Part shown: positions 1-64,000 of the stretch, one piece after another
How the letters are laid out: each line of letters opens with the position of its first letter
Numbering within the stretch: the first letter of the stretch is position 1
NCBI GenBank assembly: GCA_015056625.1
Contig: SVFY01000011.1
Coordinates: 1 to 64,000, forward strand
From: Butyrivibrio sp.
Lineage (GTDB): Bacteria; Bacillota; Clostridia; Lachnospirales; Lachnospiraceae
DNA length: 64,000 nucleotides
Reading direction: 5' to 3'
Notes under the pieces: generated by a model
The model's database searches: none
Seen by the model: the letters and a program-made list of their open reading frames with translations, nothing else
What the model was told of the DNA's origin: nothing
Made by a program: the position numbers and the translations under genes

Positions 1-128
1 TCGTAATGGGTAACATCAAGTCTCAGTCAGTACAGATCAACAATGGTGCTGTTATCGAAGGTATGTGCTCACAGGCTTATGCTGATGTTAATCCTTCAGA
101 GTTCTTTGAGGGACTTAAGAATAAATAA
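1..128 (+). CDS. Bactofilin-like protein, C-terminal fragment
   Basis: Only the last 41 codons are present, ending with TAA at 126-128. The visible peptide contains GNIKSQSVQINNGAVIEGMC, which has the short alternating beta-strand pattern (G-I-S-V-I-GA-I-G) of the bactofilin/DUF583 polymer-forming cytoskeletal family. It does not match the C-terminal end of EF-Ts, the common upstream neighbour of pyrH. It ends 18 bases before pyrH and may be co-transcribed with it. The family call rests on a short fragment. Confidence 0.5.
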   Translation, partial: VMGNIKSQSVQINNGAVIEGMCSQAYADVNPSEFFEGLKNK

Positions 129-146
129 TTTAACCATGGAGACCAT

Positions 147-842
147 ATGAGAATATTATTAAAGCTCAGCGGAGAAGCCCTTGCCGGTGAAAAGAAGACA
201 GGCTTTGATGAGGAGACAGTTAGAAAAGTTGCACTTCAGGTAAAAAAGCTGGTTGACGACGGCGTACAGGTTGGTATCGTCATCGGAGGCGGCAATTTCT
301 GGAGAGGACGCAGCAGTGAAAATATTGATAGGGTAAAGGCTGACCAGATCGGTATGCTGGCTACTATCATGAACTGCATCTATGTTTCTGAAATATTCAG
401 AAGCGTAGGCATGATGACCAACATCCTTACACCATTTGAGTGTGGATCGTTTACAAAGCTCTTTTCCAAGGACAGAGCTAACAAGTACTTTGACAAGAAT
501 ATGGTGGTGTTCTTTGCAGGTGGCACAGGACATCCTTATTTCTCCACAGATACAGGCGTTGTGCTCAGGGCAATTGAGGTAGAGGCTGATTATATCCTCC
601 TTGCCAAGGCAATTGACGGGGTTTACGATTCTGACCCTGCAGTTAATCCTTCTGCTAAGAGATATGACACTATCTCTATCGACGATGTGATCAGTCAGAA
701 CCTTCAGGTTGTTGATATGACAGCATCAATCCTTGCAAGGGACAACAAGGTTCCTATGAGAGTATTCGCTCTACAGGAAGAGAACAGTATTGTCAAGGCT
801 GCAAGCGGAGACTTTAACGGTACAACAGTTACTACAAACTAA
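147..842 (+). CDS. pyrH: UMP kinase
   Basis: Phosphorylates UMP to UDP with ATP in pyrimidine nucleotide synthesis; cytoplasmic hexamer of the amino-acid-kinase fold. The 231 residues are close to the usual length of about 240. Visible signatures are LLKLSGEALAG at the N-terminus, GIVIGGGNFWRG near residue 45 (phosphate-binding glycine loop), and the C-terminal ADYILLAKAIDGVYDSDP nucleotide-binding region. The ATG at 147 follows a GGAG at about 138-141. It is followed after 21 bases by frr, the usual order in Firmicutes. Confidence 0.97.
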   Translation: MRILLKLSGEALAGEKKTGFDEETVRKVALQVKKLVDDGVQVGIVIGGGNFWRGRSSENIDRVKADQIGMLATIMNCIYVSEIFRSVGMMTNILTPFECGSFTKLFSKDRANKYFDKNMVVFFAGGTGHPYFSTDTGVVLRAIEVEADYILLAKAIDGVYDSDPAVNPSAKRYDTISIDDVISQNLQVVDMTASILARDNKVPMRVFALQEENSIVKAASGDFNGTTVTTN

Positions 843-863
843 ACCATATGGAGGAACAGGGGT

Positions 864-1415
864 ATGAACGAAAGACTTAAAACCTTTAATGACAAAATGC
901 AGAAATCCTATGATTTCCTTACAGAAGATCTTGCATCTATCCGTGCTGGAAGAGCTAATCCCAAGGTGCTGGACAAGATCAAGGTAGATTACTACGGAAC
1001 ACCAACACCGATCCAGCAGGTTGGTAACGTATCAGTTCCAGAGGCAAGGATCATCCAAATCGCTCCTTGGGACAAGAGTCTTATCAAGGACATTGAGAAG
1101 GCTATCATGGCATCTGATCTTGGTATCACACCAAGTAACGACGGTGCAGTTATCAGACTTGTTTTCCCAGAGCTCACAGAGGAGCGCAGAAAACAGCTCT
1201 CCAAGGACATCCGCAAGAAGGGCGAGGATGCCAAGGTTGCAGTAAGAAACGTTCGCCGTGACGGCAATGATTCCTTCAAGAAGCTTAAGGGAACTGAGGT
1301 TTCAGAGGATGAGATCGAAGATCTTAACGAAGAGCTTCAGAAGATCACTGACAAGTTTATCAAGGATATTGATAAGGCTATAGAAGATAAGACAAAAGAG
1401 ATAATGACAGTTTGA
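864..1415 (+). CDS. frr: Ribosome recycling factor
   Basis: Splits post-termination ribosomes together with EF-G. The 183 residues match the family length (about 185). The sequence begins with a three-helix-bundle type helix and shows the conserved RAGRANPKVLDKI segment near residue 28, the YYGTPTPIQQ hinge region and the basic ELTEERRKQLSKDIRKKGEDAKVAVRNVRRD helix. A GGAGG lies just upstream of the ATG. It sits between pyrH and uppS in one operon with short gaps. Confidence 0.97.
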   Translation: MNERLKTFNDKMQKSYDFLTEDLASIRAGRANPKVLDKIKVDYYGTPTPIQQVGNVSVPEARIIQIAPWDKSLIKDIEKAIMASDLGITPSNDGAVIRLVFPELTEERRKQLSKDIRKKGEDAKVAVRNVRRDGNDSFKKLKGTEVSEDEIEDLNEELQKITDKFIKDIDKAIEDKTKEIMTV

Positions 1416-1436
1416 TCTGCCATTAGTGGTGAAGTT

Positions 1437-2162
1437 ATGGAAGAAAATCTTAATATTCCTGCACATGTAGCTATCATTCTGGATGGCAACGGAAGATGGG
1501 CCAAACAGAAGGGCATGCCAAGAAATTATGGACATATGCAGGGCGCTAAGGCTGTAGAGGATATACTGGTTGATGCCAGAGATATGGGCATCAAGTACCT
1601 TACAGTTTATGCTTTCTCAACAGAGAACTGGAATCGTCCTGAGGCAGAGGTTTCTGCCCTCATGACGATTTTGCGTAATTACCTTAAGACCAGTATAAAG
1701 AAGTCAATGAAAAACAATGTCAGATGCAGGGTCATCGGCGAAAGAAGCAAGCTTTCTGACGACATCCAGGCTGCTATAAATGAGCTTGAGGATGCCACCA
1801 AGGACAACACAGGGCTTACCTTCACCATTGCTATCAATTATGGTAGCCGTGATGAGATAAGACGTGCAGTTAAAAAGATCGCTGACAAGGCTGTAAGAGG
1901 CGAGATCTCACCAGATGACATTACAGAGGAGATGATCTCCAAAAACCTGGACACTGACTTTTTGCCAGATCCTGACCTTCTTATCAGGACCTGTAACGAG
2001 CAGAGGATATCAAATTTCCTTCTGTGGCAGTGTGCCTATACTGAGTTTTATTACACTCCTGTGGCATGGCCTGACTTTAACAAGGCAGAGCTAATTAAGG
2101 CTGTAGAGTCTTATTCCACAAGAAACCGTAAGTTTGGCGGACTTAAGGAAGGCCAGCAATAA
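1437..2162 (+). CDS. uppS: Isoprenyl transferase (undecaprenyl diphosphate synthase)
   Basis: Cis-prenyltransferase that extends farnesyl-PP with isopentenyl-PP to give undecaprenyl-PP, the lipid carrier for peptidoglycan and other wall polymers. The 241 residues include the catalytic ILDGNGRWA motif near residue 14 and the C-terminal RTCNEQRISNFLLWQ motif; the usual form is RTSGEQR, so TC-N is a mild variant. It belongs to a group of four isoprenoid or envelope lipid genes here (uppS, cdsA, dxr, ispG). Confidence 0.95.
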   Translation: MEENLNIPAHVAIILDGNGRWAKQKGMPRNYGHMQGAKAVEDILVDARDMGIKYLTVYAFSTENWNRPEAEVSALMTILRNYLKTSIKKSMKNNVRCRVIGERSKLSDDIQAAINELEDATKDNTGLTFTIAINYGSRDEIRRAVKKIADKAVRGEISPDDITEEMISKNLDTDFLPDPDLLIRTCNEQRISNFLLWQCAYTEFYYTPVAWPDFNKAELIKAVESYSTRNRKFGGLKEGQQ

Positions 2163-2195
2163 TATCAGATCCAATTATGGGTCAAGAGGACAAAA

Positions 2196-3062
2196 GTGCC
2201 TTTTGACCCTCATTCTTATTTTAAAAGCGAGAACACAAAATTGAAGACCAGAGTTATTAGCGGAATAATAATAGGAGTGGTATTGGCAGCTGTGCTGATA
2301 CCAGGGGGATACGTTTTACTTGCAGCCCTGCTTGCAGTGTCACTTGTAGGCTACTTTGAGATGACAAGGGCCCTTGGAGTACACATAACAGGGAAAAAGC
2401 TAAATGCCCTTGAAGCCTGCGGATATGTAGCAACTGTGCTCCATTACGTTCAGATGATGCTTGTCAGGGATTACAGATATTTCATCTTTTCTGTGATGTT
2501 TGCATTTTTCCTGATAATGGTCTGCTACGTATTAACTTTCCCCAAGTACACTTCACACCAGGCAATCTATTGCTTCTTTAGCTTTTTATACGTGCCCATC
2601 AACCTTTCATTTATCTATCTTCTAAGGATAAGACCACTGGGAATATACTTTGCATGGATCCCATTTATTGCATGGATCTGTGATACATGCGCATATTTCG
2701 CAGGGCGTGCTTTTGGAAAACACAAGCTTGTTCCGATCCTCTCTCCCAAGAAGACCATTGAGGGTGCCATTGGCGGAACACTTGGCGCAATGGCTGTTGG
2801 AGCACTGTTTGGATATCTTTTGTATAACAATGTAACCCATAACACTGGCACAATATACGTTCTTATGATCATTACCTTTGTAGGAAGCATTATCTCTCAG
2901 CTTGGAGATCTTTTGGCTTCAGGCATAAAGAGAAATCACGAGATCAAGGATTACGGCCACATAATACCTGGACATGGAGGTATCATGGACCGTTTTGATT
3001 CAGTAATTTTCGTAACTCCATGTATTTATTTCTTGTCAGTTGTGCTGACAAAGATCATGTAA
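2196..3062 (+). CDS. cdsA: Phosphatidate cytidylyltransferase
   Basis: Makes CDP-diacylglycerol from phosphatidate and CTP for phospholipid synthesis; integral membrane protein. The 288-residue product has many hydrophobic segments and the C-terminal family signature with GDLLASGIKRNHEIKDYG followed by IPGHGGIMDRFDS. The start is a GTG at 2196 with AAGAGGA about 5 bases upstream; the first roughly 14 residues are soluble before the membrane part begins. It lies 33 bases after uppS. Confidence 0.94.
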   Translation: MPFDPHSYFKSENTKLKTRVISGIIIGVVLAAVLIPGGYVLLAALLAVSLVGYFEMTRALGVHITGKKLNALEACGYVATVLHYVQMMLVRDYRYFIFSVMFAFFLIMVCYVLTFPKYTSHQAIYCFFSFLYVPINLSFIYLLRIRPLGIYFAWIPFIAWICDTCAYFAGRAFGKHKLVPILSPKKTIEGAIGGTLGAMAVGALFGYLLYNNVTHNTGTIYVLMIITFVGSIISQLGDLLASGIKRNHEIKDYGHIIPGHGGIMDRFDSVIFVTPCIYFLSVVLTKIM

Positions 3063-3086
3063 CAGCAATAAAAAGGAAATGCATTT

Positions 3087-4235
3087 ATGCGTAAGATAGT
3101 ACTTCTTGGATCAACAGGATCCATTGGAACCCAGACCCTTGACGTTGTAAGAAACAACAAAGAGGAGCTTGAGGTAGTTGGAATAGCTGCAAACAGCAGC
3201 GTAGATAAAGTTGAAGAGCAGGTCAGAGAATTCCATCCAAGGTACGTTGCCATGTTTGACAGTAAGGCAGCAGCAGAGCTCAAGGATAGGAGCAGGGACC
3301 TTGGAATAGATGTCCTTTCAGGAATGGAGGGACTTCTTGAGATAGTTTCTGTCCCTGAGGCAGATACAGTTCTTACAGCAGTTGTAGGAATGATCGGCAT
3401 TCAGCCCACCATCAGAGCTATAGAAGCGGGAAAAGATATTGCCCTTGCCAACAAAGAAACTCTTGTCTGTGCAGGGCACATCATCATGCCTCTTGCCAGG
3501 GAAAAAGGCGTTTCTATCCTGCCTGTTGATTCAGAGCACAGCGCTATTTTCCAGTCTCTTAATGGTGAGCCAAGGGACAAGGTGGAAAAGATCCTTCTGA
3601 CAGCCAGTGGCGGACCCTTCAGGGGCAAAAAGAGATCTGAGCTGGAAAAAATGACAGCTGCTGATGCACTCAAGCACCCCAACTGGGACATGGGCCCCAA
3701 GGTTACCATCGATTCCTCATCTCTTGTGAACAAGGGGCTTGAAGTCATGGAGGCCAGATGGCTCTTTGACGTATCCCTTGATAACATTGAGGTTGTCGTT
3801 CACCCTCAGAGCATTGTCCACAGCGCAGTTCAGTATGTGGACGGCGCAGTTATGGCACAGCTTGGAGTTCCGGATATGAAGCTTCCTATCCAGTACGCAC
3901 TTTTTTACCCGGATCGTCGTCCCATGGCGGAAAAGAGACTTGACCTGTTTGAGCTTCACAGCCTGACATTTGAAAAGCCTGATACAGATACTTTCAGAGG
4001 CCTTAAGCTGGCATTTGATGCAGCAAGGCGCGGCGGCAGCATGCCAACAGTATTTAACGCAGCCAACGAGATGGCAGTTAAGAGATTCTTAAAGGGAGAT
4101 ATCAGATATCTCCAGATCTACGAGATGATAGAAAAAGCTATGGAGAACCACAAGGTTATAGAAAATCCTGACGTAAGTCAGATCCTTGCGGTAGAGAAGG
4201 AAACCTATGACTTCCTTGAAAATCTTGCTCTCTGA
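3087..4235 (+). CDS. dxr: 1-deoxy-D-xylulose 5-phosphate reductoisomerase
   Basis: Second step of the MEP isoprenoid pathway: converts DXP to MEP with NADPH and a divalent metal. The 382 residues are the normal length. The NADPH-binding LLGSTGSIGTQTLDV lies at residues 5-19; the metal and substrate region LPVDSEHSAIFQ and the SSSLVNKGLEVMEARWLF helix are visible. It shares the operon with ispG; ispH of the same pathway is at 29.6 kb. Confidence 0.97.
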   Translation: MRKIVLLGSTGSIGTQTLDVVRNNKEELEVVGIAANSSVDKVEEQVREFHPRYVAMFDSKAAAELKDRSRDLGIDVLSGMEGLLEIVSVPEADTVLTAVVGMIGIQPTIRAIEAGKDIALANKETLVCAGHIIMPLAREKGVSILPVDSEHSAIFQSLNGEPRDKVEKILLTASGGPFRGKKRSELEKMTAADALKHPNWDMGPKVTIDSSSLVNKGLEVMEARWLFDVSLDNIEVVVHPQSIVHSAVQYVDGAVMAQLGVPDMKLPIQYALFYPDRRPMAEKRLDLFELHSLTFEKPDTDTFRGLKLAFDAARRGGSMPTVFNAANEMAVKRFLKGDIRYLQIYEMIEKAMENHKVIENPDVSQILAVEKETYDFLENLAL

Positions 4236-4267
4236 TAGCTTAATAATAAAAGGATTTTACTAAGACA

Positions 4268-5320
4268 ATGATAGTTAGTGTACTTATTTTCTTTCTAATA
4301 TTTGGAATATTGGTCACTTCCCACGAGTTTGGCCATTTCATCATTGCCAAGTCAAGCGGCATCAGGGTCAATGAGTTTTTTGTAGGAATGGGACCAACCC
4401 TCTGGAAAAAGAAAAAGGGAGAGACCCTCTACAGCATCAAGCTCCTTCCTATTGGCGGAGCATGCGTCTTCGACGGAATGGATCCGGTGGCAGAGGACAA
4501 GGAAGGATACGATGAGCACTCATTTTTAAATGCCCCTGTGTGGAGGAGGATAGCAACTCTTTTTGCAGGACCATTTGCGAACTTTATTATCGCTTATATC
4601 CTTGCAGTTATCCTGGTCAGCTTTGCAGCCTGGGATTTCCCTGTTATCAGCAAGATGACAGAGGATTCAGCAGCTACTGAGGCGGGACTTCTTCCCGGGG
4701 ATAAGTTTATCAGTATTGACGGTGAGAAGGTCCACATGGCCGGCGAAGTTACCATGATTTCCCAGTTTGCAGAAGGAAGTCCCATGGACATCGTCTATGA
4801 AAGAGACGGGGAGATACATGAGACAACTCTCGTACCCAAGTACGATGAAGATGCTGGAAGATATTACATGGGGATCTACCTTGGGGAGTATGGCAGCATT
4901 GAGGGGCCACAGGCTCTTAAGTACGCATGGTATGAGGTTCGCTACTACTTTAAGACCACCTACAGGAGCCTTGCGCTTTTAATTAAAGGCAAGCTCAGCA
5001 AGGACGACGTTTCAGGACCTGTGGGTATGGTGAAAATAGTGGATGACACCTATGAAGAGGTTAAGCCCTACGGCGTATCGGCAGTGGTACTTACCATGCT
5101 GTCGCTGACAGTTCTTTTGTCCGTGAACCTTGGAGTTATGAACCTTCTGCCACTTCCTGCGCTGGATGGCGGAAGACTGGTATTCCAGTTTATTGAGGTT
5201 ATAGTAGGTAAGCCTGTTCCACCGGAAAAAGAGGGCTTTGTCCACATGGTGGGAATGCTGGCGCTACTGGGACTTATGGTATTTGTTCTGTTTAATGACA
5301 TAACAAAATTCACCAGATGA
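4268..5320 (+). CDS. rseP: Site-2 membrane metalloprotease RseP/RasP
   Basis: Intramembrane zinc protease that cleaves membrane-anchored regulatory proteins and signal peptide remnants. The 350 residues begin with a membrane helix carrying the zinc motif HEFGHF near residue 20. A PDZ domain follows in the middle (LLPGDKFISIDGEKV region). The C-terminal LLPLPALDGGRLVFQ is the second conserved metal-site region, in a further membrane helix. The dxr-rseP-ispG order is standard in Firmicutes. Confidence 0.95.
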   Translation: MIVSVLIFFLIFGILVTSHEFGHFIIAKSSGIRVNEFFVGMGPTLWKKKKGETLYSIKLLPIGGACVFDGMDPVAEDKEGYDEHSFLNAPVWRRIATLFAGPFANFIIAYILAVILVSFAAWDFPVISKMTEDSAATEAGLLPGDKFISIDGEKVHMAGEVTMISQFAEGSPMDIVYERDGEIHETTLVPKYDEDAGRYYMGIYLGEYGSIEGPQALKYAWYEVRYYFKTTYRSLALLIKGKLSKDDVSGPVGMVKIVDDTYEEVKPYGVSAVVLTMLSLTVLLSVNLGVMNLLPLPALDGGRLVFQFIEVIVGKPVPPEKEGFVHMVGMLALLGLMVFVLFNDITKFTR

Positions 5321-5336
5321 TTTAAGAGGTTGAAAG

Positions 5337-6395
5337 ATGGCATATAGAGATAATACTAAGGTAATACATATAGGCGACAGAGTTATCGGTGGAGGCAATC
5401 CTGTTCTGATCCAGTCCATGACCAACACCAAGACTGAGGATGTAAAGGCCACAGTTGCCCAGATCTTAAGACTCCAGGAGGCAGGGTGCGAGATCATAAG
5501 AAGCACTGTGCCAACTTTGGAGGCAGCCAAGGCTATTTCTGAGATCAAAAAACAGATCAGCATCCCTATCGTTGCTGACATTCATTTTGATTACAAAATG
5601 GCAATTGCAGCTATGGAAAATGGAGCCGACAAGATCAGGATCAACCCGGGTAACATCGGATCCAGGGACCGCATAGCAGCTGTCGTTTCCTGCGCAAAAG
5701 AAAGAAATATCCCTATCAGAGTTGGCGTTAACAGCGGCTCTCTTGAAAAGAATCTTGTAGAAAAATACGGCGGAGTTACTGCAGAGGGCCTTGTAGAGAG
5801 CGCCCTTGATAAGATCGGAATAATAGAGGATCTTGGCTACGACAACATGGTTGTGAGCATCAAATCCTCAAATGTCATGCTCTGTGTCAAGGCTCACGAG
5901 CTTTTGGCAGAAAAGTGCAGCTATCCTCTCCACGTTGGTATCACAGAGGCTGGAACAGTTTATGGCGGCAATATCAAGTCATCTGTAGGCCTTGGCATAA
6001 TCTTAAATGAGGGCATTGGCGATACCATCAGAGTTTCCCTTTCAGGAGATCCTGTGGAGGAGATCAAGACAGCCAAGACTATTCTTAAGACCCTCGGCAT
6101 GAGAAAGGGCGGAATAGAAGTTGTTTCCTGCCCAACCTGCGGAAGGACCAACATCGACCTTATAGGACTTGCCAACGCAGTAGAAAACATGGTCCAGGGC
6201 TATGATCTTGATATCAAGGTTGCAGTTATGGGATGCGCTGTAAATGGACCTGGGGAGGCCAGAGAGGCAGACATCGGAATTGCAGGAGGACTTCATGAGG
6301 GCCTTCTTATCAAGAAGGGCGAGGTTGTCAAAAAGGTTCCGGAAGATCAGCTGCTTCAGACTTTAAAGGATGAGCTTGATTCTTTTGTTAAGTAG
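5337..6395 (+). CDS. ispG: (E)-4-hydroxy-3-methylbut-2-enyl-diphosphate synthase
   Basis: Iron-sulfur enzyme of the MEP pathway that converts ME-cPP to HMBPP. The 352 residues are the short bacterial form: a TIM barrel followed by a 4Fe-4S domain with CPTCGR near residue 265 and CAVNGPGEA near residue 300, giving the three cluster cysteines. It is 16 bases after rseP and followed by polC after 35 bases, so it probably shares the transcript. Confidence 0.96.
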   Translation: MAYRDNTKVIHIGDRVIGGGNPVLIQSMTNTKTEDVKATVAQILRLQEAGCEIIRSTVPTLEAAKAISEIKKQISIPIVADIHFDYKMAIAAMENGADKIRINPGNIGSRDRIAAVVSCAKERNIPIRVGVNSGSLEKNLVEKYGGVTAEGLVESALDKIGIIEDLGYDNMVVSIKSSNVMLCVKAHELLAEKCSYPLHVGITEAGTVYGGNIKSSVGLGIILNEGIGDTIRVSLSGDPVEEIKTAKTILKTLGMRKGGIEVVSCPTCGRTNIDLIGLANAVENMVQGYDLDIKVAVMGCAVNGPGEAREADIGIAGGLHEGLLIKKGEVVKKVPEDQLLQTLKDELDSFVK

Positions 6396-6430
6396 TTTTT
6401 TGTGAAGTTTTGTGAGGAAGCATTAGTTTT

Positions 6431-9400
6431 ATGGGGAAGGCATTTTTTGAAGTTTTTCCGGGTCTAAAGCTTGATTCAAAGACAAGTGAGATCATGGAGC
6501 AGACCAATGTTACAAAAGTCTCTACTACTCGTAAGCAGGACTTTATCAGAATATATATCGAGAGCAACAATCTGATCGACAAGTCAGACATCAGAAGGGC
6601 AGAGGATGGTATTAGGAAGCAGCTTTTTAAAGACCAGGACATCACCATCAAGATCTACGAGAAATTTTCACTTTCTGCCCAGTACACACCAGAGAATTTA
6701 TTAGATCTATACAGAGAGAGCATTGAGCTTGAACTTAGGGACTATGACCATATGGAGTATAGTCTCTTTCGTTCGGCTTCTTTTTTATACCCTGATCAGG
6801 ACAATGTTATTGTAAGGCTCGAGGACAGCGTCGTGGGGAAAAGAAAAGCTCCCGACCTTGTGAGAGTCTTATCCAAGATCTTCAATGAGAGGTGCGGACT
6901 TTCAGTAGTCATTTCTCCTGAGTTTGTTGAAGTGGAGAAAGAGGACAAGGAGCCGGACTACAGCCAGGAAGCTGGAAAGATGGCTAAAAAGCTTGAGGAC
7001 CTTGAAGCAAAGAGCCAGGAAAAGGAAGAGAAAGAAAAGGAGAAGGAAAGCGCTAAAGCTGAAACTACTCCTGCTGCCAAGAATACAAAGTTTGAAGGAA
7101 AATCACTTCCTTCAGGTGCCAAGGGAAAGGGCTTTGGCAAAAGAGAATTCAGCTCCAGCTACAAAAAGTCTGACAATCCTGATGTTATCTTTGGAAGAGA
7201 CTTTGATGATGAAGCCATGAAGCTTGTTGACCTTATGGGCGAGCTTGGAGAAGTCACTATCCATGGCAAGATCATCGAGTATGACCAGAGGGATATAAGG
7301 AATGAGAAGACAATTCTCATATTTGCTGTAACTGATTTTACAGATTCAATTGCAGTGAAGATGTTCGTGAATACTGAAGACGTCCCTGACATTACCAAGG
7401 ACATCAAGATGGGCGCCTTTGTTAAGATCAAGGGTATTGCAGCTGTTGATAAATTTGACCATGAGCTTTCCATACAGTCTGTTGTTGGAGTCAAGAAGAT
7501 CTCTGACTTTACAGTAAAGCGAAAAGATATGGCTGAGGTCAAGAGAGTAGAGCTCCACTGCCATACCAAGATGAGCGACATGGACGGCGTATCTGAGGTC
7601 AAGGATATTGTAAAGCAGGCCTATAAGTGGGGAATGCCTGGTATCGCCATTACGGACCACGGCGTTGTACAGGCTCTTACAGATGCAAACCACGTTTGGG
7701 AAGATCTCTACAAAGAAGAAAAAGGCCGCCGCAAGGAAGCAGGAGAGCCTCCTATAGAAAGGCAGGATTTCTTTAAGCTGATACTGGGCGTCGAGGCATA
7801 CGTAGTAGATGACCTTAAAGAGATCGTGGTAAATGATAAAGGCCAGAGCATTGATGACACCACCTTTGTAGTCTTTGATATTGAGACAACAGGTTTTTCA
7901 CCTATAAAAAACAAGATAATTGAAATTGGCGCCGTTAAGATCAAAAACGGCGAGATAATAGACAGATTTTCGGAGTTCATCAATCCTCAGGTTCCAATAC
8001 CCTACAGGATAACCAAGCTCACCAGCATAACTGATGACATGGTCATGGATGCTCCCACAAGGGAAGTCATCATTCCTAAATTTGTTGAGTTCTGCAAAGA
8101 CGCTGTCCTTGTAGGACATAACGTTACCTTTGATATCAGCTTTATCAACCAGAACTGCAAGGAACTTGATATTGATGTTGATTACACAACGGTAGATACA
8201 TTGTGGCTTTCAAGGTACTTCTTCCCGCTGCAGGCCAAGCACACCCTTGATGCGGTAGCCAAGACTCTGAACATTGTCCTTGAACACCACCACAGGGCTG
8301 TTGATGATGCTGAGTGTACAGCACTTATATTTAACAAGTTTGTACCTATGCTCAAGGAGCAGGGTGCTTTGGACCTTACCCAGGTCAACATACTTGGTAA
8401 GCCAACTCCTGAGATGATAAGGCATCTTCGCCCTAACCACTGCATCATCCTTGCCAAGAATACCCTTGGAAGAGTCAATCTCTATACCCTTGTCAGCAAG
8501 TCCCATATTGATTACTTTAGAAGGTTCCCTCTTATTCCCAAGAGCGAGCTTATCAAGTACAGAGAGGGCCTTATCGTTGGAAGTGCATGCTGCGCAGGCG
8601 AGCTCTACGGCGCTGTTGTGGAGGGAAGACCTCCGGAAGAGATCGCCAGACTTGTAAGCTTTTATGACTATTTGGAGATCCAGCCTGTCGCCAACAACCA
8701 TTTCATGGTGGACAGCGAGAGGTATGAGGATATTAACAGCGACGATGACATAAGGGAGATCAACAAGGAGATCATAAGGCTTGGAGAGCAGTTCAATAAG
8801 CCTGTTGTTGCTACCTGTGACGCTCACTTTTTAAATCCTGAGGACGAGATCTACAGGACCATCATCATGGCAGGAAAGGGTATGAACGACGAAGAGCCGG
8901 CACCTCTTTACCTTAGGACCACTGACGAGATGATGGCTGAATTTGACTATCTTGGAGGAGAAAAGGCCAGGGAGATCGTTGTGGACAACACAAGGAAAAT
9001 CCTTGATATGTGTGATTCCATTTCTCCTGTGCGTCCTGATAAATGTGCCCCTGTCATTGAAAACAGTGACAGCATCCTGACCAAGATCTGCTACGACAAG
9101 GCCCATGAGATATACGGAGAAGATCTTCCTGAGATAGTACAGGAGCGTCTTGAGAGGGAGCTTAACTCTATTATCAAGAACGGTTTCGCGGTTATGTATA
9201 TCATTGCCCAGAAACTGGTTTGGAAGTCAGTTGAGGACGGGTATCTGGTAGGCTCCAGAGGATCAGTAGGATCATCCTTTGTTGCCTTTGCCTCTGGTAT
9301 CACTGAGGTTAATTCACTTAGTCCTCACTATGTGTGCCCTAAGTGCAAATTCAGCGATTTTGATTCGCCGGAGGTTCTGGCCTTTGGCGGTAACTCAGGC

Positions 9401-10966
9401 TGCGACATGCCTGACAAGAGATGCCCTAAGTGTGGAACCATGATGAACAAGGACGGCTTTGACATTCCTTTCGAGACCTTCCTTGGATTTAAGGGTGATA
9501 AGGAGCCTGATATCGACCTTAATTTCTCCGGTGAGTACCAGAGTAAGGCCCACAAGTACACAGAGGTTATCTTTGGCTACGGACAGACCTTCAGGGCAGG
9601 TACTATAGCATCTCTTGCTGATAAAACTGCCTACGGCTTTGTGAAAAAATACTACGACGGCATCGGATCCAGCAAGAGAAAATGTGAGATAAACAGAATA
9701 GTCCAGGGATGCACGGGGATCCGAAGAGGAACTGGTCAGCATCCGGGAGGAATCATAGTTCTTCCTGTGGGAGAGGACATCAATTCCTTCTGTCCTGTCC
9801 AGCATCCTGCCAACGATATGACTACGGCCACCATCACAACCCACTATGACTATCACTCGATTGACCATAACCTTTTAAAGCTTGATATTCTGGGACACGA
9901 TGATCCCACAATGATAAGATTTTTGCAGGACTGCACAGGTCTTGACCCTAAGATGGTTCCTCTTGATGATAAGAACGTAATGAGTCTGTTCATGAACACG
10001 GAGGCTTTAAACGTAACACCTGAGCAGCTTGGAGGCACCAAGCTTGGATGCCTTGGACTTCCTGAGTTTGGTACAGACTTTGCCATGCAGATGGTTATTG
10101 ATGCAGGGCCATCGTCTCTTTCCCACCTTATAAGGATCTCAGGTCTTTCCCATGGAACAGACGTATGGCTGGGTAACGCCCAGACCCTTATCCAGGAGGG
10201 CAAAGCTACCATCGATACCTGCATCTGCTGTCGAGATGATATCATGATCTACCTGATCCAGAAGGGCCTTGATAAGTCTGAGTCCTTTAAGATCATGGAG
10301 GCTGTACGTAAGGGTAAGGTTGCCAAGGGCAAGGAACCCAACTGGCCTGATTGGAAAAAAGACATGACAGACCACGGTGTTCCTGACTGGTACATCTGGT
10401 CCTGTGAAAAGATCAAGTACATGTTCCCTAAGGCTCACGCTGCAGCTTATGTAATGATGGCCTGGAGAATTGCGTACTTTAAGGTATATATACCACAGGC
10501 CTTCTACGCTGCATGGTTCAGTATAAGGGCCAAGGCCTTCAACTACGAGCACATGTGCCTTGGTGAAAACCATCTTCACGCCATAATGAAAGACTACCAG
10601 AGCCGCAAGGATACGCTTTCCAACTCAGAGCAGAACGAGTACGGCGATATGAGGCTTGTGGAGGAGATGTACGAAAGAGGCATAGAGTTTATGCCGATCG
10701 ACATCTTCAAGGTTAAGAGTAGGGACTTCCAGGTAATAGGCGACAAGATCATGCCAGCCCTGACCAGTATCGATGGTATGGGTGAAAAAGCTGCTGACCA
10801 GATCGTGGAAGCAGCCAAGGACGGTCCTTTCCTTAGTAAGGATGATTTCAGGCAGAGGACCAAGTGCCCTCAGGGCGTCATCGACAAGATGGCTGATATG
10901 GGACTTTTGGGAGATATTCCAGACTCCAATCAGATAAGCCTCTTCGACCTTATGAAGGGAATGTAA
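6431..10966 (+). CDS. polC: DNA polymerase III PolC-type, alpha subunit
   Basis: Replicative polymerase of low-GC Gram-positive bacteria, with built-in proofreading. The 1511 residues show, in order: an N-terminal domain followed by a Glu/Lys-rich linker (about 170-215), an OB fold (about 270-370), the PHP domain start (VELHCHTKMSDMDG near 377), the inserted 3'-5' exonuclease (FVVFDIETTGFSPIKNKIIE near 480, with the HHHRAVDDAECTALIF element), the rest of PHP, and the polymerase with a cysteine zinc site (CPKCKF and CPKCGT), PDIDLNFSGEYQ and RGTGQHPGGIIVLP. It ends the operon before a strong hairpin. Confidence 0.97.
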   Translation: MGKAFFEVFPGLKLDSKTSEIMEQTNVTKVSTTRKQDFIRIYIESNNLIDKSDIRRAEDGIRKQLFKDQDITIKIYEKFSLSAQYTPENLLDLYRESIELELRDYDHMEYSLFRSASFLYPDQDNVIVRLEDSVVGKRKAPDLVRVLSKIFNERCGLSVVISPEFVEVEKEDKEPDYSQEAGKMAKKLEDLEAKSQEKEEKEKEKESAKAETTPAAKNTKFEGKSLPSGAKGKGFGKREFSSSYKKSDNPDVIFGRDFDDEAMKLVDLMGELGEVTIHGKIIEYDQRDIRNEKTILIFAVTDFTDSIAVKMFVNTEDVPDITKDIKMGAFVKIKGIAAVDKFDHELSIQSVVGVKKISDFTVKRKDMAEVKRVELHCHTKMSDMDGVSEVKDIVKQAYKWGMPGIAITDHGVVQALTDANHVWEDLYKEEKGRRKEAGEPPIERQDFFKLILGVEAYVVDDLKEIVVNDKGQSIDDTTFVVFDIETTGFSPIKNKIIEIGAVKIKNGEIIDRFSEFINPQVPIPYRITKLTSITDDMVMDAPTREVIIPKFVEFCKDAVLVGHNVTFDISFINQNCKELDIDVDYTTVDTLWLSRYFFPLQAKHTLDAVAKTLNIVLEHHHRAVDDAECTALIFNKFVPMLKEQGALDLTQVNILGKPTPEMIRHLRPNHCIILAKNTLGRVNLYTLVSKSHIDYFRRFPLIPKSELIKYREGLIVGSACCAGELYGAVVEGRPPEEIARLVSFYDYLEIQPVANNHFMVDSERYEDINSDDDIREINKEIIRLGEQFNKPVVATCDAHFLNPEDEIYRTIIMAGKGMNDEEPAPLYLRTTDEMMAEFDYLGGEKAREIVVDNTRKILDMCDSISPVRPDKCAPVIENSDSILTKICYDKAHEIYGEDLPEIVQERLERELNSIIKNGFAVMYIIAQKLVWKSVEDGYLVGSRGSVGSSFVAFASGITEVNSLSPHYVCPKCKFSDFDSPEVLAFGGNSGCDMPDKRCPKCGTMMNKDGFDIPFETFLGFKGDKEPDIDLNFSGEYQSKAHKYTEVIFGYGQTFRAGTIASLADKTAYGFVKKYYDGIGSSKRKCEINRIVQGCTGIRRGTGQHPGGIIVLPVGEDINSFCPVQHPANDMTTATITTHYDYHSIDHNLLKLDILGHDDPTMIRFLQDCTGLDPKMVPLDDKNVMSLFMNTEALNVTPEQLGGTKLGCLGLPEFGTDFAMQMVIDAGPSSLSHLIRISGLSHGTDVWLGNAQTLIQEGKATIDTCICCRDDIMIYLIQKGLDKSESFKIMEAVRKGKVAKGKEPNWPDWKKDMTDHGVPDWYIWSCEKIKYMFPKAHAAAYVMMAWRIAYFKVYIPQAFYAAWFSIRAKAFNYEHMCLGENHLHAIMKDYQSRKDTLSNSEQNEYGDMRLVEEMYERGIEFMPIDIFKVKSRDFQVIGDKIMPALTSIDGMGEKAADQIVEAAKDGPFLSKDDFRQRTKCPQGVIDKMADMGLLGDIPDSNQISLFDLMKGM

Positions 10967-10975
10967 TAGACGAAA

Positions 10976-11006
10976 AAATGCCAGTGGCGATCTGCCACTG
11001 GCATTT
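10976..11006. terminator. Bidirectional terminator between polC and the PepSY gene
   Basis: Perfect 13-bp stem (AAATGCCAGTGGC and its complement) with loop GATCT, with A-rich sequence on the left and a T-containing tail on the right. It lies between the 3' ends of two converging genes and can serve both strands. Confidence 0.85.
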
Positions 11007-11025
11007 ATAAGTTACGCTGTATATC

Positions 11026-11439
11026 TCATGGAAGAGTGATACTTGATGGAAGAGCACCAGGATTTAAGTAAAACTCTGTATCCTTGTCAGATTCAAGGAT
11101 TTCTCCTGTGGCTGCATCCAAAGTATATTCATATGCAGTGTTTTCGTGATAGAATGTAAGCTCATATTTTGTCACAGTACTTTTTACATTCTTATCATCA
11201 GTTTTAACCTCATCGGTCGTTTCATCTTTATCTGCTGTTTCCTCCTCATCTGTGACAGCTTCTACGTTCAGGAAAATAACCTGTTTTTCTTTGAGACCTG
11301 CATCCTTAAGTGCAATCTTCTTGGCCTGAGCCTCAGTGATGATACTGCCTGCAGCAAAAGCAGGAACAGCCATGACCACCATAAGAGCAAAGGAAATGAT
11401 CACCGCACCAAGCGATTTACAAAACAAAGATTTCTTCAT
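11026..11439 (-). CDS. Secreted PepSY-domain protein
   Basis: 137 residues with a clear signal peptide (basic start MKKSLFCKSLGA, hydrophobic core, cleavage near AFAAG). The remainder resembles one PepSY domain: ITEAQAKKIALKDAG at its start and YELTFYHENTAYEYTLDAATGEILESD at its end, with an acidic Thr/Asp/Glu-rich insert between. PepSY domains are often extracellular peptidase inhibitors or regulators; no partner is apparent here. A GAGAGGAGG lies just upstream of the start on the minus strand. It is divergent from the metal-efflux operon. Confidence 0.8.
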   Translation of the reverse strand: MKKSLFCKSLGAVIISFALMVVMAVPAFAAGSIITEAQAKKIALKDAGLKEKQVIFLNVEAVTDEEETADKDETTDEVKTDDKNVKSTVTKYELTFYHENTAYEYTLDAATGEILESDKDTEFYLNPGALPSSITLP

Positions 11440-11532
11440 AATCTCGCCTCCTCTCTATGCAGTTTCCCTACATACATTATACACCTATTTATACGAATGC
11501 AAGCAGTTTTCGGGCAAATTTCTTTTTCGGGG

Positions 11533-11589
11533 TTGACAGGAAGATAGGAGAAGTATATATTAAACATATGAGCAGATGTTCAAATGTTT
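11533..11589 (+). promoter_or_regulatory. Promoter and ArsR/SmtB-type operator of the metal-efflux operon
   Basis: A -35 TTGACA at 11533-11538 and a -10 TATATT at 11556-11561 are separated by exactly 17 bases. Directly downstream is an imperfect 13-2-13 dyad, AAACATATGAGCA (11562-11574), GA, TGTTCAAATGTTT (11577-11589), with 11 of 13 positions complementary. Its ATATGAxCA...TGTTCAAAT form is that of operators bound by the SmtB/CzrA/CadC class. It overlaps the expected transcription start, so a bound repressor would block initiation. Confidence 0.8.
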
Positions 11590-11654
11590 AAATGAGAGCA
11601 AAAAATCCTATATCTGCAGATGCAGCAAAGGGGTTTTGCAGAAAGGAGATACAG

Positions 11655-11951
11655 ATGCACAGAGATCTTCCCAATGAAGATGAGCTCTACGACCTGGCGG
11701 AGCTGTTTAAGGTATTTGGTGATTCCACAAGGATCAGGATACTGTTTGAACTCTTTGATGATGAGATGAATGTGGGAGATATAGCCGAGAGGCTTTCCAT
11801 GACCCAGTCAGCAATTTCACATCAGCTTAAGATATTAAAACAGAGCAAGCTCGTTGGAAACAGGCGAGAGGGCAAGCAGATAGTGTATTTCCTGGCAGAT
11901 GACCATGTGCGTACCATCATAGATCAGGGTATTAACCATATAGAAGAATAA
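11655..11951 (+). CDS. ArsR/SmtB-family metal-responsive repressor
   Basis: Winged-helix repressor that releases its operator on binding metal. The start chosen is ATG 11655 (MHRDLPNEDELYD), preceded by AAAGGAG at a good distance; the frame is open further upstream but without a ribosome site. The 98 residues include the helix-turn-helix with MTQSAISHQLKILKQSKLV and the basic wing NRREGKQIVYFLADDHV. The C-terminal DDHVRTIIDQGINHIEE resembles the alpha5 metal site (D-x-H ... H-x-x-E) of Zn sensors such as CzrA. The next two genes encode the matching exporter. Confidence 0.9.
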   Translation: MHRDLPNEDELYDLAELFKVFGDSTRIRILFELFDDEMNVGDIAERLSMTQSAISHQLKILKQSKLVGNRREGKQIVYFLADDHVRTIIDQGINHIEE

Positions 11952-11990
11952 AAAATGAGTGCTACTAAGGGTGGCAGAAAGGTGGAAGTT

Positions 11991-12209
11991 ATGAAGAAAA
12001 CATTTAAGTGTGAGGTTGATTGTGCAAATTGTGCAGCTAAGATGGAAGATGCTGTTAAGAAGATAGAGGGAGTTGTAAGTGCAAGAGTTAATTTCATGAC
12101 ACAGAAGTTTACACTTGAGGCTGAAGAGGGCATTTTTGACAAGGTATTTGATGAGGCAGTAAAGGCCTGCAAGAAGGTTGAGCCTGACTGTGAAATTGAG
12201 AAAGCATGA
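11991..12209 (+). CDS. Free-standing heavy-metal-associated (HMA) domain protein
   Basis: 72-residue ferredoxin-like metal-binding domain with the motif CANC in KCEVDCANCAAKMEDAV, followed by the usual VKKIEGVVSARVNFMTQKFTL strand-helix pattern. ATG 11991 was chosen because AAAGGTGG lies 5 bases before it and the protein then starts at the domain boundary; an earlier in-frame ATG exists at 11955. The following ATPase lacks an N-terminal HMA domain, so this protein probably supplies metal to it in trans. Confidence 0.88.
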   Translation: MKKTFKCEVDCANCAAKMEDAVKKIEGVVSARVNFMTQKFTLEAEEGIFDKVFDEAVKACKKVEPDCEIEKA

Positions 12210-12238
12210 TTTTATGCAGCTAGACGAGGCATTTACTT

Positions 12239-14137
12239 ATGACCAAGAAACAAAAGAAAGTTAGAAACCGGATAATCATAGTACTTATCATGTTTGCGGT
12301 ACTGATGATATTAGATAAAACTGGAGTTTTAGAGCCGGTGCCATGGTACATTCAGTTTGTTATCTTCCTGGTACCATACATCATCATCGGCTACGACGTT
12401 ATCAAGAAGGCAGCCATCAACATCAGTCACGGACAGGTGTTTGATGAGAACTTCCTTATGATGATCGCAACCTTCGGAGCATTTGGAATTGGCGAGTACT
12501 CAGAGGCATTGGCAGTAATGCTCTTTTACCAGGTGGGCGAACTGTTCCAGAGCGTCGCTGTGGCCAAGTCCAGGCAGTCAATATCAGATCTTATGAGCAT
12601 TGCTCCTGAGTTTGCAAACCTTGTAGCCGAGGACGGCTCAGTATCTGAGGTTGATCCTGAAGAGGTCAGCGTTGGAGATACCATCCTTGTAAGAGCCGGT
12701 GAGAAGATACCGGTAGATGGAACAGTCCTTGAGGGCGAATCCTTTGTTGACACTGCAGCTCTTACAGGCGAGTCTGTTCCGAGGAGAGTAGCTGCAGGGG
12801 ACGACGTCATAAGCGGCTGCGTAAATGGTGAGGGAATCCTCAAGATAAAGGTTGTAAAGGCCTATGAGGACTCCACAGTTGCCAAGATCCTTGAGCTTGT
12901 GGAGAACGCCAGCAACAAGAAGTCCAGAATGGAGAACTTTATAACCAGGTTTGCAAGGTACTACACACCGGTAGTTACCATAGGTGCGGTGCTTCTTGCG
13001 ATACTTCCTCCATTTCTTTTACACATACCATTTTCAGACAGTATCAGAAGAGCCTGCATTTTCCTGATTGTTTCCTGTCCATGTGCGCTTGTTATCTCGG
13101 TTCCACTGGGATTCTTTGGCGGGATCGGTTCAGCATCCAAAAAAGGCGTTCTTGTTAAGGGCAGTAACTTCCTTGAGGCAGCAGCCCTTATAGATACAGT
13201 GGTTTTTGACAAGACAGGAACTATCACAAAGGGAGAGTTCAAGGTATCAGAAATCATCCCATCTACCCAGAGCTCTTTTTCCGAGGATGAGCTCCTTGCC
13301 ATGGCGGCAGCAGGTGAGGCATTTTCAAATCACCCAATCGCAAGATCAATTGTTAACTGCTACCAGGAGAAAAACGCTGGAAAGAGCCCTGACACCAGCT
13401 TTATAGATGAATCCCAGACCAGGGAGATAGCTGGAAACGGCATCAGTACTCTTTATAACGGAAAAGAGCTTTTGCTTGGAAACAACAGGCTCATAGATGT
13501 ACCAGCTTCCATCGGCCTTTTGGATGAGAGCGCAGGAACAGTTATCTATGTGGCTTATGACAAAGTTTACGCCGGAGCCATTGTAATAGCAGATACCATC
13601 AAGGACGGCGTAAAGGAAGCCATAAAGGGTCTCTACGACCTTGGAGTAAAGAAAGCAGTTATGCTCACCGGCGACAATGAAGACATTGCAAGGCATGTAT
13701 CAGACCAGGTTGGCATAAATGACATCAAGGCAGAGCTTCTTCCAGCTGACAAGGTGTCTGCAGTTGAAAAAATGCTTGGCGAAGAGGATAATAGTAAGAG
13801 GCTTGCATTTGTTGGTGACGGCATCAATGATGCACCAGTTCTTATGAGAGCTGATGTGGGTATCGCAATGGGATCCCTTGGAAGTGATGCAGCTATTGAG
13901 GCTGCGGACATCGTCATCATGGACGACGACCTCAGGAAGATCTCATCTGTGATCAGGATCGCAAGGGGAACAGTTCGCATTGTAAAAGAGAACATCGTAT
14001 TTGCCCTTGCTGTTAAGCTGATAATCCTGGTGCTTGGTGCACTTGGCCTTACGACCATGTGGCTTGCGGTATTTGGCGACGTAGGCGTTGCAGTTATCGC
14101 GATCCTGAACTCCATGCGAGCTTTAAACTACAAGTAA
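12239..14137 (+). CDS. cadA: Heavy-metal (Zn/Cd/Pb-type) P1B-ATPase
   Basis: Exports divalent soft metals using ATP. The 632 residues lack an N-terminal metal-binding domain. The membrane metal site SCPCALV is near residue 279, the phosphorylation motif DKTGTIT near 323, the SNHPIA dipeptide locus near 363 and GDGINDAPVL near 526. The CPC motif together with a CzrA-like regulator favours Zn/Cd/Pb over copper, although substrate cannot be fixed from sequence alone. The gene symbol is by family and the exact ion is uncertain. Confidence 0.88.
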   Translation: MTKKQKKVRNRIIIVLIMFAVLMILDKTGVLEPVPWYIQFVIFLVPYIIIGYDVIKKAAINISHGQVFDENFLMMIATFGAFGIGEYSEALAVMLFYQVGELFQSVAVAKSRQSISDLMSIAPEFANLVAEDGSVSEVDPEEVSVGDTILVRAGEKIPVDGTVLEGESFVDTAALTGESVPRRVAAGDDVISGCVNGEGILKIKVVKAYEDSTVAKILELVENASNKKSRMENFITRFARYYTPVVTIGAVLLAILPPFLLHIPFSDSIRRACIFLIVSCPCALVISVPLGFFGGIGSASKKGVLVKGSNFLEAAALIDTVVFDKTGTITKGEFKVSEIIPSTQSSFSEDELLAMAAAGEAFSNHPIARSIVNCYQEKNAGKSPDTSFIDESQTREIAGNGISTLYNGKELLLGNNRLIDVPASIGLLDESAGTVIYVAYDKVYAGAIVIADTIKDGVKEAIKGLYDLGVKKAVMLTGDNEDIARHVSDQVGINDIKAELLPADKVSAVEKMLGEEDNSKRLAFVGDGINDAPVLMRADVGIAMGSLGSDAAIEAADIVIMDDDLRKISSVIRIARGTVRIVKENIVFALAVKLIILVLGALGLTTMWLAVFGDVGVAVIAILNSMRALNYK

Positions 14138-14157
14138 AACCGCCAGGAGGATAATAT

Positions 14158-16056
14158 ATGCCAAGGACAGAGCTTGATCTGGTCTCACTTTTAATGAAGA
14201 TCGTTGCCAGAGAAACTGGTGAGATCAGCAAGGTGGACTACACTCCGCAGAAGAAGGCTTTTAACGCCCTTGCATTTCCAGATGAAACTAAACTTGAAAG
14301 AGCTACCCCCGAATCTCAGGGGGTCAGCTCTGCTTTTTTTGCCAGGCTGATCCGTGATCTTGCATCCGACAGTGAGTCAAGGATCCACAGATTCATGGCC
14401 CTAAGACACGGCAAAGTCATCGCCGAGTGCTCTTTTGAACCCTTTGACATGGACATGTGGCACGTGACCTACTCTATGTGCAAGAGCATAACGGGCATGG
14501 CTATAGGCATTCTTATCGACGAGGGGAAGCTGAAACTAACTGACACCCTTCAGGATATCTTTGGGGCCAGAATGGGCCTCTTTAACAGCTTTAAAAAGCA
14601 GGTTACAGTCAGAAACCTTCTTAATATGTCCAGTGGCGTTGACTTTAACGAGGCTGGAGCCATAAGTGGCAATGACTGGAGAAAGAGCTTTTTTGAAGCG
14701 TCATTTAAATTCGATCCCGGAACAAAATTTGAATATAACAGCATGAACTCCTACATGCTCTCAGCCATAGTCACTGAGATCACAGGCCAGACTCTATTTG
14801 ATTTCTGCAAGGAGAGGATATTTAACCCCATGGGGATAAAAAGAGTATTCTGGGAGAGCTGCCCCCAGAGCATTACAAAGGGCGGATGGGGCCTGTTTAT
14901 GAGGATTGAGGACATGGCCAAAATGGGACAGCTCTATCTACAAAACGGCAAGTGGAATGATCAGCAGATCGTCTCAAGGCAGTGGGTGGTTGAGTCCACA
15001 GCTCTCCAGATAGAGACCCAGGATGAGGACAATCAGCACTACGGCTATCAGATCTGGATAAACAACGACAGGAAAGGCTCTTTTGCCTATAACGGAATGC
15101 TGGGGCAGAACGTATTTGTATACCCCGACATCGACATGGTGGTTGTCACCAATGCAGGTAACAAGGACGTGTTCCAGACCAGCAGCATGGCACAGCTTAT
15201 CAGAAAGCGCATGAAGAGCGAGATAGAGGTGTTTGATGAGCCTTTGCCTGAGGATGAGGCTTCTCTTTCAGAGCTTAAGGCTATATGCAAGTCCGTGAGC
15301 CTTCGGATCCCAAGGTTCCCTGCCATAATCCGTGGAGGGTGGGAAAACAGGAGTGTGTCAATGACAACAGGTTCATCCAGGCGTAGAGATCATTCTTTCT
15401 ACAAAAAGAGATTTGATGCGCCGTTGTCTGATACCCGCAACGAAGACCAGCTTATAAACACCTTCCTTAGGAGGATGTCCGGCAACAAATACGATATTGA
15501 AACTCCGGGAGTAGGTCTTTTCCCCATAATGATGCAGGTGGTGCACAACAACTTCACCGACGGAATAAGGAGCATTGGCCTCAGGTACACAGATGACAGG
15601 CACCTGTACATCGATGTCTACGAGGGAGAGGTTATCTTCAGACTAAAGTGCGGCTTTGGGGACAAACGATATATCAGCGACCTGAACATGCACGGAGAAA
15701 ACTACAAGGTGTCCCTTCGCTCAACGGTTACGAGAGATGAGTACAACAGGCTGGTGCTTCGAAATGACATATATTTTCTTGAGGAGGCCTGTCTTAGGAA
15801 CTTTAATATCTACTTTGAGGATGACGGAAGGATTGAGGTAAGGCTCTCTGAGACGCCGGGAACTGACATGCTCATGAATGCCATGAGGAATGTAAGGGCT
15901 GAGACCAGTGGCATTGAGTCCACCATCATCAATAAGCTGTTAAAGGGAGGAATGAAGGAAGCTCTGGAGCATGCGGTTAAAAATACAGTTCAGCCGGTGA
16001 TCTATGGACGGCTTTCAAACCCGGAGTTTATAATGCCCACAGATGAAGAAAAGTAG
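14158..16056 (+). CDS. Serine hydrolase of the beta-lactamase/penicillin-binding fold
   Basis: 632 residues. The N-terminal 370 or so residues are a class C beta-lactamase-type domain: S-x-x-K as SMCKS near residue 106 and Y-x-N-like EYNSMNSYM near 192, with GYQIWINN...GMLGQNVFVYP towards its end. The C-terminal 230 residues are not recognised. There is no signal peptide or membrane segment, so it is probably cytoplasmic. It starts 20 bases after the metal ATPase with an AGGAGG, so it is likely in the same operon, but I see no functional link to metals. Substrate unknown. Confidence 0.75.
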   Translation: MPRTELDLVSLLMKIVARETGEISKVDYTPQKKAFNALAFPDETKLERATPESQGVSSAFFARLIRDLASDSESRIHRFMALRHGKVIAECSFEPFDMDMWHVTYSMCKSITGMAIGILIDEGKLKLTDTLQDIFGARMGLFNSFKKQVTVRNLLNMSSGVDFNEAGAISGNDWRKSFFEASFKFDPGTKFEYNSMNSYMLSAIVTEITGQTLFDFCKERIFNPMGIKRVFWESCPQSITKGGWGLFMRIEDMAKMGQLYLQNGKWNDQQIVSRQWVVESTALQIETQDEDNQHYGYQIWINNDRKGSFAYNGMLGQNVFVYPDIDMVVVTNAGNKDVFQTSSMAQLIRKRMKSEIEVFDEPLPEDEASLSELKAICKSVSLRIPRFPAIIRGGWENRSVSMTTGSSRRRDHSFYKKRFDAPLSDTRNEDQLINTFLRRMSGNKYDIETPGVGLFPIMMQVVHNNFTDGIRSIGLRYTDDRHLYIDVYEGEVIFRLKCGFGDKRYISDLNMHGENYKVSLRSTVTRDEYNRLVLRNDIYFLEEACLRNFNIYFEDDGRIEVRLSETPGTDMLMNAMRNVRAETSGIESTIINKLLKGGMKEALEHAVKNTVQPVIYGRLSNPEFIMPTDEEK

Positions 16057-16065
16057 TCCTCACTA

Positions 16066-16074
16066 TGGTATACT
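16066..16074 (+). promoter_or_regulatory. Extended -10 promoter of the purine gene cluster
   Basis: TGGTATACT (16066-16074) is an extended -10 element 41 bases before the purine nucleoside phosphorylase start. No convincing -35 is present, which is usual with a TGn extension. Confidence 0.5.
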
Positions 16075-16115
16075 AAAAGCTGGTTATGTTTAAGAATCAA
16101 GAAAGAGGTACACAT

Positions 16116-16940
16116 ATGTCTAATACTATTTATGAAAAACTTATAGCTTGCAGAGATGCAGTAAGAAAGGTAACAGATTTTGAGCCTGAGGTTGCACTTG
16201 TACTTGGCTCAGGCCTTGGAGCTTTTGCAGATAACATCAAAGTTGAAACAGAGGTTTCCTACAGTGATATCCCGGGCTTCCCTGTATCAACAGTTCCAGG
16301 ACATGCTGGAAAGTTCATCTTTGGATATCTTGGAGATAAAAAGATCGTATGCATGAAGGGAAGAGTTCATTTCTATGAGGGGTACGATATCAGTGATGTT
16401 GTACTTCCAGCAAGACTTATGAGCCTTCTTGGTGCTAAGGTTCTTTTCCTTACAAACGCAGCAGGAGGCCTTGGAGAGGGATTTAACGCCGGAGACCTTA
16501 TGCTCATCACAGATCACATCTCAATCTTTGCGCCTAACCCGCTTATCGGACCAAACCTTGATGAGATGGGAGCCAGATTCCCTGATATGTCTTCTGTTTA
16601 TGACAAGGACCTTCAGGAGGTTATAAAGAAGGTTGCAGATGAGAACGGTATTAAACTTCAGCAGGGCGTTTACTGCCAGCTTACAGGCCCTTCCTTTGAG
16701 TCTCCAGCTGAGATCAGACTTCTTGGTAAGCTTGGAGTGTCAGCAGTTGGAATGAGCACTGTTGTTGAAGCTATTGCAGCTAACCACTGCGGCATGAAGA
16801 TCTGCGGAGTATCCTGCATCAGCAATCTGGCAGCAGGTATCTCTGATCAGCCACTTTGCCATGAGGAAGTCCAGGAGGCAGCAGATAAGGCAGCGCCACT
16901 ATTCACCAAGCTTGTAGCTGAGTCAATAAAGAGGTTTTGA
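16116..16940 (+). CDS. Purine nucleoside phosphorylase
   Basis: Phosphorolysis of purine nucleosides (inosine and guanosine in the trimeric family) to free base and ribose 1-phosphate. ATG 16116 (MSNTIYEKL) was chosen because GAAAGAGG precedes it by 7 bases; an upstream in-frame start at 16086 lacks such a site. About 274 residues, with VLGSGLGAFAD, IPGFPVSTVPGHAGKF, MKGRVHFYEGYD and LTGPSFESPAEIRLL, all typical of the PNP/MTAP family. The next gene is an amidohydrolase, consistent with purine salvage. Confidence 0.93.
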   Translation: MSNTIYEKLIACRDAVRKVTDFEPEVALVLGSGLGAFADNIKVETEVSYSDIPGFPVSTVPGHAGKFIFGYLGDKKIVCMKGRVHFYEGYDISDVVLPARLMSLLGAKVLFLTNAAGGLGEGFNAGDLMLITDHISIFAPNPLIGPNLDEMGARFPDMSSVYDKDLQEVIKKVADENGIKLQQGVYCQLTGPSFESPAEIRLLGKLGVSAVGMSTVVEAIAANHCGMKICGVSCISNLAAGISDQPLCHEEVQEAADKAAPLFTKLVAESIKRF

Positions 16941-16942
16941 TC

Positions 16943-18244
16943 ATGAATATTAGATTCTTTAACGCCAAGATCCTTACCATGGAAGATGGAAAAGACATTT
17001 TCCATGGACAGATATTTGTATCCGGAAGCAGGATACTTTTTGTGGGAACAGATGAAGAAGCTGCGAAGTACTGGCAGGATCATCCAGATACCGTCATAAA
17101 GTGGGACAGGGAGATAGACTGCAGAGGAAACCTTCTGATGCCTGGCTTTAAAAATGCCCACACCCATTCAGCCATGACGCTTATGAGATCCAAGGCTGAT
17201 GACCTTCCGCTCTCTGACTGGCTGAACAACCAGATATTCCCTGTGGAAGCCAAGATGACAGCAGAAGATATCTATCACCTCAGTAAGATCTCCATCATGG
17301 AGTACCTTACAAGTGGTATGACTGCGGCCTTTGAGATGTATCTGACACCTTACTCAGTGGCAGATTCCTTCAGGGACTGCGGCTTTAGGTGTGTTCAGAC
17401 CAGCTGTGTCAACAACTTCAGCCAGTCTGTTGAGCTTCTTGAAGACTACTATAACGACCTTAACGGAAGAGATGAGTACAACTCATTTATCCTTGGAGTT
17501 CATGCAGAGTACACCTGTTCAAAAGAGCTTCTTATGAAGGCTGCAGATTTGGTGCACAAGTACAAGGCACCTTTCTGGGCTCACATTCAGGAGACTGAGT
17601 CTGAGCTTATGGAGTGCGTTGAGAGATATGGCATGTCACCAATACAGTTCTTTGACAGCCTTGGCCTTTTTGACTACGGCGGAGGCGGATACCACGTGGT
17701 CTGGACCAATGAACACGACAGGCAGATCATGAAGGACAGAGGGCTCTTTGCTGTAACAAACCCTGGCTCAAACACCAAGCTTGCCAGCGGAATAGCACCC
17801 ATAAAAGAGTACCTTGAGTGCGGCATTCCTGTCGCAATAGGAACCGACGGGCCTGCCAGCAACAACTGCCTTGATATGTTCAGGGAGATGTTTTTGGTAA
17901 CTGGTCTTGCCAAGCTTAAAAACATGGATGCAAGCAGTGTTGAAGCTACAGAGGTCCTTAAGATGGCAACTGTTAACGGCGCTCACGCCATGGGACTTAT
18001 GGATGCTGATGTACTTGCAGAGGGCAAGCTTGCAGATATTATCATGCTGGACCTTTACCAGCCTAATATGCAGCCTATCAACAATATCCAGAAGAACATT
18101 GTCTATAGCGGAAGCAAGCAAAACGTCCTCATGACCATGATCGGCGGAATCATCCGCTACGAAAACGGCAAGTTCAACATTGGAGAAGAACCTTCTGAAA
18201 TCTACAAAAAGGCGGAAGAGATCAGTAAAAGGATATATAGCTGA
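16943..18244 (+). CDS. Amidohydrolase, probable purine/SAH/MTA-type deaminase
   Basis: Metal-dependent hydrolase with a TIM barrel. Signatures are the N-terminal GNLLMPGFKNAHTHSAM (HxH metal site), a central histidine in FWAHIQETESE, and the late GTDGPASNNCLDMF aspartate region. About 433 residues from ATG 16943, which has GAGG 8 bases before it; a TTG at 16937 is an alternative. The family resembles S-adenosylhomocysteine/methylthioadenosine deaminases (MtaD). Its place next to PNP supports nucleoside deamination, but the substrate is inferred. Confidence 0.85.
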   Translation: MNIRFFNAKILTMEDGKDIFHGQIFVSGSRILFVGTDEEAAKYWQDHPDTVIKWDREIDCRGNLLMPGFKNAHTHSAMTLMRSKADDLPLSDWLNNQIFPVEAKMTAEDIYHLSKISIMEYLTSGMTAAFEMYLTPYSVADSFRDCGFRCVQTSCVNNFSQSVELLEDYYNDLNGRDEYNSFILGVHAEYTCSKELLMKAADLVHKYKAPFWAHIQETESELMECVERYGMSPIQFFDSLGLFDYGGGGYHVVWTNEHDRQIMKDRGLFAVTNPGSNTKLASGIAPIKEYLECGIPVAIGTDGPASNNCLDMFREMFLVTGLAKLKNMDASSVEATEVLKMATVNGAHAMGLMDADVLAEGKLADIIMLDLYQPNMQPINNIQKNIVYSGSKQNVLMTMIGGIIRYENGKFNIGEEPSEIYKKAEEISKRIYS

Positions 18245-18246
18245 CA

Positions 18247-19929
18247 ATGGAATTATACATAATACTTTTGGTTGTCCTGGCATTTATAGTGGCGGCGTTC
18301 TTACTGGGGCTCCGTGACAGAGCAGTAGCCCGCAGGATGCTTATTAAAAAGCTCAATAACGAATATGGAAAAGAGCCTCAGAGAAACTATAAAGCCAAAG
18401 ACAGGGAGCATATCAGTGGCTATTATAAAAACCACAGACAGGGCTTCCAGATAGACGATACCACCTGGAATGACCTCAATATGGACAGCGTCTACGACAG
18501 GATGGACTACTGCCTTTCAGCAGCAGGAGAGGAGTACCTTTACTACATGCTGCGTACTCCAAAGCAGGCAGATGATTTTGAAGATATCGAGAAAAAGATA
18601 TCTCTTTTTAACAAAGATGCTGATATTCGTTTAAAGATCCAGCTGATATTTTCTGAGATCGGCAATATCAGTAAGTTTTCTATATATGATTATATCGATC
18701 ATCTCAAAACCGCTGGAAATGCCGGCAATACCATGCATTATGTAATGCTTGTACTCCTTGTGCTTTCTGTGGTTTACAGCTTTTTTAACTTTACTGTAGG
18801 ATTTGCAGCGTTCCTGATTGTAATGGTGGCGCAGATCATTATGTATTTTAGGATAAAGGGTGATATTGATCCTTATCTTACAACCTATGGATACATCATG
18901 AGAGTGGTGAAATCCATCGATAGCTTCAGCAGTATTTCTGATGAAGTTTTAGAAGAGGACGTCAGAGAGCTAAAAGAGATTTCCAAAGATTTTGCGTCCT
19001 TTAAGGCTTTTTCCAGTATCCTGCTTTCCCCCACAAGGATGAGCGGAACTGGCAATCCTTTAGATATCCTTCTTGATTACCTTAGGATGGTCACTCACGC
19101 AGATATCATCAAGTTTAATCAGATGTACAGGCAGATCATGGAAAAGAGAGATCAGCTGGACAGAGTCCTTGAGATCACAGGCAGGATCGAGGCTGCTATT
19201 TCCATAGCCTGCTTCAGAGCTTCTTTTGAGGGCTCATATGTGATCCCTGAATTTGGCGGTAGCTCTTTTGACGGAAAAGAGCTGTTCCATCCTCTTATTG
19301 AAAATGCGGTACCTAATGATATTGAGACTTCAAGAGGTGTTCTGATCACAGGATCAAATGCTTCCGGTAAGTCCACCTTCCTTAAGACCTGCGCCTTAAA
19401 TGCTATCCTTGCCCAGTCTATCCACACTGTCCTTGGTAAGGGCTACAAAGCGCCTCTTTACAGGATATATTCATCAATGGCACTTAAAGATGACATCTTT
19501 GAAGGCGACAGCTACTACATCGTAGAGATCAAGTCCATCAAGAGGATCATTGAGGCAGCGGCTGGTGAGGGCTGTCAGGTTTTGTGCTTTGTGGATGAGG
19601 TACTCAGGGGAACCAACACTGTTGAGAGGATCGCAGCATCAACCCAGATACTTAAAGAGCTTTTCAGGGAGAAGGTCCAGTGCTTTGCAGCAACCCATGA
19701 CATTGAGCTGACAGCTCTTTTGAAAGAAGATTATGATATCTATCACTTTGAAGGTGAAGTGACGGATAATGACGTAAAATTTGATTACATGATAAAGAAA
19801 GGCCCTGCCACCACCAGAAATGCCATAAAGCTCCTGGGAGTCCTTGGCTATGAAAAGACACTGGTGGACAATGCCCAGAAGATGGCAGATGGCTTCCTTG
19901 AAAAGGGAAGCTGGGAAGCGGCTTTTTGA
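18247..19929 (+). CDS. Membrane-anchored MutS-like ATPase
   Basis: 560 residues. A hydrophobic helix at about residues 2-21 and two more at about 165-205 suggest a membrane anchor. The C-terminal 200 residues are a MutS domain V ATPase: Walker A GSNASGKSTFLK near residue 370, Walker B LCFVDEVLRGTNTVERIAAS near 447 and the FAATHDIELT switch. The mismatch-recognition domain of true MutS is absent, and the region before the ATPase looks like MutS clamp and lever helices. It starts 2 bases after the amidohydrolase stop. Function unknown. Confidence 0.85.
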   Translation: MELYIILLVVLAFIVAAFLLGLRDRAVARRMLIKKLNNEYGKEPQRNYKAKDREHISGYYKNHRQGFQIDDTTWNDLNMDSVYDRMDYCLSAAGEEYLYYMLRTPKQADDFEDIEKKISLFNKDADIRLKIQLIFSEIGNISKFSIYDYIDHLKTAGNAGNTMHYVMLVLLVLSVVYSFFNFTVGFAAFLIVMVAQIIMYFRIKGDIDPYLTTYGYIMRVVKSIDSFSSISDEVLEEDVRELKEISKDFASFKAFSSILLSPTRMSGTGNPLDILLDYLRMVTHADIIKFNQMYRQIMEKRDQLDRVLEITGRIEAAISIACFRASFEGSYVIPEFGGSSFDGKELFHPLIENAVPNDIETSRGVLITGSNASGKSTFLKTCALNAILAQSIHTVLGKGYKAPLYRIYSSMALKDDIFEGDSYYIVEIKSIKRIIEAAAGEGCQVLCFVDEVLRGTNTVERIAASTQILKELFREKVQCFAATHDIELTALLKEDYDIYHFEGEVTDNDVKFDYMIKKGPATTRNAIKLLGVLGYEKTLVDNAQKMADGFLEKGSWEAAF

Positions 19930-19939
19930 AAGGATTTGA

Positions 19940-20434
19940 ATGAAGGTTAGTATATATTCAGATGGATCAGCCAGAGGAAACCCGGACGGACCTGGAGGAT
20001 ACGGCGTTCTCCTTCGCTATGTGGATGCAAAGGGAGAGGTCCATGAAAAAGAAATAAGCGCAGGCTACGATAAGACCACCAACAACAGGATGGAGCTTAT
20101 GGGAGCCATAAAGGGACTTGAGGCCTTAAACCGTCCCTGCGAAGTTGAGGTGTTTACTGATTCCAAGTACGTGCTCTCAGGCTTTAACGAGGGCTGGATC
20201 AAGAACTGGATGAAGAACGGCTGGAAGACAGCCGGCAAGAAACCAGTCAAGAACGTGGAGCTGTGGCAGAGGCTTATAAAGGCCGCTGAGCCCCACAAGA
20301 TCAGATGGAACTGGGTCAAAGGCCACAACGGACACCCGGAAAATGAGAGGTGCGATGAGCTGGCCACTACGGCAGCAGACCAGGATCCGGAGTTTCTTCT
20401 TCACGACGACGGAACAGGACTTTTTGAGGAATGA
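19940..20434 (+). CDS. rnhA: Ribonuclease HI
   Basis: Cleaves RNA in RNA:DNA hybrids. The 164 residues contain the DEDD catalytic set: D in [19 protein letters not shown] in [16 protein letters not shown] in [11 protein letters not shown], and the last D in the NERCDELA segment after [10 protein letters not shown]. Normal length. Its stop overlaps the start of the following phosphoesterase gene. Confidence 0.95.
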
Positions 20435-21027
20435 TATATTACATTGCAGACTGTCATTTTTTCCACGGAGCTCTCAATGAGAAGATGGACAAAAGGGGCT
20501 TTTCCTCTGTGGAAGAGATGAATGAATACATGGTAAAAAAGTGGAATTACAAGGTCACAGGCACTGACACTGTCATTGTCATTGGGGATCTTTCCCTTGG
20601 AAAGAGCAAGGAGACAATGGAAGTTTTAGATGCTCTAAAGGGCAAGATATGCCTCATTCGCGGCAACCACGACAAGTACCTTGACGCAGCTGATTTTGAC
20701 GGCAGGAGATTTGAGTGGGTGGACAGCTACAGGGAGATAACAGATTCCCAGAGGAAGGTTGTCCTTTGCCATTATCCGATCCCCTTTTACAATGGGCAGT
20801 ACAGGCTTAAAAAGAGCGGTGAACCCAAGACCTACATGCTCTATGGCCACGTGCATGAGACCAGGGATGAAGTCCTTATGAAGCAGTTTATCAGGCAGAT
20901 ACAGGAAACGCCCTATACTCCCATACATGGGGAGCACACAGCGGTTATCCCCTGCAACATGATCAACTGCTTTTGCAAAAGATCTGACTATGAACCACTA
21001 TCTTTATCAGAATGGATAAATCTATGA
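20431..21027 (+). CDS. Calcineurin-like metallophosphoesterase
   Basis: 198 residues with all metal-binding motifs of the family: D-x-H in [13 protein letters not shown] in [16 protein letters not shown], the H of [10 protein letters not shown] and G-H-x-H in LYGHVHE. It belongs to the small YfcE/YkuE-like single-domain group; substrate unknown. The ATG overlaps the rnhA stop by four bases and its end overlaps the next gene by 16 bases, so the three genes are translationally coupled. Confidence 0.88.
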
Positions 21028-22115
21028 ACAACGAAAAGACAAAAAGAGCTCTGATAGCAATGAGCGGCGGCGTTGACAGTTCGGTAGCCGCCGCTTTAAT
21101 GACAGAAAAAGGCTTTGACTGCATGGGATGTACCATGAGGCTCTATGAAAACGACATGATAGGAGAGGACCTTTTTGGTACCTGCTGCAGCCTTAATGAT
21201 ACGCAGGATGCCAGAGCAGTCTGCGACAGGATCGGTATTCCTTACAATATCTATCACTATGAGTTTGAGTTCAGGGACAAGGTAATTGAGCCCTTTGTCT
21301 GCAGCTACGAGAGGGGAGAGACTCCAAACCCCTGCATCGGATGCAACAAATACCTTAAGTTTGACATCCTCTATGAAAAGGCAAAGGAGCTGGGGTACGA
21401 CAATATAGTTACCGGCCACTACGCAAGAATAGAGGAAAGGCAGGACGGGCACTTTTATCTTTTGAAGGCTAGGGATCTTAGCAAGGACCAGAGCTACGTT
21501 CTTTATAACCTGTCTGAAGAGCAGCTTCGCCACACATATTTCCCCCTTGGGGATCTGACCAAGCCGGAAGTCAGGGAAATTGCAGATAAAAACGGCTTTG
21601 TGACCTCACACAAAAAAGAGAGCCAGGATATCTGCTTTGTTCCGGACGGAGACTATGCGGGAATGATAAAGCGCTATCGCGGCAAAGAATACCCTGCAGG
21701 GGATTTTGTTGACCTTGAAGGAAATGTACTTGGAAGGCACGATGGAATAATCAACTACACCATTGGCCAGAGAAGAGGCCTTGGTATCCCTGCTGACAGA
21801 AGACTTTACGTCAAAAAGCTTGATGTTGCCGGAAATAAAGTTATTTTGGCTGACGATGAAGACCTCTATGAGAAAGAGGTAAAGGTGCGGGAATTCCACT
21901 GGATAACAGGAGATAAGCCTGCTCCTGGCTCAGAATTTAAGTGCTCCGCCAAGATCAGGTACAGACACAAAGAACAGCCGGCAAATGTGAAGGTCATAGA
22001 CGAAGACCACGTCTTAGTTATCTTCGACGAACCTCAGAGAGCCATAACTCCAGGCCAATCCGCAGTCTTTTACGACGGCGACGTGGTCCTTGGCGGGGGA
22101 ATAATCGAAAACTAA
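21012..22115 (+). CDS. mnmA: tRNA-specific 2-thiouridylase
   Basis: Thiolates U34 in the wobble position of tRNA Lys, Glu and Gln. The 367 residues show the PP-loop AMSGGVDSSVAAALM, the catalytic cysteine pair in TPNPCIGCN and CFVPDGDY, and the RRGLGIPADRRLYV segment. The start may be ATG 21012 or the in-frame ATG 21024. The stop codon directly abuts a 60-bp hairpin. Confidence 0.96.
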   Translation: MDKSMNNEKTKRALIAMSGGVDSSVAAALMTEKGFDCMGCTMRLYENDMIGEDLFGTCCSLNDTQDARAVCDRIGIPYNIYHYEFEFRDKVIEPFVCSYERGETPNPCIGCNKYLKFDILYEKAKELGYDNIVTGHYARIEERQDGHFYLLKARDLSKDQSYVLYNLSEEQLRHTYFPLGDLTKPEVREIADKNGFVTSHKKESQDICFVPDGDYAGMIKRYRGKEYPAGDFVDLEGNVLGRHDGIINYTIGQRRGLGIPADRRLYVKKLDVAGNKVILADDEDLYEKEVKVREFHWITGDKPAPGSEFKCSAKIRYRHKEQPANVKVIDEDHVLVIFDEPQRAITPGQSAVFYDGDVVLGGGIIEN

Positions 22116-22240
22116 AACAAGCCACGGGGGCGGTTCGGTTGCTGACACGGGGACGGTTCTGTTGTCAGGTTTTATTTTGATAAAACCTGACAACAGAACC
22201 GTCCCCGTGTCAGCAACCGAACCGTCCCCGTGGCTTGTTT
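22115..22240. repeat. Long near-perfect hairpin, REP/MITE-like
   Basis: Two 60-base arms (22115-22174 and 22181-22240) pair at 59 of 60 positions around the 6-base loop TTTTGA; the single mismatch would be a G-U wobble in RNA. Each arm is itself built from two similar units of about 23 bases (CGGGGnCGGTTC type). A related element is at about 47924-48032. It begins on the last base of the mnmA stop and ends 10 bases before the converging lipoprotein gene, so it probably also acts as a bidirectional terminator. Confidence 0.85.
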
Positions 22241-22250
22241 CGTTTTTCTC

Positions 22251-23252
22251 TTAGTTTATAGATCCTGCATTTGATTTATCTACCGGTTCAAATGGAACCC
22301 AAACATAGCGAAGATCATCTGTAACATACTGCACATCTTTGGTTGTGCCTTTTTTCGCAAGAGCAATGGCAGCATCTACACAGGCAGCGCCCTGCCCCTT
22401 AGCGGACTGATAAACTGTAAACTGCATTCCGCCATCAAGGATAGACTGACAACCTTCTTCTGTAGCATCGATTCCTACAACCGGTATGGAAGAGGTATCA
22501 ATGCCAAGCTCCTTCATGGCCTGGACAACACCTACTGCCATGGAGTCGTTGTTGCATATAACGCAGTCATAAGGCTGTCCTGTCTTTAAAAAGAGTTTGA
22601 ATTCATCCGCAGCTTTCTGGGTGTCCCAGTATGCGGTGTCGTTAAATACGAAGTTTGCATTTACACCGGCCTTCTTGAAATAGTTCTTTACAGCCTTGGT
22701 TCTTTTTGCTGCTGCGGGGTGAGTGGGCTCGCCCTGGAAAAGAACTACGTTGAGGCTGCTTGGCTTTCCAAGTTTGTTCCATACATAATCAGCCTGCATT
22801 GTTCCGGCGTCAATCTCATAACTTCCAACATACATGTACTTGTCAGGTTTTAGATATGCTGCTTCGGGTTCTGAGTTGGTGAACAGTATGGGAATGTCTC
22901 CTGCAGTAACTTCAAGCTGAAGGGTGGTATCAGTGTTTACCGGGTTACAGATGATAACATCATATCCTTTTGCTGCGGCGTCACGGATCTGGGCAACCTG
23001 TTCATCAACAGTGGCGCAAGGCTCGTCATAGTCTACAGTTACGCCAGCTTTTTGACCTGCCTCTATTACAGAATCCATTAAAAGTCCTTTAAAATTATCA
23101 AGGGTTAAAGTTGAAAAATATACTTTTACTCCTGAACCATCTGAACTTCCGCCGCCGGAAGAAGAACTTCCGCATCCGGTTACTAAAAGGGCTATCATTA
23201 CACCAGTAAGAACACTTGAAAGAATTCTTTTAATATATTTGTCTATACGCAT
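22251..23252 (-). CDS. Periplasmic-type sugar-binding lipoprotein
   Basis: About 333 residues. The start is the ATG whose complement ends at 23252, with GGAGG upstream; the frame is open beyond it but overlaps the neighbouring gene. The N-terminus has a lipobox (LLVTGCGSSSS) and a Ser/Gly linker. The body is a ribose/galactose-type binding protein: VYFSTLTLDNFKGLL start, GYDVIICNPVNTDTTLQ, CVICNNDSMAVGVVQAMKELG and IPVVGIDATEEG. No permease or ATPase gene is next to it. It is 13 bases after a chemoreceptor gene, so it may feed ligand signals to that receptor. Confidence 0.85.
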   Translation of the reverse strand: MRIDKYIKRILSSVLTGVMIALLVTGCGSSSSGGGSSDGSGVKVYFSTLTLDNFKGLLMDSVIEAGQKAGVTVDYDEPCATVDEQVAQIRDAAAKGYDVIICNPVNTDTTLQLEVTAGDIPILFTNSEPEAAYLKPDKYMYVGSYEIDAGTMQADYVWNKLGKPSSLNVVLFQGEPTHPAAAKRTKAVKNYFKKAGVNANFVFNDTAYWDTQKAADEFKLFLKTGQPYDCVICNNDSMAVGVVQAMKELGIDTSSIPVVGIDATEEGCQSILDGGMQFTVYQSAKGQGAACVDAAIALAKKGTTKDVQYVTDDLRYVWVPFEPVDKSNAGSIN

Positions 23253-23265
23253 TGCTGATTCCTCC

Positions 23266-25284
23266 TCAAATCTTAAACTTCTGAACATAGGACGTAAGAG
23301 TCTGCGAAGTTTCTGCAAGCTCGTGAGAGTTGTCTGCCACATCCTGACTGCTCTTCGTGATATTGTTTGCCATTTCAACCATGTTCTCACTGGTTGCAAG
23401 GATTTCGTCAGCACTTGCTGCCTGCTCTTCAGAAATAGCTGCAACGTTGGTTGCTACATCGTCAACCTTCTGGATGTCATCCAGCATAGCCTCGATAAGG
23501 CTATTGGATTCCTGAATGTTGTTATAGATCTGATCAAAGGTTCCAACCGCTACAGTGATAAGCTCTGAGTTCTCTTTTATGCTGTCAGCACTTTCATTGG
23601 CCTGTCCAACAGCTTCGCCGATAAGCTTTCTGACTTCATCAATGAGGCTCGAGATGTTCTGTGCACTCTCAGCTGAAGTCTGGGCAAGCTTGGCAATCTG
23701 TGTAGCAACAACTGCAAAGCCTTTGCCTGCTTCGCCGGCTCTTGCTGCCTCGATGCTGGCATTGAGGGAGAGAAGATTGGTCTCTTCTGCGATCTCACCG
23801 ATCATGCCAACAATATTTGTGATCTCTTCTGATGCAGCGCCAACCTTGTTGATGGATTCAACCAGACGCTCGTTGGCTTCTGAGATACCATCCATGGCAG
23901 CGGAGAGTTTTTCCATATCCTGACGGCCCTGCTGAGAGATATCAACTGTTTCCTTCATACTCTCATTAGCCTTGTCGCTGTTTTCTCTTGTGTCAGCAAC
24001 AACCTGGGCCAGGGTAGTAGCATTGGAAGCAATGTCGTTAACCGCTGTTGCCAGCTGGTCAACAGTATCATTAAGCTGTTTCATGGCCTCTGCCTGAGAC
24101 TGAGAAGCCTCGTACATGGTCTTTGAAACTCTGTCGGAATTGTCGGACTCTTCCTGGAGCTTGTCAGATTCCTGACTGATGCTGGAGAGCATGCTTCTCA
24201 TGGAAGCTACGAACTCTGAAACCTTGCTGCCCATGACACCGATCTCGTCATTACTTGAGGAATCGATATCGATCGTAAAGTCACCCTCTGACATGGAGGT
24301 GATGTTATTTGAGATATTTCCAAGAGGAGCAATAACTTTTCTAACAACAAAGAGGATAAGGACAACAATAAGAACAATTGCTATGGCACCAACTATTGCT
24401 AATATTGAGCCCATTTGTGCTACAGATTTTAGAATAATGTCTGTTGGGATATAAGATATTAAAACCCAGTCTGTTCCAGAAATTTCTGAGAAAGCAACCA
24501 TGTAGTCGCCAATTTCTTTACTGGAAAGATCACTGTTATTTATTGCCTTTGCAGCACCGGCAAGAAGTGCATCTGAACTGCTTTCAGAAAGAGTCGACCC
24601 CACCAGGTTCATATCTCTGTGAGCCAGGATCTTGTTGTCGTTGGTATCAACAAGGAATGAACTTGCGCCGTCCATCTTAACTCCGGAGTTTACGATGATG
24701 GTTATCTTATTTAAGGTAACGTCCGCGCCTATGATCTTTATCAGGTCTGAGCCGTCATTTAAGATACCAGTGGCACTTATAACTGTTTCGCCCTGGTCGT
24801 TGGTGTAGGATGTTCCGTATGCCATTGTGATCCTGCTGATACCCTGTTTAAACCAGGTGCTGTCAGTTACGTTAGAATCTGACATATCAGACTCAGTTGC
24901 CTTATAAAGCTTGCCATCTGTTGTTCCGATGTATAAGCCCTTTGGAGAGTTGGAATTGTAACCATAGAAAGAATCCAGAATCGGAATAAGCTCTGCTTCG
25001 GAAGGATTCATGCTCTCGATGACATGTTTAACAGTCTGGAAGTAAGTAAGATTGTCAGAAAGCCAGGCTTCAATATTGTCGGCCTGGTTGGAGATTGATG
25101 ACTCCAGGGTCTCTGTTGCCATCTCAGTCATCCTGTTCTTGGACACAGATGCGGCGATGTTTACAAGCACCAGAACTGTGATAACAACAACAGGAATGAT
25201 GTACATAAGAAGCTTATTACTGATCTTTTTGTTCTTTTTCTTGGCTGAAGCTCTTACTGATGGGTTTTCCTCGTTTTTGCTCAT
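23266..25284 (-). CDS. Methyl-accepting chemotaxis protein with extracellular Cache domain
   Basis: About 672 residues from the start [10 protein letters not shown] (complement of 25284), which has CAGGAGAC upstream. Order: membrane helix at about 25-45, a Cache-type sensor domain ([24 protein letters not shown] and GWFKQG-like segments), a second membrane helix near 305, a HAMP domain, and a long signalling coiled coil whose tip has [20 protein letters not shown]-like residues and [20 protein letters not shown]. It heads a two-gene minus-strand operon with a sugar-binding lipoprotein. On the minus strand an extended -10 TGCTATAAT occurs at 25345-25353. Confidence 0.93.
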
Positions 25285-25421
25285 ATTATTGTCTCCTGTA
25301 TTTGTGTGAAAAATTTTATGAATTACATACAAGCCTGTCCAATAATTATAGCATCCGGAGGATAGAAGTAGTCACAATTTCGATAATTATTTATATTAAT
25401 TTAAGAAAATGTCGGTCGTTT

Positions 25422-25937
25422 TCACAAAGTGTCAGAAAAATAAGCCTGAACCTTTTCAATAACGCTTTCCAGGGAATCGTTTCCCTCATCAACAGTTATG
25501 TCTGCGTACTGCTCGTAGAGAGCTACCCTTTCTTTATAAAGAGACTCAAGAGTCTGTCCGTCTTTCATGACGACACCTCTTTGCTTTGCATGGTGAAGAC
25601 GCTTTTTAAGAGTTTCAAAGCTGACCTTAAGGTACACCACCTGTCCGATCTCTTTGTAGTGCTCCATGGCTTCTTTTCCATAGACAACGCTTCCTCCTGT
25701 GGCAATAACGGTCTTTTTGGGGGATATCTCTGAGTTTATGCGGTTTTCGATATCTATAAATCCGTCAACTCCATCCTCTGCGATGATCCTGGAGAGTTTT
25801 CGCCCCTCTTTTTCCTGGATGACGATATCAGCGTCAATGAAGCGGTATCCAAGGATCTTGGCGAGGATGACGCCAACCGTGCTCTTTCCTGATGTGGGCA
25901 TTCCAATAAGGATGATGTTATTTTTGCTATCTGACAT
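25422..25937 (-). CDS. aroK: Shikimate kinase
   Basis: Phosphorylates shikimate in aromatic amino acid synthesis. The 171 residues contain Walker A LIGMPTSGKSTVGVILAKILG, the DADIVIQEKEG substrate-binding segment, IATGGSVVYG and the lid region KQRGVVM. It is divergent from the TetR gene and precedes the chemoreceptor gene on the same strand with a gap of 137 bases. Confidence 0.92.
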   Translation of the reverse strand: MSDSKNNIILIGMPTSGKSTVGVILAKILGYRFIDADIVIQEKEGRKLSRIIAEDGVDGFIDIENRINSEISPKKTVIATGGSVVYGKEAMEHYKEIGQVVYLKVSFETLKKRLHHAKQRGVVMKDGQTLESLYKERVALYEQYADITVDEGNDSLESVIEKVQAYFSDTL

Positions 25938-25980
25938 TTCTTTTCTCCTTCAAAAAATTCATTTCATTCTATCACAATAT

Positions 25981-26052
25981 TGCCCGCCAAAGTACATTGA
26001 CACCGCTATTTTCTTAATATAAAATAATAACGCACGCAATTATTGGCGGGCA
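25981..26052. repeat. Separated perfect 10-bp inverted repeat around the TetR-gene promoter
   Basis: TGCCCGCCAA at 25981-25990 and its exact complement TTGGCGGGCA at 26043-26052 flank a region with a TTGACA at 25997-26002 and AT-rich -10 candidates near 26015-26025. The second arm ends just before the GGGAGG ribosome site of the gene at 26069. It could be a pair of operator half-sites or a stem in the transcript. Confidence 0.6.
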
Positions 26053-26068
26053 TGATGGGAGGAGACTT

Positions 26069-26620
26069 ATGTCCAGAAAAGCAACAATCACGCAGAAAGA
26101 GATAGTTAATGCGGCGTTTAAAATAACAAGAAAAGAGGGCTTTGAGCAGATCACATCAAGGAAGCTTGCAGCAGCTGCAGGTTGCTCAACACAGCCAATT
26201 TTCCGTATCTATGAGAACATGGATGCTCTCAAGAAGGACGTTTACGACAAGGCAGCAGAGTACTACCTTGCATATTATGATGAGTATAACAAGACCCACG
26301 ATATTCCATTCGTGGACCTTGGTCTTGCATATATTGGATTTGCACAGAAGTACCCACATCTGTTCAGACTTCTTTTCATCTCTGAGCAGGGTGCTGATTC
26401 CAAGAGCATGTACGATCTTGTAAACGGCAATTCTGAAAATGTGGTAAAAGAGATCAATAAGGCTCAGGCTAAGGGCGTTTCTAATGCACAGCAGCTCTTT
26501 ATGCAGATGTGGATCTTTATCCATGGCGCAGGATGCATGGCTGTTACAGGAGATTATGATCTTGACGAGGCTGCTTCTGTAGCTATGCTTGAGTCTGCAT
26601 ACACGGCATTTGGCCGCTGA
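26069..26620 (+). CDS. TetR-family transcriptional regulator
   Basis: 183 residues. The N-terminal 60 residues form the TetR helix-turn-helix: TQKEIVNAAFKITRKEGFEQITSRKLAAAAGCSTQPIFRIYENMDALKKD pattern, given here as its beginning TQKEIVNAAF and its recognition helix SRKLAAAAGCSTQPIF. The C-terminal part is a helical ligand-binding domain resembling WHG-type TetR proteins. The start ATG has GGGAGGAG upstream. Followed closely by an RpiR-type regulator gene. Ligand unknown. Confidence 0.9.
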   Translation: MSRKATITQKEIVNAAFKITRKEGFEQITSRKLAAAAGCSTQPIFRIYENMDALKKDVYDKAAEYYLAYYDEYNKTHDIPFVDLGLAYIGFAQKYPHLFRLLFISEQGADSKSMYDLVNGNSENVVKEINKAQAKGVSNAQQLFMQMWIFIHGAGCMAVTGDYDLDEAASVAMLESAYTAFGR

Positions 26621-26630
26621 TGGTGACTAT

Positions 26631-27581
26631 ATGAAGTTCGATGCGGATGTAGATGTAATCACCAGGATCAATGAATGCTACTCCAGGATGAGCAAGGGGA
26701 AAAAGAACCTTGCGACCTATGTAATAGAGCACTACGAGCAGGCAGTTTTTATGAAGGCTGCTGAGCTTGGCAAGATAGTAGGTGTCAGCGAGTCCACAGT
26801 AGTCAGGTTTGCAATGAGCCTTGGCTACGACGGATATCCTGAGTTTCAGAAGTCCCTGGCAGAATGGGTTTCTGACAAGTTTGGTTCAGTTGAAAAGGTG
26901 GGCAAGAGATTTGGAAGGAGCAGTGAGGGAGAGATACTATCATCTATCCTTCAGTCTGATATCTCCAACATTGAGCACACCATCAATAATATTGATGTGG
27001 CTGCTTTTAAAACAGCAGTTGATATCATTCTTAAGGCGAGATGCGTTTACATTGTAGGAATACGCAGCTGTGAGCCTCTGGCAGATTTCCTGCACTTTTA
27101 TCTTAATATGATAAGAGGTAATAATGTTCTGATCAAAACCACCAGCGTCAGCGAGATGTTTGAGCAGATGATCAGGATCGGAGACAGAGACTGTATCATC
27201 GGTATCAGTTTTCCAAGGTATTCCATGCGTACCCTTAAGTGCATGGAGTTTGCCAATGACAGGAATGCCAAGGTCATCACCATAACAGATTCGGTACATT
27301 CGCCAATGAACCTGTATTCATCCTGCAATATTTTAGCCAAGAGCGAGATGGCATCCATCGTTGATTCGCTGGTTGCGCCCCTTAGCGTTATTAATGCCCT
27401 GGTGGTAGCTCTTTGCATGAAGCGTCCCAATGAGGTCAAGGCTGACCTTAAGATGCTTGAAGAGGTTTGGAACAATTATCAGGTTTACTTAAATGATGAG
27501 ATAGACTTTGCTTCTGACGATATGGCGATGCATTTGCCAGGAACCCTTGGCAGAGGATCAGACGAGGAAGAATATGAATAA
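26631..27581 (+). CDS. RpiR/MurR-family regulator with SIS domain
   Basis: 316 residues from ATG 26631 (MKFDADVDVITRI); an earlier in-frame start would overlap the TetR gene. The N-terminal HTH_6 domain has KKNLATYVIEH and KIVGVSESTVVRFAMSLGYD. The SIS sugar-phosphate-binding domain begins near residue 130 with VYIVGIRSCEPLADFL and ISFPRYSMRTL. Such regulators sense phosphosugars. Its end overlaps the next gene by 8 bases. Confidence 0.9.
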   Translation: MKFDADVDVITRINECYSRMSKGKKNLATYVIEHYEQAVFMKAAELGKIVGVSESTVVRFAMSLGYDGYPEFQKSLAEWVSDKFGSVEKVGKRFGRSSEGEILSSILQSDISNIEHTINNIDVAAFKTAVDIILKARCVYIVGIRSCEPLADFLHFYLNMIRGNNVLIKTTSVSEMFEQMIRIGDRDCIIGISFPRYSMRTLKCMEFANDRNAKVITITDSVHSPMNLYSSCNILAKSEMASIVDSLVAPLSVINALVVALCMKRPNEVKADLKMLEEVWNNYQVYLNDEIDFASDDMAMHLPGTLGRGSDEEEYE

Positions 27582-28863
27582 AATAGCAGTTATCGGCTGC
27601 GGCGCAGCTGGTATGATGGCGGCGCTTGCTGCTGCAGAGGGCAGCGGGAGCGTCACTATTTTTGAAAAGAATGAAAAGCCCGGGAAAAAGATCTACATAA
27701 CAGGAAAGGGTCGCTGCAATGTGACCAACGCCTGCGATGTCACAGATTATTTTGAACATGTGATACGAAACTCCAGGTTTTTGTTCAGTGCGATCTACAG
27801 CTATGACAACAGGCAGGTCATGAGCTTTTTTGAAAAGAACGGTTGTCATTTAAAGATTGAGAGAGGGGACAGAGTATTTCCTGTTTCTGACCACTCATCT
27901 GATATTATAAAAACCCTGTTTGACGCAGTAAAAAAAGCAGGTGTTTCCGTTTTGTTCAACACAGAGGTTCACTCGGTAGAAGCTGCAGCTGGCAGAGTAT
28001 CAGCTGTTACCTATTCAAGTGGCGATGAGCCAATAACAAGGGAAGAGTTTGACAAGATCATAATCTGCACAGGAGGAATGTCCTATCCATCAACTGGTTC
28101 AACAGGAGATGGCTACAGATTTGCCAAGGCCTTGGGACATGAGGTTGTACCAGCCAGGCCATCACTGGTTCCTTTCGAAATAGAAGAGGAGTGGTGTAGC
28201 CGCCTTCAGGGCCTTTCTCTAAGAAACGTTACTCTTCGGATGTATCAGTACAAGGACGATGCAGAAATGGCTGCTGCAAACGCCCCGGGCAAAAAGAAAA
28301 AGAGACCGGATTATGAGGGATTTGGCGAGATGCTGTTTACTCATTTTGGAGTGAGCGGCCCAATAGCTCTTACAGCCAGCTGCCACTATGAAAAAGAAAA
28401 GAGGGCAAAGCTGTTTCTTGACCTTAAACCTGCCCTTACGCCTGAGCAGCTTGATAAAAGAGTTTTAAGGGACTTTGACGATGCCCCGAACAAACAGTTT
28501 AAAAATGTGATAACATCTCTTTTCCCATCAAAGCTTGTTCCTGTAATGGTGGAGCTGTCCGGGATCGACGGCGAAAAGAGCGTAAACAACATAACCAGGG
28601 AAGAACGCATGGCCTTCGTAAACCTTATTAAAAATGTTCCCATGACAATAAAGGGGACAAGAGGCTTTAATGAAGCTATAATAACCAGAGGCGGTATCAA
28701 GGTAAAAGAGATCGATCCATCCACTATGGAGTCCAAACTGGTTTCGGGACTGTACTTTGCCGGAGAGGTCATAGACGTTGATACTGAGACCGGAGGATTT
28801 AATCTTCAGGTTGCCTGGTCCACAGGACACCTGGCCGGAGAAAGCGCTGCGGCGCAGGAATGA
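27574..28863 (+). CDS. HI0933/BaiN-family FAD-dependent oxidoreductase
   Basis: About 429 residues from ATG 27574, which has GAGGAAG upstream and overlaps the RpiR stop. The FAD-binding motif KIAVIGCGAAGMMAAL is at the N-terminus, followed by GRCNVTNACD and the ICTGGMSYPSTGSTGDGY segment, with the family's C-terminal GGFNLQVAWSTGHLAG. Members include flavoproteins of unclear substrate and the bile-acid enzyme BaiN; I do not assign that reaction. In clostridia this gene often precedes cmk, as here. Confidence 0.9.
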   Translation: MNKIAVIGCGAAGMMAALAAAEGSGSVTIFEKNEKPGKKIYITGKGRCNVTNACDVTDYFEHVIRNSRFLFSAIYSYDNRQVMSFFEKNGCHLKIERGDRVFPVSDHSSDIIKTLFDAVKKAGVSVLFNTEVHSVEAAAGRVSAVTYSSGDEPITREEFDKIIICTGGMSYPSTGSTGDGYRFAKALGHEVVPARPSLVPFEIEEEWCSRLQGLSLRNVTLRMYQYKDDAEMAAANAPGKKKKRPDYEGFGEMLFTHFGVSGPIALTASCHYEKEKRAKLFLDLKPALTPEQLDKRVLRDFDDAPNKQFKNVITSLFPSKLVPVMVELSGIDGEKSVNNITREERMAFVNLIKNVPMTIKGTRGFNEAIITRGGIKVKEIDPSTMESKLVSGLYFAGEVIDVDTETGGFNLQVAWSTGHLAGESAAAQE

Positions 28864-28882
28864 TTGATTGGAGGATATTTAA

Positions 28883-29551
28883 ATGAGCAAGAGCATAGCA
28901 ATAGATGGACCTGCAGGAGCAGGAAAGAGCACTATCGCCAAGAAGGTGGCCAAAACCCTTGGATTTATCTATGTGGATACAGGAGCAATGTACAGGGCAA
29001 TGGCTCTGTATATGATAAAGAACGGCGTTGATGCTTCAGATGCAGCCAAAATAAGTTCTACCTGTACATCAGCAGACATCACTATAAAACATGAAAATGG
29101 CGAGCAGGTTGTTTACCTTAACGGCGAAAACGTCAACGGACTTATCAGAACTGAGGAAGTTGGAAACATGGCATCAGCCAGCAGTGTTAACGGAGATGTC
29201 CGCAAAAAGCTTGTGGAGCTGCAGCAGAAAATGGCTGAGACAACAGATGTGGTAATGGATGGAAGAGACATTGGAACTGTTGTCCTTCCAAATGCAAACC
29301 TTAAGGTGTACCTTACAGCCAGCTCAAGAGTCCGTGCAGAACGCCGCTATAAAGAGCTTGTTGCCAAGGGAACAGAATGCAACATAGATGAGATTGAAAA
29401 GGACATTATCGACAGGGATTACCGCGACATGCACAGGGAAAACTCACCGCTTAGACAGGCTGAGGACGCCATTCTTCTGGATTCATCAGATATGACCATC
29501 GACGAGGTGGCGGACAAGATACTGGAACTCTATAGATCCAGGAACAGTTGA
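28883..29551 (+). CDS. cmk: Cytidylate kinase
   Basis: Phosphorylates CMP and dCMP. The 222 residues start with IAIDGPAGAGKSTIAKKVAK (P-loop) and show VDTGAMYRAMAL, MDGRDIGTVVLP and RVRAERRYKEL, followed by DRDYRDMHRENSPLRQAEDA. GGAGG lies just before the ATG. It is in the cmk-ispH-rpsA order common in Clostridia. Confidence 0.96.
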   Translation: MSKSIAIDGPAGAGKSTIAKKVAKTLGFIYVDTGAMYRAMALYMIKNGVDASDAAKISSTCTSADITIKHENGEQVVYLNGENVNGLIRTEEVGNMASASSVNGDVRKKLVELQQKMAETTDVVMDGRDIGTVVLPNANLKVYLTASSRVRAERRYKELVAKGTECNIDEIEKDIIDRDYRDMHRENSPLRQAEDAILLDSSDMTIDEVADKILELYRSRNS

Positions 29552-29579
29552 TTGCTTCATCAGGCACTAAGGAGATCAT

Positions 29580-30431
29580 ATGGAAGTTGTAGTAGCTGAG
29601 CATGCTGGTTTTTGTTTCGGTGTTACAAAGGCGGTAGATACCGTGTACGAACAGATCAGCAACAAAAAAACTAATATTTATACATTTGGGCCCATAATCC
29701 ACAATGAGATCGTGGTATCGGACCTTGAGAACAAGGGAGTAAAGGTTATCGAGGATGTAAGTGACCTTAAGGGCGTATCAGAGGGCACAGTCATCATAAG
29801 ATCCCATGGGGTTACCAAGGAAACCCACAGGGCTCTTGAAGAGACAGGCCTTGAGATCATAGATGCCACCTGTCCTTTTGTTAAGAGGATCCACAGAATA
29901 GTGGAAGAGGAAAGTGAAAAGGGAAAGAGCATCATCGTAGTTGGCAGTAAATCTCATCCAGAGGTTGAGGGAATTGTAAGCTATGCAAATGGCCCTGTTT
30001 ACGTGGTTGAGTCTCCTGAAATGGCAGAAAAATTCAGCGCTGACAGAAACGCGCAGTACACAGTGGTGTCCCAGACTACCTTTAACAAAAACAAATTTCA
30101 AGAAACCATTGAAATCTTACATAATTATGGTTACAATATTAATATTGTGAATACTATATGCAACGCTACTGACGAAAGACAGACAGAAGCTGAGGAAATC
30201 GCATCCAGGGCTGACGTCATGATCGTTATAGGCGGTGCGCATAGCTCAAATTCAAGAAAACTCTATGAGATATGCGCTGCGAGATGCGATCGCACATATT
30301 TTATTCAGACACTTGATGACCTTAAGCTGGAGATACCAGATGGGGCCAGACTAGTGGGCATTACCGCCGGGGCTTCAACCCCAAAGAACATTATTGAGGA
30401 GGTTCAGAAACATGTCAGAACAAACTTTTGA
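29580..30431 (+). CDS. ispH: 4-hydroxy-3-methylbut-2-enyl diphosphate reductase
   Basis: Last step of the MEP pathway, producing IPP and DMAPP. The 283 residues have the three cluster cysteines in HAGFCFGVTKAVD (residue 12), DATCPFVKRIH (about 98) and TICNATDERQ (about 198), and SHGVTKETH. In many clostridia ispH is fused to an S1-domain protein; here the two frames overlap by 20 bases instead. Confidence 0.96.
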   Translation: MEVVVAEHAGFCFGVTKAVDTVYEQISNKKTNIYTFGPIIHNEIVVSDLENKGVKVIEDVSDLKGVSEGTVIIRSHGVTKETHRALEETGLEIIDATCPFVKRIHRIVEEESEKGKSIIVVGSKSHPEVEGIVSYANGPVYVVESPEMAEKFSADRNAQYTVVSQTTFNKNKFQETIEILHNYGYNINIVNTICNATDERQTEAEEIASRADVMIVIGGAHSSNSRKLYEICAARCDRTYFIQTLDDLKLEIPDGARLVGITAGASTPKNIIEEVQKHVRTNF

Positions 30432-31554
30432 ACAGATGCTTAACGAATCGTTCAAAACAATTCACACAGGGGAGGTTGTTGAGGGAACTGTTATTGACGT
30501 TAAGCCTGACGAGATAATCCTTAACATTGGTTACAAGTCCGACGGTGTACTTACCAAGAACGAATACTCAAACGACAACAGTATTGACCTTACAACAGCC
30601 GTTAAGGTTGGCGACACAATGGACGTTAAGGTCCTTAAGACCAACGATGCTGATGGTCAGGTCATTCTTTCATACAAGAGACTTGCCCTTGACAGAGGCA
30701 ACAAGAGAATTGAGGAAGCCTTCAATAACAAAGAGGTACTTACAGCTAAGGTTGTTCAGGTACTTGAGGGTGGACTTACAGTAGTAGTTGACGAGGTACG
30801 TATATTTATTCCTGCAAGCCTTGTTTCGGACAGCTATGAGAAGGATCTTTCCAAGTATCAGGATCAGGAGATCCAGTTCGTAGTAACTGAGTACAATCCT
30901 AAGAGACGCAGATACATCGGTAACAGACGTATGCTTGTAACAGCTGAGAAGGCTGAGGCAGCCAAGAAGCTCTTTGATACTATCAAGGCTGGCGATGTAG
31001 TTGACGGTGTAGTTAAGAACGTTACAGACTTTGGTGCTTTCATTGATCTGGGCGGTGCAGATGGACTTCTCCACATCTCAGAGATGAGCTGGGGCAGAGT
31101 TGAGAGCCCTAAGAAGGTGTTCAAGATCGGTGATACTGTTAAGGTACTTGTTAAGAGTATCGACGGCAGCAAGATCGCTCTTTCAAGGAAGTTCGACAAC
31201 GAGAACCCTTGGAAGGATGCTACTGAGAAGTATGCAGTAGGCAACGTTGTTAAGGGCAAGGTTGCAAGGATGACAGACTTTGGTGCTTTCGTAGAGCTTG
31301 AGCCTGGTATCGATGCACTTCTTCATGTTTCTCAGATTGCAAAAGAGCACATCGAGAAGCCTGCTGATGTACTTAAGGTTGGCGATGAGGTTGAGGCTAA
31401 GATTGTAGACTTCAACGAAGCTGACAAGAAGATCAGCCTTTCAATCAAGGCTATGTTTGCTCCTGAGAAGGAAGAGGAGCCAGCAGAAGAGGGCGATGTA
31501 GTATCTGTTGATATCGACAAGGTTATCGCCGAGCAGAGCGAAGAGAACGAATAA
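30412..31554 (+). CDS. rpsA: Ribosomal protein S1 (S1-domain RNA-binding protein)
   Basis: About 380 residues from ATG 30412, with GAGGAGG upstream inside the end of ispH. Four successive S1 beta-barrel repeats can be followed: near 18-88 (GEVVEGTVIDVKPDEIILNI), 105-170 (less typical), 190-260 (GDVVDGVVKNVTDFGAFIDL) and 275-345 (GNVVKGKVARMTDFGAFVEL), then an acidic tail. Low-GC Gram-positive S1 proteins are shorter than the E. coli one. The gene is followed by a strong terminator. Confidence 0.93.
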   Translation: MSEQTFEQMLNESFKTIHTGEVVEGTVIDVKPDEIILNIGYKSDGVLTKNEYSNDNSIDLTTAVKVGDTMDVKVLKTNDADGQVILSYKRLALDRGNKRIEEAFNNKEVLTAKVVQVLEGGLTVVVDEVRIFIPASLVSDSYEKDLSKYQDQEIQFVVTEYNPKRRRYIGNRRMLVTAEKAEAAKKLFDTIKAGDVVDGVVKNVTDFGAFIDLGGADGLLHISEMSWGRVESPKKVFKIGDTVKVLVKSIDGSKIALSRKFDNENPWKDATEKYAVGNVVKGKVARMTDFGAFVELEPGIDALLHVSQIAKEHIEKPADVLKVGDEVEAKIVDFNEADKKISLSIKAMFAPEKEEEPAEEGDVVSVDIDKVIAEQSEENE

Positions 31555-31574
31555 TTATTAAGCTTATGGCTTTT

Positions 31575-31603
31575 AAGAGGCGGAACTTGTTCCGCCTCTT
31601 TTT
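31575..31603 (+). terminator. Rho-independent terminator after rpsA
   Basis: Perfect 11-bp stem AAGAGGCGGAA / TTCCGCCTCTT with loop CTTG, continuing into a T run. Confidence 0.92.
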
Positions 31604-31638
31604 GTTTATAGGATAATTGTAAAAAGGAATTTGGGGAA

Positions 31639-33258
31639 ATGCTGAAAGTATTTTTGGCGGAGGACGAGTTTGTCGTCCGCGAGGGGATAAAAAACAAGAT
31701 CGACTGGAATCAGAATGGTTATGAATTTTGTGGAGAAGCCGGCGACGGGGAGCTGGCTTACTCCATGATCCAGAAGCTTAAACCGGATATTCTCATAACT
31801 GATATCAAGATGCCCTTTATGGATGGGCTCACCTTAAGCCGCATGGTCAAGGCGGAATTTCCAAACACTGAGATAATTCTTTTAACAGGCTATGAAGATT
31901 TTGAGTACGCCAAGGAAGCGATAAAGATTGGCGTATCCTCATATCTTTCAAAGCCTATTAGTGCTGAGAATCTGTTAAAAGAGATACGCCTTGTGGCAGA
32001 TAAGCTCGAGGAGAAGAACAGAGAGCTGGAGATCAGGAAGAAATACGAAGAGGATATGAAGGAGAGGACTGAGCTTGATAAGCAGGAGTTCTTTAAGGAC
32101 CTGGTCACAGGAGGAAGAGACCTTCCATATCTTTTAAAGAGGGCAAAAGACCTGTCCATTGACATAACAGGTCTTAGCTACAACATAATCCTTCTGAAGG
32201 TCTGGTCCATCAAGCATGAGAGCGGAGAGTTCTCAAACACTGTTGTAAAGATATCTGACCAGGTTTCTCAGATAGTTGAGGACATGGGCGGTGCTATCTT
32301 TGATGTGAACCTTGATGGCAAGGCGATACTTATAAAGGGCGATTCGCAGCAGGACACAGAGGCTAAGGTCAGTGGCTGTACTACCCAGATGAAAAAGCTC
32401 TTTTCCCAGTATCCAAATATAAAGTACTTCGGTGGAATGGGTCGGGCTGTGGAGAGGATCACGGATATCCCCAACTGTTACAAGCTGGCAAGCCGCGCCT
32501 TTGCTCATCTTTACCTTACTACTGGCAATGACTTCCTTGTGGGATCGGAAGGCCCGGTCCACGCCAAGGGCGATGACATCATCCTTTCTGAGATCGATCC
32601 AAGGCACATTGACAGGCGCCATGTAAAAGAGTTTCTAAGAAGGGGCGAGGAGTCTGAGGCCGAATTTTTCCTGCAGGAGTTCTTTGACGGAATGGGGCAG
32701 GATGCCTTAAGGTCCAATATGCTAAGGCAGTACATCGCCATGGATGTGTACTTCTGCGTGGCTGACTTTGTGGAGAATGACCTTCTCCTTGACAGAGGAC
32801 AGCTGGGGGACCAGATCCCTGCGGCAGACCTTCTTGCAGATGAGAAAAAGACCTATGACTACCTTTTAGAGATCCTTAAAAATGCCATAACACTGAGAAA
32901 AGATACATCTTCAGGCTCTTATCGTGACGTAGTGAAGGAAGTCATGGCATATATCGATGATAACTATAGCGACGATGAGCTGTCCCTTAACAAGCTGGCT
33001 GCCCATGTGAACTTCTCACCAAATCACTTAAGCGCAGTCTTCAGGCAGGAGACAGGCCAGACCTTTATCAAGTACCTTACGGACTACAGGCTTGATAAGG
33101 CAAAAGAGCTGCTTCTTGGAACCTCAAAAAAGAGCGCAGAGATAAGCCTTCTTGTGGGCTACAAGGATCCGCACTATTTTTCATATCTGTTTAAAAAGAC
33201 CCAGGGTATGACCACAACCCAGTACAGGGGCAGGTCCAAGGAGGAGGCTGTTGAATGA
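31639..33258 (+). CDS. YesN-type response regulator (REC + AraC)
   Basis: 539 residues. The N-terminal receiver domain has KVFLAEDEFVVREGI (acidic pocket), the phosphoacceptor D in DILITDIKMPFMDG near residue 55 and the KP of SYLSKPISAEN. A long middle region of about 280 residues follows, and an AraC DNA-binding domain of two helix-turn-helices is at the C-terminus (LSLNKLAAHVNFSPNHLSAVF, then SAEISLLVGYKDPHYFSYLF). It overlaps the kinase gene and probably activates the sugar transporter downstream. Confidence 0.94.
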   Translation: MLKVFLAEDEFVVREGIKNKIDWNQNGYEFCGEAGDGELAYSMIQKLKPDILITDIKMPFMDGLTLSRMVKAEFPNTEIILLTGYEDFEYAKEAIKIGVSSYLSKPISAENLLKEIRLVADKLEEKNRELEIRKKYEEDMKERTELDKQEFFKDLVTGGRDLPYLLKRAKDLSIDITGLSYNIILLKVWSIKHESGEFSNTVVKISDQVSQIVEDMGGAIFDVNLDGKAILIKGDSQQDTEAKVSGCTTQMKKLFSQYPNIKYFGGMGRAVERITDIPNCYKLASRAFAHLYLTTGNDFLVGSEGPVHAKGDDIILSEIDPRHIDRRHVKEFLRRGEESEAEFFLQEFFDGMGQDALRSNMLRQYIAMDVYFCVADFVENDLLLDRGQLGDQIPAADLLADEKKTYDYLLEILKNAITLRKDTSSGSYRDVVKEVMAYIDDNYSDDELSLNKLAAHVNFSPNHLSAVFRQETGQTFIKYLTDYRLDKAKELLLGTSKKSAEISLLVGYKDPHYFSYLFKKTQGMTTTQYRGRSKEEAVE

Positions 33259-34595
33259 GAGAGCTCTTCGGGAAAGTCAAAAATACAAATAAATCCCGCC
33301 TGGCTTCTCAGATAAGGCTGTCCTACATTGTGCTGCTTCTTCCAAACCTGGTGTTTATGATCTATGCCTTTTACAACCTATACCTCATAAACGTCAGGTA
33401 CAATGACATGCTAAACTCCGTGGTTGTGGCATCTGAGTTCAGTCTGGATTTCAAGGATGACTTCGACTATGAGACTTATCTTTTGATCGTAGGTAATGTA
33501 ATGCCAGAGGATTCCAATATTCCATCACTCCTTGCAGATGCAAGAGGGGTAGTAAACTCTCTTAAGCTGATCACTGATACTCCAGACAACAAAAAGAGAC
33601 TGGGCAGCGCTGAGAAATACCTTAATAACCTTGAAGGCTACATTGGAAATATCATTGAGAATCTTGACTACGACAACCGCTACGAGGACAACATGCTGAT
33701 CTGGGAGAACGACGTTCAGATCGTGACATCTCTTTTGCAGGAGACCATAAACGAGTATATCTACTACGAGAACAAGCAGATCCAGACAGCCCAGGAGCAG
33801 AACAGGCAGTACTACCTTGATATCATCAAGCTCCTTACTGCGATCCTCATTATCACCATCATCTCCATTGGTATCATCTCTATAGTGGGCCCCCTTATCA
33901 TTACAAGGCCTATCGAGGAGCAGGTTACCAGAGAGCAAAAGCAGCTGCGAAAGGCCGAGTTTGACCTTCTTCAAGCCCAGATAAACCCGCACTTTCTTTA
34001 TAATACCTTAGATGCCATCGTCTGGTCCGCCGAGGCTGGCAATGAGAAGCAGGTTGTTAAGATGGTTGGGTCTCTTTCAGAGTTTTTCAGGTCCTCTCTT
34101 AACAAGGGAAAAGAAATTGTCACTATCCGGGAGGAGCTGTCCCATGTAAGGAGCTACCTTGAGATCCAGCAGATAAGATACCAGGACATTCTTGACTATG
34201 AGATAGACGTTCCGGAGGAGCTTTATATCAACGAGATTCCCAAGATCACCGTTCAGCCGGTTGTTGAGAACGCCCTCTACCACGGCATCAAGGAAAAGAG
34301 AGGTGGAGGAAAGATATCTGTAACAGGCAGAGAGGATGGAGGCGACTACATCATCACGGTTTCAGACAATGGGATCGGAATGGAACCAGACAGGCTCAAG
34401 GAAGTAAGGGACGGTCTTACGGATAGTAGTCCTGATTCAAAAAAGATATACGGACTTTACAACGTAAACCAGAGAATCAAGCTTGATTTTGGCGATGAAT
34501 ACGGACTTTCCATTGACTCAGTCTACGACGAGGGAACAACAGTTACCATTCGCCTGCCGAAAAAATCAAACGAAATCGTAAAAAAATCAAACTGA
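33255..34595 (+). CDS. YesM-type sensor histidine kinase
   Basis: 446 residues. Membrane helices at about 22-45 and 190-215 enclose an extracellular helical sensor of about 140 residues. After a short HAMP-like linker comes the His_kinase domain with the phosphorylated H in QINPHFLYNTLDAIVW, and the ATPase domain with PKITVQPVVENALYHGI (N box) and VSDNGIGMEP (G1). The start overlaps the regulator stop by 4 bases. YesMN systems generally control carbohydrate uptake, which fits the ABC genes that follow. Confidence 0.94.
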   Translation: MRELFGKVKNTNKSRLASQIRLSYIVLLLPNLVFMIYAFYNLYLINVRYNDMLNSVVVASEFSLDFKDDFDYETYLLIVGNVMPEDSNIPSLLADARGVVNSLKLITDTPDNKKRLGSAEKYLNNLEGYIGNIIENLDYDNRYEDNMLIWENDVQIVTSLLQETINEYIYYENKQIQTAQEQNRQYYLDIIKLLTAILIITIISIGIISIVGPLIITRPIEEQVTREQKQLRKAEFDLLQAQINPHFLYNTLDAIVWSAEAGNEKQVVKMVGSLSEFFRSSLNKGKEIVTIREELSHVRSYLEIQQIRYQDILDYEIDVPEELYINEIPKITVQPVVENALYHGIKEKRGGGKISVTGREDGGDYIITVSDNGIGMEPDRLKEVRDGLTDSSPDSKKIYGLYNVNQRIKLDFGDEYGLSIDSVYDEGTTVTIRLPKKSNEIVKKSN

Positions 34596-34727
34596 ATAAA
34601 TAAAAGATAAAAAATCCAACTTTTTTTCATGTTTTATTTAATGGCTATTTTACTTATTTTCTCTAGAATAGTAATTAAGTAAGGAATGGTCCTTACGGAT
34701 TCAAACTACTTAGGAGGAATAAGTATT

Positions 34728-35720
34728 ATGATGAAAAGAGTATTGGCAGTTCTTATGGCATCTGCAATGACACTTAGTCTTGTAGCATGTGGCAGCGCAG
34801 CACCTGCGTCTTCAGGTTCAGCTCCTGCATCATCTGGCGGAAAGATCAAGGTTGGTATCATCAACAACGATCCTAACGAGTCAGGTTATCGTACAGCTAA
34901 CGACGCTGATCTTAAGGCTAAGTTCACAGAGGCTAACGGCTATGAAGCTTCTTTCGCTTACAGCTTAAAGAACGACGAGCAGATCCAGTACGCTCAGAAC
35001 TTCATCCAGGACGAAGTTGATTATCTTCTCCTTTCAGCTGCTGACACAGCAGGCTGGGATTCAGTTCTTAAGGATGCTCAGGCAGCAGGCGTAAAGGTTA
35101 TCCTTTTCGACCGTACAATCGACGCAGATCCTTCACTTTACGAAGCATCTATCGTATCTGACATGGCAAAAGAAGGCCAGACAGCTGTTGACTGGCTTGC
35201 AGGCCAGAACCTTTCAGAGTACAACGTTATCCACATCCAGGGTGTTATGGGATCAGCTGCTCAGCAGGGAAGATCAGGCGCTCTTGATGCAAAGGTTGCT
35301 GCAGAGTCTAACTGGAACATCGTTAAGCAGCAGACAGCTGAGTGGAACGCAGAGAAGGCTCAGCAGATCGTTCAGTCAGTTATCGACGCTGGCACACCAT
35401 TCAACGTAATCTACGCAGAGAACGACGATATGGCTAAGGGTGCTGTTGCAGCTCTTGACGCTGCAGGTATCTCTCACGGTGTTGGCAAGGACGTAGTAGT
35501 TATGGGATTTGACTGCAACAAGTGGGCTCTTGAAGAGCTTCTTGCTCAGAACTGGAACTACGATGGACAGTGCAATCCTTTCCAGTCAAGCTACATCGAT
35601 GACATCATCAAGAAGCTTGAGGCAGGCGAGACACTTTCAGAGAAGACTATCATCATGGATGAGAAGGGCTTTGATGCTACAACAATCACACAGGATGATG
35701 TAGATAACTACGGAATCTGA
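34728..35720 (+). CDS. YtfQ-like sugar ABC transporter binding lipoprotein
   Basis: About 330 residues. The start is ATG 34728 (or 34731) behind AGGAGG at 34712-34717. Lipobox LSLVACGSAAP, an Ala/Ser linker, then a type I periplasmic binding fold: KVGIINNDPNESGYRTANDA, LLLSAADTAGWDSVL, VILFDRTIDADP and VVVMGFDCNKWALE. The TAGW/DRTID pattern is that of YtfQ-type galactofuranose-binding proteins. High expression is likely because a terminator separates it from the other transporter genes. Confidence 0.9.
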   Translation: MMKRVLAVLMASAMTLSLVACGSAAPASSGSAPASSGGKIKVGIINNDPNESGYRTANDADLKAKFTEANGYEASFAYSLKNDEQIQYAQNFIQDEVDYLLLSAADTAGWDSVLKDAQAAGVKVILFDRTIDADPSLYEASIVSDMAKEGQTAVDWLAGQNLSEYNVIHIQGVMGSAAQQGRSGALDAKVAAESNWNIVKQQTAEWNAEKAQQIVQSVIDAGTPFNVIYAENDDMAKGAVAALDAAGISHGVGKDVVVMGFDCNKWALEELLAQNWNYDGQCNPFQSSYIDDIIKKLEAGETLSEKTIIMDEKGFDATTITQDDVDNYGI

Positions 35721-35735
35721 TAATAAGTACTTTAG

Positions 35736-35767
35736 GGCGCAGCGGCGTTGACTGCTGCGCCTTTTTT
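35736..35767 (+). terminator. Hairpin between the binding-protein gene and the ATPase gene
   Basis: 8-bp GC-rich stem GGCGCAGC / GCTGCGCC with a 10-base loop, followed by TTTTTT. Its position inside a transporter operon suggests partial termination, so that the binding protein is made in excess of the membrane parts. Confidence 0.85.
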
Positions 35768-35788
35768 AAGAGAAAAGAGGACCGGCAT

Positions 35789-37297
35789 ATGAATGAAACC
35801 ACAGTATTACAGATGCGTGGAATCAACAAATCATTTCCGGGCGTACGGGCACTTCAGAATGTGGACTTCAAGCTCGAAAAGGGTGAGATCCACGCACTGA
35901 TGGGAGAGAACGGCGCTGGAAAATCAACGCTTATAAAAGTTTTGACGGGTGTATATACCAAGGATGCTGGCACCATTGAGCTTGCTGGATCAGGGGAGGT
36001 CCAGATCCATTCGCCTCAGGATGCCCAGAAGCTTGGAATAAGCACTGTATATCAGGAAATAACTCTTTGTCCAAACCTCACAGTTGCAGAGAACATGTTC
36101 ATTGGCAGAGAAAAGGGAGTAGTCACCAACTGGAAAGAGATGAATGCTGATGCAGACAAACTCCTTAAGATGCTGGACATTCCTGCAATGGCTACTCAGC
36201 AGCTGTCTAACTGCTCAATTGCAGTTCAGCAGATGGTTGCTATTGCCAGAGCTGTGGATATGGACTGTAAGGTTCTGATCCTGGATGAGCCTACTTCTTC
36301 ACTGGACGAACAGGAAGTTGAAAAGCTCTTTGGACTTATGAGAGACCTTAAGGCCATGGGCGTAGGTATCATCTTTGTAACACACTTTCTGGATCAGGTT
36401 TATGAAGTATGTGACAAGATTACTGTCCTTAGGGATGGTCAGCTTGTGGGTGAATACGAGATCAAGGATCTTCCAAGAGTACAGCTTGTTGCCAAGATGC
36501 TTGGCAAGGAAATGGATGATCTATCAGACATAAAGGGCGAAGGCGGCGGATATCACGGCGCTGACGCTGATGAAACAGTATTTGAGGCAGAACACCTTCA
36601 GAGCGATGCTGGCATAAAGCCCTTTGATTTCCACATCAAGAAGGGTGAAGTCAACGGCTTTACAGGACTTCTTGGATCCGGACGAAGCGAGTGCGTAAGA
36701 GCGATCTTTGGTGCAGACAGGATCCTTGGAGGTAAGGTCAAGGTTCATGGCAAGGAAGTTAAGATAAGTAAGCCTTTAGATGCCATGAAGAACGGTATCG
36801 CATACCTTCCTGAAGACAGAAAGGTAGATGGTATCATCGGAGACCTGTCAGTCAGGGATAACATCATCATGGCCCTTCAGGTCATGACTGGTTTCTTTAA
36901 GCCATTTTCTAAGGCAAAAGCTGAAGCCTTTGCTGAGGAGTATATCAAGAAGCTCAACATCAAGACCGCTTCATCTGATACTCCGATCAAGTCACTGTCT
37001 GGTGGCAATCAGCAGAAGGTTATCCTTGCAAGGTGGCTTCTCATGCATCCTGAGTATCTGATCCTTGATGAGCCTACAAGAGGAATCGACGTAGGAACCA
37101 AGGTAGATATCCAGAAGCTCGTTTTAGAGCTTGCATCGGAGGGAATGAGCGTAACCTTCATCTCTTCAGAGACAGATGAGATGCTAAGGACCTGCTCAAG
37201 ACTTGTAGTTATGCGCGATAGGAAGGTAGTAGGGGAACTGTCAGGAGAAGACCTTACTCAGAACAAGATCATGAGTACTATCGCAGGAGGAGAATAA
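35789..37297 (+). CDS. Sugar ABC transporter ATPase, two-cassette
   Basis: 502 residues with two ABC modules. The first has Walker A GENGAGKSTLIKVLTG near residue 40 and Walker B KVLILDEPTSSLD near 167; its signature region is degenerate. The second starts near 265, has the atypical P-loop GLLGSGRSECVRAIFG and the intact signature SLSGGNQQKVILARWL followed by LILDEPTRGIDVG. This is the MglA/RbsA/YtfR family that powers monosaccharide import. Confidence 0.95.
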   Translation: MNETTVLQMRGINKSFPGVRALQNVDFKLEKGEIHALMGENGAGKSTLIKVLTGVYTKDAGTIELAGSGEVQIHSPQDAQKLGISTVYQEITLCPNLTVAENMFIGREKGVVTNWKEMNADADKLLKMLDIPAMATQQLSNCSIAVQQMVAIARAVDMDCKVLILDEPTSSLDEQEVEKLFGLMRDLKAMGVGIIFVTHFLDQVYEVCDKITVLRDGQLVGEYEIKDLPRVQLVAKMLGKEMDDLSDIKGEGGGYHGADADETVFEAEHLQSDAGIKPFDFHIKKGEVNGFTGLLGSGRSECVRAIFGADRILGGKVKVHGKEVKISKPLDAMKNGIAYLPEDRKVDGIIGDLSVRDNIIMALQVMTGFFKPFSKAKAEAFAEEYIKKLNIKTASSDTPIKSLSGGNQQKVILARWLLMHPEYLILDEPTRGIDVGTKVDIQKLVLELASEGMSVTFISSETDEMLRTCSRLVVMRDRKVVGELSGEDLTQNKIMSTIAGGE

Positions 37298-37300
37298 GGT

Positions 37301-38362
37301 ATGTCTAATCTAAAGAAAATCACATCTAATCAGCTCTTTATACCGCTGATGGCACTTATTCTTCTGGCGGTAATAAATCTGATAAACGATCCGGGGTTCT
37401 TTAAGGTAACCCTCGGAACCAACAACGCAGGATATCCGGTTCTTTCAGGATACCTTATCACAATTCTGGACTATGGCTCAGAGCTTGGAATCCTGGCAAT
37501 CGGTATGACTCTCGTTACTGCTGCTTCAGGCGGACAGGATATTTCAGTAGGTGCAACAATTGCTATTGCTGGTTCTGCTATGCTGAGAGTCCTCTGTGGT
37601 GGAAACTCAAGACCTGAGACCATCCAGGCGCCCATCATAGTGGCATTTTTAGTTGCCTGCGTTGTAGGAATGCTGTGCGGTGCTTTTAACGGCGCACTGG
37701 TAGCTCTTTTCAAGATCCAGCCAATGATCGCTACACTTATCCTGTTTACTGCAGGCCGTTCCATCGCAGCCTGGATCAACAACAACGAGCTTCCTATCGT
37801 TCCAGATCCTAAGTTCTCATACTTTGGAGGATTTATCCCTGGCATTCCGATCCCCACAACAGTTTTCATTGTGGCGATCTGTATAGTTATCATAGCCCTG
37901 GTGCTGAAGTTTACAAACCTTGGGCTTTACACACAGGCAGTTGGTATCAATGAAAGTTCCTCAAGACTTAACGGTATCAACCCTACACTTATCAAGTTCA
38001 TCAGCTTTGTTATCCTGGGTCTTTGCGTTGCAGTAGCTGCCCTTATCAAGGTAAGCCGACTGTCAACTATCAACTACTCAGTTATTGCAAAAGACATCGA
38101 GATGGACGCAATCCTTGCTGTTGCCCTTGGCGGTAACGCACTTTCAGGTGGTAAGTTCAACATGTGGTCCTCAATCCTTGGAGCATATGTTATCCAGTTC
38201 CTTACAACAACTCTTTACAAGTTCAACGTGCAGTCAGATGCACTTGCAGCTTACAAGGCTGTTGTAGTTATCCTTCTTGTAGTATTCTCTGCACCAACAG
38301 TCAGAGACTACATGGCACAGCTCTTTAAGAAAGTGCCATTTATGAGAAAGGAGGCGGCGTAA
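37301..38362 (+). CDS. Sugar ABC transporter permease (YtfT-like)
   Basis: 353 residues, mostly hydrophobic, with the branched-chain/ribose permease family features: GMTLVTAASGGQDISVGAT near residue 66 and AVALGGNALSGGKFNMWSSILGA in the last third. It is the first of two adjacent permeases, an arrangement typical of YtfT-YjfF galactofuranose transporters. Confidence 0.92.
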   Translation: MSNLKKITSNQLFIPLMALILLAVINLINDPGFFKVTLGTNNAGYPVLSGYLITILDYGSELGILAIGMTLVTAASGGQDISVGATIAIAGSAMLRVLCGGNSRPETIQAPIIVAFLVACVVGMLCGAFNGALVALFKIQPMIATLILFTAGRSIAAWINNNELPIVPDPKFSYFGGFIPGIPIPTTVFIVAICIVIIALVLKFTNLGLYTQAVGINESSSRLNGINPTLIKFISFVILGLCVAVAALIKVSRLSTINYSVIAKDIEMDAILAVALGGNALSGGKFNMWSSILGAYVIQFLTTTLYKFNVQSDALAAYKAVVVILLVVFSAPTVRDYMAQLFKKVPFMRKEAA

Positions 38363-39400
38363 GTGACTGACAAGAAAAAGACCAGCATCTTTAATAAGAT
38401 GAACGACACAAGCCTTCTGCTTACCATCACTATTGTGATATTTGTACTTATGTACCTTGGAGCTATCCTGTTCCAGGGCGGCGGATTTACCAAGCCACAG
38501 ATGTTCTTTAACATCTTAAATGCCAACGCAGCACTTATCATCACTGCAACAGGAATGAGTATCGTAATGATCTCCGGCGGAATTGATATCTCTGTGGGAG
38601 GTGTTGTAGCTCTCGTATCAATGAGCTGCGCAGTTTACCTCGATATGAAGGGGGGCAGCATCTTAGGATCAGTACTGCTTGCTCTTGCCATAGGTGTTGC
38701 ATTTGGACTGGTACAGGGCTTTTTGGTAGCATACCTTGATATTCAGCCATTCATCGTATCCCTTGCAGGAATGTTCTTTGCAAGAGGTATGACAACCATA
38801 GTAAACACGGCTCCTTTCAACGTTGCAGATCCTGAGTTCATGGCACTTAAGGACACACGTATCAACGTGCCTTTCCTTGGATCTGTAAACAAAAAAGGTA
38901 TCTATGTTCCTGCATATGTAGAAATTGGTGTGATCGTAGCACTGATAATTATGGTAATATTGTTTATAGTGCTCAGATGGACCAAACTTGGAAGAAGCTT
39001 CTACGCCGTAGGCGGTAACAAGCAGAGTGCCCTTATGATGGGTATCAACGTTAAGAGGACCAAGTTCCTTTCACACCTTATCTGCTCAACTCTTGCAGGT
39101 ATAGGCGGATATGTTTACTTCCTCCATGTAGGTTCAGGCTCAGCCAGCCATGCAATGGGTATGGAGATGAACGCCATTGCTTCTTCCATCATCGGCGGAA
39201 CAATGCTTACAGGTGGTGTTGGTAATATCATTGGAACTTTGTTTGGTGTTCTTTCACTTAGCACCATTCAGAACATAGTTGCATCTGCAGGTCTTGATGA
39301 GGCCTGGTGGACAGGTATCACCATCGCAGCAATGCTGTGCATCTTCCTTCTTATCCAGTCAGTTGTAATGGCTCAGAAAAACAAAGTGCTTAAGAGCTGA
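38363..39400 (+). CDS. Sugar ABC transporter permease (YjfF-like)
   Basis: 345 residues with GMSIVMISGGIDISVGGVVAL and IIGGTMLTGGVGNIIGTLFG, the repeated family motifs. It begins with GTG immediately after the TAA of the preceding permease; GGAGGCGG lies upstream. The two permeases probably form a heterodimer. Confidence 0.92.
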   Translation: MTDKKKTSIFNKMNDTSLLLTITIVIFVLMYLGAILFQGGGFTKPQMFFNILNANAALIITATGMSIVMISGGIDISVGGVVALVSMSCAVYLDMKGGSILGSVLLALAIGVAFGLVQGFLVAYLDIQPFIVSLAGMFFARGMTTIVNTAPFNVADPEFMALKDTRINVPFLGSVNKKGIYVPAYVEIGVIVALIIMVILFIVLRWTKLGRSFYAVGGNKQSALMMGINVKRTKFLSHLICSTLAGIGGYVYFLHVGSGSASHAMGMEMNAIASSIIGGTMLTGGVGNIIGTLFGVLSLSTIQNIVASAGLDEAWWTGITIAAMLCIFLLIQSVVMAQKNKVLKS

Positions 39401-39415
39401 AGGTAGATCCTAAAT

Positions 39416-40465
39416 ATGAAAAAGAAATACATGCTCATGGCCCTGCTTGCCCTTACCCTTTCTCTTTTTGCAGGCTGCGGGGCCATTACCCCGGAAACAA
39501 ACCCGGAGTCAAGTGAAGAATATGGAAAAGCCGACGATTCTATAACCGTCGGCTTCTCTCAGTTGGGGGCAGAGTCAGATTGGCGAAGTGCCAACACGGA
39601 TTCGATGCTTTCTGCCCTTTCTGAAGATAATGGCTATTCCCTGATCTATAAAAATGGCCAGCAAAAGCAGGCCAATCAGATAACAGCCATAAGAACCTTT
39701 ATCCAGCAGGAGGTGGACTACATAGTCCTGGCCCCGGCTACTGAGAGTGGTTGGGAAACTGTACTGGCGGAGGCCAGGGAAGCAGGAATCCCTGTTATCC
39801 TGGTAGATCGAAGAGTCAATACCTCAGACAAAAACCTCTATTCCTGCTGGGTGGGCTCTGACTTTGAGCTTGAAGGCCAGAAGATGGCAGCCTGGATCAA
39901 AGCTTTTACAGAGGAAAAGGGGATTGCAGCACAGGATCTTCACATCGTGAACATCCAGGGAAGCGAAGGCTCAACAGCCCAGATAGGAAGGACCAGAGGC
40001 CTTGCCAATGCAGCAAGGGACAACGGCTGGGATCTTAGGGCAGAGATAAGCGGAGACTTTACCGAGAACAGAGGAAGAGAAGTCATGGCGGCGCTTCTTA
40101 AGCGATTTGACGACATAAACGTGGTCTACTGCGAGAACGACAACATGGCTATCGGCGCCATAGACGCCATAGAAAGCGCAGGGAAAAAAGTGGGCTCCAA
40201 CATCCAAAAGGGCGAGATAATGATAGTCTCTTTTGACGGTGTAAATGAAACTGCCCTTGAATATGCCAGAGAGGGCAAGATATCCTGCATTGCAGAGTGT
40301 AATCCGCTCCATGGCCCAAGGGTAAGTACCCTTATCAGGGCAATTGAAAATGGCGCTCCTTACCAGAAATTCAACTATGTTGATGAGAAGCTCTTTAGCG
40401 CTGAGCTTTCAGTAAAAGAAGTATCGGTTGGCGATACCACTTATCCGGTGGACAATGATTTTTGA
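39416..40465 (+). CDS. Second YtfQ-like sugar-binding lipoprotein
   Basis: 349 residues with lipobox SLFAGCGAITP. It begins the mature domain with ITVGFSQLGAESDWRSANTD, followed by YKNGQQKQANQITAIRTFI, APATESGWETVLAEA and VILVDRRVN. This is a closer match to classical YtfQ than the operon's first binding protein (34728). A second binding protein could widen the substrate range or serve sensing by YesM. Confidence 0.9.
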   Translation: MKKKYMLMALLALTLSLFAGCGAITPETNPESSEEYGKADDSITVGFSQLGAESDWRSANTDSMLSALSEDNGYSLIYKNGQQKQANQITAIRTFIQQEVDYIVLAPATESGWETVLAEAREAGIPVILVDRRVNTSDKNLYSCWVGSDFELEGQKMAAWIKAFTEEKGIAAQDLHIVNIQGSEGSTAQIGRTRGLANAARDNGWDLRAEISGDFTENRGREVMAALLKRFDDINVVYCENDNMAIGAIDAIESAGKKVGSNIQKGEIMIVSFDGVNETALEYAREGKISCIAECNPLHGPRVSTLIRAIENGAPYQKFNYVDEKLFSAELSVKEVSVGDTTYPVDNDF

Positions 40466-40588
40466 CAATTTGCGAAATATATCGATATTATATTTATAAT
40501 TATTTCATTTTACATACAATTTGAAACAGTTTAGAATTATATTAGTGACTGTGTCATTAAATTTAACACTAGGAGGAAATGGGACTGT

Positions 40589-41368
40589 ATGGCAGCTGAT
40601 TACGAGTGGTTTAAAAAGGGAGTTTACGACCTTACCAAGATTGACCTTAACGCCTACAAAGAAAAGCAGATGAAGAGAAGGATCGATACTCTTATCGGCA
40701 AGTACGAGGTTAATGGCTACGACGGATTTCTTGATCTTATAAAGAAGGACAGGGAAGCCCTTGATTCTTTTGTTACCTATCTTACCATCAACGTTTCAGA
40801 GTTCTTTAGAAACAAGGAACAGTGGGAGCTCATGGACAAAGAGATGGTTCCGGAGCTCATGAGCAAGTTCGGCAAGAACTTAAAGATCTGGAGTGCTGCC
40901 TGCTCAACAGGTGATGAGCCATACACTATCGTTATGATGCTCTCTAAGCACATTCCTCTTAATCAGATCAGCGTAATAGCAACAGACCTTGACGCTGTAG
41001 TTCTTGCCAAGGCTAAGGCAGCTATCTACGACAAGAAGGAAGTCCAGAACGTTCCTGAGGAGTTTAAAAAGAAATACTTCACAGAGACAGCTGACGGCAA
41101 GATGAAGGTTAGTAGCGAGATCACATCCCGCGTTACCTTCAAGCAGGCAGACCTTCTTCGTGATCCATATCCAAAGGATATGCACCTTATCGTGTGCAGA
41201 AACGTTCTTATCTACTTCACAGAGGAAGCCAAGGATGACATTTTCAGAAAGTATTATGCAAATCTTGCATCCGGCGGAATCCTCTTTATCGGAAGCACAG
41301 AGCAGATCATCAACTACAAGGAAATCGGCTTTGTAAGAAAGAATTCTTTCTACTACGAGAAGCCCTGA
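40589..41368 (+). CDS. cheR: CheR-family protein-glutamate methyltransferase
   Basis: Methylates chemoreceptors with S-adenosylmethionine. The 259 residues include the N-terminal helical domain (YKEKQMKRRIDTLIGKY), the SAM motif KIWSAACSTGDEPYTIVMML near residue 95 and LIVCRNVLIYFTEEAKDDIF. AGGAGG precedes the ATG. It stands alone between terminators; the chemoreceptor at 23-25 kb is a possible target. Confidence 0.93.
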   Translation: MAADYEWFKKGVYDLTKIDLNAYKEKQMKRRIDTLIGKYEVNGYDGFLDLIKKDREALDSFVTYLTINVSEFFRNKEQWELMDKEMVPELMSKFGKNLKIWSAACSTGDEPYTIVMMLSKHIPLNQISVIATDLDAVVLAKAKAAIYDKKEVQNVPEEFKKKYFTETADGKMKVSSEITSRVTFKQADLLRDPYPKDMHLIVCRNVLIYFTEEAKDDIFRKYYANLASGGILFIGSTEQIINYKEIGFVRKNSFYYEKP

Positions 41369-41387
41369 TCAAAGACAACGATATGAT

Positions 41388-41430
41388 AATCCCAAAGGCC
41401 ACATTTAGTGCGGCTTTTGGGATTTTTTTT
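41388..41430 (+). terminator. Rho-independent terminator after cheR
   Basis: Long stem AATCCCAAAnGCC paired with GGCnTTTGGGATT around the loop, followed by a run of eight T. Confidence 0.9.
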
Positions 41431-41484
41431 GTGCGGAAAATTTGATATACTAGAGGGGTAGGTGATTTCGGAAAGAGGGACAGC

Positions 41485-42681
41485 ATGATTCGAAAAAACG
41501 AAATAATTGAAAGACCTAAAAGTGAAGATATGGAGATCCTTATAAAGAACCTTGACTGTGAAGAGCGGGAGATTCTTTTTATCGATATCGAAACAACTGG
41601 CCTTTCGCCTAAGACATCGGACCTTTATCTTATTGGCGCTGCGTACAATGCAGGAGGCGACTGGAATATAATCCAGTTCCTGGCTCTGTCGGCAGCTGAT
41701 GAGAAACAGGTCCTTTCTGCGTTTTCGGACTTTTCAAAGGGCTTTAAAAAGCTGGTCCACTTTAACGGGGACAGATTTGATATACCATTTCTGAAGGCCA
41801 AGTATGAGAAATATGACCTGTCAGATCCCACGGCTGATATGGACTCTTTTGATCTGTACAAGCAGGTTAAGAACTACAAGAAACAGCTGGGGCTTCCTGA
41901 CTGCAAACAAAAAACAATTGAGCTCTACCTTGGCATCGACAGGCAGGATCAGTACGATGGAGGCAAGCTGATACCGGTTTATAAGACCTTCGTGGAGAAA
42001 AAAGATGAGGAGAGTAAGAGGCTCCTGCTTCTTCACAACTTCGAGGATGTAAAGGGGATGTTCGGACTCCTTCCCATGCTGTACTATGACTCTTTCTTTA
42101 AGCAGTTTAAGAACATGCCCGAGGTTTCTGTAAGGACCGACGAAGAGATCGATGAAAACAGCTACATGGATGGCCTTGAGGGCAACCTTCCGGTGAGAGC
42201 TGTGAAGGTATCAGCCAACAGGTTTAAAGACTATGATGGCAGGGAAAAGAGTGAAGTCTTCATGAAGCTGAGGCTCCCCTATGAGCTTCCATCATCACTG
42301 GCCGGTAATGTGGAAGGGTGCTACTTTAAGGCAGAAGGGAGCGAGGCTACACTTCGAGTTCCGCTGTATGAGACAGAGCTTAAGTATTTTTATTCCAATT
42401 ACAAGGACTACTATTATCTGCCCAGAGAGGACGTGGCGATCCACAAGTCACTGGCAGAGTTTGTAGATAAAGACTATAGGCAGAAGGCAACTGCTTCAAA
42501 CTGCTACACCAAAAAGACCGGGCAGTTCCTTCGGGAGTGGGATCTTTGCTTTGCCCCATTCTTTAAGAAGGACTACGAGGATGACAGCTTCTTTTTTGAC
42601 CTCAATGAGAACATGAAAAAGAGCAGGTTTGCCATGAGTCTGTATGCTTCACACGTGATAGCACATATCCTTGATTCGTGA
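41485..42681 (+). CDS. RNase H-like 3'-5' exonuclease domain protein (YprB-type)
   Basis: 398 residues. The first 190 residues form a DEDD-type exonuclease: D-x-E in LFIDIETTGLSPKTSDLYLIG, D in VHFNGDRFDIPFLKAKY and H-x3-D in LLLHNFEDVKGMFGLL. This matches the YprB ribonuclease-H-like family of Firmicutes. The C-terminal half is not recognised. Single gene with its own TATACT -10 near 41447. Confidence 0.82.
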   Translation: MIRKNEIIERPKSEDMEILIKNLDCEEREILFIDIETTGLSPKTSDLYLIGAAYNAGGDWNIIQFLALSAADEKQVLSAFSDFSKGFKKLVHFNGDRFDIPFLKAKYEKYDLSDPTADMDSFDLYKQVKNYKKQLGLPDCKQKTIELYLGIDRQDQYDGGKLIPVYKTFVEKKDEESKRLLLLHNFEDVKGMFGLLPMLYYDSFFKQFKNMPEVSVRTDEEIDENSYMDGLEGNLPVRAVKVSANRFKDYDGREKSEVFMKLRLPYELPSSLAGNVEGCYFKAEGSEATLRVPLYETELKYFYSNYKDYYYLPREDVAIHKSLAEFVDKDYRQKATASNCYTKKTGQFLREWDLCFAPFFKKDYEDDSFFFDLNENMKKSRFAMSLYASHVIAHILDS

Positions 42682-42759
42682 AAAAACTAACTATATAAAG
42701 TTTGATACTAATCAAAAAATATCTGGCAAATAATAGTATAATTATAGGTAGATTATCAG

Positions 42760-42776
42760 CTCTTTTCACAAAAGAG
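42760..42776 (+). promoter_or_regulatory. Leader hairpin before rnfC
   Basis: CTCTTTT and AAAAGAG form a 7-bp stem with a CAC loop, 15 bases upstream of the GGAGGAAGG ribosome site. A TATAAT at 42737-42742 is a likely -10, without a clear -35. The hairpin would lie near the 5' end of the rnf message. Confidence 0.4.
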
Positions 42777-42807
42777 TTGACATAAAAAAATGGAGGAAGG
42801 TAGGAAA

Positions 42808-44121
42808 ATGGCAAGAGGTACTTTTACTGGTGGAATTCATCCCTACGAAGGCAAAGAGCTTTCCAAGGATAAGCCCATCAAAATAGTTTTCCCAAAAGGG
42901 GAACTGGTGTATCCGGTATCACAGCATATCGGCGCGCCCGCCAAGCCTATTGTTGCAGTGGGTGACCACGTCCTGACAGGACAGAAGATCGCAGAAGCTG
43001 GTGGCTTTGTTTCTGCTCCAATCTATTCAACTGTATCAGGAACGGTTAAGTCTATTGAAAAGAGACGCCTGGCAACAGGAGCTATGTGCGACTGTATCAT
43101 CGTTGAGAACGATGAGAAGTATGAAGAAGTTGAGTTTAAACCATTAAAGCCCTACGAGGAGATGACTGCAGAGGACAAGATCGCAGCTGTTCGTGAGGCC
43201 GGAGTGGTAGGTATGGGAGGCGCTGGTTTCCCAACCGCTGTCAAGTTTTCTCCCAAGGAGCCTGACAAGATCGATTATGTCATTGCCAACTGCTCAGAGT
43301 GTGAGCCTTATCTTACATCTGACTACCGCAGGATGATCGAAGAGCCGGAGCTTCTTCTTGAAGGTCTTCAGATCGCAGTCAGCATCTTCCCTAATGCAAG
43401 AGGAATTCTTGCAATCGAGGACAACAAGCCCGACGCGATCGCTAAATTCAAAGAACTTACAAAAGATATTGATAATATAAGCGTTAAGCCCGTTAAGACC
43501 AAGTATCCTGAGGGTGCTGAGCGTATGCTCATCTATGCTGTCACAGGAAGAGAGATCAACTCTTCAATGCTGCCAGCTGACGCCGGATGCATCGTTGACA
43601 ACGTAGATACTCTCTGCGCTGTAAGAAGAGCAGTAAAGGAAGGCAGACCTCTCATGGAGAGGATCGTCACCATAACCGGAGAGGCTGTAGAGAATCCTCA
43701 GAACTACAAGGTAAGGATTGGAACTAACTATAGAGAGCTTCTTGACGACGCCGGCCTTAAGTGCGAGCCTGCCAAGATCATCTCCGGTGGTCCTATGATG
43801 GGCTTTGCCATCTTTGACCTTGATGTTCCCACAACCAAGACTGCATCAGCTCTTACCTGTCTGACTAAGGACGAGGTAGCAGCTCTTGAGCCATCAGCAT
43901 GCATCAACTGTGCACGCTGCGTTGAGGTATGCCCTGAGAGGCTCGTACCCAAGAACCTGGCAGATGCGGTTGAACATAACAATGAGAAGGCATTCCTTGA
44001 CATGTATGGCATGGAGTGCTGCGAGTGCGGATGCTGCAGCTACATCTGCCCTGCAAGACGTCAGCTCACCCAGCTGATCAAGGGCATGCGCAAGATCCAG
44101 CTCGGCAAGAGAAAGAAGTAA
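42808..44121 (+). CDS. rnfC: Rnf complex subunit C
   Basis: NADH-side subunit of the ferredoxin:NAD+ oxidoreductase. About 437 residues from ATG 42808, which has GGAGGAAGG 7 bases upstream (an upstream in-frame ATG overlaps that site). It shows the flavin/NADH domain with GVVGMGGAGFPTAVK near residue 133 and two 4Fe-4S motifs, CINCARCVEVCPERLVP and CCECGCCSYICPAR, near the C-terminus. First of six rnf genes. Confidence 0.96.
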   Translation: MARGTFTGGIHPYEGKELSKDKPIKIVFPKGELVYPVSQHIGAPAKPIVAVGDHVLTGQKIAEAGGFVSAPIYSTVSGTVKSIEKRRLATGAMCDCIIVENDEKYEEVEFKPLKPYEEMTAEDKIAAVREAGVVGMGGAGFPTAVKFSPKEPDKIDYVIANCSECEPYLTSDYRRMIEEPELLLEGLQIAVSIFPNARGILAIEDNKPDAIAKFKELTKDIDNISVKPVKTKYPEGAERMLIYAVTGREINSSMLPADAGCIVDNVDTLCAVRRAVKEGRPLMERIVTITGEAVENPQNYKVRIGTNYRELLDDAGLKCEPAKIISGGPMMGFAIFDLDVPTTKTASALTCLTKDEVAALEPSACINCARCVEVCPERLVPKNLADAVEHNNEKAFLDMYGMECCECGCCSYICPARRQLTQLIKGMRKIQLGKRKK

Positions 44122-44134
44122 GGGGGACATTTGA

Positions 44135-45085
44135 ATGAGTGAACTAAAAAGAGTGTCATCCAATCCCCATGTTAGATCCAAGACAACCACTTCAAACATC
44201 ATGATGTGGGTGGTCATAGCACTGCTCCCTGCCACAGGTTTTGGAATATATAACTTTGGACTGAATGCACTTATCATTATCTTATTATCAGTAGCAAGTG
44301 CTGTGCTCTCAGAGTTTATCTATGAGAAGGCACTTCATAAGCCTGTTACGATTGGAGATTTCTCTGCAGTTGTAACTGGACTTTTACTTGCACTTAACCT
44401 TCCATCAACAGTACCTTTCTGGGTACCAATCCTTGGAAGTATATTTGCAATAATCATGGTCAAGCAGCTCTTTGGCGGACTTGGACAGAACTTCATGAAC
44501 CCTGCCCTTGGCGGAAGGTGCTTCCTTGTTCTGTCATTCCCGGCTCTTATGACCAACTTCGTAACTGACACCTACACAGGAGCAACACCACTTGCAAACC
44601 TGAAAAACGGTGTAGAGGTTAACGTAATGGATATGATCATTGGTCGCACAGGCGGAACAATTGGTGAGACATCAATGCTCTGCATCGTGATCGGTGCCAT
44701 GATCCTTTTCGCAGTAGGAATCATCGATTATGTGATCCCATTCACATACATCATTTCCTTTGTTATCTTTGTTGGGCTCTTCGGCGGCTATGGATTTAAC
44801 TTCGCATATATCGCAGCTCACCTTGCAGGTGGCGGACTTATGCTTGGAGCATTCTTCATGGCAACCGACTATGTAACATGCCCTATAACTCCTAAGGGAA
44901 AGGTTATTTACGGAATCATCCTTGGTCTCCTTACAGGAATCTTCCGTATCTTTGGTGCCAATGCTGAGGGCGTATCCTTTGCGATCGTTATCACAAACCT
45001 TCTTGTGCCCCTTATTGAGAAGTTCACTATCCCAAGGGCCTTCGGTATTAAGAAAACTGCAAAGAAGGAGGCGAAAAAAGTATGA
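44135..45085 (+). CDS. rnfD: Rnf complex subunit D
   Basis: Membrane subunit carrying covalent FMN. The 316 residues have about nine hydrophobic segments, and MATDYVTCPITPKGKVIYG near residue 245 matches the conserved ATDPVTSP-type segment that contains the flavinylated threonine. It overlaps rnfG by 4 bases. Confidence 0.94.
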   Translation: MSELKRVSSNPHVRSKTTTSNIMMWVVIALLPATGFGIYNFGLNALIIILLSVASAVLSEFIYEKALHKPVTIGDFSAVVTGLLLALNLPSTVPFWVPILGSIFAIIMVKQLFGGLGQNFMNPALGGRCFLVLSFPALMTNFVTDTYTGATPLANLKNGVEVNVMDMIIGRTGGTIGETSMLCIVIGAMILFAVGIIDYVIPFTYIISFVIFVGLFGGYGFNFAYIAAHLAGGGLMLGAFFMATDYVTCPITPKGKVIYGIILGLLTGIFRIFGANAEGVSFAIVITNLLVPLIEKFTIPRAFGIKKTAKKEAKKV

Positions 45086-45690
45086 ACGATACAAAGTCAA
45101 TGATCAAAAACGCCCTTATCCTCTTTGCAATCACTTTAGTTGCCGGCGTACTTCTTGGTATTGTTTATCAGGTTACAAAAGAGCCTATAGCTTACCAGGA
45201 CAAGCTTGCACAGGACAAGGCTAACCAGTCAGTATTTGCAACTGCCGCCACATTTGATGATGTGGCTACAGACGAGGCAGGCGCAGCTGCAATTTCTGAG
45301 CAGTTTACAGGCGTAACAATTGAGAGTGTAAAGGAAGCTAAAGATTCCGCAGGAACAGGCCTTGGATATGTCATCCAGGTTAAGTCCAAGGGATACGGCG
45401 ACTTTATCGATTACACAGTAGGTATCACCAATGAAGGAAATGTCAATGGCATCTCCATCATCAAGATCGCCGAGACTCCCGGCCTTGGAATGAACGCTGA
45501 GAAAGTAGTTGTTCCTCAGTTTGCTGATAAGGCAGCTACACAGTTTAGCGTTGTTAAAAACGGACAGCTCAGTGACCCTGCAACTCAGATAGAGGCAATA
45601 TCTGGTGCAACCATCACATCCAGAGCTGTTACAAACGGCGTTAACGCAGCAGTAGCATATTTTGAAAATGTATTGAAAGGGGGTAACTGA
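45082..45690 (+). CDS. rnfG: Rnf complex subunit G
   Basis: FMN-binding subunit with one N-terminal membrane helix (ALILFAITLVAGVLLGIVY) and an extracytoplasmic domain of about 170 residues. The flavinylation motif SGATITSRAV is near residue 172. 202 residues, as usual for RnfG. Confidence 0.94.
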   Translation: MNDTKSMIKNALILFAITLVAGVLLGIVYQVTKEPIAYQDKLAQDKANQSVFATAATFDDVATDEAGAAAISEQFTGVTIESVKEAKDSAGTGLGYVIQVKSKGYGDFIDYTVGITNEGNVNGISIIKIAETPGLGMNAEKVVVPQFADKAATQFSVVKNGQLSDPATQIEAISGATITSRAVTNGVNAAVAYFENVLKGGN

Positions 45691-45695
45691 TTAGC

Positions 45696-46475
45696 ATGGA
45701 AGCAAAAAAAGGCGCTTTAGGCTTTAAACAGAACACTCCTGCCGAGAGATTTTTTAACGGACTTGTTGTAGAAAACCCAACACTAGTACTGATGATAGGT
45801 ATGTGTCCTACACTGGCTGTAACATCCTCAGCCATCAACGGACTTGGAATGGGTCTTGCAACAACCTTCGTTCTTGCACTTAGTAACGCTGTTATTTCAG
45901 CACTTCGTAAGACAATTCCTTCTACAGTCAGGATTCCATCCTTCATTGTAGTAATTGCTTCTTTCGTAACCTTAGTTGAGCTTTTAATGAAAGCTTATGT
46001 TCCTGCTCTTAATGCAGCCCTTGGCGTATATATTCCTCTTATCGTTGTTAACTGTATCATCTTCGGTAGAGCGGAGGCTTACGCCAGCAAAAATGGTATT
46101 GTTCCTTCATTCTTTGATGGAATCGGAATGGGAATCGGATTTACCTGTGCCATCACCTGCATCGGACTTATAAGAGAGTTCATCGGCGCTGGAACAGCCT
46201 TTGATGTTCAAATCCTGGGCGAAGGCACAGTTGTTCCTGGAGCTGTTGGAGCATTTCTTGCTGGCTATCAGCCAATCAGCATCTTCATCCAGCAGGCTGG
46301 TGCGTTCTTTGTTCTTGCATTCCTTATTGCCATTATGAACAAGATCAAGATGAATATGGCCAAAAAGGGAAAAGATACTTCAAAGTTCGGACAGGGATGC
46401 TGCTCATCAGCTGAAGAGGCAGCAGCAGATAAGATCTCTGCAGAAAAGGAAGCAAGGAAGGAGGCTGAAAACTAA
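45696..46475 (+). CDS. rnfE: Rnf complex subunit E
   Basis: Integral membrane subunit of 259 residues in the RnfA/RnfE/NqrD/NqrE family; it shows NPTLVLMIGMCPTLAVTSSA near residue 27 and VNCIIFGRAEAYA. A hydrophilic Lys/Glu tail with a GCCSSAEE segment follows the last helix. Its stop overlaps the rnfA start. Confidence 0.93.
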   Translation: MEAKKGALGFKQNTPAERFFNGLVVENPTLVLMIGMCPTLAVTSSAINGLGMGLATTFVLALSNAVISALRKTIPSTVRIPSFIVVIASFVTLVELLMKAYVPALNAALGVYIPLIVVNCIIFGRAEAYASKNGIVPSFFDGIGMGIGFTCAITCIGLIREFIGAGTAFDVQILGEGTVVPGAVGAFLAGYQPISIFIQQAGAFFVLAFLIAIMNKIKMNMAKKGKDTSKFGQGCCSSAEEAAADKISAEKEARKEAEN

Positions 46476-47062
46476 TGGGAGAAGTAATAGTTAATCTTAT
46501 TGGACTTATGATCACTGCATCCCTTGTAAATAACGTAGTACTTAGCCAGTTCCTTGGACTTTGTCCTTTCCTTGGTGTTTCCAAGAAAACAGACACCGCT
46601 CTTGGAATGGGTGCTGCATGTATTTTCGTTATTACAATGGCATCACTTGTATGTAGCATCATTTACAAGTTTATTCTGGATCCACTTGATCTGTCATATC
46701 TTAAGACCATCGTGTTTATCCTTGTTATAGCCATGCTGGTTCAGTTTGTAGAGATGATCCTTAAGAAGTTCGTGGTATCTTTGTACCAGGCTCTTGGAGT
46801 TTATCTTCCTCTTATCACAACAAACTGCGCAGTACTTGGTGTGGCACTTAACAACGTAACTGATGGATACACTATTTTAGAGAGCACTGTATGCGGATTT
46901 GCAACAGCGGTTGGATTTACAATCTCCATCGTCATCCTTGCAGGCCTTCGTGAAAAGATGGAATACAATGATATCCCTGCACCATTTAAGGGAATGCCAC
47001 TGGTTCTTTTGACCTCTGGTCTTATGGCAATTGCATTCACTGGATTCTCAGCTCTCAAATAA
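46475..47062 (+). CDS. rnfA: Rnf complex subunit A
   Basis: Six-helix membrane subunit of 195 residues, homologous to RnfE with inverted topology: NNVVLSQFLGLCPFLGVSKK near the N-terminus and LITTNCAVLGVAL in the centre. The conserved cysteines of both motifs are present and in related complexes ligate a membrane iron-sulfur centre. Confidence 0.95.
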   Translation: MGEVIVNLIGLMITASLVNNVVLSQFLGLCPFLGVSKKTDTALGMGAACIFVITMASLVCSIIYKFILDPLDLSYLKTIVFILVIAMLVQFVEMILKKFVVSLYQALGVYLPLITTNCAVLGVALNNVTDGYTILESTVCGFATAVGFTISIVILAGLREKMEYNDIPAPFKGMPLVLLTSGLMAIAFTGFSALK

Positions 47063-47078
47063 AAGGAGATATTGACTT

Positions 47079-47873
47079 ATGATAACTGGAATAATCATTG
47101 CAACTGCAGTGGTTGCCGGTGTTGGAATTGTCATTGGACTTATTCTTGGCATCGCAGACCTCAAGCTGCATGTTGATGTAGATGAAAAAGAACAGGCTAT
47201 CTTAGAAGCTCTTCCTGGCAATAACTGTGGTGGATGCGGATTCCCCGGATGTTCAGGATGTGCTGCAGCGATAGCAAAGGGAGAAGCTGCTGTTAATCAG
47301 TGCCCTGTTGGAGGCCAGGCAGTAGCTGACGTGATCTCAGGCATTATGGGTGTTGAGGCAAGCGCTTCAAAGAGAATGGTTGCCTACGTTCACTGCCAGG
47401 GCGACTGTGAAAAGGCTAAGAGCCAGTACGACTACAACGGAGTTGCAGACTGCAGACTTGAAGCTCAGGCTCCAGGCGGCGGAGCCAAGACCTGCTCCTA
47501 TGGATGCCTCGGCGGCGGCAGCTGCGTATCTGTCTGCCAGTTCGATGCCATCCACGTAGTTAACGGCATTGCAGTAGTAGATAAGGAAGAGTGTAAGGCC
47601 TGCGGCAAGTGCGTAGATATCTGTCCTCGCCACCTCATCGACTTTATCCCATATGATGCAACAGAGGTTGTATCCTGCAAGTCTCAGGACATGGGTAAGC
47701 TCGTTAACCAGTACTGCACCATCGGCTGTATCGCTTGTCACATCTGTGAAAAGAACTGTCCAGTCGGCGCCATCACTGTTGAAAACAACGTGGCCGTTAT
47801 CGACCAGGAGAAGTGCACACACTGCGGAACCTGCGCAGAGAAGTGCCCTAAGAAAGCAATCAAAGTACTTTGA
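47079..47873 (+). CDS. rnfB: Rnf complex subunit B
   Basis: Ferredoxin-side entry subunit. The 264 residues comprise an N-terminal membrane helix, a 4Fe-4S domain with NNCGGCGFPGCSGCAAAIA near residue 48, and then several ferredoxin-type clusters (CKACGKCVDICP, CIACHICEKNCP, CTHCGTCAEKCP). It is the last gene of the rnfCDGEAB operon, which couples reduced ferredoxin oxidation to Na+ or H+ transport. Confidence 0.96.
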   Translation: MITGIIIATAVVAGVGIVIGLILGIADLKLHVDVDEKEQAILEALPGNNCGGCGFPGCSGCAAAIAKGEAAVNQCPVGGQAVADVISGIMGVEASASKRMVAYVHCQGDCEKAKSQYDYNGVADCRLEAQAPGGGAKTCSYGCLGGGSCVSVCQFDAIHVVNGIAVVDKEECKACGKCVDICPRHLIDFIPYDATEVVSCKSQDMGKLVNQYCTIGCIACHICEKNCPVGAITVENNVAVIDQEKCTHCGTCAEKCPKKAIKVL

Positions 47874-47890
47874 TAGGAAACCAAAGAAGG

Positions 47891-47920
47891 CGGTAGTCAT
47901 GCGACTATCGTCTTTTTCTT
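47891..47920 (+). terminator. Terminator after rnfB
   Basis: 8-bp stem CGGTAGTC / GACTATCG (one G-T pair) with loop ATGC, followed by TCTTTTTCTTTT. Confidence 0.8.
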
Positions 47921-47923
47921 TTG

Positions 47924-48032
47924 CGACAGGGGCGGTTTGCTGACAGGGGGACGGTTCTTTTGTCAGATTTTATCAAAATAAAATCTGACAAAAGAACCGT
48001 CCCCCTGTCAGCAAACCGTCCCCTCTGTCACG
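47924..48032. repeat. Second long REP/MITE-like hairpin
   Basis: The inner 40 bases of each arm (47933-47972 and 47979-48018) pair perfectly around loop TCAAAA; the outer part pairs with small bulges. It shares words such as GGACGGTTCT, TTGTCAG and GCTGACA with the hairpin at 22115-22240, in the same layout. It lies just after the rnf terminator. Confidence 0.82.
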
Positions 48033-48094
48033 AAAGAACCGCTTTTCCACCCTCAATTTATAAATTATTTATAAACACACAAAAATTTTTATAA

Positions 48095-48128
48095 ATATGA
48101 TAATTTGTATGATTATCCGTATTATAAT
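48095..48128 (+). promoter_or_regulatory. Direct-repeat promoter of the small WWW-type gene
   Basis: TATGAT (48096-48101), six bases, TATGAT (48108-48113). A perfect -10 TATAAT lies at 48123-48128 (gap of 9); TAATAT at 48125 would give the gap of 11 seen in the three related promoters. It precedes the gene beginning near 48161-48177. Confidence 0.7.
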
Positions 48129-48160
48129 ATGTTGCTGTAGAGTGTGTAATAACGCTTATT

Positions 48161-48466
48161 ATGAGGGTGAGATGTGATGAGAAAAAGAATATTGAAATGG
48201 GGGGGCTGGCACCACTTACAGCACTATTTATGTGTCTTACTGTGATGCTTAGTCCGGTGACGGCCTTAGCTTCAGAGGGGAACGCAGCTACGGCTTCAGA
48301 AGTTACTATTGAGGAAGAGGAGACACCTCTTGTTGCTACTCCGCAGGAGCGAAGAACTCAGGACAACTGGTGGTGGATGATCCTTCTTGCAGCAGCTCTT
48401 GGCATTACTATTGAAGAGTATGTCAGGATAAAAGCCTATAAGGGCGAAGATGATGAGGTTATCTGA
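48161..48466 (+). CDS. Small membrane protein with WWW-type C-terminus, possibly phase variable
   Basis: The frame given encodes 101 residues: a hydrophobic signal segment (GGLAPLTALFMCLTVMLSP, cleavage near TALAS), a short acidic linker, LVATP, eight residues, NWWWMILLAAALGITIEEYV and a charged tail. The best start is ATG 48177 with AGGGTG 7 bases before it, but it is out of frame. The G7 tract at 48199-48205 separates the two frames; eight Gs would give MRKRILKWGGLAPLTALF, an ideal signal peptide. As sequenced, the in-frame starts (48161, 48197) lack a good ribosome site. It may be switched off, slipped, or a sequencing error. Confidence 0.65.
   Translation: MRVRCDEKKNIEMGGLAPLTALFMCLTVMLSPVTALASEGNAATASEVTIEEEETPLVATPQERRTQDNWWWMILLAAALGITIEEYVRIKAYKGEDDEVI
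48199..48205 (+). repeat. G7 homopolymer at the start of a secreted-protein gene
   Basis: Seven consecutive Gs, 20 bases after the best-placed start codon. The ribosome-site frame runs to a stop without a membrane anchor, while the frame after the tract encodes the signal peptide and anchor. A change to eight Gs joins them. Confidence 0.6.
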
Positions 48467-48497
48467 TCATCAAAAACAAAATAATTAAAATTTTTTA

Positions 48498-48530
48498 AGG
48501 TGCAGAACCCGCATGGTTCTGCACTTTTTA
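48498..48530 (+). terminator. Terminator after the small WWW-type gene
   Basis: 10-bp stem GTGCAGAACC / GGTTCTGCAC with loop CGCAT, followed by TTTTTAT. Confidence 0.9.
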
Positions 48531-48575
48531 TAATTTCATCACAAAAAAATCAAAAAAGTACAAAATAAAAGTTTT

Positions 48576-48611
48576 ATATGATGGTTCATATGATGGGTGG
48601 TTTGCTACAAT
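48576..48611 (+). promoter_or_regulatory. Direct-repeat promoter of the first large coiled-coil gene
   Basis: ATATGATGGTTCATATGAT at 48576-48594 holds TATGAT-N6-TATGAT and also the dyad ATATGA-TGGT-TCATAT. After a gap of 11 bases comes the -10 TACAAT (48606-48611) with a TGC extension. The repeat covers the place of a -35 element, which fits a site for an activator that contacts RNA polymerase. Confidence 0.75.
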
Positions 48612-48689
48612 ACATTTACAGTCGTTATTTGGGAAACGAATTGTGGATATTGTGTGTTTGATTATTTTTTTAGGAGGGAACCAATAGTT

Positions 48690-51600
48690 ATGAAAAACAG
48701 AGTAAACAAACAGATCATCAAAGCACTTTCAGTTGGACTTGCAGCCAGCATGGCACTTCAGCCAGTAACTGTATTTGCTGAAGATGCTCCAGCATCTGCA
48801 CCTGCAGAGAAGAGCGAAGAAGCATCTGTACCAGCAGTCGTTGTAGAGCCACAGGATATTGATGGTGGTATCGCAGATGCAGCTCAGGAAGCAGCTGATG
48901 TTGTATCACATGAAGCTCCAGCAGCAGAGGCTCCAGCAGCAGAGGCAGAGGCTCCAGCAGCAGAGGCAGAAGCTCCAGCAGCAGAAGCAGAGGCTCCAGC
49001 AGAGGCTGTTGATAAGGGCGGCGATCTTCAGGTAGCAGCAGCTGATATTGACAAGGTAACTGATGATATCGCAGATACTGCAGTTGCTGGCGAAGCTGGA
49101 ATAGTTGATGTGCTTAAGAATGGTAAGCCAACTTACCATTGGGTACCTACAAGTCCACATACTGGTTATTGGGAGAAGAATACAAAAGACCTTTCTCAGA
49201 CAGTTATCGATGATGCAGATAATCTTGCTATGGATACAAATATAGCTGATGCAACAACAGATATTGATAATGTTAAGAAGGATCTCATCATAGCAGAGAA
49301 TGCTGACGACAAGGAAAACGAGAGCGTTCAGGATGCAGCAGATGCTGTTTATGAGATTGAGACCAAGACAGAAGAAGTTGAGAAAAAAGTTAATGCTGCT
49401 GTTAAGCAGGCTGAAGATCTTGCTGATAACATCAAGAATGCATCTAGTATCGATGATGCTAATAAGTCATACGATGATCTTGACAAGCTTGTAGAGGATA
49501 CCAAGGATTCTGTAGAGTCTTATAACAAGGCTCTTTACGGTGAAGATGGCAATGGTGGTCTTATGAAAGACTACGCTGATGCTCAGGAGAAATTAGCAAA
49601 GTATAAGGGTATCTACAAGGAAGCTATCGAAGGTAAGGACGGCGTAGAAGGTGACGGCGCTTCTAAGGCAGCACAGGTTGCTTATGACAAGGTTGAAGAT
49701 GCTGAGGAAACAGTAAAAGATCTTGAAAAAGCAATTGCTGAGGCTAAGAAAAACATCGATAAAGTAAATGCCGGTGCTATTAAGATAGCTGAAATCCAGG
49801 AAGAACTCGCTGAGCTTGAGAAGGCAGAAGAGAAGGATACAGCTGCTATCGCTGCTAAGCAGGGTGAGCTCCTTGAGACAGTTATTAAGTCATCATATGC
49901 TGATGGCCTGATTGAAGGTGCAGGTGAAGTTGTAGGTGTTAAGAAAGTAATGGATGGCAACTTCCTGGTATTCTATAAGGATGAACGCGGAGTTATGCAG
50001 AGCCCTAAGTGGTTTTCTTATGATACAACTGATGGTCAGTTCCTTATCTATGAGAGAACTTCAGAGGAACTTACTGCAGAAGCATACCGCTTAGAGTATA
50101 AGGCTACTTACCCACATGTTGCTGAAGATAAGCTTGAAGTGTATTCCTATGATGATCCTATTTGGGGCAGACTGTACTATACTCTTGATGAGCTTGAATG
50201 GTACGCTAATCATGGTCAATTAACAGAGGCTTATGATGAGGAAAATAACGTTCATTATTATGTTTTTGGAGAACATGACGGACAGGAAAGAGTTATTGTA
50301 ACACCTGTGAATGCTCCTAGATCAAAGAACGGAATTGCTGTTGGTAAGTCAGTAACAGACAAGGTTATTTCTAACAAATCTACTGTATATGTTGTTAAGG
50401 ACGGCAAGCTCTACAGGCAGGTTGTTGGTACTGTAACAGAGAACAGCTATACCAGAGTAAATGAGGTTAAGACCGATTATCGCGAGACCAGGTATACTAA
50501 GGCTGAGAGAGATGAGATTATTAGGCAGCTTGAGGGACAGCTTGGCAAAGATAAGGTTATGTTTGTAGAGGCGTCTAATACTGAGAAGCAGTCTGAGATA
50601 TACTATCAGCTTACCGGTTCTTATGTTCCTCTGTACAAAATTACAATTAACGATGGAGAAATAGAAGAGTATGTAGGAGGTTGGTTTAATAAAGAAGAAA
50701 ATGCAAAGGCGGCTTTCATAAAGAGGTTAGAAGACGCGGGATATGTTGTTACAAGTAGCAATCTTGGCACTACATATAAGAAAGACTCTCTACTCGAACA
50801 AAATATTGGAAAAGAAGAATTTTACGTATGGGGCAAGGTAGACTTTGAAAAGAAAAAAGCTATAGTTATAAAAAATACTGAGAAGTATTCAACTTATGCA
50901 GAGGCATATGCAGCACTACAGAAGCAGATTGGTAATGATAGTGTTACTATAAAGACAGTTGACCATGTTGAATACTGGGTTCCTTATGAAAAGGATGTAA
51001 CCTTTAACTCAACTTCTCATACTGAGCTCCAGGTAACAGATGGCCAGAATGGTAAACAGGATACTCTTTACGCAGTATGCGTTGACTACCTTAAGAAAGA
51101 GTTAAAATCAACAAATAATAATGTTGTTATTTCAGAGCAGGCATACAAGAATACTGTAGAGATGCTTAGTGTTCTTGAAGAGTTCTCAAAGAAGGATAAG
51201 GGACTTGATACAAACAGCAAAGAGTTCAAGCAGCTTATCGCTGATGCCAAGAATCTTATTGCGAAGTACGAGAGATATGCTTCAGAGACAAATGATGTTA
51301 AGGAAGACCTTAAGCAGGCTAAAGATGATATCAGGACTCTTCAGGGTGCTATAAATGATCTTGACACAGCACATACAGAGAAGACAGCTGGTGAGATCCT
51401 TGCTCTTAATGTAGATTTTGCTGACTACTTCAAGGTAACTGACGATATCATCAAGGATTACTTTGGTGATGAGAGCTGGGATGAGCTTGACGAAGAAGAA
51501 CTTGCAGAGATAATTGATAAGAACAAGAGTGAGCTTAAGGACATGAAAGTTGATGAGTTCATGGACTTCCTTGATTACCTTAAGGATAAGGCTGAGGAAA

Positions 51601-52166
51601 AGAAGGCTGATATCGAAAATCTTCTTGACGAACTTATCGACAAGCGTGACAAGTCAGCAGAAGACCTCAAGGATACAATCGAGCGTCTTACACCACCTTC
51701 AAGTGGTGATGATGACGACACAACAACAGGTGGTGGCGGAGATGAGACAACTCCATTCATCCCTGTAGCTGTAACTCCTGCAACAAACGTAGTTGCTCCA
51801 GCAGTTGACAACGCACAGGCTCCAGCAGTTCTTGGTGCTAGAACAACAAGAAGATCAGCAGCTAAGGCAGCAGCTGATACTGAGACTGTAGCAACAGATA
51901 ACAGCAATGGTAATAACGACAATGCAGCAGTAGCTGGTGCACAGAAGGAAGAGACCAAGACTCCAGAAGCTCCTAAGGAAGAGACTAAGATCGAAGATAC
52001 AGAGACAGCTCTTGCAGCAACTCCTGAACTTGAGGAGAAGGGCTTTGCATGGTGGTGGCTCCTCATCCTTGCAGCTATCGCAGGCGTATCTGTAGAAGAG
52101 TATGCAAGAAGAAAGAGCAACAAGGCTAAGGCAGAGGCTAAGGACTCTACAAAGATCAATAAGTAA
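48690..52166 (+). CDS. Large secreted coiled-coil protein 1 with WWW-type C-terminus
   Basis: 1158 residues from ATG 48690, behind TAGGAGGG. Signal peptide (NKQIIKALSVGLAASMALQP, cleavage near VFAED). Then an Ala/Pro/Glu repeat region (about 72-110, APAAEAE units), Asp/Glu/Lys/Ala-rich coiled coil (about 175-400), a tyrosine-rich mixed region (about 405-850) with repeated short strands, a second coiled coil (about 860-1010), a Ser/Asp/Gly/Pro linker with VLGARTTRRSA, and the C-terminus: LAATP near 1109, eight residues, WWWLLILAAIAGVSVEEYAR, basic tail. No LPxTG is present. Probably an anchored surface fibre or adhesin; function unknown. Confidence 0.85.
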   Translation: MKNRVNKQIIKALSVGLAASMALQPVTVFAEDAPASAPAEKSEEASVPAVVVEPQDIDGGIADAAQEAADVVSHEAPAAEAPAAEAEAPAAEAEAPAAEAEAPAEAVDKGGDLQVAAADIDKVTDDIADTAVAGEAGIVDVLKNGKPTYHWVPTSPHTGYWEKNTKDLSQTVIDDADNLAMDTNIADATTDIDNVKKDLIIAENADDKENESVQDAADAVYEIETKTEEVEKKVNAAVKQAEDLADNIKNASSIDDANKSYDDLDKLVEDTKDSVESYNKALYGEDGNGGLMKDYADAQEKLAKYKGIYKEAIEGKDGVEGDGASKAAQVAYDKVEDAEETVKDLEKAIAEAKKNIDKVNAGAIKIAEIQEELAELEKAEEKDTAAIAAKQGELLETVIKSSYADGLIEGAGEVVGVKKVMDGNFLVFYKDERGVMQSPKWFSYDTTDGQFLIYERTSEELTAEAYRLEYKATYPHVAEDKLEVYSYDDPIWGRLYYTLDELEWYANHGQLTEAYDEENNVHYYVFGEHDGQERVIVTPVNAPRSKNGIAVGKSVTDKVISNKSTVYVVKDGKLYRQVVGTVTENSYTRVNEVKTDYRETRYTKAERDEIIRQLEGQLGKDKVMFVEASNTEKQSEIYYQLTGSYVPLYKITINDGEIEEYVGGWFNKEENAKAAFIKRLEDAGYVVTSSNLGTTYKKDSLLEQNIGKEEFYVWGKVDFEKKKAIVIKNTEKYSTYAEAYAALQKQIGNDSVTIKTVDHVEYWVPYEKDVTFNSTSHTELQVTDGQNGKQDTLYAVCVDYLKKELKSTNNNVVISEQAYKNTVEMLSVLEEFSKKDKGLDTNSKEFKQLIADAKNLIAKYERYASETNDVKEDLKQAKDDIRTLQGAINDLDTAHTEKTAGEILALNVDFADYFKVTDDIIKDYFGDESWDELDEEELAEIIDKNKSELKDMKVDEFMDFLDYLKDKAEEKKADIENLLDELIDKRDKSAEDLKDTIERLTPPSSGDDDDTTTGGGGDETTPFIPVAVTPATNVVAPAVDNAQAPAVLGARTTRRSAAKAAADTETVATDNSNGNNDNAAVAGAQKEETKTPEAPKEETKIEDTETALAATPELEEKGFAWWWLLILAAIAGVSVEEYARRKSNKAKAEAKDSTKINK

Positions 52167-52195
52167 TTTTCTAATCAAACACATTTTTTATAAAA

Positions 52196-52226
52196 AGAAG
52201 GGCGGATCATATGATCCGCTCTTCTT
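52196..52226 (+). terminator. Terminator after large coiled-coil gene 1
   Basis: Stem-loop AAGAAGGGCGGATCAT / ATGATCCGCTCTTCTT with almost no loop. A nearly identical structure follows the second large gene. Confidence 0.82.
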
Positions 52227-52236
52227 GTATGCATAA

Positions 52237-52266
52237 AAAATGCGCAGTCTTGAGACTGCGCATTTT
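52237..52266. terminator. Terminator of the first Rpn gene
   Basis: 12-bp stem AAAATGCGCAGT / ACTGCGCATTTT with loop CTTGAG, directly downstream of the minus-strand Rpn gene; A-rich on the left, so it reads as a T tail for the minus strand. Confidence 0.8.
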
Positions 52267-52271
52267 CCACT

Positions 52272-52472
52272 TTATTGAGATTCATATTTACTGAGTTTTT
52301 TCTGGAGCTCAGCGATGGTAGCATCTTTATCAGCGATGGTAGCATCTTTATCAGCGATGGTAGCATCTTTATCAGCGATGGTAGCATTTGCATCATCGAG
52401 CTTCTCCTGAAGTTCATCAATCATGTACTTGACTGTGTTTCTATCGAGAATCTGAAGTTCTTTTGACCACAT
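52272..52472 (-). CDS. Possible internal C-terminal Rpn product (antitoxin-like), copy 1
   Basis: On the minus strand an in-frame ATG at 52472 (MWSKELQILDRN) has the sequence GAAAGGG eight bases before it, a good internal ribosome site inside the nuclease gene. Translation would give a 66-residue helical protein containing the coiled coil and repeats. Intragenic small proteins of this kind are reported for Rpn genes and neutralise the full-length nuclease. Here it is an inference from the ribosome site and family precedent. Confidence 0.4.
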   Translation of the reverse strand: MWSKELQILDRNTVKYMIDELQEKLDDANATIADKDATIADKDATIADKDATIAELQKKLSKYESQ

Positions 52473-53297
52473 CTCCATCACCCTTTCTATGTTCTGACAT
52501 AGGTCATATAAATCAGAATACATGGACTTAAAACCTGGATATTTGGTAATCAGTTCAATGATGTATTTGGGCTCGTCGCACCCTAGGAACGTAAGCCATG
52601 CATCAAGTTCACTTTTTATACCTCTATTATGAAGTTTCTCAAGGAAAATATCAATCGGAATAAAGATAAAGTTCTGGAGCATGTTCAGGTTTATTCCAGT
52701 GTTTGAAGTGGTTGAGAATCTGTGGACATATTCGTTTTTGAATTCCCAGAAGCAAGCAGGACTGCTTTCTAAAAAGACTATGGTGTAGACAGGAGCGATA
52801 TCCTTATAACTGAATTTTGATTTGGTTTTATCCCTTAGCCGCTTGTATTGTCTAAGAAGCAGATCTGCGGAGTAGCAGGATGCTCTTTCACCGGTGAATA
52901 GATATCCAAGCTTCTGGACTTCAATGTTGGCAAGGGATTTGTTCTCCAATTCAACAACGATGTCTGTAATAACAAGGGACATTTCGTCTCCAAGACGGGT
53001 GCCATCATTTGGGAGAACATCTTTGACTTTGACCTGCCTTTCTAGTAGAACACTCAGCAGGCTTGAGAGTCTGTCAGGAGCGTATTCCGGATTAAGGACT
53101 TCTTTGAAAAAACTGTCGTATAGCATTTTGACGCCCTTGTTTCCAATGCAGATATCAAGAAATTCTTCTTGTTGATCATTACTCCAGTTTTCATAAATGT
53201 TGGATAGCTTTGAGCTTTTCCTGATGTCATCAAGAATTAGTTCTTTTCCCCTGATTGAAGGAAAGAACTGTGATAGTTTGGTTTCTCTGTAATTCAT
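52272..53297 (-). CDS. Rpn/PD-(D/E)XK nuclease-transposase family protein, copy 1
   Basis: 341 residues in the PF12784-like group. The nuclease core is visible: FFKEVLNPEYAPDRLSSLL, then D in LVITDIVVELE and E-x-Q in LANIEVQKLGYL, with YSADLLLRQYKRLRDK following. The C-terminus is a predicted coiled coil ending in three perfect seven-residue repeats (ATIADKD). AAAGGA precedes the ATG. Family members in E. coli promote recombination or act as toxic antiphage nucleases with an antitoxin made from the 3' end. It is divergent from large gene 2. Confidence 0.85.
   Translation of the reverse strand: MNYRETKLSQFFPSIRGKELILDDIRKSSKLSNIYENWSNDQQEEFLDICIGNKGVKMLYDSFFKEVLNPEYAPDRLSSLLSVLLERQVKVKDVLPNDGTRLGDEMSLVITDIVVELENKSLANIEVQKLGYLFTGERASCYSADLLLRQYKRLRDKTKSKFSYKDIAPVYTIVFLESSPACFWEFKNEYVHRFSTTSNTGINLNMLQNFIFIPIDIFLEKLHNRGIKSELDAWLTFLGCDEPKYIIELITKYPGFKSMYSDLYDLCQNIERVMEMWSKELQILDRNTVKYMIDELQEKLDDANATIADKDATIADKDATIADKDATIAELQKKLSKYESQ
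52311..52386. repeat. 21-bp tandem repeat inside Rpn copy 1
   Basis: Three perfect copies of a 21-base unit (52311-52331, 52332-52352, 52353-52373) and a partial fourth. It encodes the heptad ATIADKD on the minus strand, so copy-number change keeps the frame and lengthens the coiled coil by two helical turns per unit. The other Rpn gene has only degenerate copies. Confidence 0.9.
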
Positions 53298-53330
53298 TTA
53301 ATTCCTTTCTTTGCCTTGAATGTTGATATT

Positions 53331-53381
53331 ATCAGCGAAAATGCTGATGCCACGAATGTGACAGCCTGCTCGGAATGAGCA
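53331..53381 (-). promoter_or_regulatory. Structured leader of Rpn copy 1
   Basis: Three adjacent hairpins: ATCAGC / GCTGAT, CAC-GAAT-GTG and TGCTC / GAGCA. The first two have counterparts with changed but still paired bases upstream of Rpn copy 2 (61190-61218). They lie 34 or more bases before the start codon. Confidence 0.45.
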
Positions 53382-53545
53382 TGATAAGAGTTATGATAGC
53401 AGATTTTTTTCCGGAAATCTTTAAGAAAAACAGCAGAAATTCTTAAGATATTATGAAGGACATCGCTAAGAAGCGTCATTTGAAATGTAATAGCTTTATT
53501 TTTGAAACTATTTCTAAAACGATTAAGATTGCATGATCGTGCTAA

Positions 53546-53559
53546 TGTAAACGGTTACA
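53546..53559. promoter_or_regulatory. cre-like / LacI-family operator-like site
   Basis: TGTAAACGGTTACA agrees with the catabolite responsive element consensus TGWNANCGNTNWCA at all defined positions. It is about 124 bases upstream of the direct-repeat promoter of large gene 2. Single site, identified by pattern only. Confidence 0.35.
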
Positions 53560-53682
53560 CAATCTAAACAGAATCTTAAATTCATAAACCAAATGGAAAC
53601 GAATATTACCAAAACAGTTCCGATTATAAACTCCCCATAAACACTGGCTTAAGCCTTGATTAAACAACAAAATTTCGGCCAA

Positions 53683-53718
53683 ATATGATGGTTCATATGA
53701 TTTTTATGGTGTTATTCT
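53683..53718 (+). promoter_or_regulatory. Direct-repeat promoter of the second large coiled-coil gene
   Basis: ATATGATGGTTCATATGAT at 53683-53701, the same 19 bases as at 48576. After an 11-base gap comes TATTCT (53713-53718) with a TGT extension. Sequence around the motif otherwise differs from that at 48576, so the motif itself appears to be conserved. Confidence 0.75.
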
Positions 53719-53780
53719 TACCTCCGAGCTCAGGAAAAACGAAAAAACATATTTGATTATTGAAGAAGAGGTAGAAAACA

Positions 53781-56519
53781 ATGAAAAAGAATTTTTTAAA
53801 CAACCAGATCATTAAAGCACTTTCAATCGGACTTTCAGCCAGCATGGCAATGCAGCCACTTACAGCTCTTGCAAATGAAGGTGAGAACATTACAGATACA
53901 GATGAAAACGTTCTTGAGGTAACAGATGCTCAGGAAGATAGCGCAGAGTCTTCAGAAAAGACTTATGAGGAGGCAAAGGAAGCAGTTGGGGATGCAGATG
54001 ATGCCATAGATACAGCTGCTGAGGCAGTTGATACAGCAGATGAGGTTACATCAGAGAATTATGAGGAGGCCAAAGAGGCCCTTGAAGATGCAAACCGCGC
54101 AGTAGAGGATGCAGAGATCCAGGTTGGTGCAGCTGGGATTACCAACAATGAAGGTCAGGAAGCACTTAATGAGATCGGCGTAGATATTACTATAATAGAT
54201 GACAAAACTCAGGAAGCTGAGGATACATATAAAGAGGCAGTGGAAGCAGCAGAGGCTGCTGAGAAGGCCAGCGAGAGCATTGATATTAATACAACAACAT
54301 CAGAGCAGGCAGACAAAATAGTTAAGACTGTAGAGGAGAATGTTAAGACAGCAGAGGATAAGCTTGCTGAGGCAAATGGAAAGCTTGATGAAGCCCAGAG
54401 TGCTTATGATGCAGCCCTTGAGGCTTATGAGGAACTTAAGAGAGATGTAGAAGCAACAGAGCTTTCTATCGCAGATGCAAAGGATGATCTTGAAATTGCA
54501 AGAAAGGCTCTTGATGACGCCAAGGATCAGGTGGCAGATGCAGCTGAAGATGTAAATGATGAGTATGAAGACATCAAAAATTCAGGCTATCAGCAGATCA
54601 TAGACGCACAGAAAGAGATTTCCGAGATGACAGGTGACGAGGATGATTACCAGGACAAGCTTGATGCTCTTTCTAAGCTCATCATCAAGTATTACATTCT
54701 TGAGAATACTGAAATTGACGAGGGAACAAGTATTGACTTTGGAGAAGATTCTTTTTCCTTTATTACAGATTATGAGAAGGATGAAGATGGCAATTATGTA
54801 GTTGACGAAAATGGCAATTACAAGCCGATCTCAACTCCGGTTGATGTAAGATACGTAACATATACGGTAAACGGCGAGGAAGTTACCAGAAAGTATGAGT
54901 ATTCACAGACAGAAGGAGTAATTGCAGTTTCTGAAAAAGAGATAACTCTTGATACAGAGGAAATCACTCTTAAGGAAGAGGTTCCTGAGAGCTATTCAAC
55001 AGAAGATGGAGCATCTGTTTACAAAGAGACAGAGACAAGCCATGTGGTTTATATTGACACAGAGGATGCTACAAAAGGCTTCTATGCCATCGACACAGAG
55101 GATGAGGATTCAATTGTAAGCGTAGAGGGTACGGCCCCGAAGAATACTAAAAAAGTAAAATACTACGAAGTAAAGGGATCTGAGACCAAGTCTTATGACG
55201 AAGTGGTTACACATACAGTTGTTGATACTTACAAAGATGAGACAGTTCCTGTAGAGGATCCCAAGACGGCAGGAAACATAGTCGATCTTTCCAAAAAGGT
55301 AAAAAACTATTATAACGAAGGCTATGATGTAACTGTTACTTACAAGCATTTCTGGACAGGTGAGGAAGAGGTTGTAGATATCAACAGTCTTGGAACCTGG
55401 AAAGCTATAAAGGCATTCTTTAAGAGCCTTGTGGGTATCAATTCTTTCTCAGTTCAGGCTTATACCACAGAGCAGGTTCCGGATGAGACTCATGAGGAGG
55501 CCGGAATTTACGAGACTGTTACAAAAACATATCTTGTTGAGACCAAGAAAAAAGGTAAAAAGACATACGAGCTCAAGGACTTTGTTGTAAAGAAAACCCT
55601 TTATGATGCTACCGATTATACAAAATACACAGCACATCAGGATGCGGTAACAGCTGACATCCACAACATCTATACATCAAGTACACAGATCGGTTCAACT
55701 GATGATGAAGAGTTTGAGCAGGCTGTAGCTGAGCAGAACGAAGCACTTGAAAATGCTGATAATGCCAAGAAGGCAGCAGATAAAGCAAAGACAGCATACC
55801 TTGATGCTCTTAAAAAGGTTGAAGAGGCTCAGAAAAAGGTTGATGAGCTTGAAAGCGCAAGCGTTTCGAAAAAAGACCTTGTGGCAGCACAATATGAACT
55901 TAAGATAGCGCTTGCAGAGCTGGAGACTGCAGAGGAGATTAAAGACAAAGCCAAGGAAGCCATGGACGATGCCAAGGAAGCCCTCGACGATGCCACCAGG
56001 AAAGCACAGGAGATCAGAAATAAAGAGTCTGATAGTTCAGACAGAGGAAGCTCAGATGATGGATCAAATGATGGAGAATCCGGAAGTAGCAGCGATGGTA
56101 CAACAGGGGGCAACACAACTCCTGCAATCGTAGTAATTCCAACAACTCCGGCTGTTATTCCTGTAGCAGCAGATCAGGCAGCAGTTCTTGGAGAAGCAAG
56201 AACACCAGCTCAAAGAGCAGCTGCAGCTAACGCAAGATCTGTGTCTGCCAGCAATGGCAATGAGGACGGCAACGGTAACGGCAGTGACGCAGCAGTTGTT
56301 GGTGCACAGAAGGAGGATACCAAGACTCCAGAGTCTCCTAAGAAGGAGACCACAATTGAAGAGACAAAGACAGCTCTTGCAGCAACTCCTGAACTTGAGG
56401 AGAAGGGCTTTGCATGGTGGTGGCTCCTTATCCTTGCAGCTATCGCAGGCGTATCTGTAGAAGAGTATGCAAGAAGAAAGAGCAACAAGGCTAAGGACTC
56501 TACTAAGATCAATAAGTAA
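53781..56519 (+). CDS. Large secreted coiled-coil protein 2 with WWW-type C-terminus
   Basis: 912 residues. The signal peptide NQIIKALSIGLSASMAMQP resembles that of protein 1. Ala/Glu/Asp-rich coiled coil runs from about 40 to 280, a beta-rich middle region with KEEVPESYSTEDGASVYKET-type segments from about 300 to 620, a second coiled coil from about 640 to 750, a Ser/Asp/Gly linker, VLGEARTPAQRAAAA, then LAATP at 866-870 and WWW at 879-881 followed by the same hydrophobic stretch and basic tail. From the LAATP codons through the terminator the DNA is almost identical to gene 1, while the middle is different. Start ATG behind GAAGAGG. Confidence 0.85.
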   Translation: MKKNFLNNQIIKALSIGLSASMAMQPLTALANEGENITDTDENVLEVTDAQEDSAESSEKTYEEAKEAVGDADDAIDTAAEAVDTADEVTSENYEEAKEALEDANRAVEDAEIQVGAAGITNNEGQEALNEIGVDITIIDDKTQEAEDTYKEAVEAAEAAEKASESIDINTTTSEQADKIVKTVEENVKTAEDKLAEANGKLDEAQSAYDAALEAYEELKRDVEATELSIADAKDDLEIARKALDDAKDQVADAAEDVNDEYEDIKNSGYQQIIDAQKEISEMTGDEDDYQDKLDALSKLIIKYYILENTEIDEGTSIDFGEDSFSFITDYEKDEDGNYVVDENGNYKPISTPVDVRYVTYTVNGEEVTRKYEYSQTEGVIAVSEKEITLDTEEITLKEEVPESYSTEDGASVYKETETSHVVYIDTEDATKGFYAIDTEDEDSIVSVEGTAPKNTKKVKYYEVKGSETKSYDEVVTHTVVDTYKDETVPVEDPKTAGNIVDLSKKVKNYYNEGYDVTVTYKHFWTGEEEVVDINSLGTWKAIKAFFKSLVGINSFSVQAYTTEQVPDETHEEAGIYETVTKTYLVETKKKGKKTYELKDFVVKKTLYDATDYTKYTAHQDAVTADIHNIYTSSTQIGSTDDEEFEQAVAEQNEALENADNAKKAADKAKTAYLDALKKVEEAQKKVDELESASVSKKDLVAAQYELKIALAELETAEEIKDKAKEAMDDAKEALDDATRKAQEIRNKESDSSDRGSSDDGSNDGESGSSSDGTTGGNTTPAIVVIPTTPAVIPVAADQAAVLGEARTPAQRAAAANARSVSASNGNEDGNGNGSDAAVVGAQKEDTKTPESPKKETTIEETKTALAATPELEEKGFAWWWLLILAAIAGVSVEEYARRKSNKAKDSTKINK

Positions 56520-56550
56520 TTCTCTAATCAAACACATTTTTTATAAAGAG

Positions 56551-56576
56551 AAGAGCGGATCATATGATCCGCTCTT
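56551..56576 (+). terminator. Terminator after large coiled-coil gene 2
   Basis: Perfect 13-bp stem AAGAGCGGATCAT / ATGATCCGCTCTT without a loop, near-identical to that at 52196. Confidence 0.85.
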
Positions 56577-56662
56577 CTTGGTTATTGAATTCAAGCAGAG
56601 CTCATATTGTTCACGCATATAATTATCTGTATAATTGAAATATATTCTTTTAGAGAAGGTAT

Positions 56663-57013
56663 TTGGATATGAGTATCAGCGAAAAGATTTTCAGTTTATT
56701 GGATGAAAGAGGAATGAGCCAAAGAGAGTTTTCCAGGAAAACAGGGATAACTCAAAGTACGATCAGTGACTGGAAGAGAAAAAACACCAATCCATCTGCT
56801 GATAAGATCATTGCTATTTGTGATGTTCTTAAGGTTAGTCCTTATGAGCTGTTACAAGAAGGCGACTCGAATGATGAATTAAAAAAAGTAGATTATAGGA
56901 TGGTCAGCAAAGGGACTGATACATATCAATTGATCATAGATTTTGAGTCACTAAATCATGACAACAAGCAGAGGCTTTTAGGCTATTTGTCCGCATTGAA
57001 GGATTTGCAATAA
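56663..57013 (+). CDS. XRE-family transcriptional regulator
   Basis: 116 residues. The N-terminal 65 form a Cro/CI helix-turn-helix: MSQREFSRKTGITQSTISDW, then ADKIIAICDVLKVSPYELL. The remaining 50 residues are a short helical tail without a recognised domain. It precedes the AAA+ gene by about 107 bases in the same orientation and may regulate that operon. Base composition is more AT-rich than the core genes. Confidence 0.88.
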   Translation: MDMSISEKIFSLLDERGMSQREFSRKTGITQSTISDWKRKNTNPSADKIIAICDVLKVSPYELLQEGDSNDELKKVDYRMVSKGTDTYQLIIDFESLNHDNKQRLLGYLSALKDLQ

Positions 57014-57119
57014 CTATTAGATCCGCATGTTTCTATTGACATGTGGATTTTATTTTATTACGATGAACGTATATACGGTAAGCGTATGCATATACAATCG
57101 TGCAAACGGAGGAGGCATT

Positions 57120-59060
57120 ATGCAATTTTTCAAGGGATTATTAAAGATACCAGAATTATATTATCGCGATAAGGATGCGGTTCAAACTACTGCCAAAACT
57201 CTTAACACGAAGTACTGGCTTCATGAAAACGGTAGTAGATACCATATCCTGGCAAGTGAGGTAACGGTCAATCGGATTACATTCATTACAATGTATGAAG
57301 GGGGAGAGACATCTATTGAAGATGTTCGGGAGAACTGCGAGATGTTCATTGAGGAGCTATGTTCTGCTCATGGCAGCCAGCATTTAGATGCTTATTCAAA
57401 TCAGATGAAGATTACGGAGATAACATTGGATAGTTTTTGTAATCTCTTTTCCGAGGATTTGCTTAATAAAATGTATGAGGATAAAACTGCTATCATGGGT
57501 ATTCTTCATATTGATAACACGAAGTTTGTCTGCAAAGAGGAACTGTTGGAACCATTTAGCAATTATAAACAATTTACGCGGAGATACCTGGATAACAGAG
57601 AACTTATGAGGATAAGAAATGGGAGGGTGAGGTCAGATAGTATAGTGTTTCAACCGGTACATTATATTGTCCTTGAAAATAACGCAGAAATAATAAAACA
57701 GATAGATGATGAGCTCATATATGAACTTAGAAAAGCTAAAAGAATAGTGAGTAGAAGGTGCATACATCTTTCAGAAGACGATGTTTTTAAGATACAGAAA
57801 TACGGTCATAGAATTCAAAATCTAAACAATCTTGACGGAGGGATAGTGTTTGTGGACGTTTCTTCTGACTCTGTAAACGATTTGGTCAGGACAGTATATT
57901 CTGAAACAAATCACTATCGTGGTAGATATGCTGTGGTTTTTCATGTGAATGAAGACGATGAAAAGAGCGTTGAAGAAATAGAAAAAACATGCAGGCTATG
58001 GCCATTTTTCATAATTTGTAATAAACGACTTGGAAGGCGTGATGCAATCAGGCAATTGCTGGAGGTTGCTAAGAGTAATGACATAGATATTTCAAGAAAA
58101 GATTGTCAGGAAATTTTGAAGGCTAACGGAATAAAGAATGAATATACCTTTGATGAAATAAATGACATGTTTAGACGATGGATGCTTACAGTCTACAATA
58201 TTGAAGTTTATCATCCGCAGTACAGAGAAATGATCGAGCAGTACTACAGTAGTGACGCAGGAAATGCTGATGGGTTGAAAGAGCTGGATGAACTTATTGG
58301 ACTTAGAGACGTAAAAGAATTATGCAGGAAGATCATAAGCTTTTATGAGGTTCAAAAAATAAGAAGAGTTTTTTCTGACGAGATTGAGAACATTGGTATG
58401 CATATGGTTTTTACAGGTAATCCAGGAACCGCAAAGACCACAGTCGCGAGACTTATGGCAAGAATACTCAAGCAGAAAGGAATATTGTCTCGTGGAGAGA
58501 TGATTGAAGTGGGAAGAGCTGATCTTGTTGGCAAATATGTAGGTTGGACTGCCAAGACAGTAAAGGACTATTTTCATAAGGCGAAAGGGAATGTGCTTTT
58601 TATTGATGAAGCATATTCTCTTGTTGATGACAACAAGAGCTTTGGTACTGAAGCCATTAATACAATCGTTCAGGAAATGGAGAATTGCAGAAATGATGTT
58701 GTTGTTATCTTTGCAGGTTACAAGAAAGAAATGGCAGAGTTTATCAAGGCCAATAGTGGCCTAGAGAGCAGAATCAGTTTCTTTGTTGATTTTCCGGATT
58801 ATTCAGGAGATGAGCTATTTGGCATTCTTAAGCATCTGGCTAAAAAAGATAACTATGAGCTTGGAGATGATGTTTATGAGAAATTCATGGCTAATATGGA
58901 AATGCGTAATACTCAAAATGGAAACGGAAGATTGGTCAGAAATGAATTTGAAAAGGCAAAGCTCAGGCAGGCTCAGCGAATAATGGGAATGGCAAAGAAG
59001 AGAAGAAAAGAAGCATTGTTTACTTTGGTTGGACAGGATTTCGGAGGTGAAGTTATATGA
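57120..59060 (+). CDS. AAA+ ATPase of the SpoVK/CbbX type with long N-terminal region
   Basis: 646 residues from ATG 57120, which has GGAGG 4 bases upstream; the open frame extends 93 bases further without a ribosome site. About 400 N-terminal residues are unrecognised; the part with GGIVFVDVSSDSVNDLV and YAVVFHVNEDDE may be a degenerate ATPase-like fold. The C-terminal module has Walker A TGNPGTAKTTVARLMARIL near residue 433, Walker B VLFIDEAYSLV near 491 and sensor 1 VVIFAGYKKEM near 532, with an arginine-containing RISFFVDFPDYS segment. It overlaps the next gene by 4 bases, so the two proteins likely act together. Confidence 0.85.
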   Translation: MQFFKGLLKIPELYYRDKDAVQTTAKTLNTKYWLHENGSRYHILASEVTVNRITFITMYEGGETSIEDVRENCEMFIEELCSAHGSQHLDAYSNQMKITEITLDSFCNLFSEDLLNKMYEDKTAIMGILHIDNTKFVCKEELLEPFSNYKQFTRRYLDNRELMRIRNGRVRSDSIVFQPVHYIVLENNAEIIKQIDDELIYELRKAKRIVSRRCIHLSEDDVFKIQKYGHRIQNLNNLDGGIVFVDVSSDSVNDLVRTVYSETNHYRGRYAVVFHVNEDDEKSVEEIEKTCRLWPFFIICNKRLGRRDAIRQLLEVAKSNDIDISRKDCQEILKANGIKNEYTFDEINDMFRRWMLTVYNIEVYHPQYREMIEQYYSSDAGNADGLKELDELIGLRDVKELCRKIISFYEVQKIRRVFSDEIENIGMHMVFTGNPGTAKTTVARLMARILKQKGILSRGEMIEVGRADLVGKYVGWTAKTVKDYFHKAKGNVLFIDEAYSLVDDNKSFGTEAINTIVQEMENCRNDVVVIFAGYKKEMAEFIKANSGLESRISFFVDFPDYSGDELFGILKHLAKKDNYELGDDVYEKFMANMEMRNTQNGNGRLVRNEFEKAKLRQAQRIMGMAKKRRKEALFTLVGQDFGGEVI

Positions 59061-60061
59061 TATACGTTGATTTCAGAAAAGAATGTCTTGGCAGGATCAA
59101 GGAAGAGTATAAAGCGTTTGGCTGGAGTATTAAGTTATACCTTAAAGGAGATACTTCAGATGACAAGGAAGAGCTGGATTTTATCCATCAGACAAATCTC
59201 AAATACTTCGGTCACAGTAAAGATGTGCTAGATGGAGACTTCTATTACATGACAAAGAAAGTTTCCAACAACTCAAAAATGATGAGCAGATTTGAAGTGA
59301 GCTTTTTGTATGATGAGTTCAAAAAGGGAGGCTGGAAGAAGGTTGATCATATCGTGAAGATCAATATCACTTCGGCAACGGATTCCCAGATTACGATTGG
59401 GAATATTGATGATTATGACAGTATAAATAATATGCTGATAGTAAGGCCTGTTAGATACAAAGAAAATGAAGACGATCTCAAGGAGATGGTATTTAGGCAG
59501 ATTGGTGACTTTGCCTTAGTATTGTATATGAGAGTATCAGATGATAAACAGTTACTCACATCCTTCAAGATATCCCAGGAAGTGTTTAAGAATTGGGGAA
59601 AGAGCGAGGATGAGGTGTTTGATAGGGCGCTGGAGAATTCCAGTATTTTATACCCAGAGGCTTTTACAAGAGCAGGAATTAGTATGAAGGAAATAATGGT
59701 ACCTGAACTGGGGAATATGCGAGTTCCTATATTGTATAATGCACCATTTGCTGTTGATGGCGATAAGCTGAAGAGATATGAACATTTAACGGTTACTTGT
59801 CCACAATATCCAAATGGTGCAGTTTCATTCTTTTATCCTAGGGTTAAAGATAAACTGAACAAGGTGTTTGATAACGAAGATTACTATGTCGTCTTTCTAT
59901 CGATTGCTGGATTTGCTGTACATAGTTATTCCAACACTGAGCTGGAAGATCTTGTTGAGGCACTTAAGGATAATAATGAGAGATTTCCGCAGGATACATT
60001 GACAAATTATGTGTATGTTTATCGTGTGGTGGAAGATAAACTTGAACCTGTGATGGTATAA
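59057..60061 (+). CDS. Uncharacterised protein coupled to the AAA+ ATPase
   Basis: 334 residues with no signal peptide or membrane segment. The C-terminal half (ENSSILYPEAFTRAG, GNMRVPILYNAPF, FAVHSYSNTELEDLVEAL) recalls the DUF5688 proteins that are frequent in Lachnospiraceae, but this is from memory and weak. It is translationally coupled to the ATPase, so it may be its substrate adaptor or effector. Confidence 0.7.
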   Translation: MIYVDFRKECLGRIKEEYKAFGWSIKLYLKGDTSDDKEELDFIHQTNLKYFGHSKDVLDGDFYYMTKKVSNNSKMMSRFEVSFLYDEFKKGGWKKVDHIVKINITSATDSQITIGNIDDYDSINNMLIVRPVRYKENEDDLKEMVFRQIGDFALVLYMRVSDDKQLLTSFKISQEVFKNWGKSEDEVFDRALENSSILYPEAFTRAGISMKEIMVPELGNMRVPILYNAPFAVDGDKLKRYEHLTVTCPQYPNGAVSFFYPRVKDKLNKVFDNEDYYVVFLSIAGFAVHSYSNTELEDLVEALKDNNERFPQDTLTNYVYVYRVVEDKLEPVMV

Positions 60062-60066
60062 AAAAG

Positions 60067-60090
60067 TGGCGCAGCCCTTGGGCTGCGCCA
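60067..60090. terminator. Bidirectional terminator between the AAA+ operon and Rpn copy 2
   Basis: 10-bp GC-rich stem TGGCGCAGCC / GGCTGCGCCA with loop CTTG between two converging genes; A-rich sequence is on the left side. Confidence 0.85.
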
Positions 60091-60099
60091 AACATATAT

Positions 60100-60327
60100 T
60101 TATTCTTTTGGTGGTTCATATTTACTGAGTTTTTCCTGAAGCTCTACAATGGTGGATTGCAAATTGGTGATGGTAGCATCCTTGTTAGCAAGAGATGAAC
60201 CCATATTAGCGATGGTAGCATCTTTATTAGCGATGGTAGCATTTGCATCATCGAGCTTCTCCTGAAGTTCATCAATCATGTACTTGACTGTGTTTCTATC
60301 GAGAATCTGAAGTTCTTTTGACCACAT
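60100..60327 (-). CDS. Possible internal C-terminal Rpn product (antitoxin-like), copy 2
   Basis: Same internal ATG as in copy 1 (complement of 60327) with GAAAGGG eight bases upstream. The product would be 75 residues with a longer, less regular coiled coil than copy 1's. Inference from site and family precedent only. Confidence 0.4.
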   Translation of the reverse strand: MWSKELQILDRNTVKYMIDELQEKLDDANATIANKDATIANMGSSLANKDATITNLQSTIVELQEKLSKYEPPKE

Positions 60328-61152
60328 CTCCATCACCCTTTCTATGTTCTGACATAGGTCATATAAATCAGAATACATGGACTTAAAACCTGGATATTTG
60401 GTAATCAGTTCAATGATGTATTTGGGCTCGTCGCACCCTAGGAACGTAAGCCATGCATCAAGTTCACTTTTTATACCTCTATTATGAAGTTTCTCAAGGA
60501 AAATATCAATCGGAATAAAGATAAAGTTCTGGAGCATGTTCAGGTTTATTCCAGTGTTTGAAGTGGTTGAGAATCTGTGGACATATTCGTTTTTGAATTC
60601 CCAGAAGCAAGCAGGACTGCTTTCTAAAAAGACTATGGTGTAGACAGGAGCGATATCCTTATAACTGAATTTTGATTTGGTTTTATCCCTTAGCCGCTTG
60701 TATTGTCTAAGAAGCAGATCTGCGGAGTAGCAGGATGCTCTTTCACCGGTGAATAGATATCCAAGTTTCTGTACTTCTATGTTAGCAAGGGATTTGTCCT
60801 CCAATTCCACTACAATATCTGTAATGACAAGGGACATTTCGTCTCCAAGACGGGTGCTATCATTTGGCAGAACATCCTTAACTTTGACCTTCCTTTCCAG
60901 TAGTATACTTAGCAGATTTGAAAGTCTGTCAGGGGCATATTCTGGATTAAGAACCTCCTTGAAAAAGCTGTCATACAGTATCTTGATGCCTTTATTACCG
61001 GTACAAATATTAAGAAATTCCTCCTGCTGATTGCTGGTCCATGATTCATAAATGTTTTCAAGATTTGGATGCTTCTTAATGTCATCGAAAATTAGTTCTT
61101 TCGTTCTGATGCACGGAAAGAACTGAGATAGATTTGTTTCTTTGTAAGTCAT
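60100..61152 (-). CDS. Rpn/PD-(D/E)XK nuclease-transposase family protein, copy 2
   Basis: 350 residues, same organisation as copy 1: FFKEVLNPEYAPDRLSNLL, D in LVITDIVVELE, E-x-Q in LANIEVQKLGYL, then a C-terminal coiled coil with only loosely repeated heptads (ATIANKDATIANMGSSLANK). The central 537 bases (60229-60765) look identical to 52374-52910 of copy 1, while the 5' part differs at many positions. It is divergent from large gene 3, as copy 1 is from large gene 2. Confidence 0.85.
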   Translation of the reverse strand: MTYKETNLSQFFPCIRTKELIFDDIKKHPNLENIYESWTSNQQEEFLNICTGNKGIKILYDSFFKEVLNPEYAPDRLSNLLSILLERKVKVKDVLPNDSTRLGDEMSLVITDIVVELEDKSLANIEVQKLGYLFTGERASCYSADLLLRQYKRLRDKTKSKFSYKDIAPVYTIVFLESSPACFWEFKNEYVHRFSTTSNTGINLNMLQNFIFIPIDIFLEKLHNRGIKSELDAWLTFLGCDEPKYIIELITKYPGFKSMYSDLYDLCQNIERVMEMWSKELQILDRNTVKYMIDELQEKLDDANATIANKDATIANMGSSLANKDATITNLQSTIVELQEKLSKYEPPKE

Positions 61153-61189
61153 TTGTTTCCTTTCTTTTGCATGATACGTATGGTAAATT

Positions 61190-61218
61190 CAGCGAATCGC
61201 TGGCGCCACGAATGTGGC
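61190..61218 (-). promoter_or_regulatory. Structured leader of Rpn copy 2
   Basis: Hairpins CAGCG-AAT-CGCTG (61190-61202) and GCCAC-GAAT-GTGGC (61205-61218), matching in position and loop the hairpins upstream of copy 1 but with altered stem bases that keep pairing. Confidence 0.45.
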
Positions 61219-61427
61219 TCTTGGCTCTGACTGAGCACGACAAGTGATATCATACACAATTTTCTCCGATAAGTCTTTAAGACTTTCTTAATAATTCTTA
61301 AGATTTTATGAAGAAAAGTCCCCCTAAAAAGGAGTTAGCATCTACTAACTGCGGCCTTTCTAAAATTTCAGTTAACAGTCTCTGAAAGCCGCATGAACAG
61401 CGGCTGAAATAAAAATAAATCGCACAA

Positions 61428-61463
61428 ATATGATGGATTCTATGATTACAGGTGGTGTATCTT
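61428..61463 (+). promoter_or_regulatory. Direct-repeat promoter of the third large coiled-coil gene
   Basis: ATATGATGGATTCTATGAT at 61428-61446: TATGAT-N6-TATGAT is intact although the six spacer bases have changed and the dyad seen at 48576 is lost. The -10 TATCTT (61458-61463) is again 11 bases further on. Confidence 0.7.
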
Positions 61464-61520
61464 ATTCGTATTAAAAATTTGAATCGTTTGCTGAAAATTA
61501 ATTTCTATGAGGGAAGAATA

Positions 61521-64000
61521 ATGAAAAAGTTAGATAAGCAGATAGTTAGTGCACTTGCAATTGGAATCGGCGCAGGACTTATGATGTGTCCTGTTACAGC
61601 TTACGCTGATGAGGGTGAGCCGAATGAGAATAATAATGATGATCCTGTGACAACTCAGGCGGGCGACGAACAGAAGAGCGAAGAGAATTCTGAGGTGCAG
61701 GAGACAGCTGAGGCTGCAGAAGCAATCAGCAAAGCAGCGGCTGCAGTGGACAGTGCACAGGATGCTGTACCTACGGCTCCGGCAGGTGAAACAAACGGCT
61801 ATGAGAATGCAAACGCTGCTCTCAATAGTGCTGAAAACCAGATAAATGATGCTGCAACTGAGCTTGGAGATGCGCAGGACGCTTTGGATACTGCGCAGAG
61901 AGATATCGAGACTGCTGGTGCTCAGGATAAGATAGTAGATGACAAGGCTACTGAAATTGAAAATGATTATGGCAAAACCATTAGTGATGCACAGAATGCC
62001 ATTGATATAGTGAATGGAATAGATGTCGACACTGATTCTAAAGAGAGTGCGCAAGAAGCTGTAAAAGATGCGCAAAAGAAGGTTGAAGATGCTGATAAAG
62101 CTTTTTCTGATGCTGAAACTGCTGAAGCTGAGGCTACTATAGCAAGTGAAGCGGCCAAGAATGCATTAGATGACATTGAAACTCAGAAGGAAGATTATGA
62201 TAATCAGATAGAGGCTGCAGAGCATGATCTGGCGATGGCTGAGACTGCGCTAATTATTGCTGCTGATGATCTTGCAAATAAGCAGTCTGCTGCTGAGATA
62301 GCTCTTTCGAATCTCGATGGAGAACTTGGTAAACAGATAGTTGATCTGAGAAAAGCTATTTCAGATGCGAGTGATGAGAATATTCAGGACAAGGTTGATG
62401 AACTTGGAAAGCTCATCGTGGACAACTTTGTTCTTGTTACTGAAGATGACAAAGAAGCTTATAAAAATGGAGACTTTTCTTTTACCTATTCATTAGATGA
62501 AAGTGGCCAGATAGTGGTTACTAAGGTGGAAGAAAAGAGTGTACCTGACTTAGTTGTGGACCATCCTGAAGGATATTTTGATTCATATGGTATTGAGCTT
62601 GATAAGAGCCACTATGATACAGTGATCATTGATGAAAAAAATGGCAATAATTCGGCTTATGCATATAATGAAAGCGAAAGTTGGATAATCGATCGAATTC
62701 CTGTGGAACCGTATATTGAAGCTATTGCAGGTAGTGATGGGACTGAATGGACAGAATTTAATGGCACTGATGATGTAGAGCATATTGGGGAAAAAGTAGT
62801 TACTACCTACAATCATAACGGCTCTATGGTTGATGCTGTAAAAGAGTCTTATTATAAAATTTATACGACTACAGATTATAAGAAGATCATAGCACATACT
62901 ACATCTCCAGATTATCACAGTGATCTTGTTAGGCAAGAAGCAATGATGGTATACAGCGAGGATGTGATAACAAAGGAGTTTGCGGAAAACCCAGATTATG
63001 AAGGCTGGGAAATTTCGAATATAAAATATGATGTAAGGCTTGTGGATGAAGAAGCGGCTAGACCAAGCTATAAGTGCTATGTAGAGGTTACTATTTCAAG
63101 ACGTGGCATAGACCAACAGATCGCTTCAAAAGAAGTTTACTATAAAGCTGATAGATACAACTTTGTAGAAGCGTGGACAGAAATAGTGTCTTATAAAATT
63201 GAAGTGGATAAAACAGTTGTAGATTCTGCAGAAGCTGTGACGACTACTATAGATAACTATAATACTAAAGTGACTGCCGCTCAGGATGCCCTTGATAAGG
63301 CAGGTGAAGCAACAACAGCTTACAATAATGCCCTTGAAAAGGTTAAAACTGCAAAAGAAAAAGTAAAAGTACTTTCAGACAGCTTTGTATCAGAAACTGA
63401 TGTTAAAAATGCTAAAGATGCCCACACAGCAGCTCTTGCTCATCTTGATAGTGCGAAGGATAAGAAGACTGCGGCAGAGAACAAGCTAAAAGATGCAAAA
63501 GAAGCTCTTGATGGGGCTGCTGATAAGATAAAAGCTATTGATGAAAGAATTCTTGCACAGCAGCAGGCTGCTCAGAATAATGAAGGCGATGGGCAGAGTA
63601 ATGAGAATCCGACTGGTAATGGTACAGCAACAGGAGATAGTGGAAGTTCAGGTAATGGTAGCTCATCAGATGGTGGAAATTCTGGAAATGACACAGTAAC
63701 AGATGATCAGCCTCAGATTGTGCCAACTATTGCTGGCGCTACTAAAGCAGATAATGGCACTGAGACAAATGTAACTCCTCTTGTGGCAGGCGCAAATGCT
63801 ACAGTAACAAGGACAGCGCCTACGACCAGAAGGGCTCAGATGAGCCAGCTTGCTCAGTCTCTTTCAGATGAAGTAAAAAGAATTAATGATGCTGAAAAAG
63901 TTCAGGAAAATAGCGAGGATACAACGAAAGTTTTGGCATCTACCGATGCTGGCTCAAAGGCTGGAAAGAACGTATCCAAAGATTTCACATCGTCAGTAGA
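61521..64000 (+). CDS. Large secreted coiled-coil protein 3 (runs off the window)
   Basis: Open from ATG 61521 to the window end (826 codons), no stop reached. Signal peptide KQIVSALAIGIGAGLMMCP with cleavage near AYADE aligns with proteins 1 and 2. Ala/Asp/Glu-rich coiled coil (about 55-290), a beta-rich middle region (about 310-560) distinct from the other two, a second coiled coil (about 575-680), then a Ser/Gly/Asn linker with LVAGANATVTRTAPTTRRAQ. The expected WWW-type C-terminus would lie beyond 64000. GAGGGAAG precedes the start. Confidence 0.85.
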   Translation, partial: MKKLDKQIVSALAIGIGAGLMMCPVTAYADEGEPNENNNDDPVTTQAGDEQKSEENSEVQETAEAAEAISKAAAAVDSAQDAVPTAPAGETNGYENANAALNSAENQINDAATELGDAQDALDTAQRDIETAGAQDKIVDDKATEIENDYGKTISDAQNAIDIVNGIDVDTDSKESAQEAVKDAQKKVEDADKAFSDAETAEAEATIASEAAKNALDDIETQKEDYDNQIEAAEHDLAMAETALIIAADDLANKQSAAEIALSNLDGELGKQIVDLRKAISDASDENIQDKVDELGKLIVDNFVLVTEDDKEAYKNGDFSFTYSLDESGQIVVTKVEEKSVPDLVVDHPEGYFDSYGIELDKSHYDTVIIDEKNGNNSAYAYNESESWIIDRIPVEPYIEAIAGSDGTEWTEFNGTDDVEHIGEKVVTTYNHNGSMVDAVKESYYKIYTTTDYKKIIAHTTSPDYHSDLVRQEAMMVYSEDVITKEFAENPDYEGWEISNIKYDVRLVDEEAARPSYKCYVEVTISRRGIDQQIASKEVYYKADRYNFVEAWTEIVSYKIEVDKTVVDSAEAVTTTIDNYNTKVTAAQDALDKAGEATTAYNNALEKVKTAKEKVKVLSDSFVSETDVKNAKDAHTAALAHLDSAKDKKTAAENKLKDAKEALDGAADKIKAIDERILAQQQAAQNNEGDGQSNENPTGNGTATGDSGSSGNGSSSDGGNSGNDTVTDDQPQIVPTIAGATKADNGTETNVTPLVAGANATVTRTAPTTRRAQMSQLAQSLSDEVKRINDAEKVQENSEDTTKVLASTDAGSKAGKNVSKDFTSSV

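Follow-up and report, generated by a model that had tools for sequence, protein, structure and literature searches.

TATGAT direct repeats as operators of a cell-surface regulon in Butyrivibrio, and a SARP-like protein with a degenerate GGDEF domain as their candidate activator

Four direct repeats in the window and the genes behind them

The window, a stretch of 64,000 nucleotides from Butyrivibrio sp., harbors four perfect copies of the direct repeat TATGAT-N6-TATGAT, all on the forward strand and each upstream of an open frame assigned to a surface protein. The repeats are designated putative operators 1 to 4 in the following list, in which the gap is the number of bases between repeat and -10 candidate.

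48080..48085, +, CAAAAA tract 5' of operator 1 (kept in a 44-site alignment, absent from 42/42 coding occurrences)
48096..48113, +, operator 1, TATGAT-AATTTG-TATGAT (exact match; profile E 3.1e-7)
48123..48128, +, -10 candidate TATAAT of the small gene, gap 9 (sequence; overlapped by TAATAT at gap 11)
48161..48466, +, small WWW-type surface protein, 101 aa (open frame)
48561..48565, +, CAAAA tract 5' of operator 2 (sequence)
48577..48594, +, operator 2, TATGAT-GGTTCA-TATGAT (exact match; profile E 3.3e-9)
48606..48611, +, -10 candidate TACAAT after operator 2, gap 11 (sequence)
48690..52166, +, coiled-coil surface protein, 1158 aa from ATG (open frame; sub-cut-off coiled-coil-type matches only)
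53668..53672, +, CAAAA tract 5' of operator 3 (sequence)
53684..53701, +, operator 3, TATGAT-GGTTCA-TATGAT (exact match; profile E 1.3e-9)
53713..53718, +, -10 candidate TATTCT after operator 3, gap 11 (sequence)
53781..56519, +, coiled-coil WWW-type surface protein, 912 aa (open frame; sub-cut-off matches only)
61429..61446, +, operator 4, TATGAT-GGATTC-TATGAT (exact match; profile E 3.3e-8)
61458..61463, +, -10 candidate TATCTT after operator 4, gap 11 (sequence)
61521..64000, +, surface protein, 881 aa (open frame running past the window to contig position 64166)

The four repeats stand exactly where the initial annotation had placed them, although the overall span it gave began one base early, at 48095. 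The 11 bases it had reported between repeat and -10 in front of the three large genes were recovered without deviation (TACAAT, TATTCT and TATCTT), as were both alternatives for the small gene, TATAAT at gap 9 and TAATAT at gap 11. Transcription starts are inferred throughout from such -10 look-alikes, and if the -10 of the small gene lies at gap 11, the CAAAAA tract of operator 1 would take a position like that of an UP element, at approximately -57 to -52. Four repeats were observed in the window where 0.01 were expected, and none of 100 dinucleotide-preserving shuffles of the window reached this number.

Genes were called as longest open frames, uncurated, and signal peptides as well as several gene names were assigned by eye. 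A signal peptide and a C-terminal WWW membrane anchor were recognized in this way in the 1158-aa protein. None of the window's WWW-type proteins is named by a Pfam or NCBIfam model above cut-off; the 101-aa protein gave no Pfam match up to E 0.01 and a single sub-cut-off NCBIfam match, to a sortase-dependent family. Identities such as SMC, Rad50 or SipB were set aside for the surface proteins, as the Pfam and NCBIfam matches in question are sub-cut-off and of coiled-coil type. In two surface proteins beyond the window, pAdhesive_15 and Flg_new were obtained above cut-off.

Promoter geometry and distribution of the repeat

In the source genome (G000; 2.74 Mb, 85% complete) 13 exact repeats were found, compared with one for a reversed-pattern control, and 12 of the 13 are promoter-like. 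All 11 promoter-like sites followed by a visible gene stand before genes for surface proteins: nine lie directly 5' of genes with signal-peptide-like starts, as judged by eye, and at two an open frame of 66-70 aa comes first, followed by a very large surface protein. Of the remaining two sites, one (L009) is located at the end of a contig, where no gene is visible, and the other (L010) within an acidic open frame of 544 codons between stops (29% D+E). This whole-genome search, which the initial annotation had named as a check, thus refutes random placement of the motif. A -10 at gap 11 was present in 11 of the 12 promoter-like sites, against a background rate of 0.032 (p ~4e-16), the site at C8:71834 being the one without TANNNT at this gap. 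A sequence-only profile of 44 promoters retrieved the 12 promoters of G000 with E < 0.002 and gave no further match under 0.04; 11 of the 12 belonged to the training set and match by construction, while C8:71834 was outside it. Allowing one mismatch yielded 86 matches in G000 and 16 in the control, a search on which no claim is based.

To describe the geometry across the genus, 114 distinct places with an exact match were compared, 72 intergenic and 42 coding. They are a sample, drawn from the 13 sites of G000, further genus loci and 80 chosen stretches, the latter covering all 17 of G060, 7/7 of G057 and part of other genomes. TANNNT at gap 11 occurred in 44/72 intergenic and 0/42 coding sites, and every other gap was seen at most seven times. 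Approximately 16 bases 5' of the repeat lies an A-tract preceded by C (consensus ACAAAA in the 44-site alignment); CAAAA 10-19 bases upstream of the repeat was found in 46/72 intergenic versus 0/42 coding sites. The tract accompanies 8 of the 12 promoter-like sites of the source genome and is absent at operator 4. A T follows the second hexamer with a frequency of 0.61. It had been proposed that the two hexamers, 12 bases apart, are the recognized part; the spacing and the variability of the spacer on which this rests were recovered, but the conserved element is longer than claimed and the spacer GGTTCA recurs, being common to 4/13 sites of the source genome. As GGTTCA creates the palindrome ATATGA-TGGT-TCATAT, an inverted-repeat reading was considered for these 4/13 sites and rejected, since the other spacers break the palindrome while the direct repeat persists.

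At least one exact repeat is present in 60/61 genus genomes, many of these being chance matches in coding sequence. The promoter profile (E <= 0.01) matched in 53 of 79 Butyrivibrio genomes and in none of the other 26; 49 of the 53 hold at least two matches and four a single weak one. Many complete genomes of the genus have 4-12 matches and others none. In a set of 299 family genomes that includes two of Butyrivibrio, the repeat was coupled to a -10 in 38, nearly always with one match. Genomes of other genera with one or two coupled matches numbered 36/297, and more than two occurred only in G000 (11) and G030 (3).

The promoter precedes WWW-type proteins and other large surface proteins as well as an operon of a small protein and a surface protein. 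Other species have it before exopolysaccharide operons with an Alg14-like glycosyltransferase; it is also found before an acyltransferase operon and, in single cases, before the gene of an EAL-HisKA protein. The restriction to one surface-protein family made at the outset is therefore too narrow, as several apparently unrelated surface families and the exopolysaccharide operons of other species share the promoter. Where exact repeats stand before genes for a PilZ protein and for a chemoreceptor, no -10 follows at gap 11. That the repeats define a real regulon with an operator of fixed geometry is almost certain.

A SARP-like candidate regulator, its companion and a sister clade

An exact repeat precedes a BTAD gene in G041, and the BTAD family was examined for this reason. 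The candidate activator of the source genome is a protein of 411 residues encoded outside the window (G000:C20:47788-49020), composed of an N-terminal OmpR-like winged helix, a BTAD and a degenerate GGDEF domain. The BTAD (PF03704) was matched in 19/19 members of the family, the winged helix by the Pfam model in 3/19, weakly. The GGDEF fold is devoid of the GG[DE]EF active site, and the RxxD motif of an I-site is retained, with R347 and D350 present in 45/45 sequences, 9 and 6 residues before position 356, a spacing that presumably fits known I-sites. Non-receptor GGDEF domains may contain RxxD as well.

In a comparison of ten genomes, a regulator of approximately 411 aa was found in 5/5 site-bearing ones (G000, G053, G364, G060 and G013; 52-92% mutual identity). 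Of the site-free genomes, G015 and G032 had no BTAD match, G363 and G037 encode homologs 38-39% and 29-33% identical to the site-bearing regulators, and in G051 a doubtful BTAD match was not a homolog, a 29% homolog being located elsewhere in that genome. Two further BTAD matches in G013 are unrelated (21-29% identity) and were set aside. Over 79 genomes, a regulator at least 44% identical to the G000 protein, a threshold set post hoc, was present in 44/49 genomes with at least two sites versus 0/30 with none or one. The five exceptions are genomes of 60-83% completeness, and among genomes at least 90% complete the numbers were 29/29 versus 0/19. Only PF00486 and PF03704 were profiled over the genomes, and other clade-specific genes would score equally. 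In a tree, 43 site-bearing regulators form one clade (support 1.0), so that this co-occurrence may reflect few evolutionary events.

Linkage was analyzed next to co-occurrence. A repeat lies within 5 kb of the regulator at 6/17 loci of the group with 44-52% identity, compared with 0/33 for more distant homologs (probability 8e-4) and 0/53 for control loci. In the group with at least 69% identity linkage is almost absent, with a single weak and partial case among the 12 loci listed, and at its 30 loci the 340-450 bases preceding the regulator contain no exact repeat. In G041, G358 and G059 an exact repeat starts three bases after TATACT upstream of the regulator gene and was kept while its flanks diverged. 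Its place just downstream of this -10-like element is a repressing position and suggests self-repression in these three genomes. In G361 a repeat with one mismatch, located 270 bases ahead of the regulator, was excluded from the evidence.

Several sites have as their first gene that of a small companion protein, with the family consensus KGTFIVKVDYCQNxTWQGRVxWAEENK..FRSxLEL and no Pfam family in the two members scanned. The companion was present in 11/11 tested genomes with the regulator or a 40-43% homolog and in 0/5 with no regulator or a distant one (~30%). In G007 its gene lies ~0.4 kb downstream of each of two regulator copies. Eleven genomes with no or one site hold the divergent homolog of 40-43% identity, and the seven of these homologs that were placed in the tree form a separate clade (support 1.0). 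The recognition helix reads NNL[IV]YQF[KR]K[VI] in the 40-43% homologs versus NNL[IL]YQM[HR][KR]Q in most site-bearing ones. In this sister clade the companion carries a second domain of similar appearance, fused to it, and its gene comes after that of a surface protein with another promoter; the TATGAT repeat was absent from all nine sister-clade stretches, and a GGTTGCTTTTA block stands before the surface/small-protein operon in 5/9 genomes. One member, G054, has TATGAT-N6-CATGAT before the regulator and was left out of the counts.

Proposed mechanism, known systems and rival explanations

Computation showed the regulon and its geometry, the co-occurrence, linkage within part of the clade and the fold match; on this background we propose how binding, activation and ligand might be arranged. 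The repeats would serve as operators of a cell-surface regulon in which TATGAT-N6-TATGAT takes the place of the -35, with hexamers at -41..-36 and -29..-24 and the -10 at -12..-7. Two activator molecules, one per hexamer, would sit side by side and bring RNA polymerase to a -10 of sigma-A type without a good -35; the ACAAAA tract further upstream would probably serve the alpha subunit. The degenerate GGDEF domain would act as a receptor, probably of cyclic di-GMP through the RxxD I-site, and a change of the messenger would lead to production of the surface proteins and, in other species, of exopolysaccharide. The initial annotation had predicted that a dedicated regulator controls all four genes by binding near -35 as a tandem dimer; the non-random sites, the fixed 11-base gap and the co-occurring candidate lend this support. 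That the SARP-like protein is the activator appears probable from the sequence data, whereas gating of the regulon by cyclic di-GMP is put forward tentatively.

Degenerate GGDEF domains that act as cyclic-di-GMP receptors are found in PopA, PelD and CdgG, which are not known to be SARP-type transcription factors. As in these proteins, the active-site motif of the candidate is lost and the RxxD I-site kept. The organization of the promoter resembles in part that of SARP targets. According to the available part of PMC10936776, SARPs recognize directly repeated elements with a period of 11 (or 22) bp that overlap the -35, with 8 bp between the 3' element and the -10, and regulators of the SARP/AfsR family bind side by side, as a dimer, to tandem repeats spanning the -35; AfsR, DnrI and ActII-ORF4 are presented in the available parts of PMC10936776 and PMC10972967 as actinomycete activators of secondary-metabolite clusters. 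The candidate shares with them the winged helix plus BTAD, and its putative operators are likewise tandem direct repeats, spaced by roughly one helical turn, over the -35 and near the -10. In the described AfsR complex the downstream repeat of the side-by-side dimer starts at -29, as it would here if the -10 is at -12..-7. The present system differs in its host and targets (rumen Firmicutes, surface proteins and exopolysaccharide), in its period of 12 bp instead of the 11 usual in the SARPs described there and its 11 instead of 8 bases to the -10, and in carrying a degenerate GGDEF domain in place of NOD-TPR or nothing. In EmbR of Mycobacterium tuberculosis the added domain is FHA, as stated in the available part of PMC10936776.

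Two other types of regulator did not fit the sites. LytTR sites are described in the available part of PMC6193735 as 9-bp repeats separated by 11-13 bp and located upstream of the -35; direct repeats in promoters are a shared trait, but repeat size, spacing and position differ, and the 12-bp period in place of the -35, compared with about 21 bp for LytTR sites, rules out LytTR geometry. RemA sites, which the available part of PMC8481266 describes as 7-bp repeats of low conservation with 3 bp between them, do not agree with perfect hexamers spaced by 6. Inspection by eye of the first 20 neighborhoods yielded no neighboring gene that recurs as a potential regulator at different target loci. By eye, a GntR/YtrA-like gene was noted in the locus conserved between L234 and L241, and likewise in L016; L232 has a LacI-like gene, L231 a response regulator and L242 a protein consisting of a receiver only.

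Explanations without the SARP-like protein were weighed against these data. TATGAT resembles the -10 hexamer TATAAT, and 42 of the 114 exact genus matches examined are chance occurrences in coding sequence, so the repeats might be ordinary A+T-rich promoter sequence with -10-like words and no dedicated regulator. This reading is hardly credible in view of the confinement of the G000 sites to surface-gene promoters, the gap of 11 bases that marks 44/72 intergenic and 0/42 coding sites, and the scarcity of matches elsewhere, with one or two in only 36/297 genomes of other genera and none in 26/79 of the genus. If the regulon is accepted, its activator could be a core response regulator of OmpR/PhoB type, shared with species that lack the sites, that forms a head-to-tail dimer over the -35. 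Tandem hexamers over a missing -35, approximately 11 bases from the -10, are the architecture of PhoB, NisR and SpaR as well; seven such regulators are encoded in G000, and four orthologue groups (L177-L180) occur in all four site-bearing genomes compared. However, all seven have relatives in site-free genomes, and among 72 regulators from four site-bearing and four site-free genomes no group of at least two members was confined to the former. Accordingly, no group of receiver plus winged-helix regulators among the 72 was common to the four site-bearing genomes and missing from the site-free ones; seven OmpR-type proteins of G053 and G060 stand alone. The 72 proteins come from 77 loci, five of which, all from site-free genomes, yielded no protein, and two G015 matches were left out of this comparison. 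In addition, 53 of the OmpR-type loci contained no site, the period of these systems is usually 10-11 bp instead of 12, and a literature search on the spa-box gave no support for a SpaR/NisR link. An OmpR/PhoB-type activator is thus considered unlikely; the SARP-like candidate differs from this class in having no receiver domain.

An activator of another family that arose in the same clade is improbable as well. In that case the SARP-like protein would share with it only ancestry and a co-regulated neighborhood, which would agree with the restriction of the profiling to PF00486 and PF03704, with the single clade formed by the site-bearing group in the regulator tree, and with other regulator genes near some targets, such as an XRE-type gene at 56663-57013 of the window. 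The linkage at 6/17 loci, the sites in the regulator's own promoter in three genomes and the match to SARP geometry would then be coincidence. For the SARP-like protein, the complete proposal is advanced with some reserve, as a possibility that falls short of an even chance: a SARP-type activator with a dead GGDEF domain and an intact I-site could be a direct cyclic-di-GMP-responsive factor and a master switch of surface and exopolysaccharide genes with companion small proteins, while in the sister clade a diverged regulator with a changed recognition helix persists together with the small protein, and the corresponding operon looked at in that clade has another promoter.

Among the papers listed in a literature search there was no description of the control of these surface and exopolysaccharide genes in rumen Butyrivibrio, and for BTAD together with GGDEF two papers were listed, surveys of kinase and cyclase architectures as judged by title. 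If the proposal is right, it would supply a genus whose regulation is little known with a defined operator, a list of targets and a single regulator open to testing. SARP activators, known from the control of antibiotics in actinomycetes, would govern the cell surface in Firmicutes, and a direct link from cyclic di-GMP to transcription in Firmicutes would be suggested.

Neighborhood of the operators

Operator 1, the TATGAT-N6-TATGAT direct repeat at 48096, stands 77 bases downstream of a perfect inverted repeat and is followed by the small WWW gene (48161-48466). At a run of seven G in this gene, the MRKRILK reading is out of frame with the signal peptide, a mismatch that might be due to slippage, to another start or to an assembly error. 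Two closely related genes are divergent from operators 3 and 4, respectively. Both of their proteins carry short tandem repeats (ATIADKD) close to the C-terminus, which are not alike in the two copies.

Features around operators 1, 3 and 4
47933-48018, perfect inverted repeat with 41-base arms and GACGGTTCTTTTGTC-type units
48199-48205, seven-G run in the small WWW gene, within its signal-peptide region
52272-53297, - strand, gene divergent from operator 3
60100-61152, - strand, related gene divergent from operator 4

C-terminal anchor of the surface proteins

The surface proteins have a WWW-type membrane anchor and a basic tail at their C-terminus; this anchor is also encoded on other contigs of the Butyrivibrio genome (G000).

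WWW-type anchors with basic tail in the window
about 52040-52166, C-terminal
about 56400-56519, C-terminal

Upstream of the anchor, many of these proteins contain a VLGARR-like motif, which recurs in otherwise dissimilar surface proteins of G000. When nine surface proteins were scanned against family models (Pfam, NCBIfam), none named this motif.

Target operons and cyclic di-GMP-related genes

Several target operons open with a gene of a small-protein family (consensus GTFIVKV..WQG..WAEENK..FRSALEL), which co-occurs with the regulator. Members are encoded at L011 and L013 of G000, L218, L260, L486, L493-L495 and further loci; a Pfam scan of two of them gave no match. In the sister clade, which carries a divergent regulator homolog, the small protein is fused to a second domain. 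There, the homologous surface/small-protein operon is preceded in five of nine genomes by its own conserved block GGTTGCTTTTA, followed by a TAAAAT-type -10 (L500-L503, L507). This block is possibly the changed operator of the divergent regulator.

Furthermore, a full promoter with a gap of 11 bases stands in front of the gene for a membrane protein that combines EAL and HisKA domains (L129, G011). In L247 (G049), the exact repeat ahead of a PilZ gene lacks a -10 at that gap. These genes may represent further links to cyclic di-GMP.
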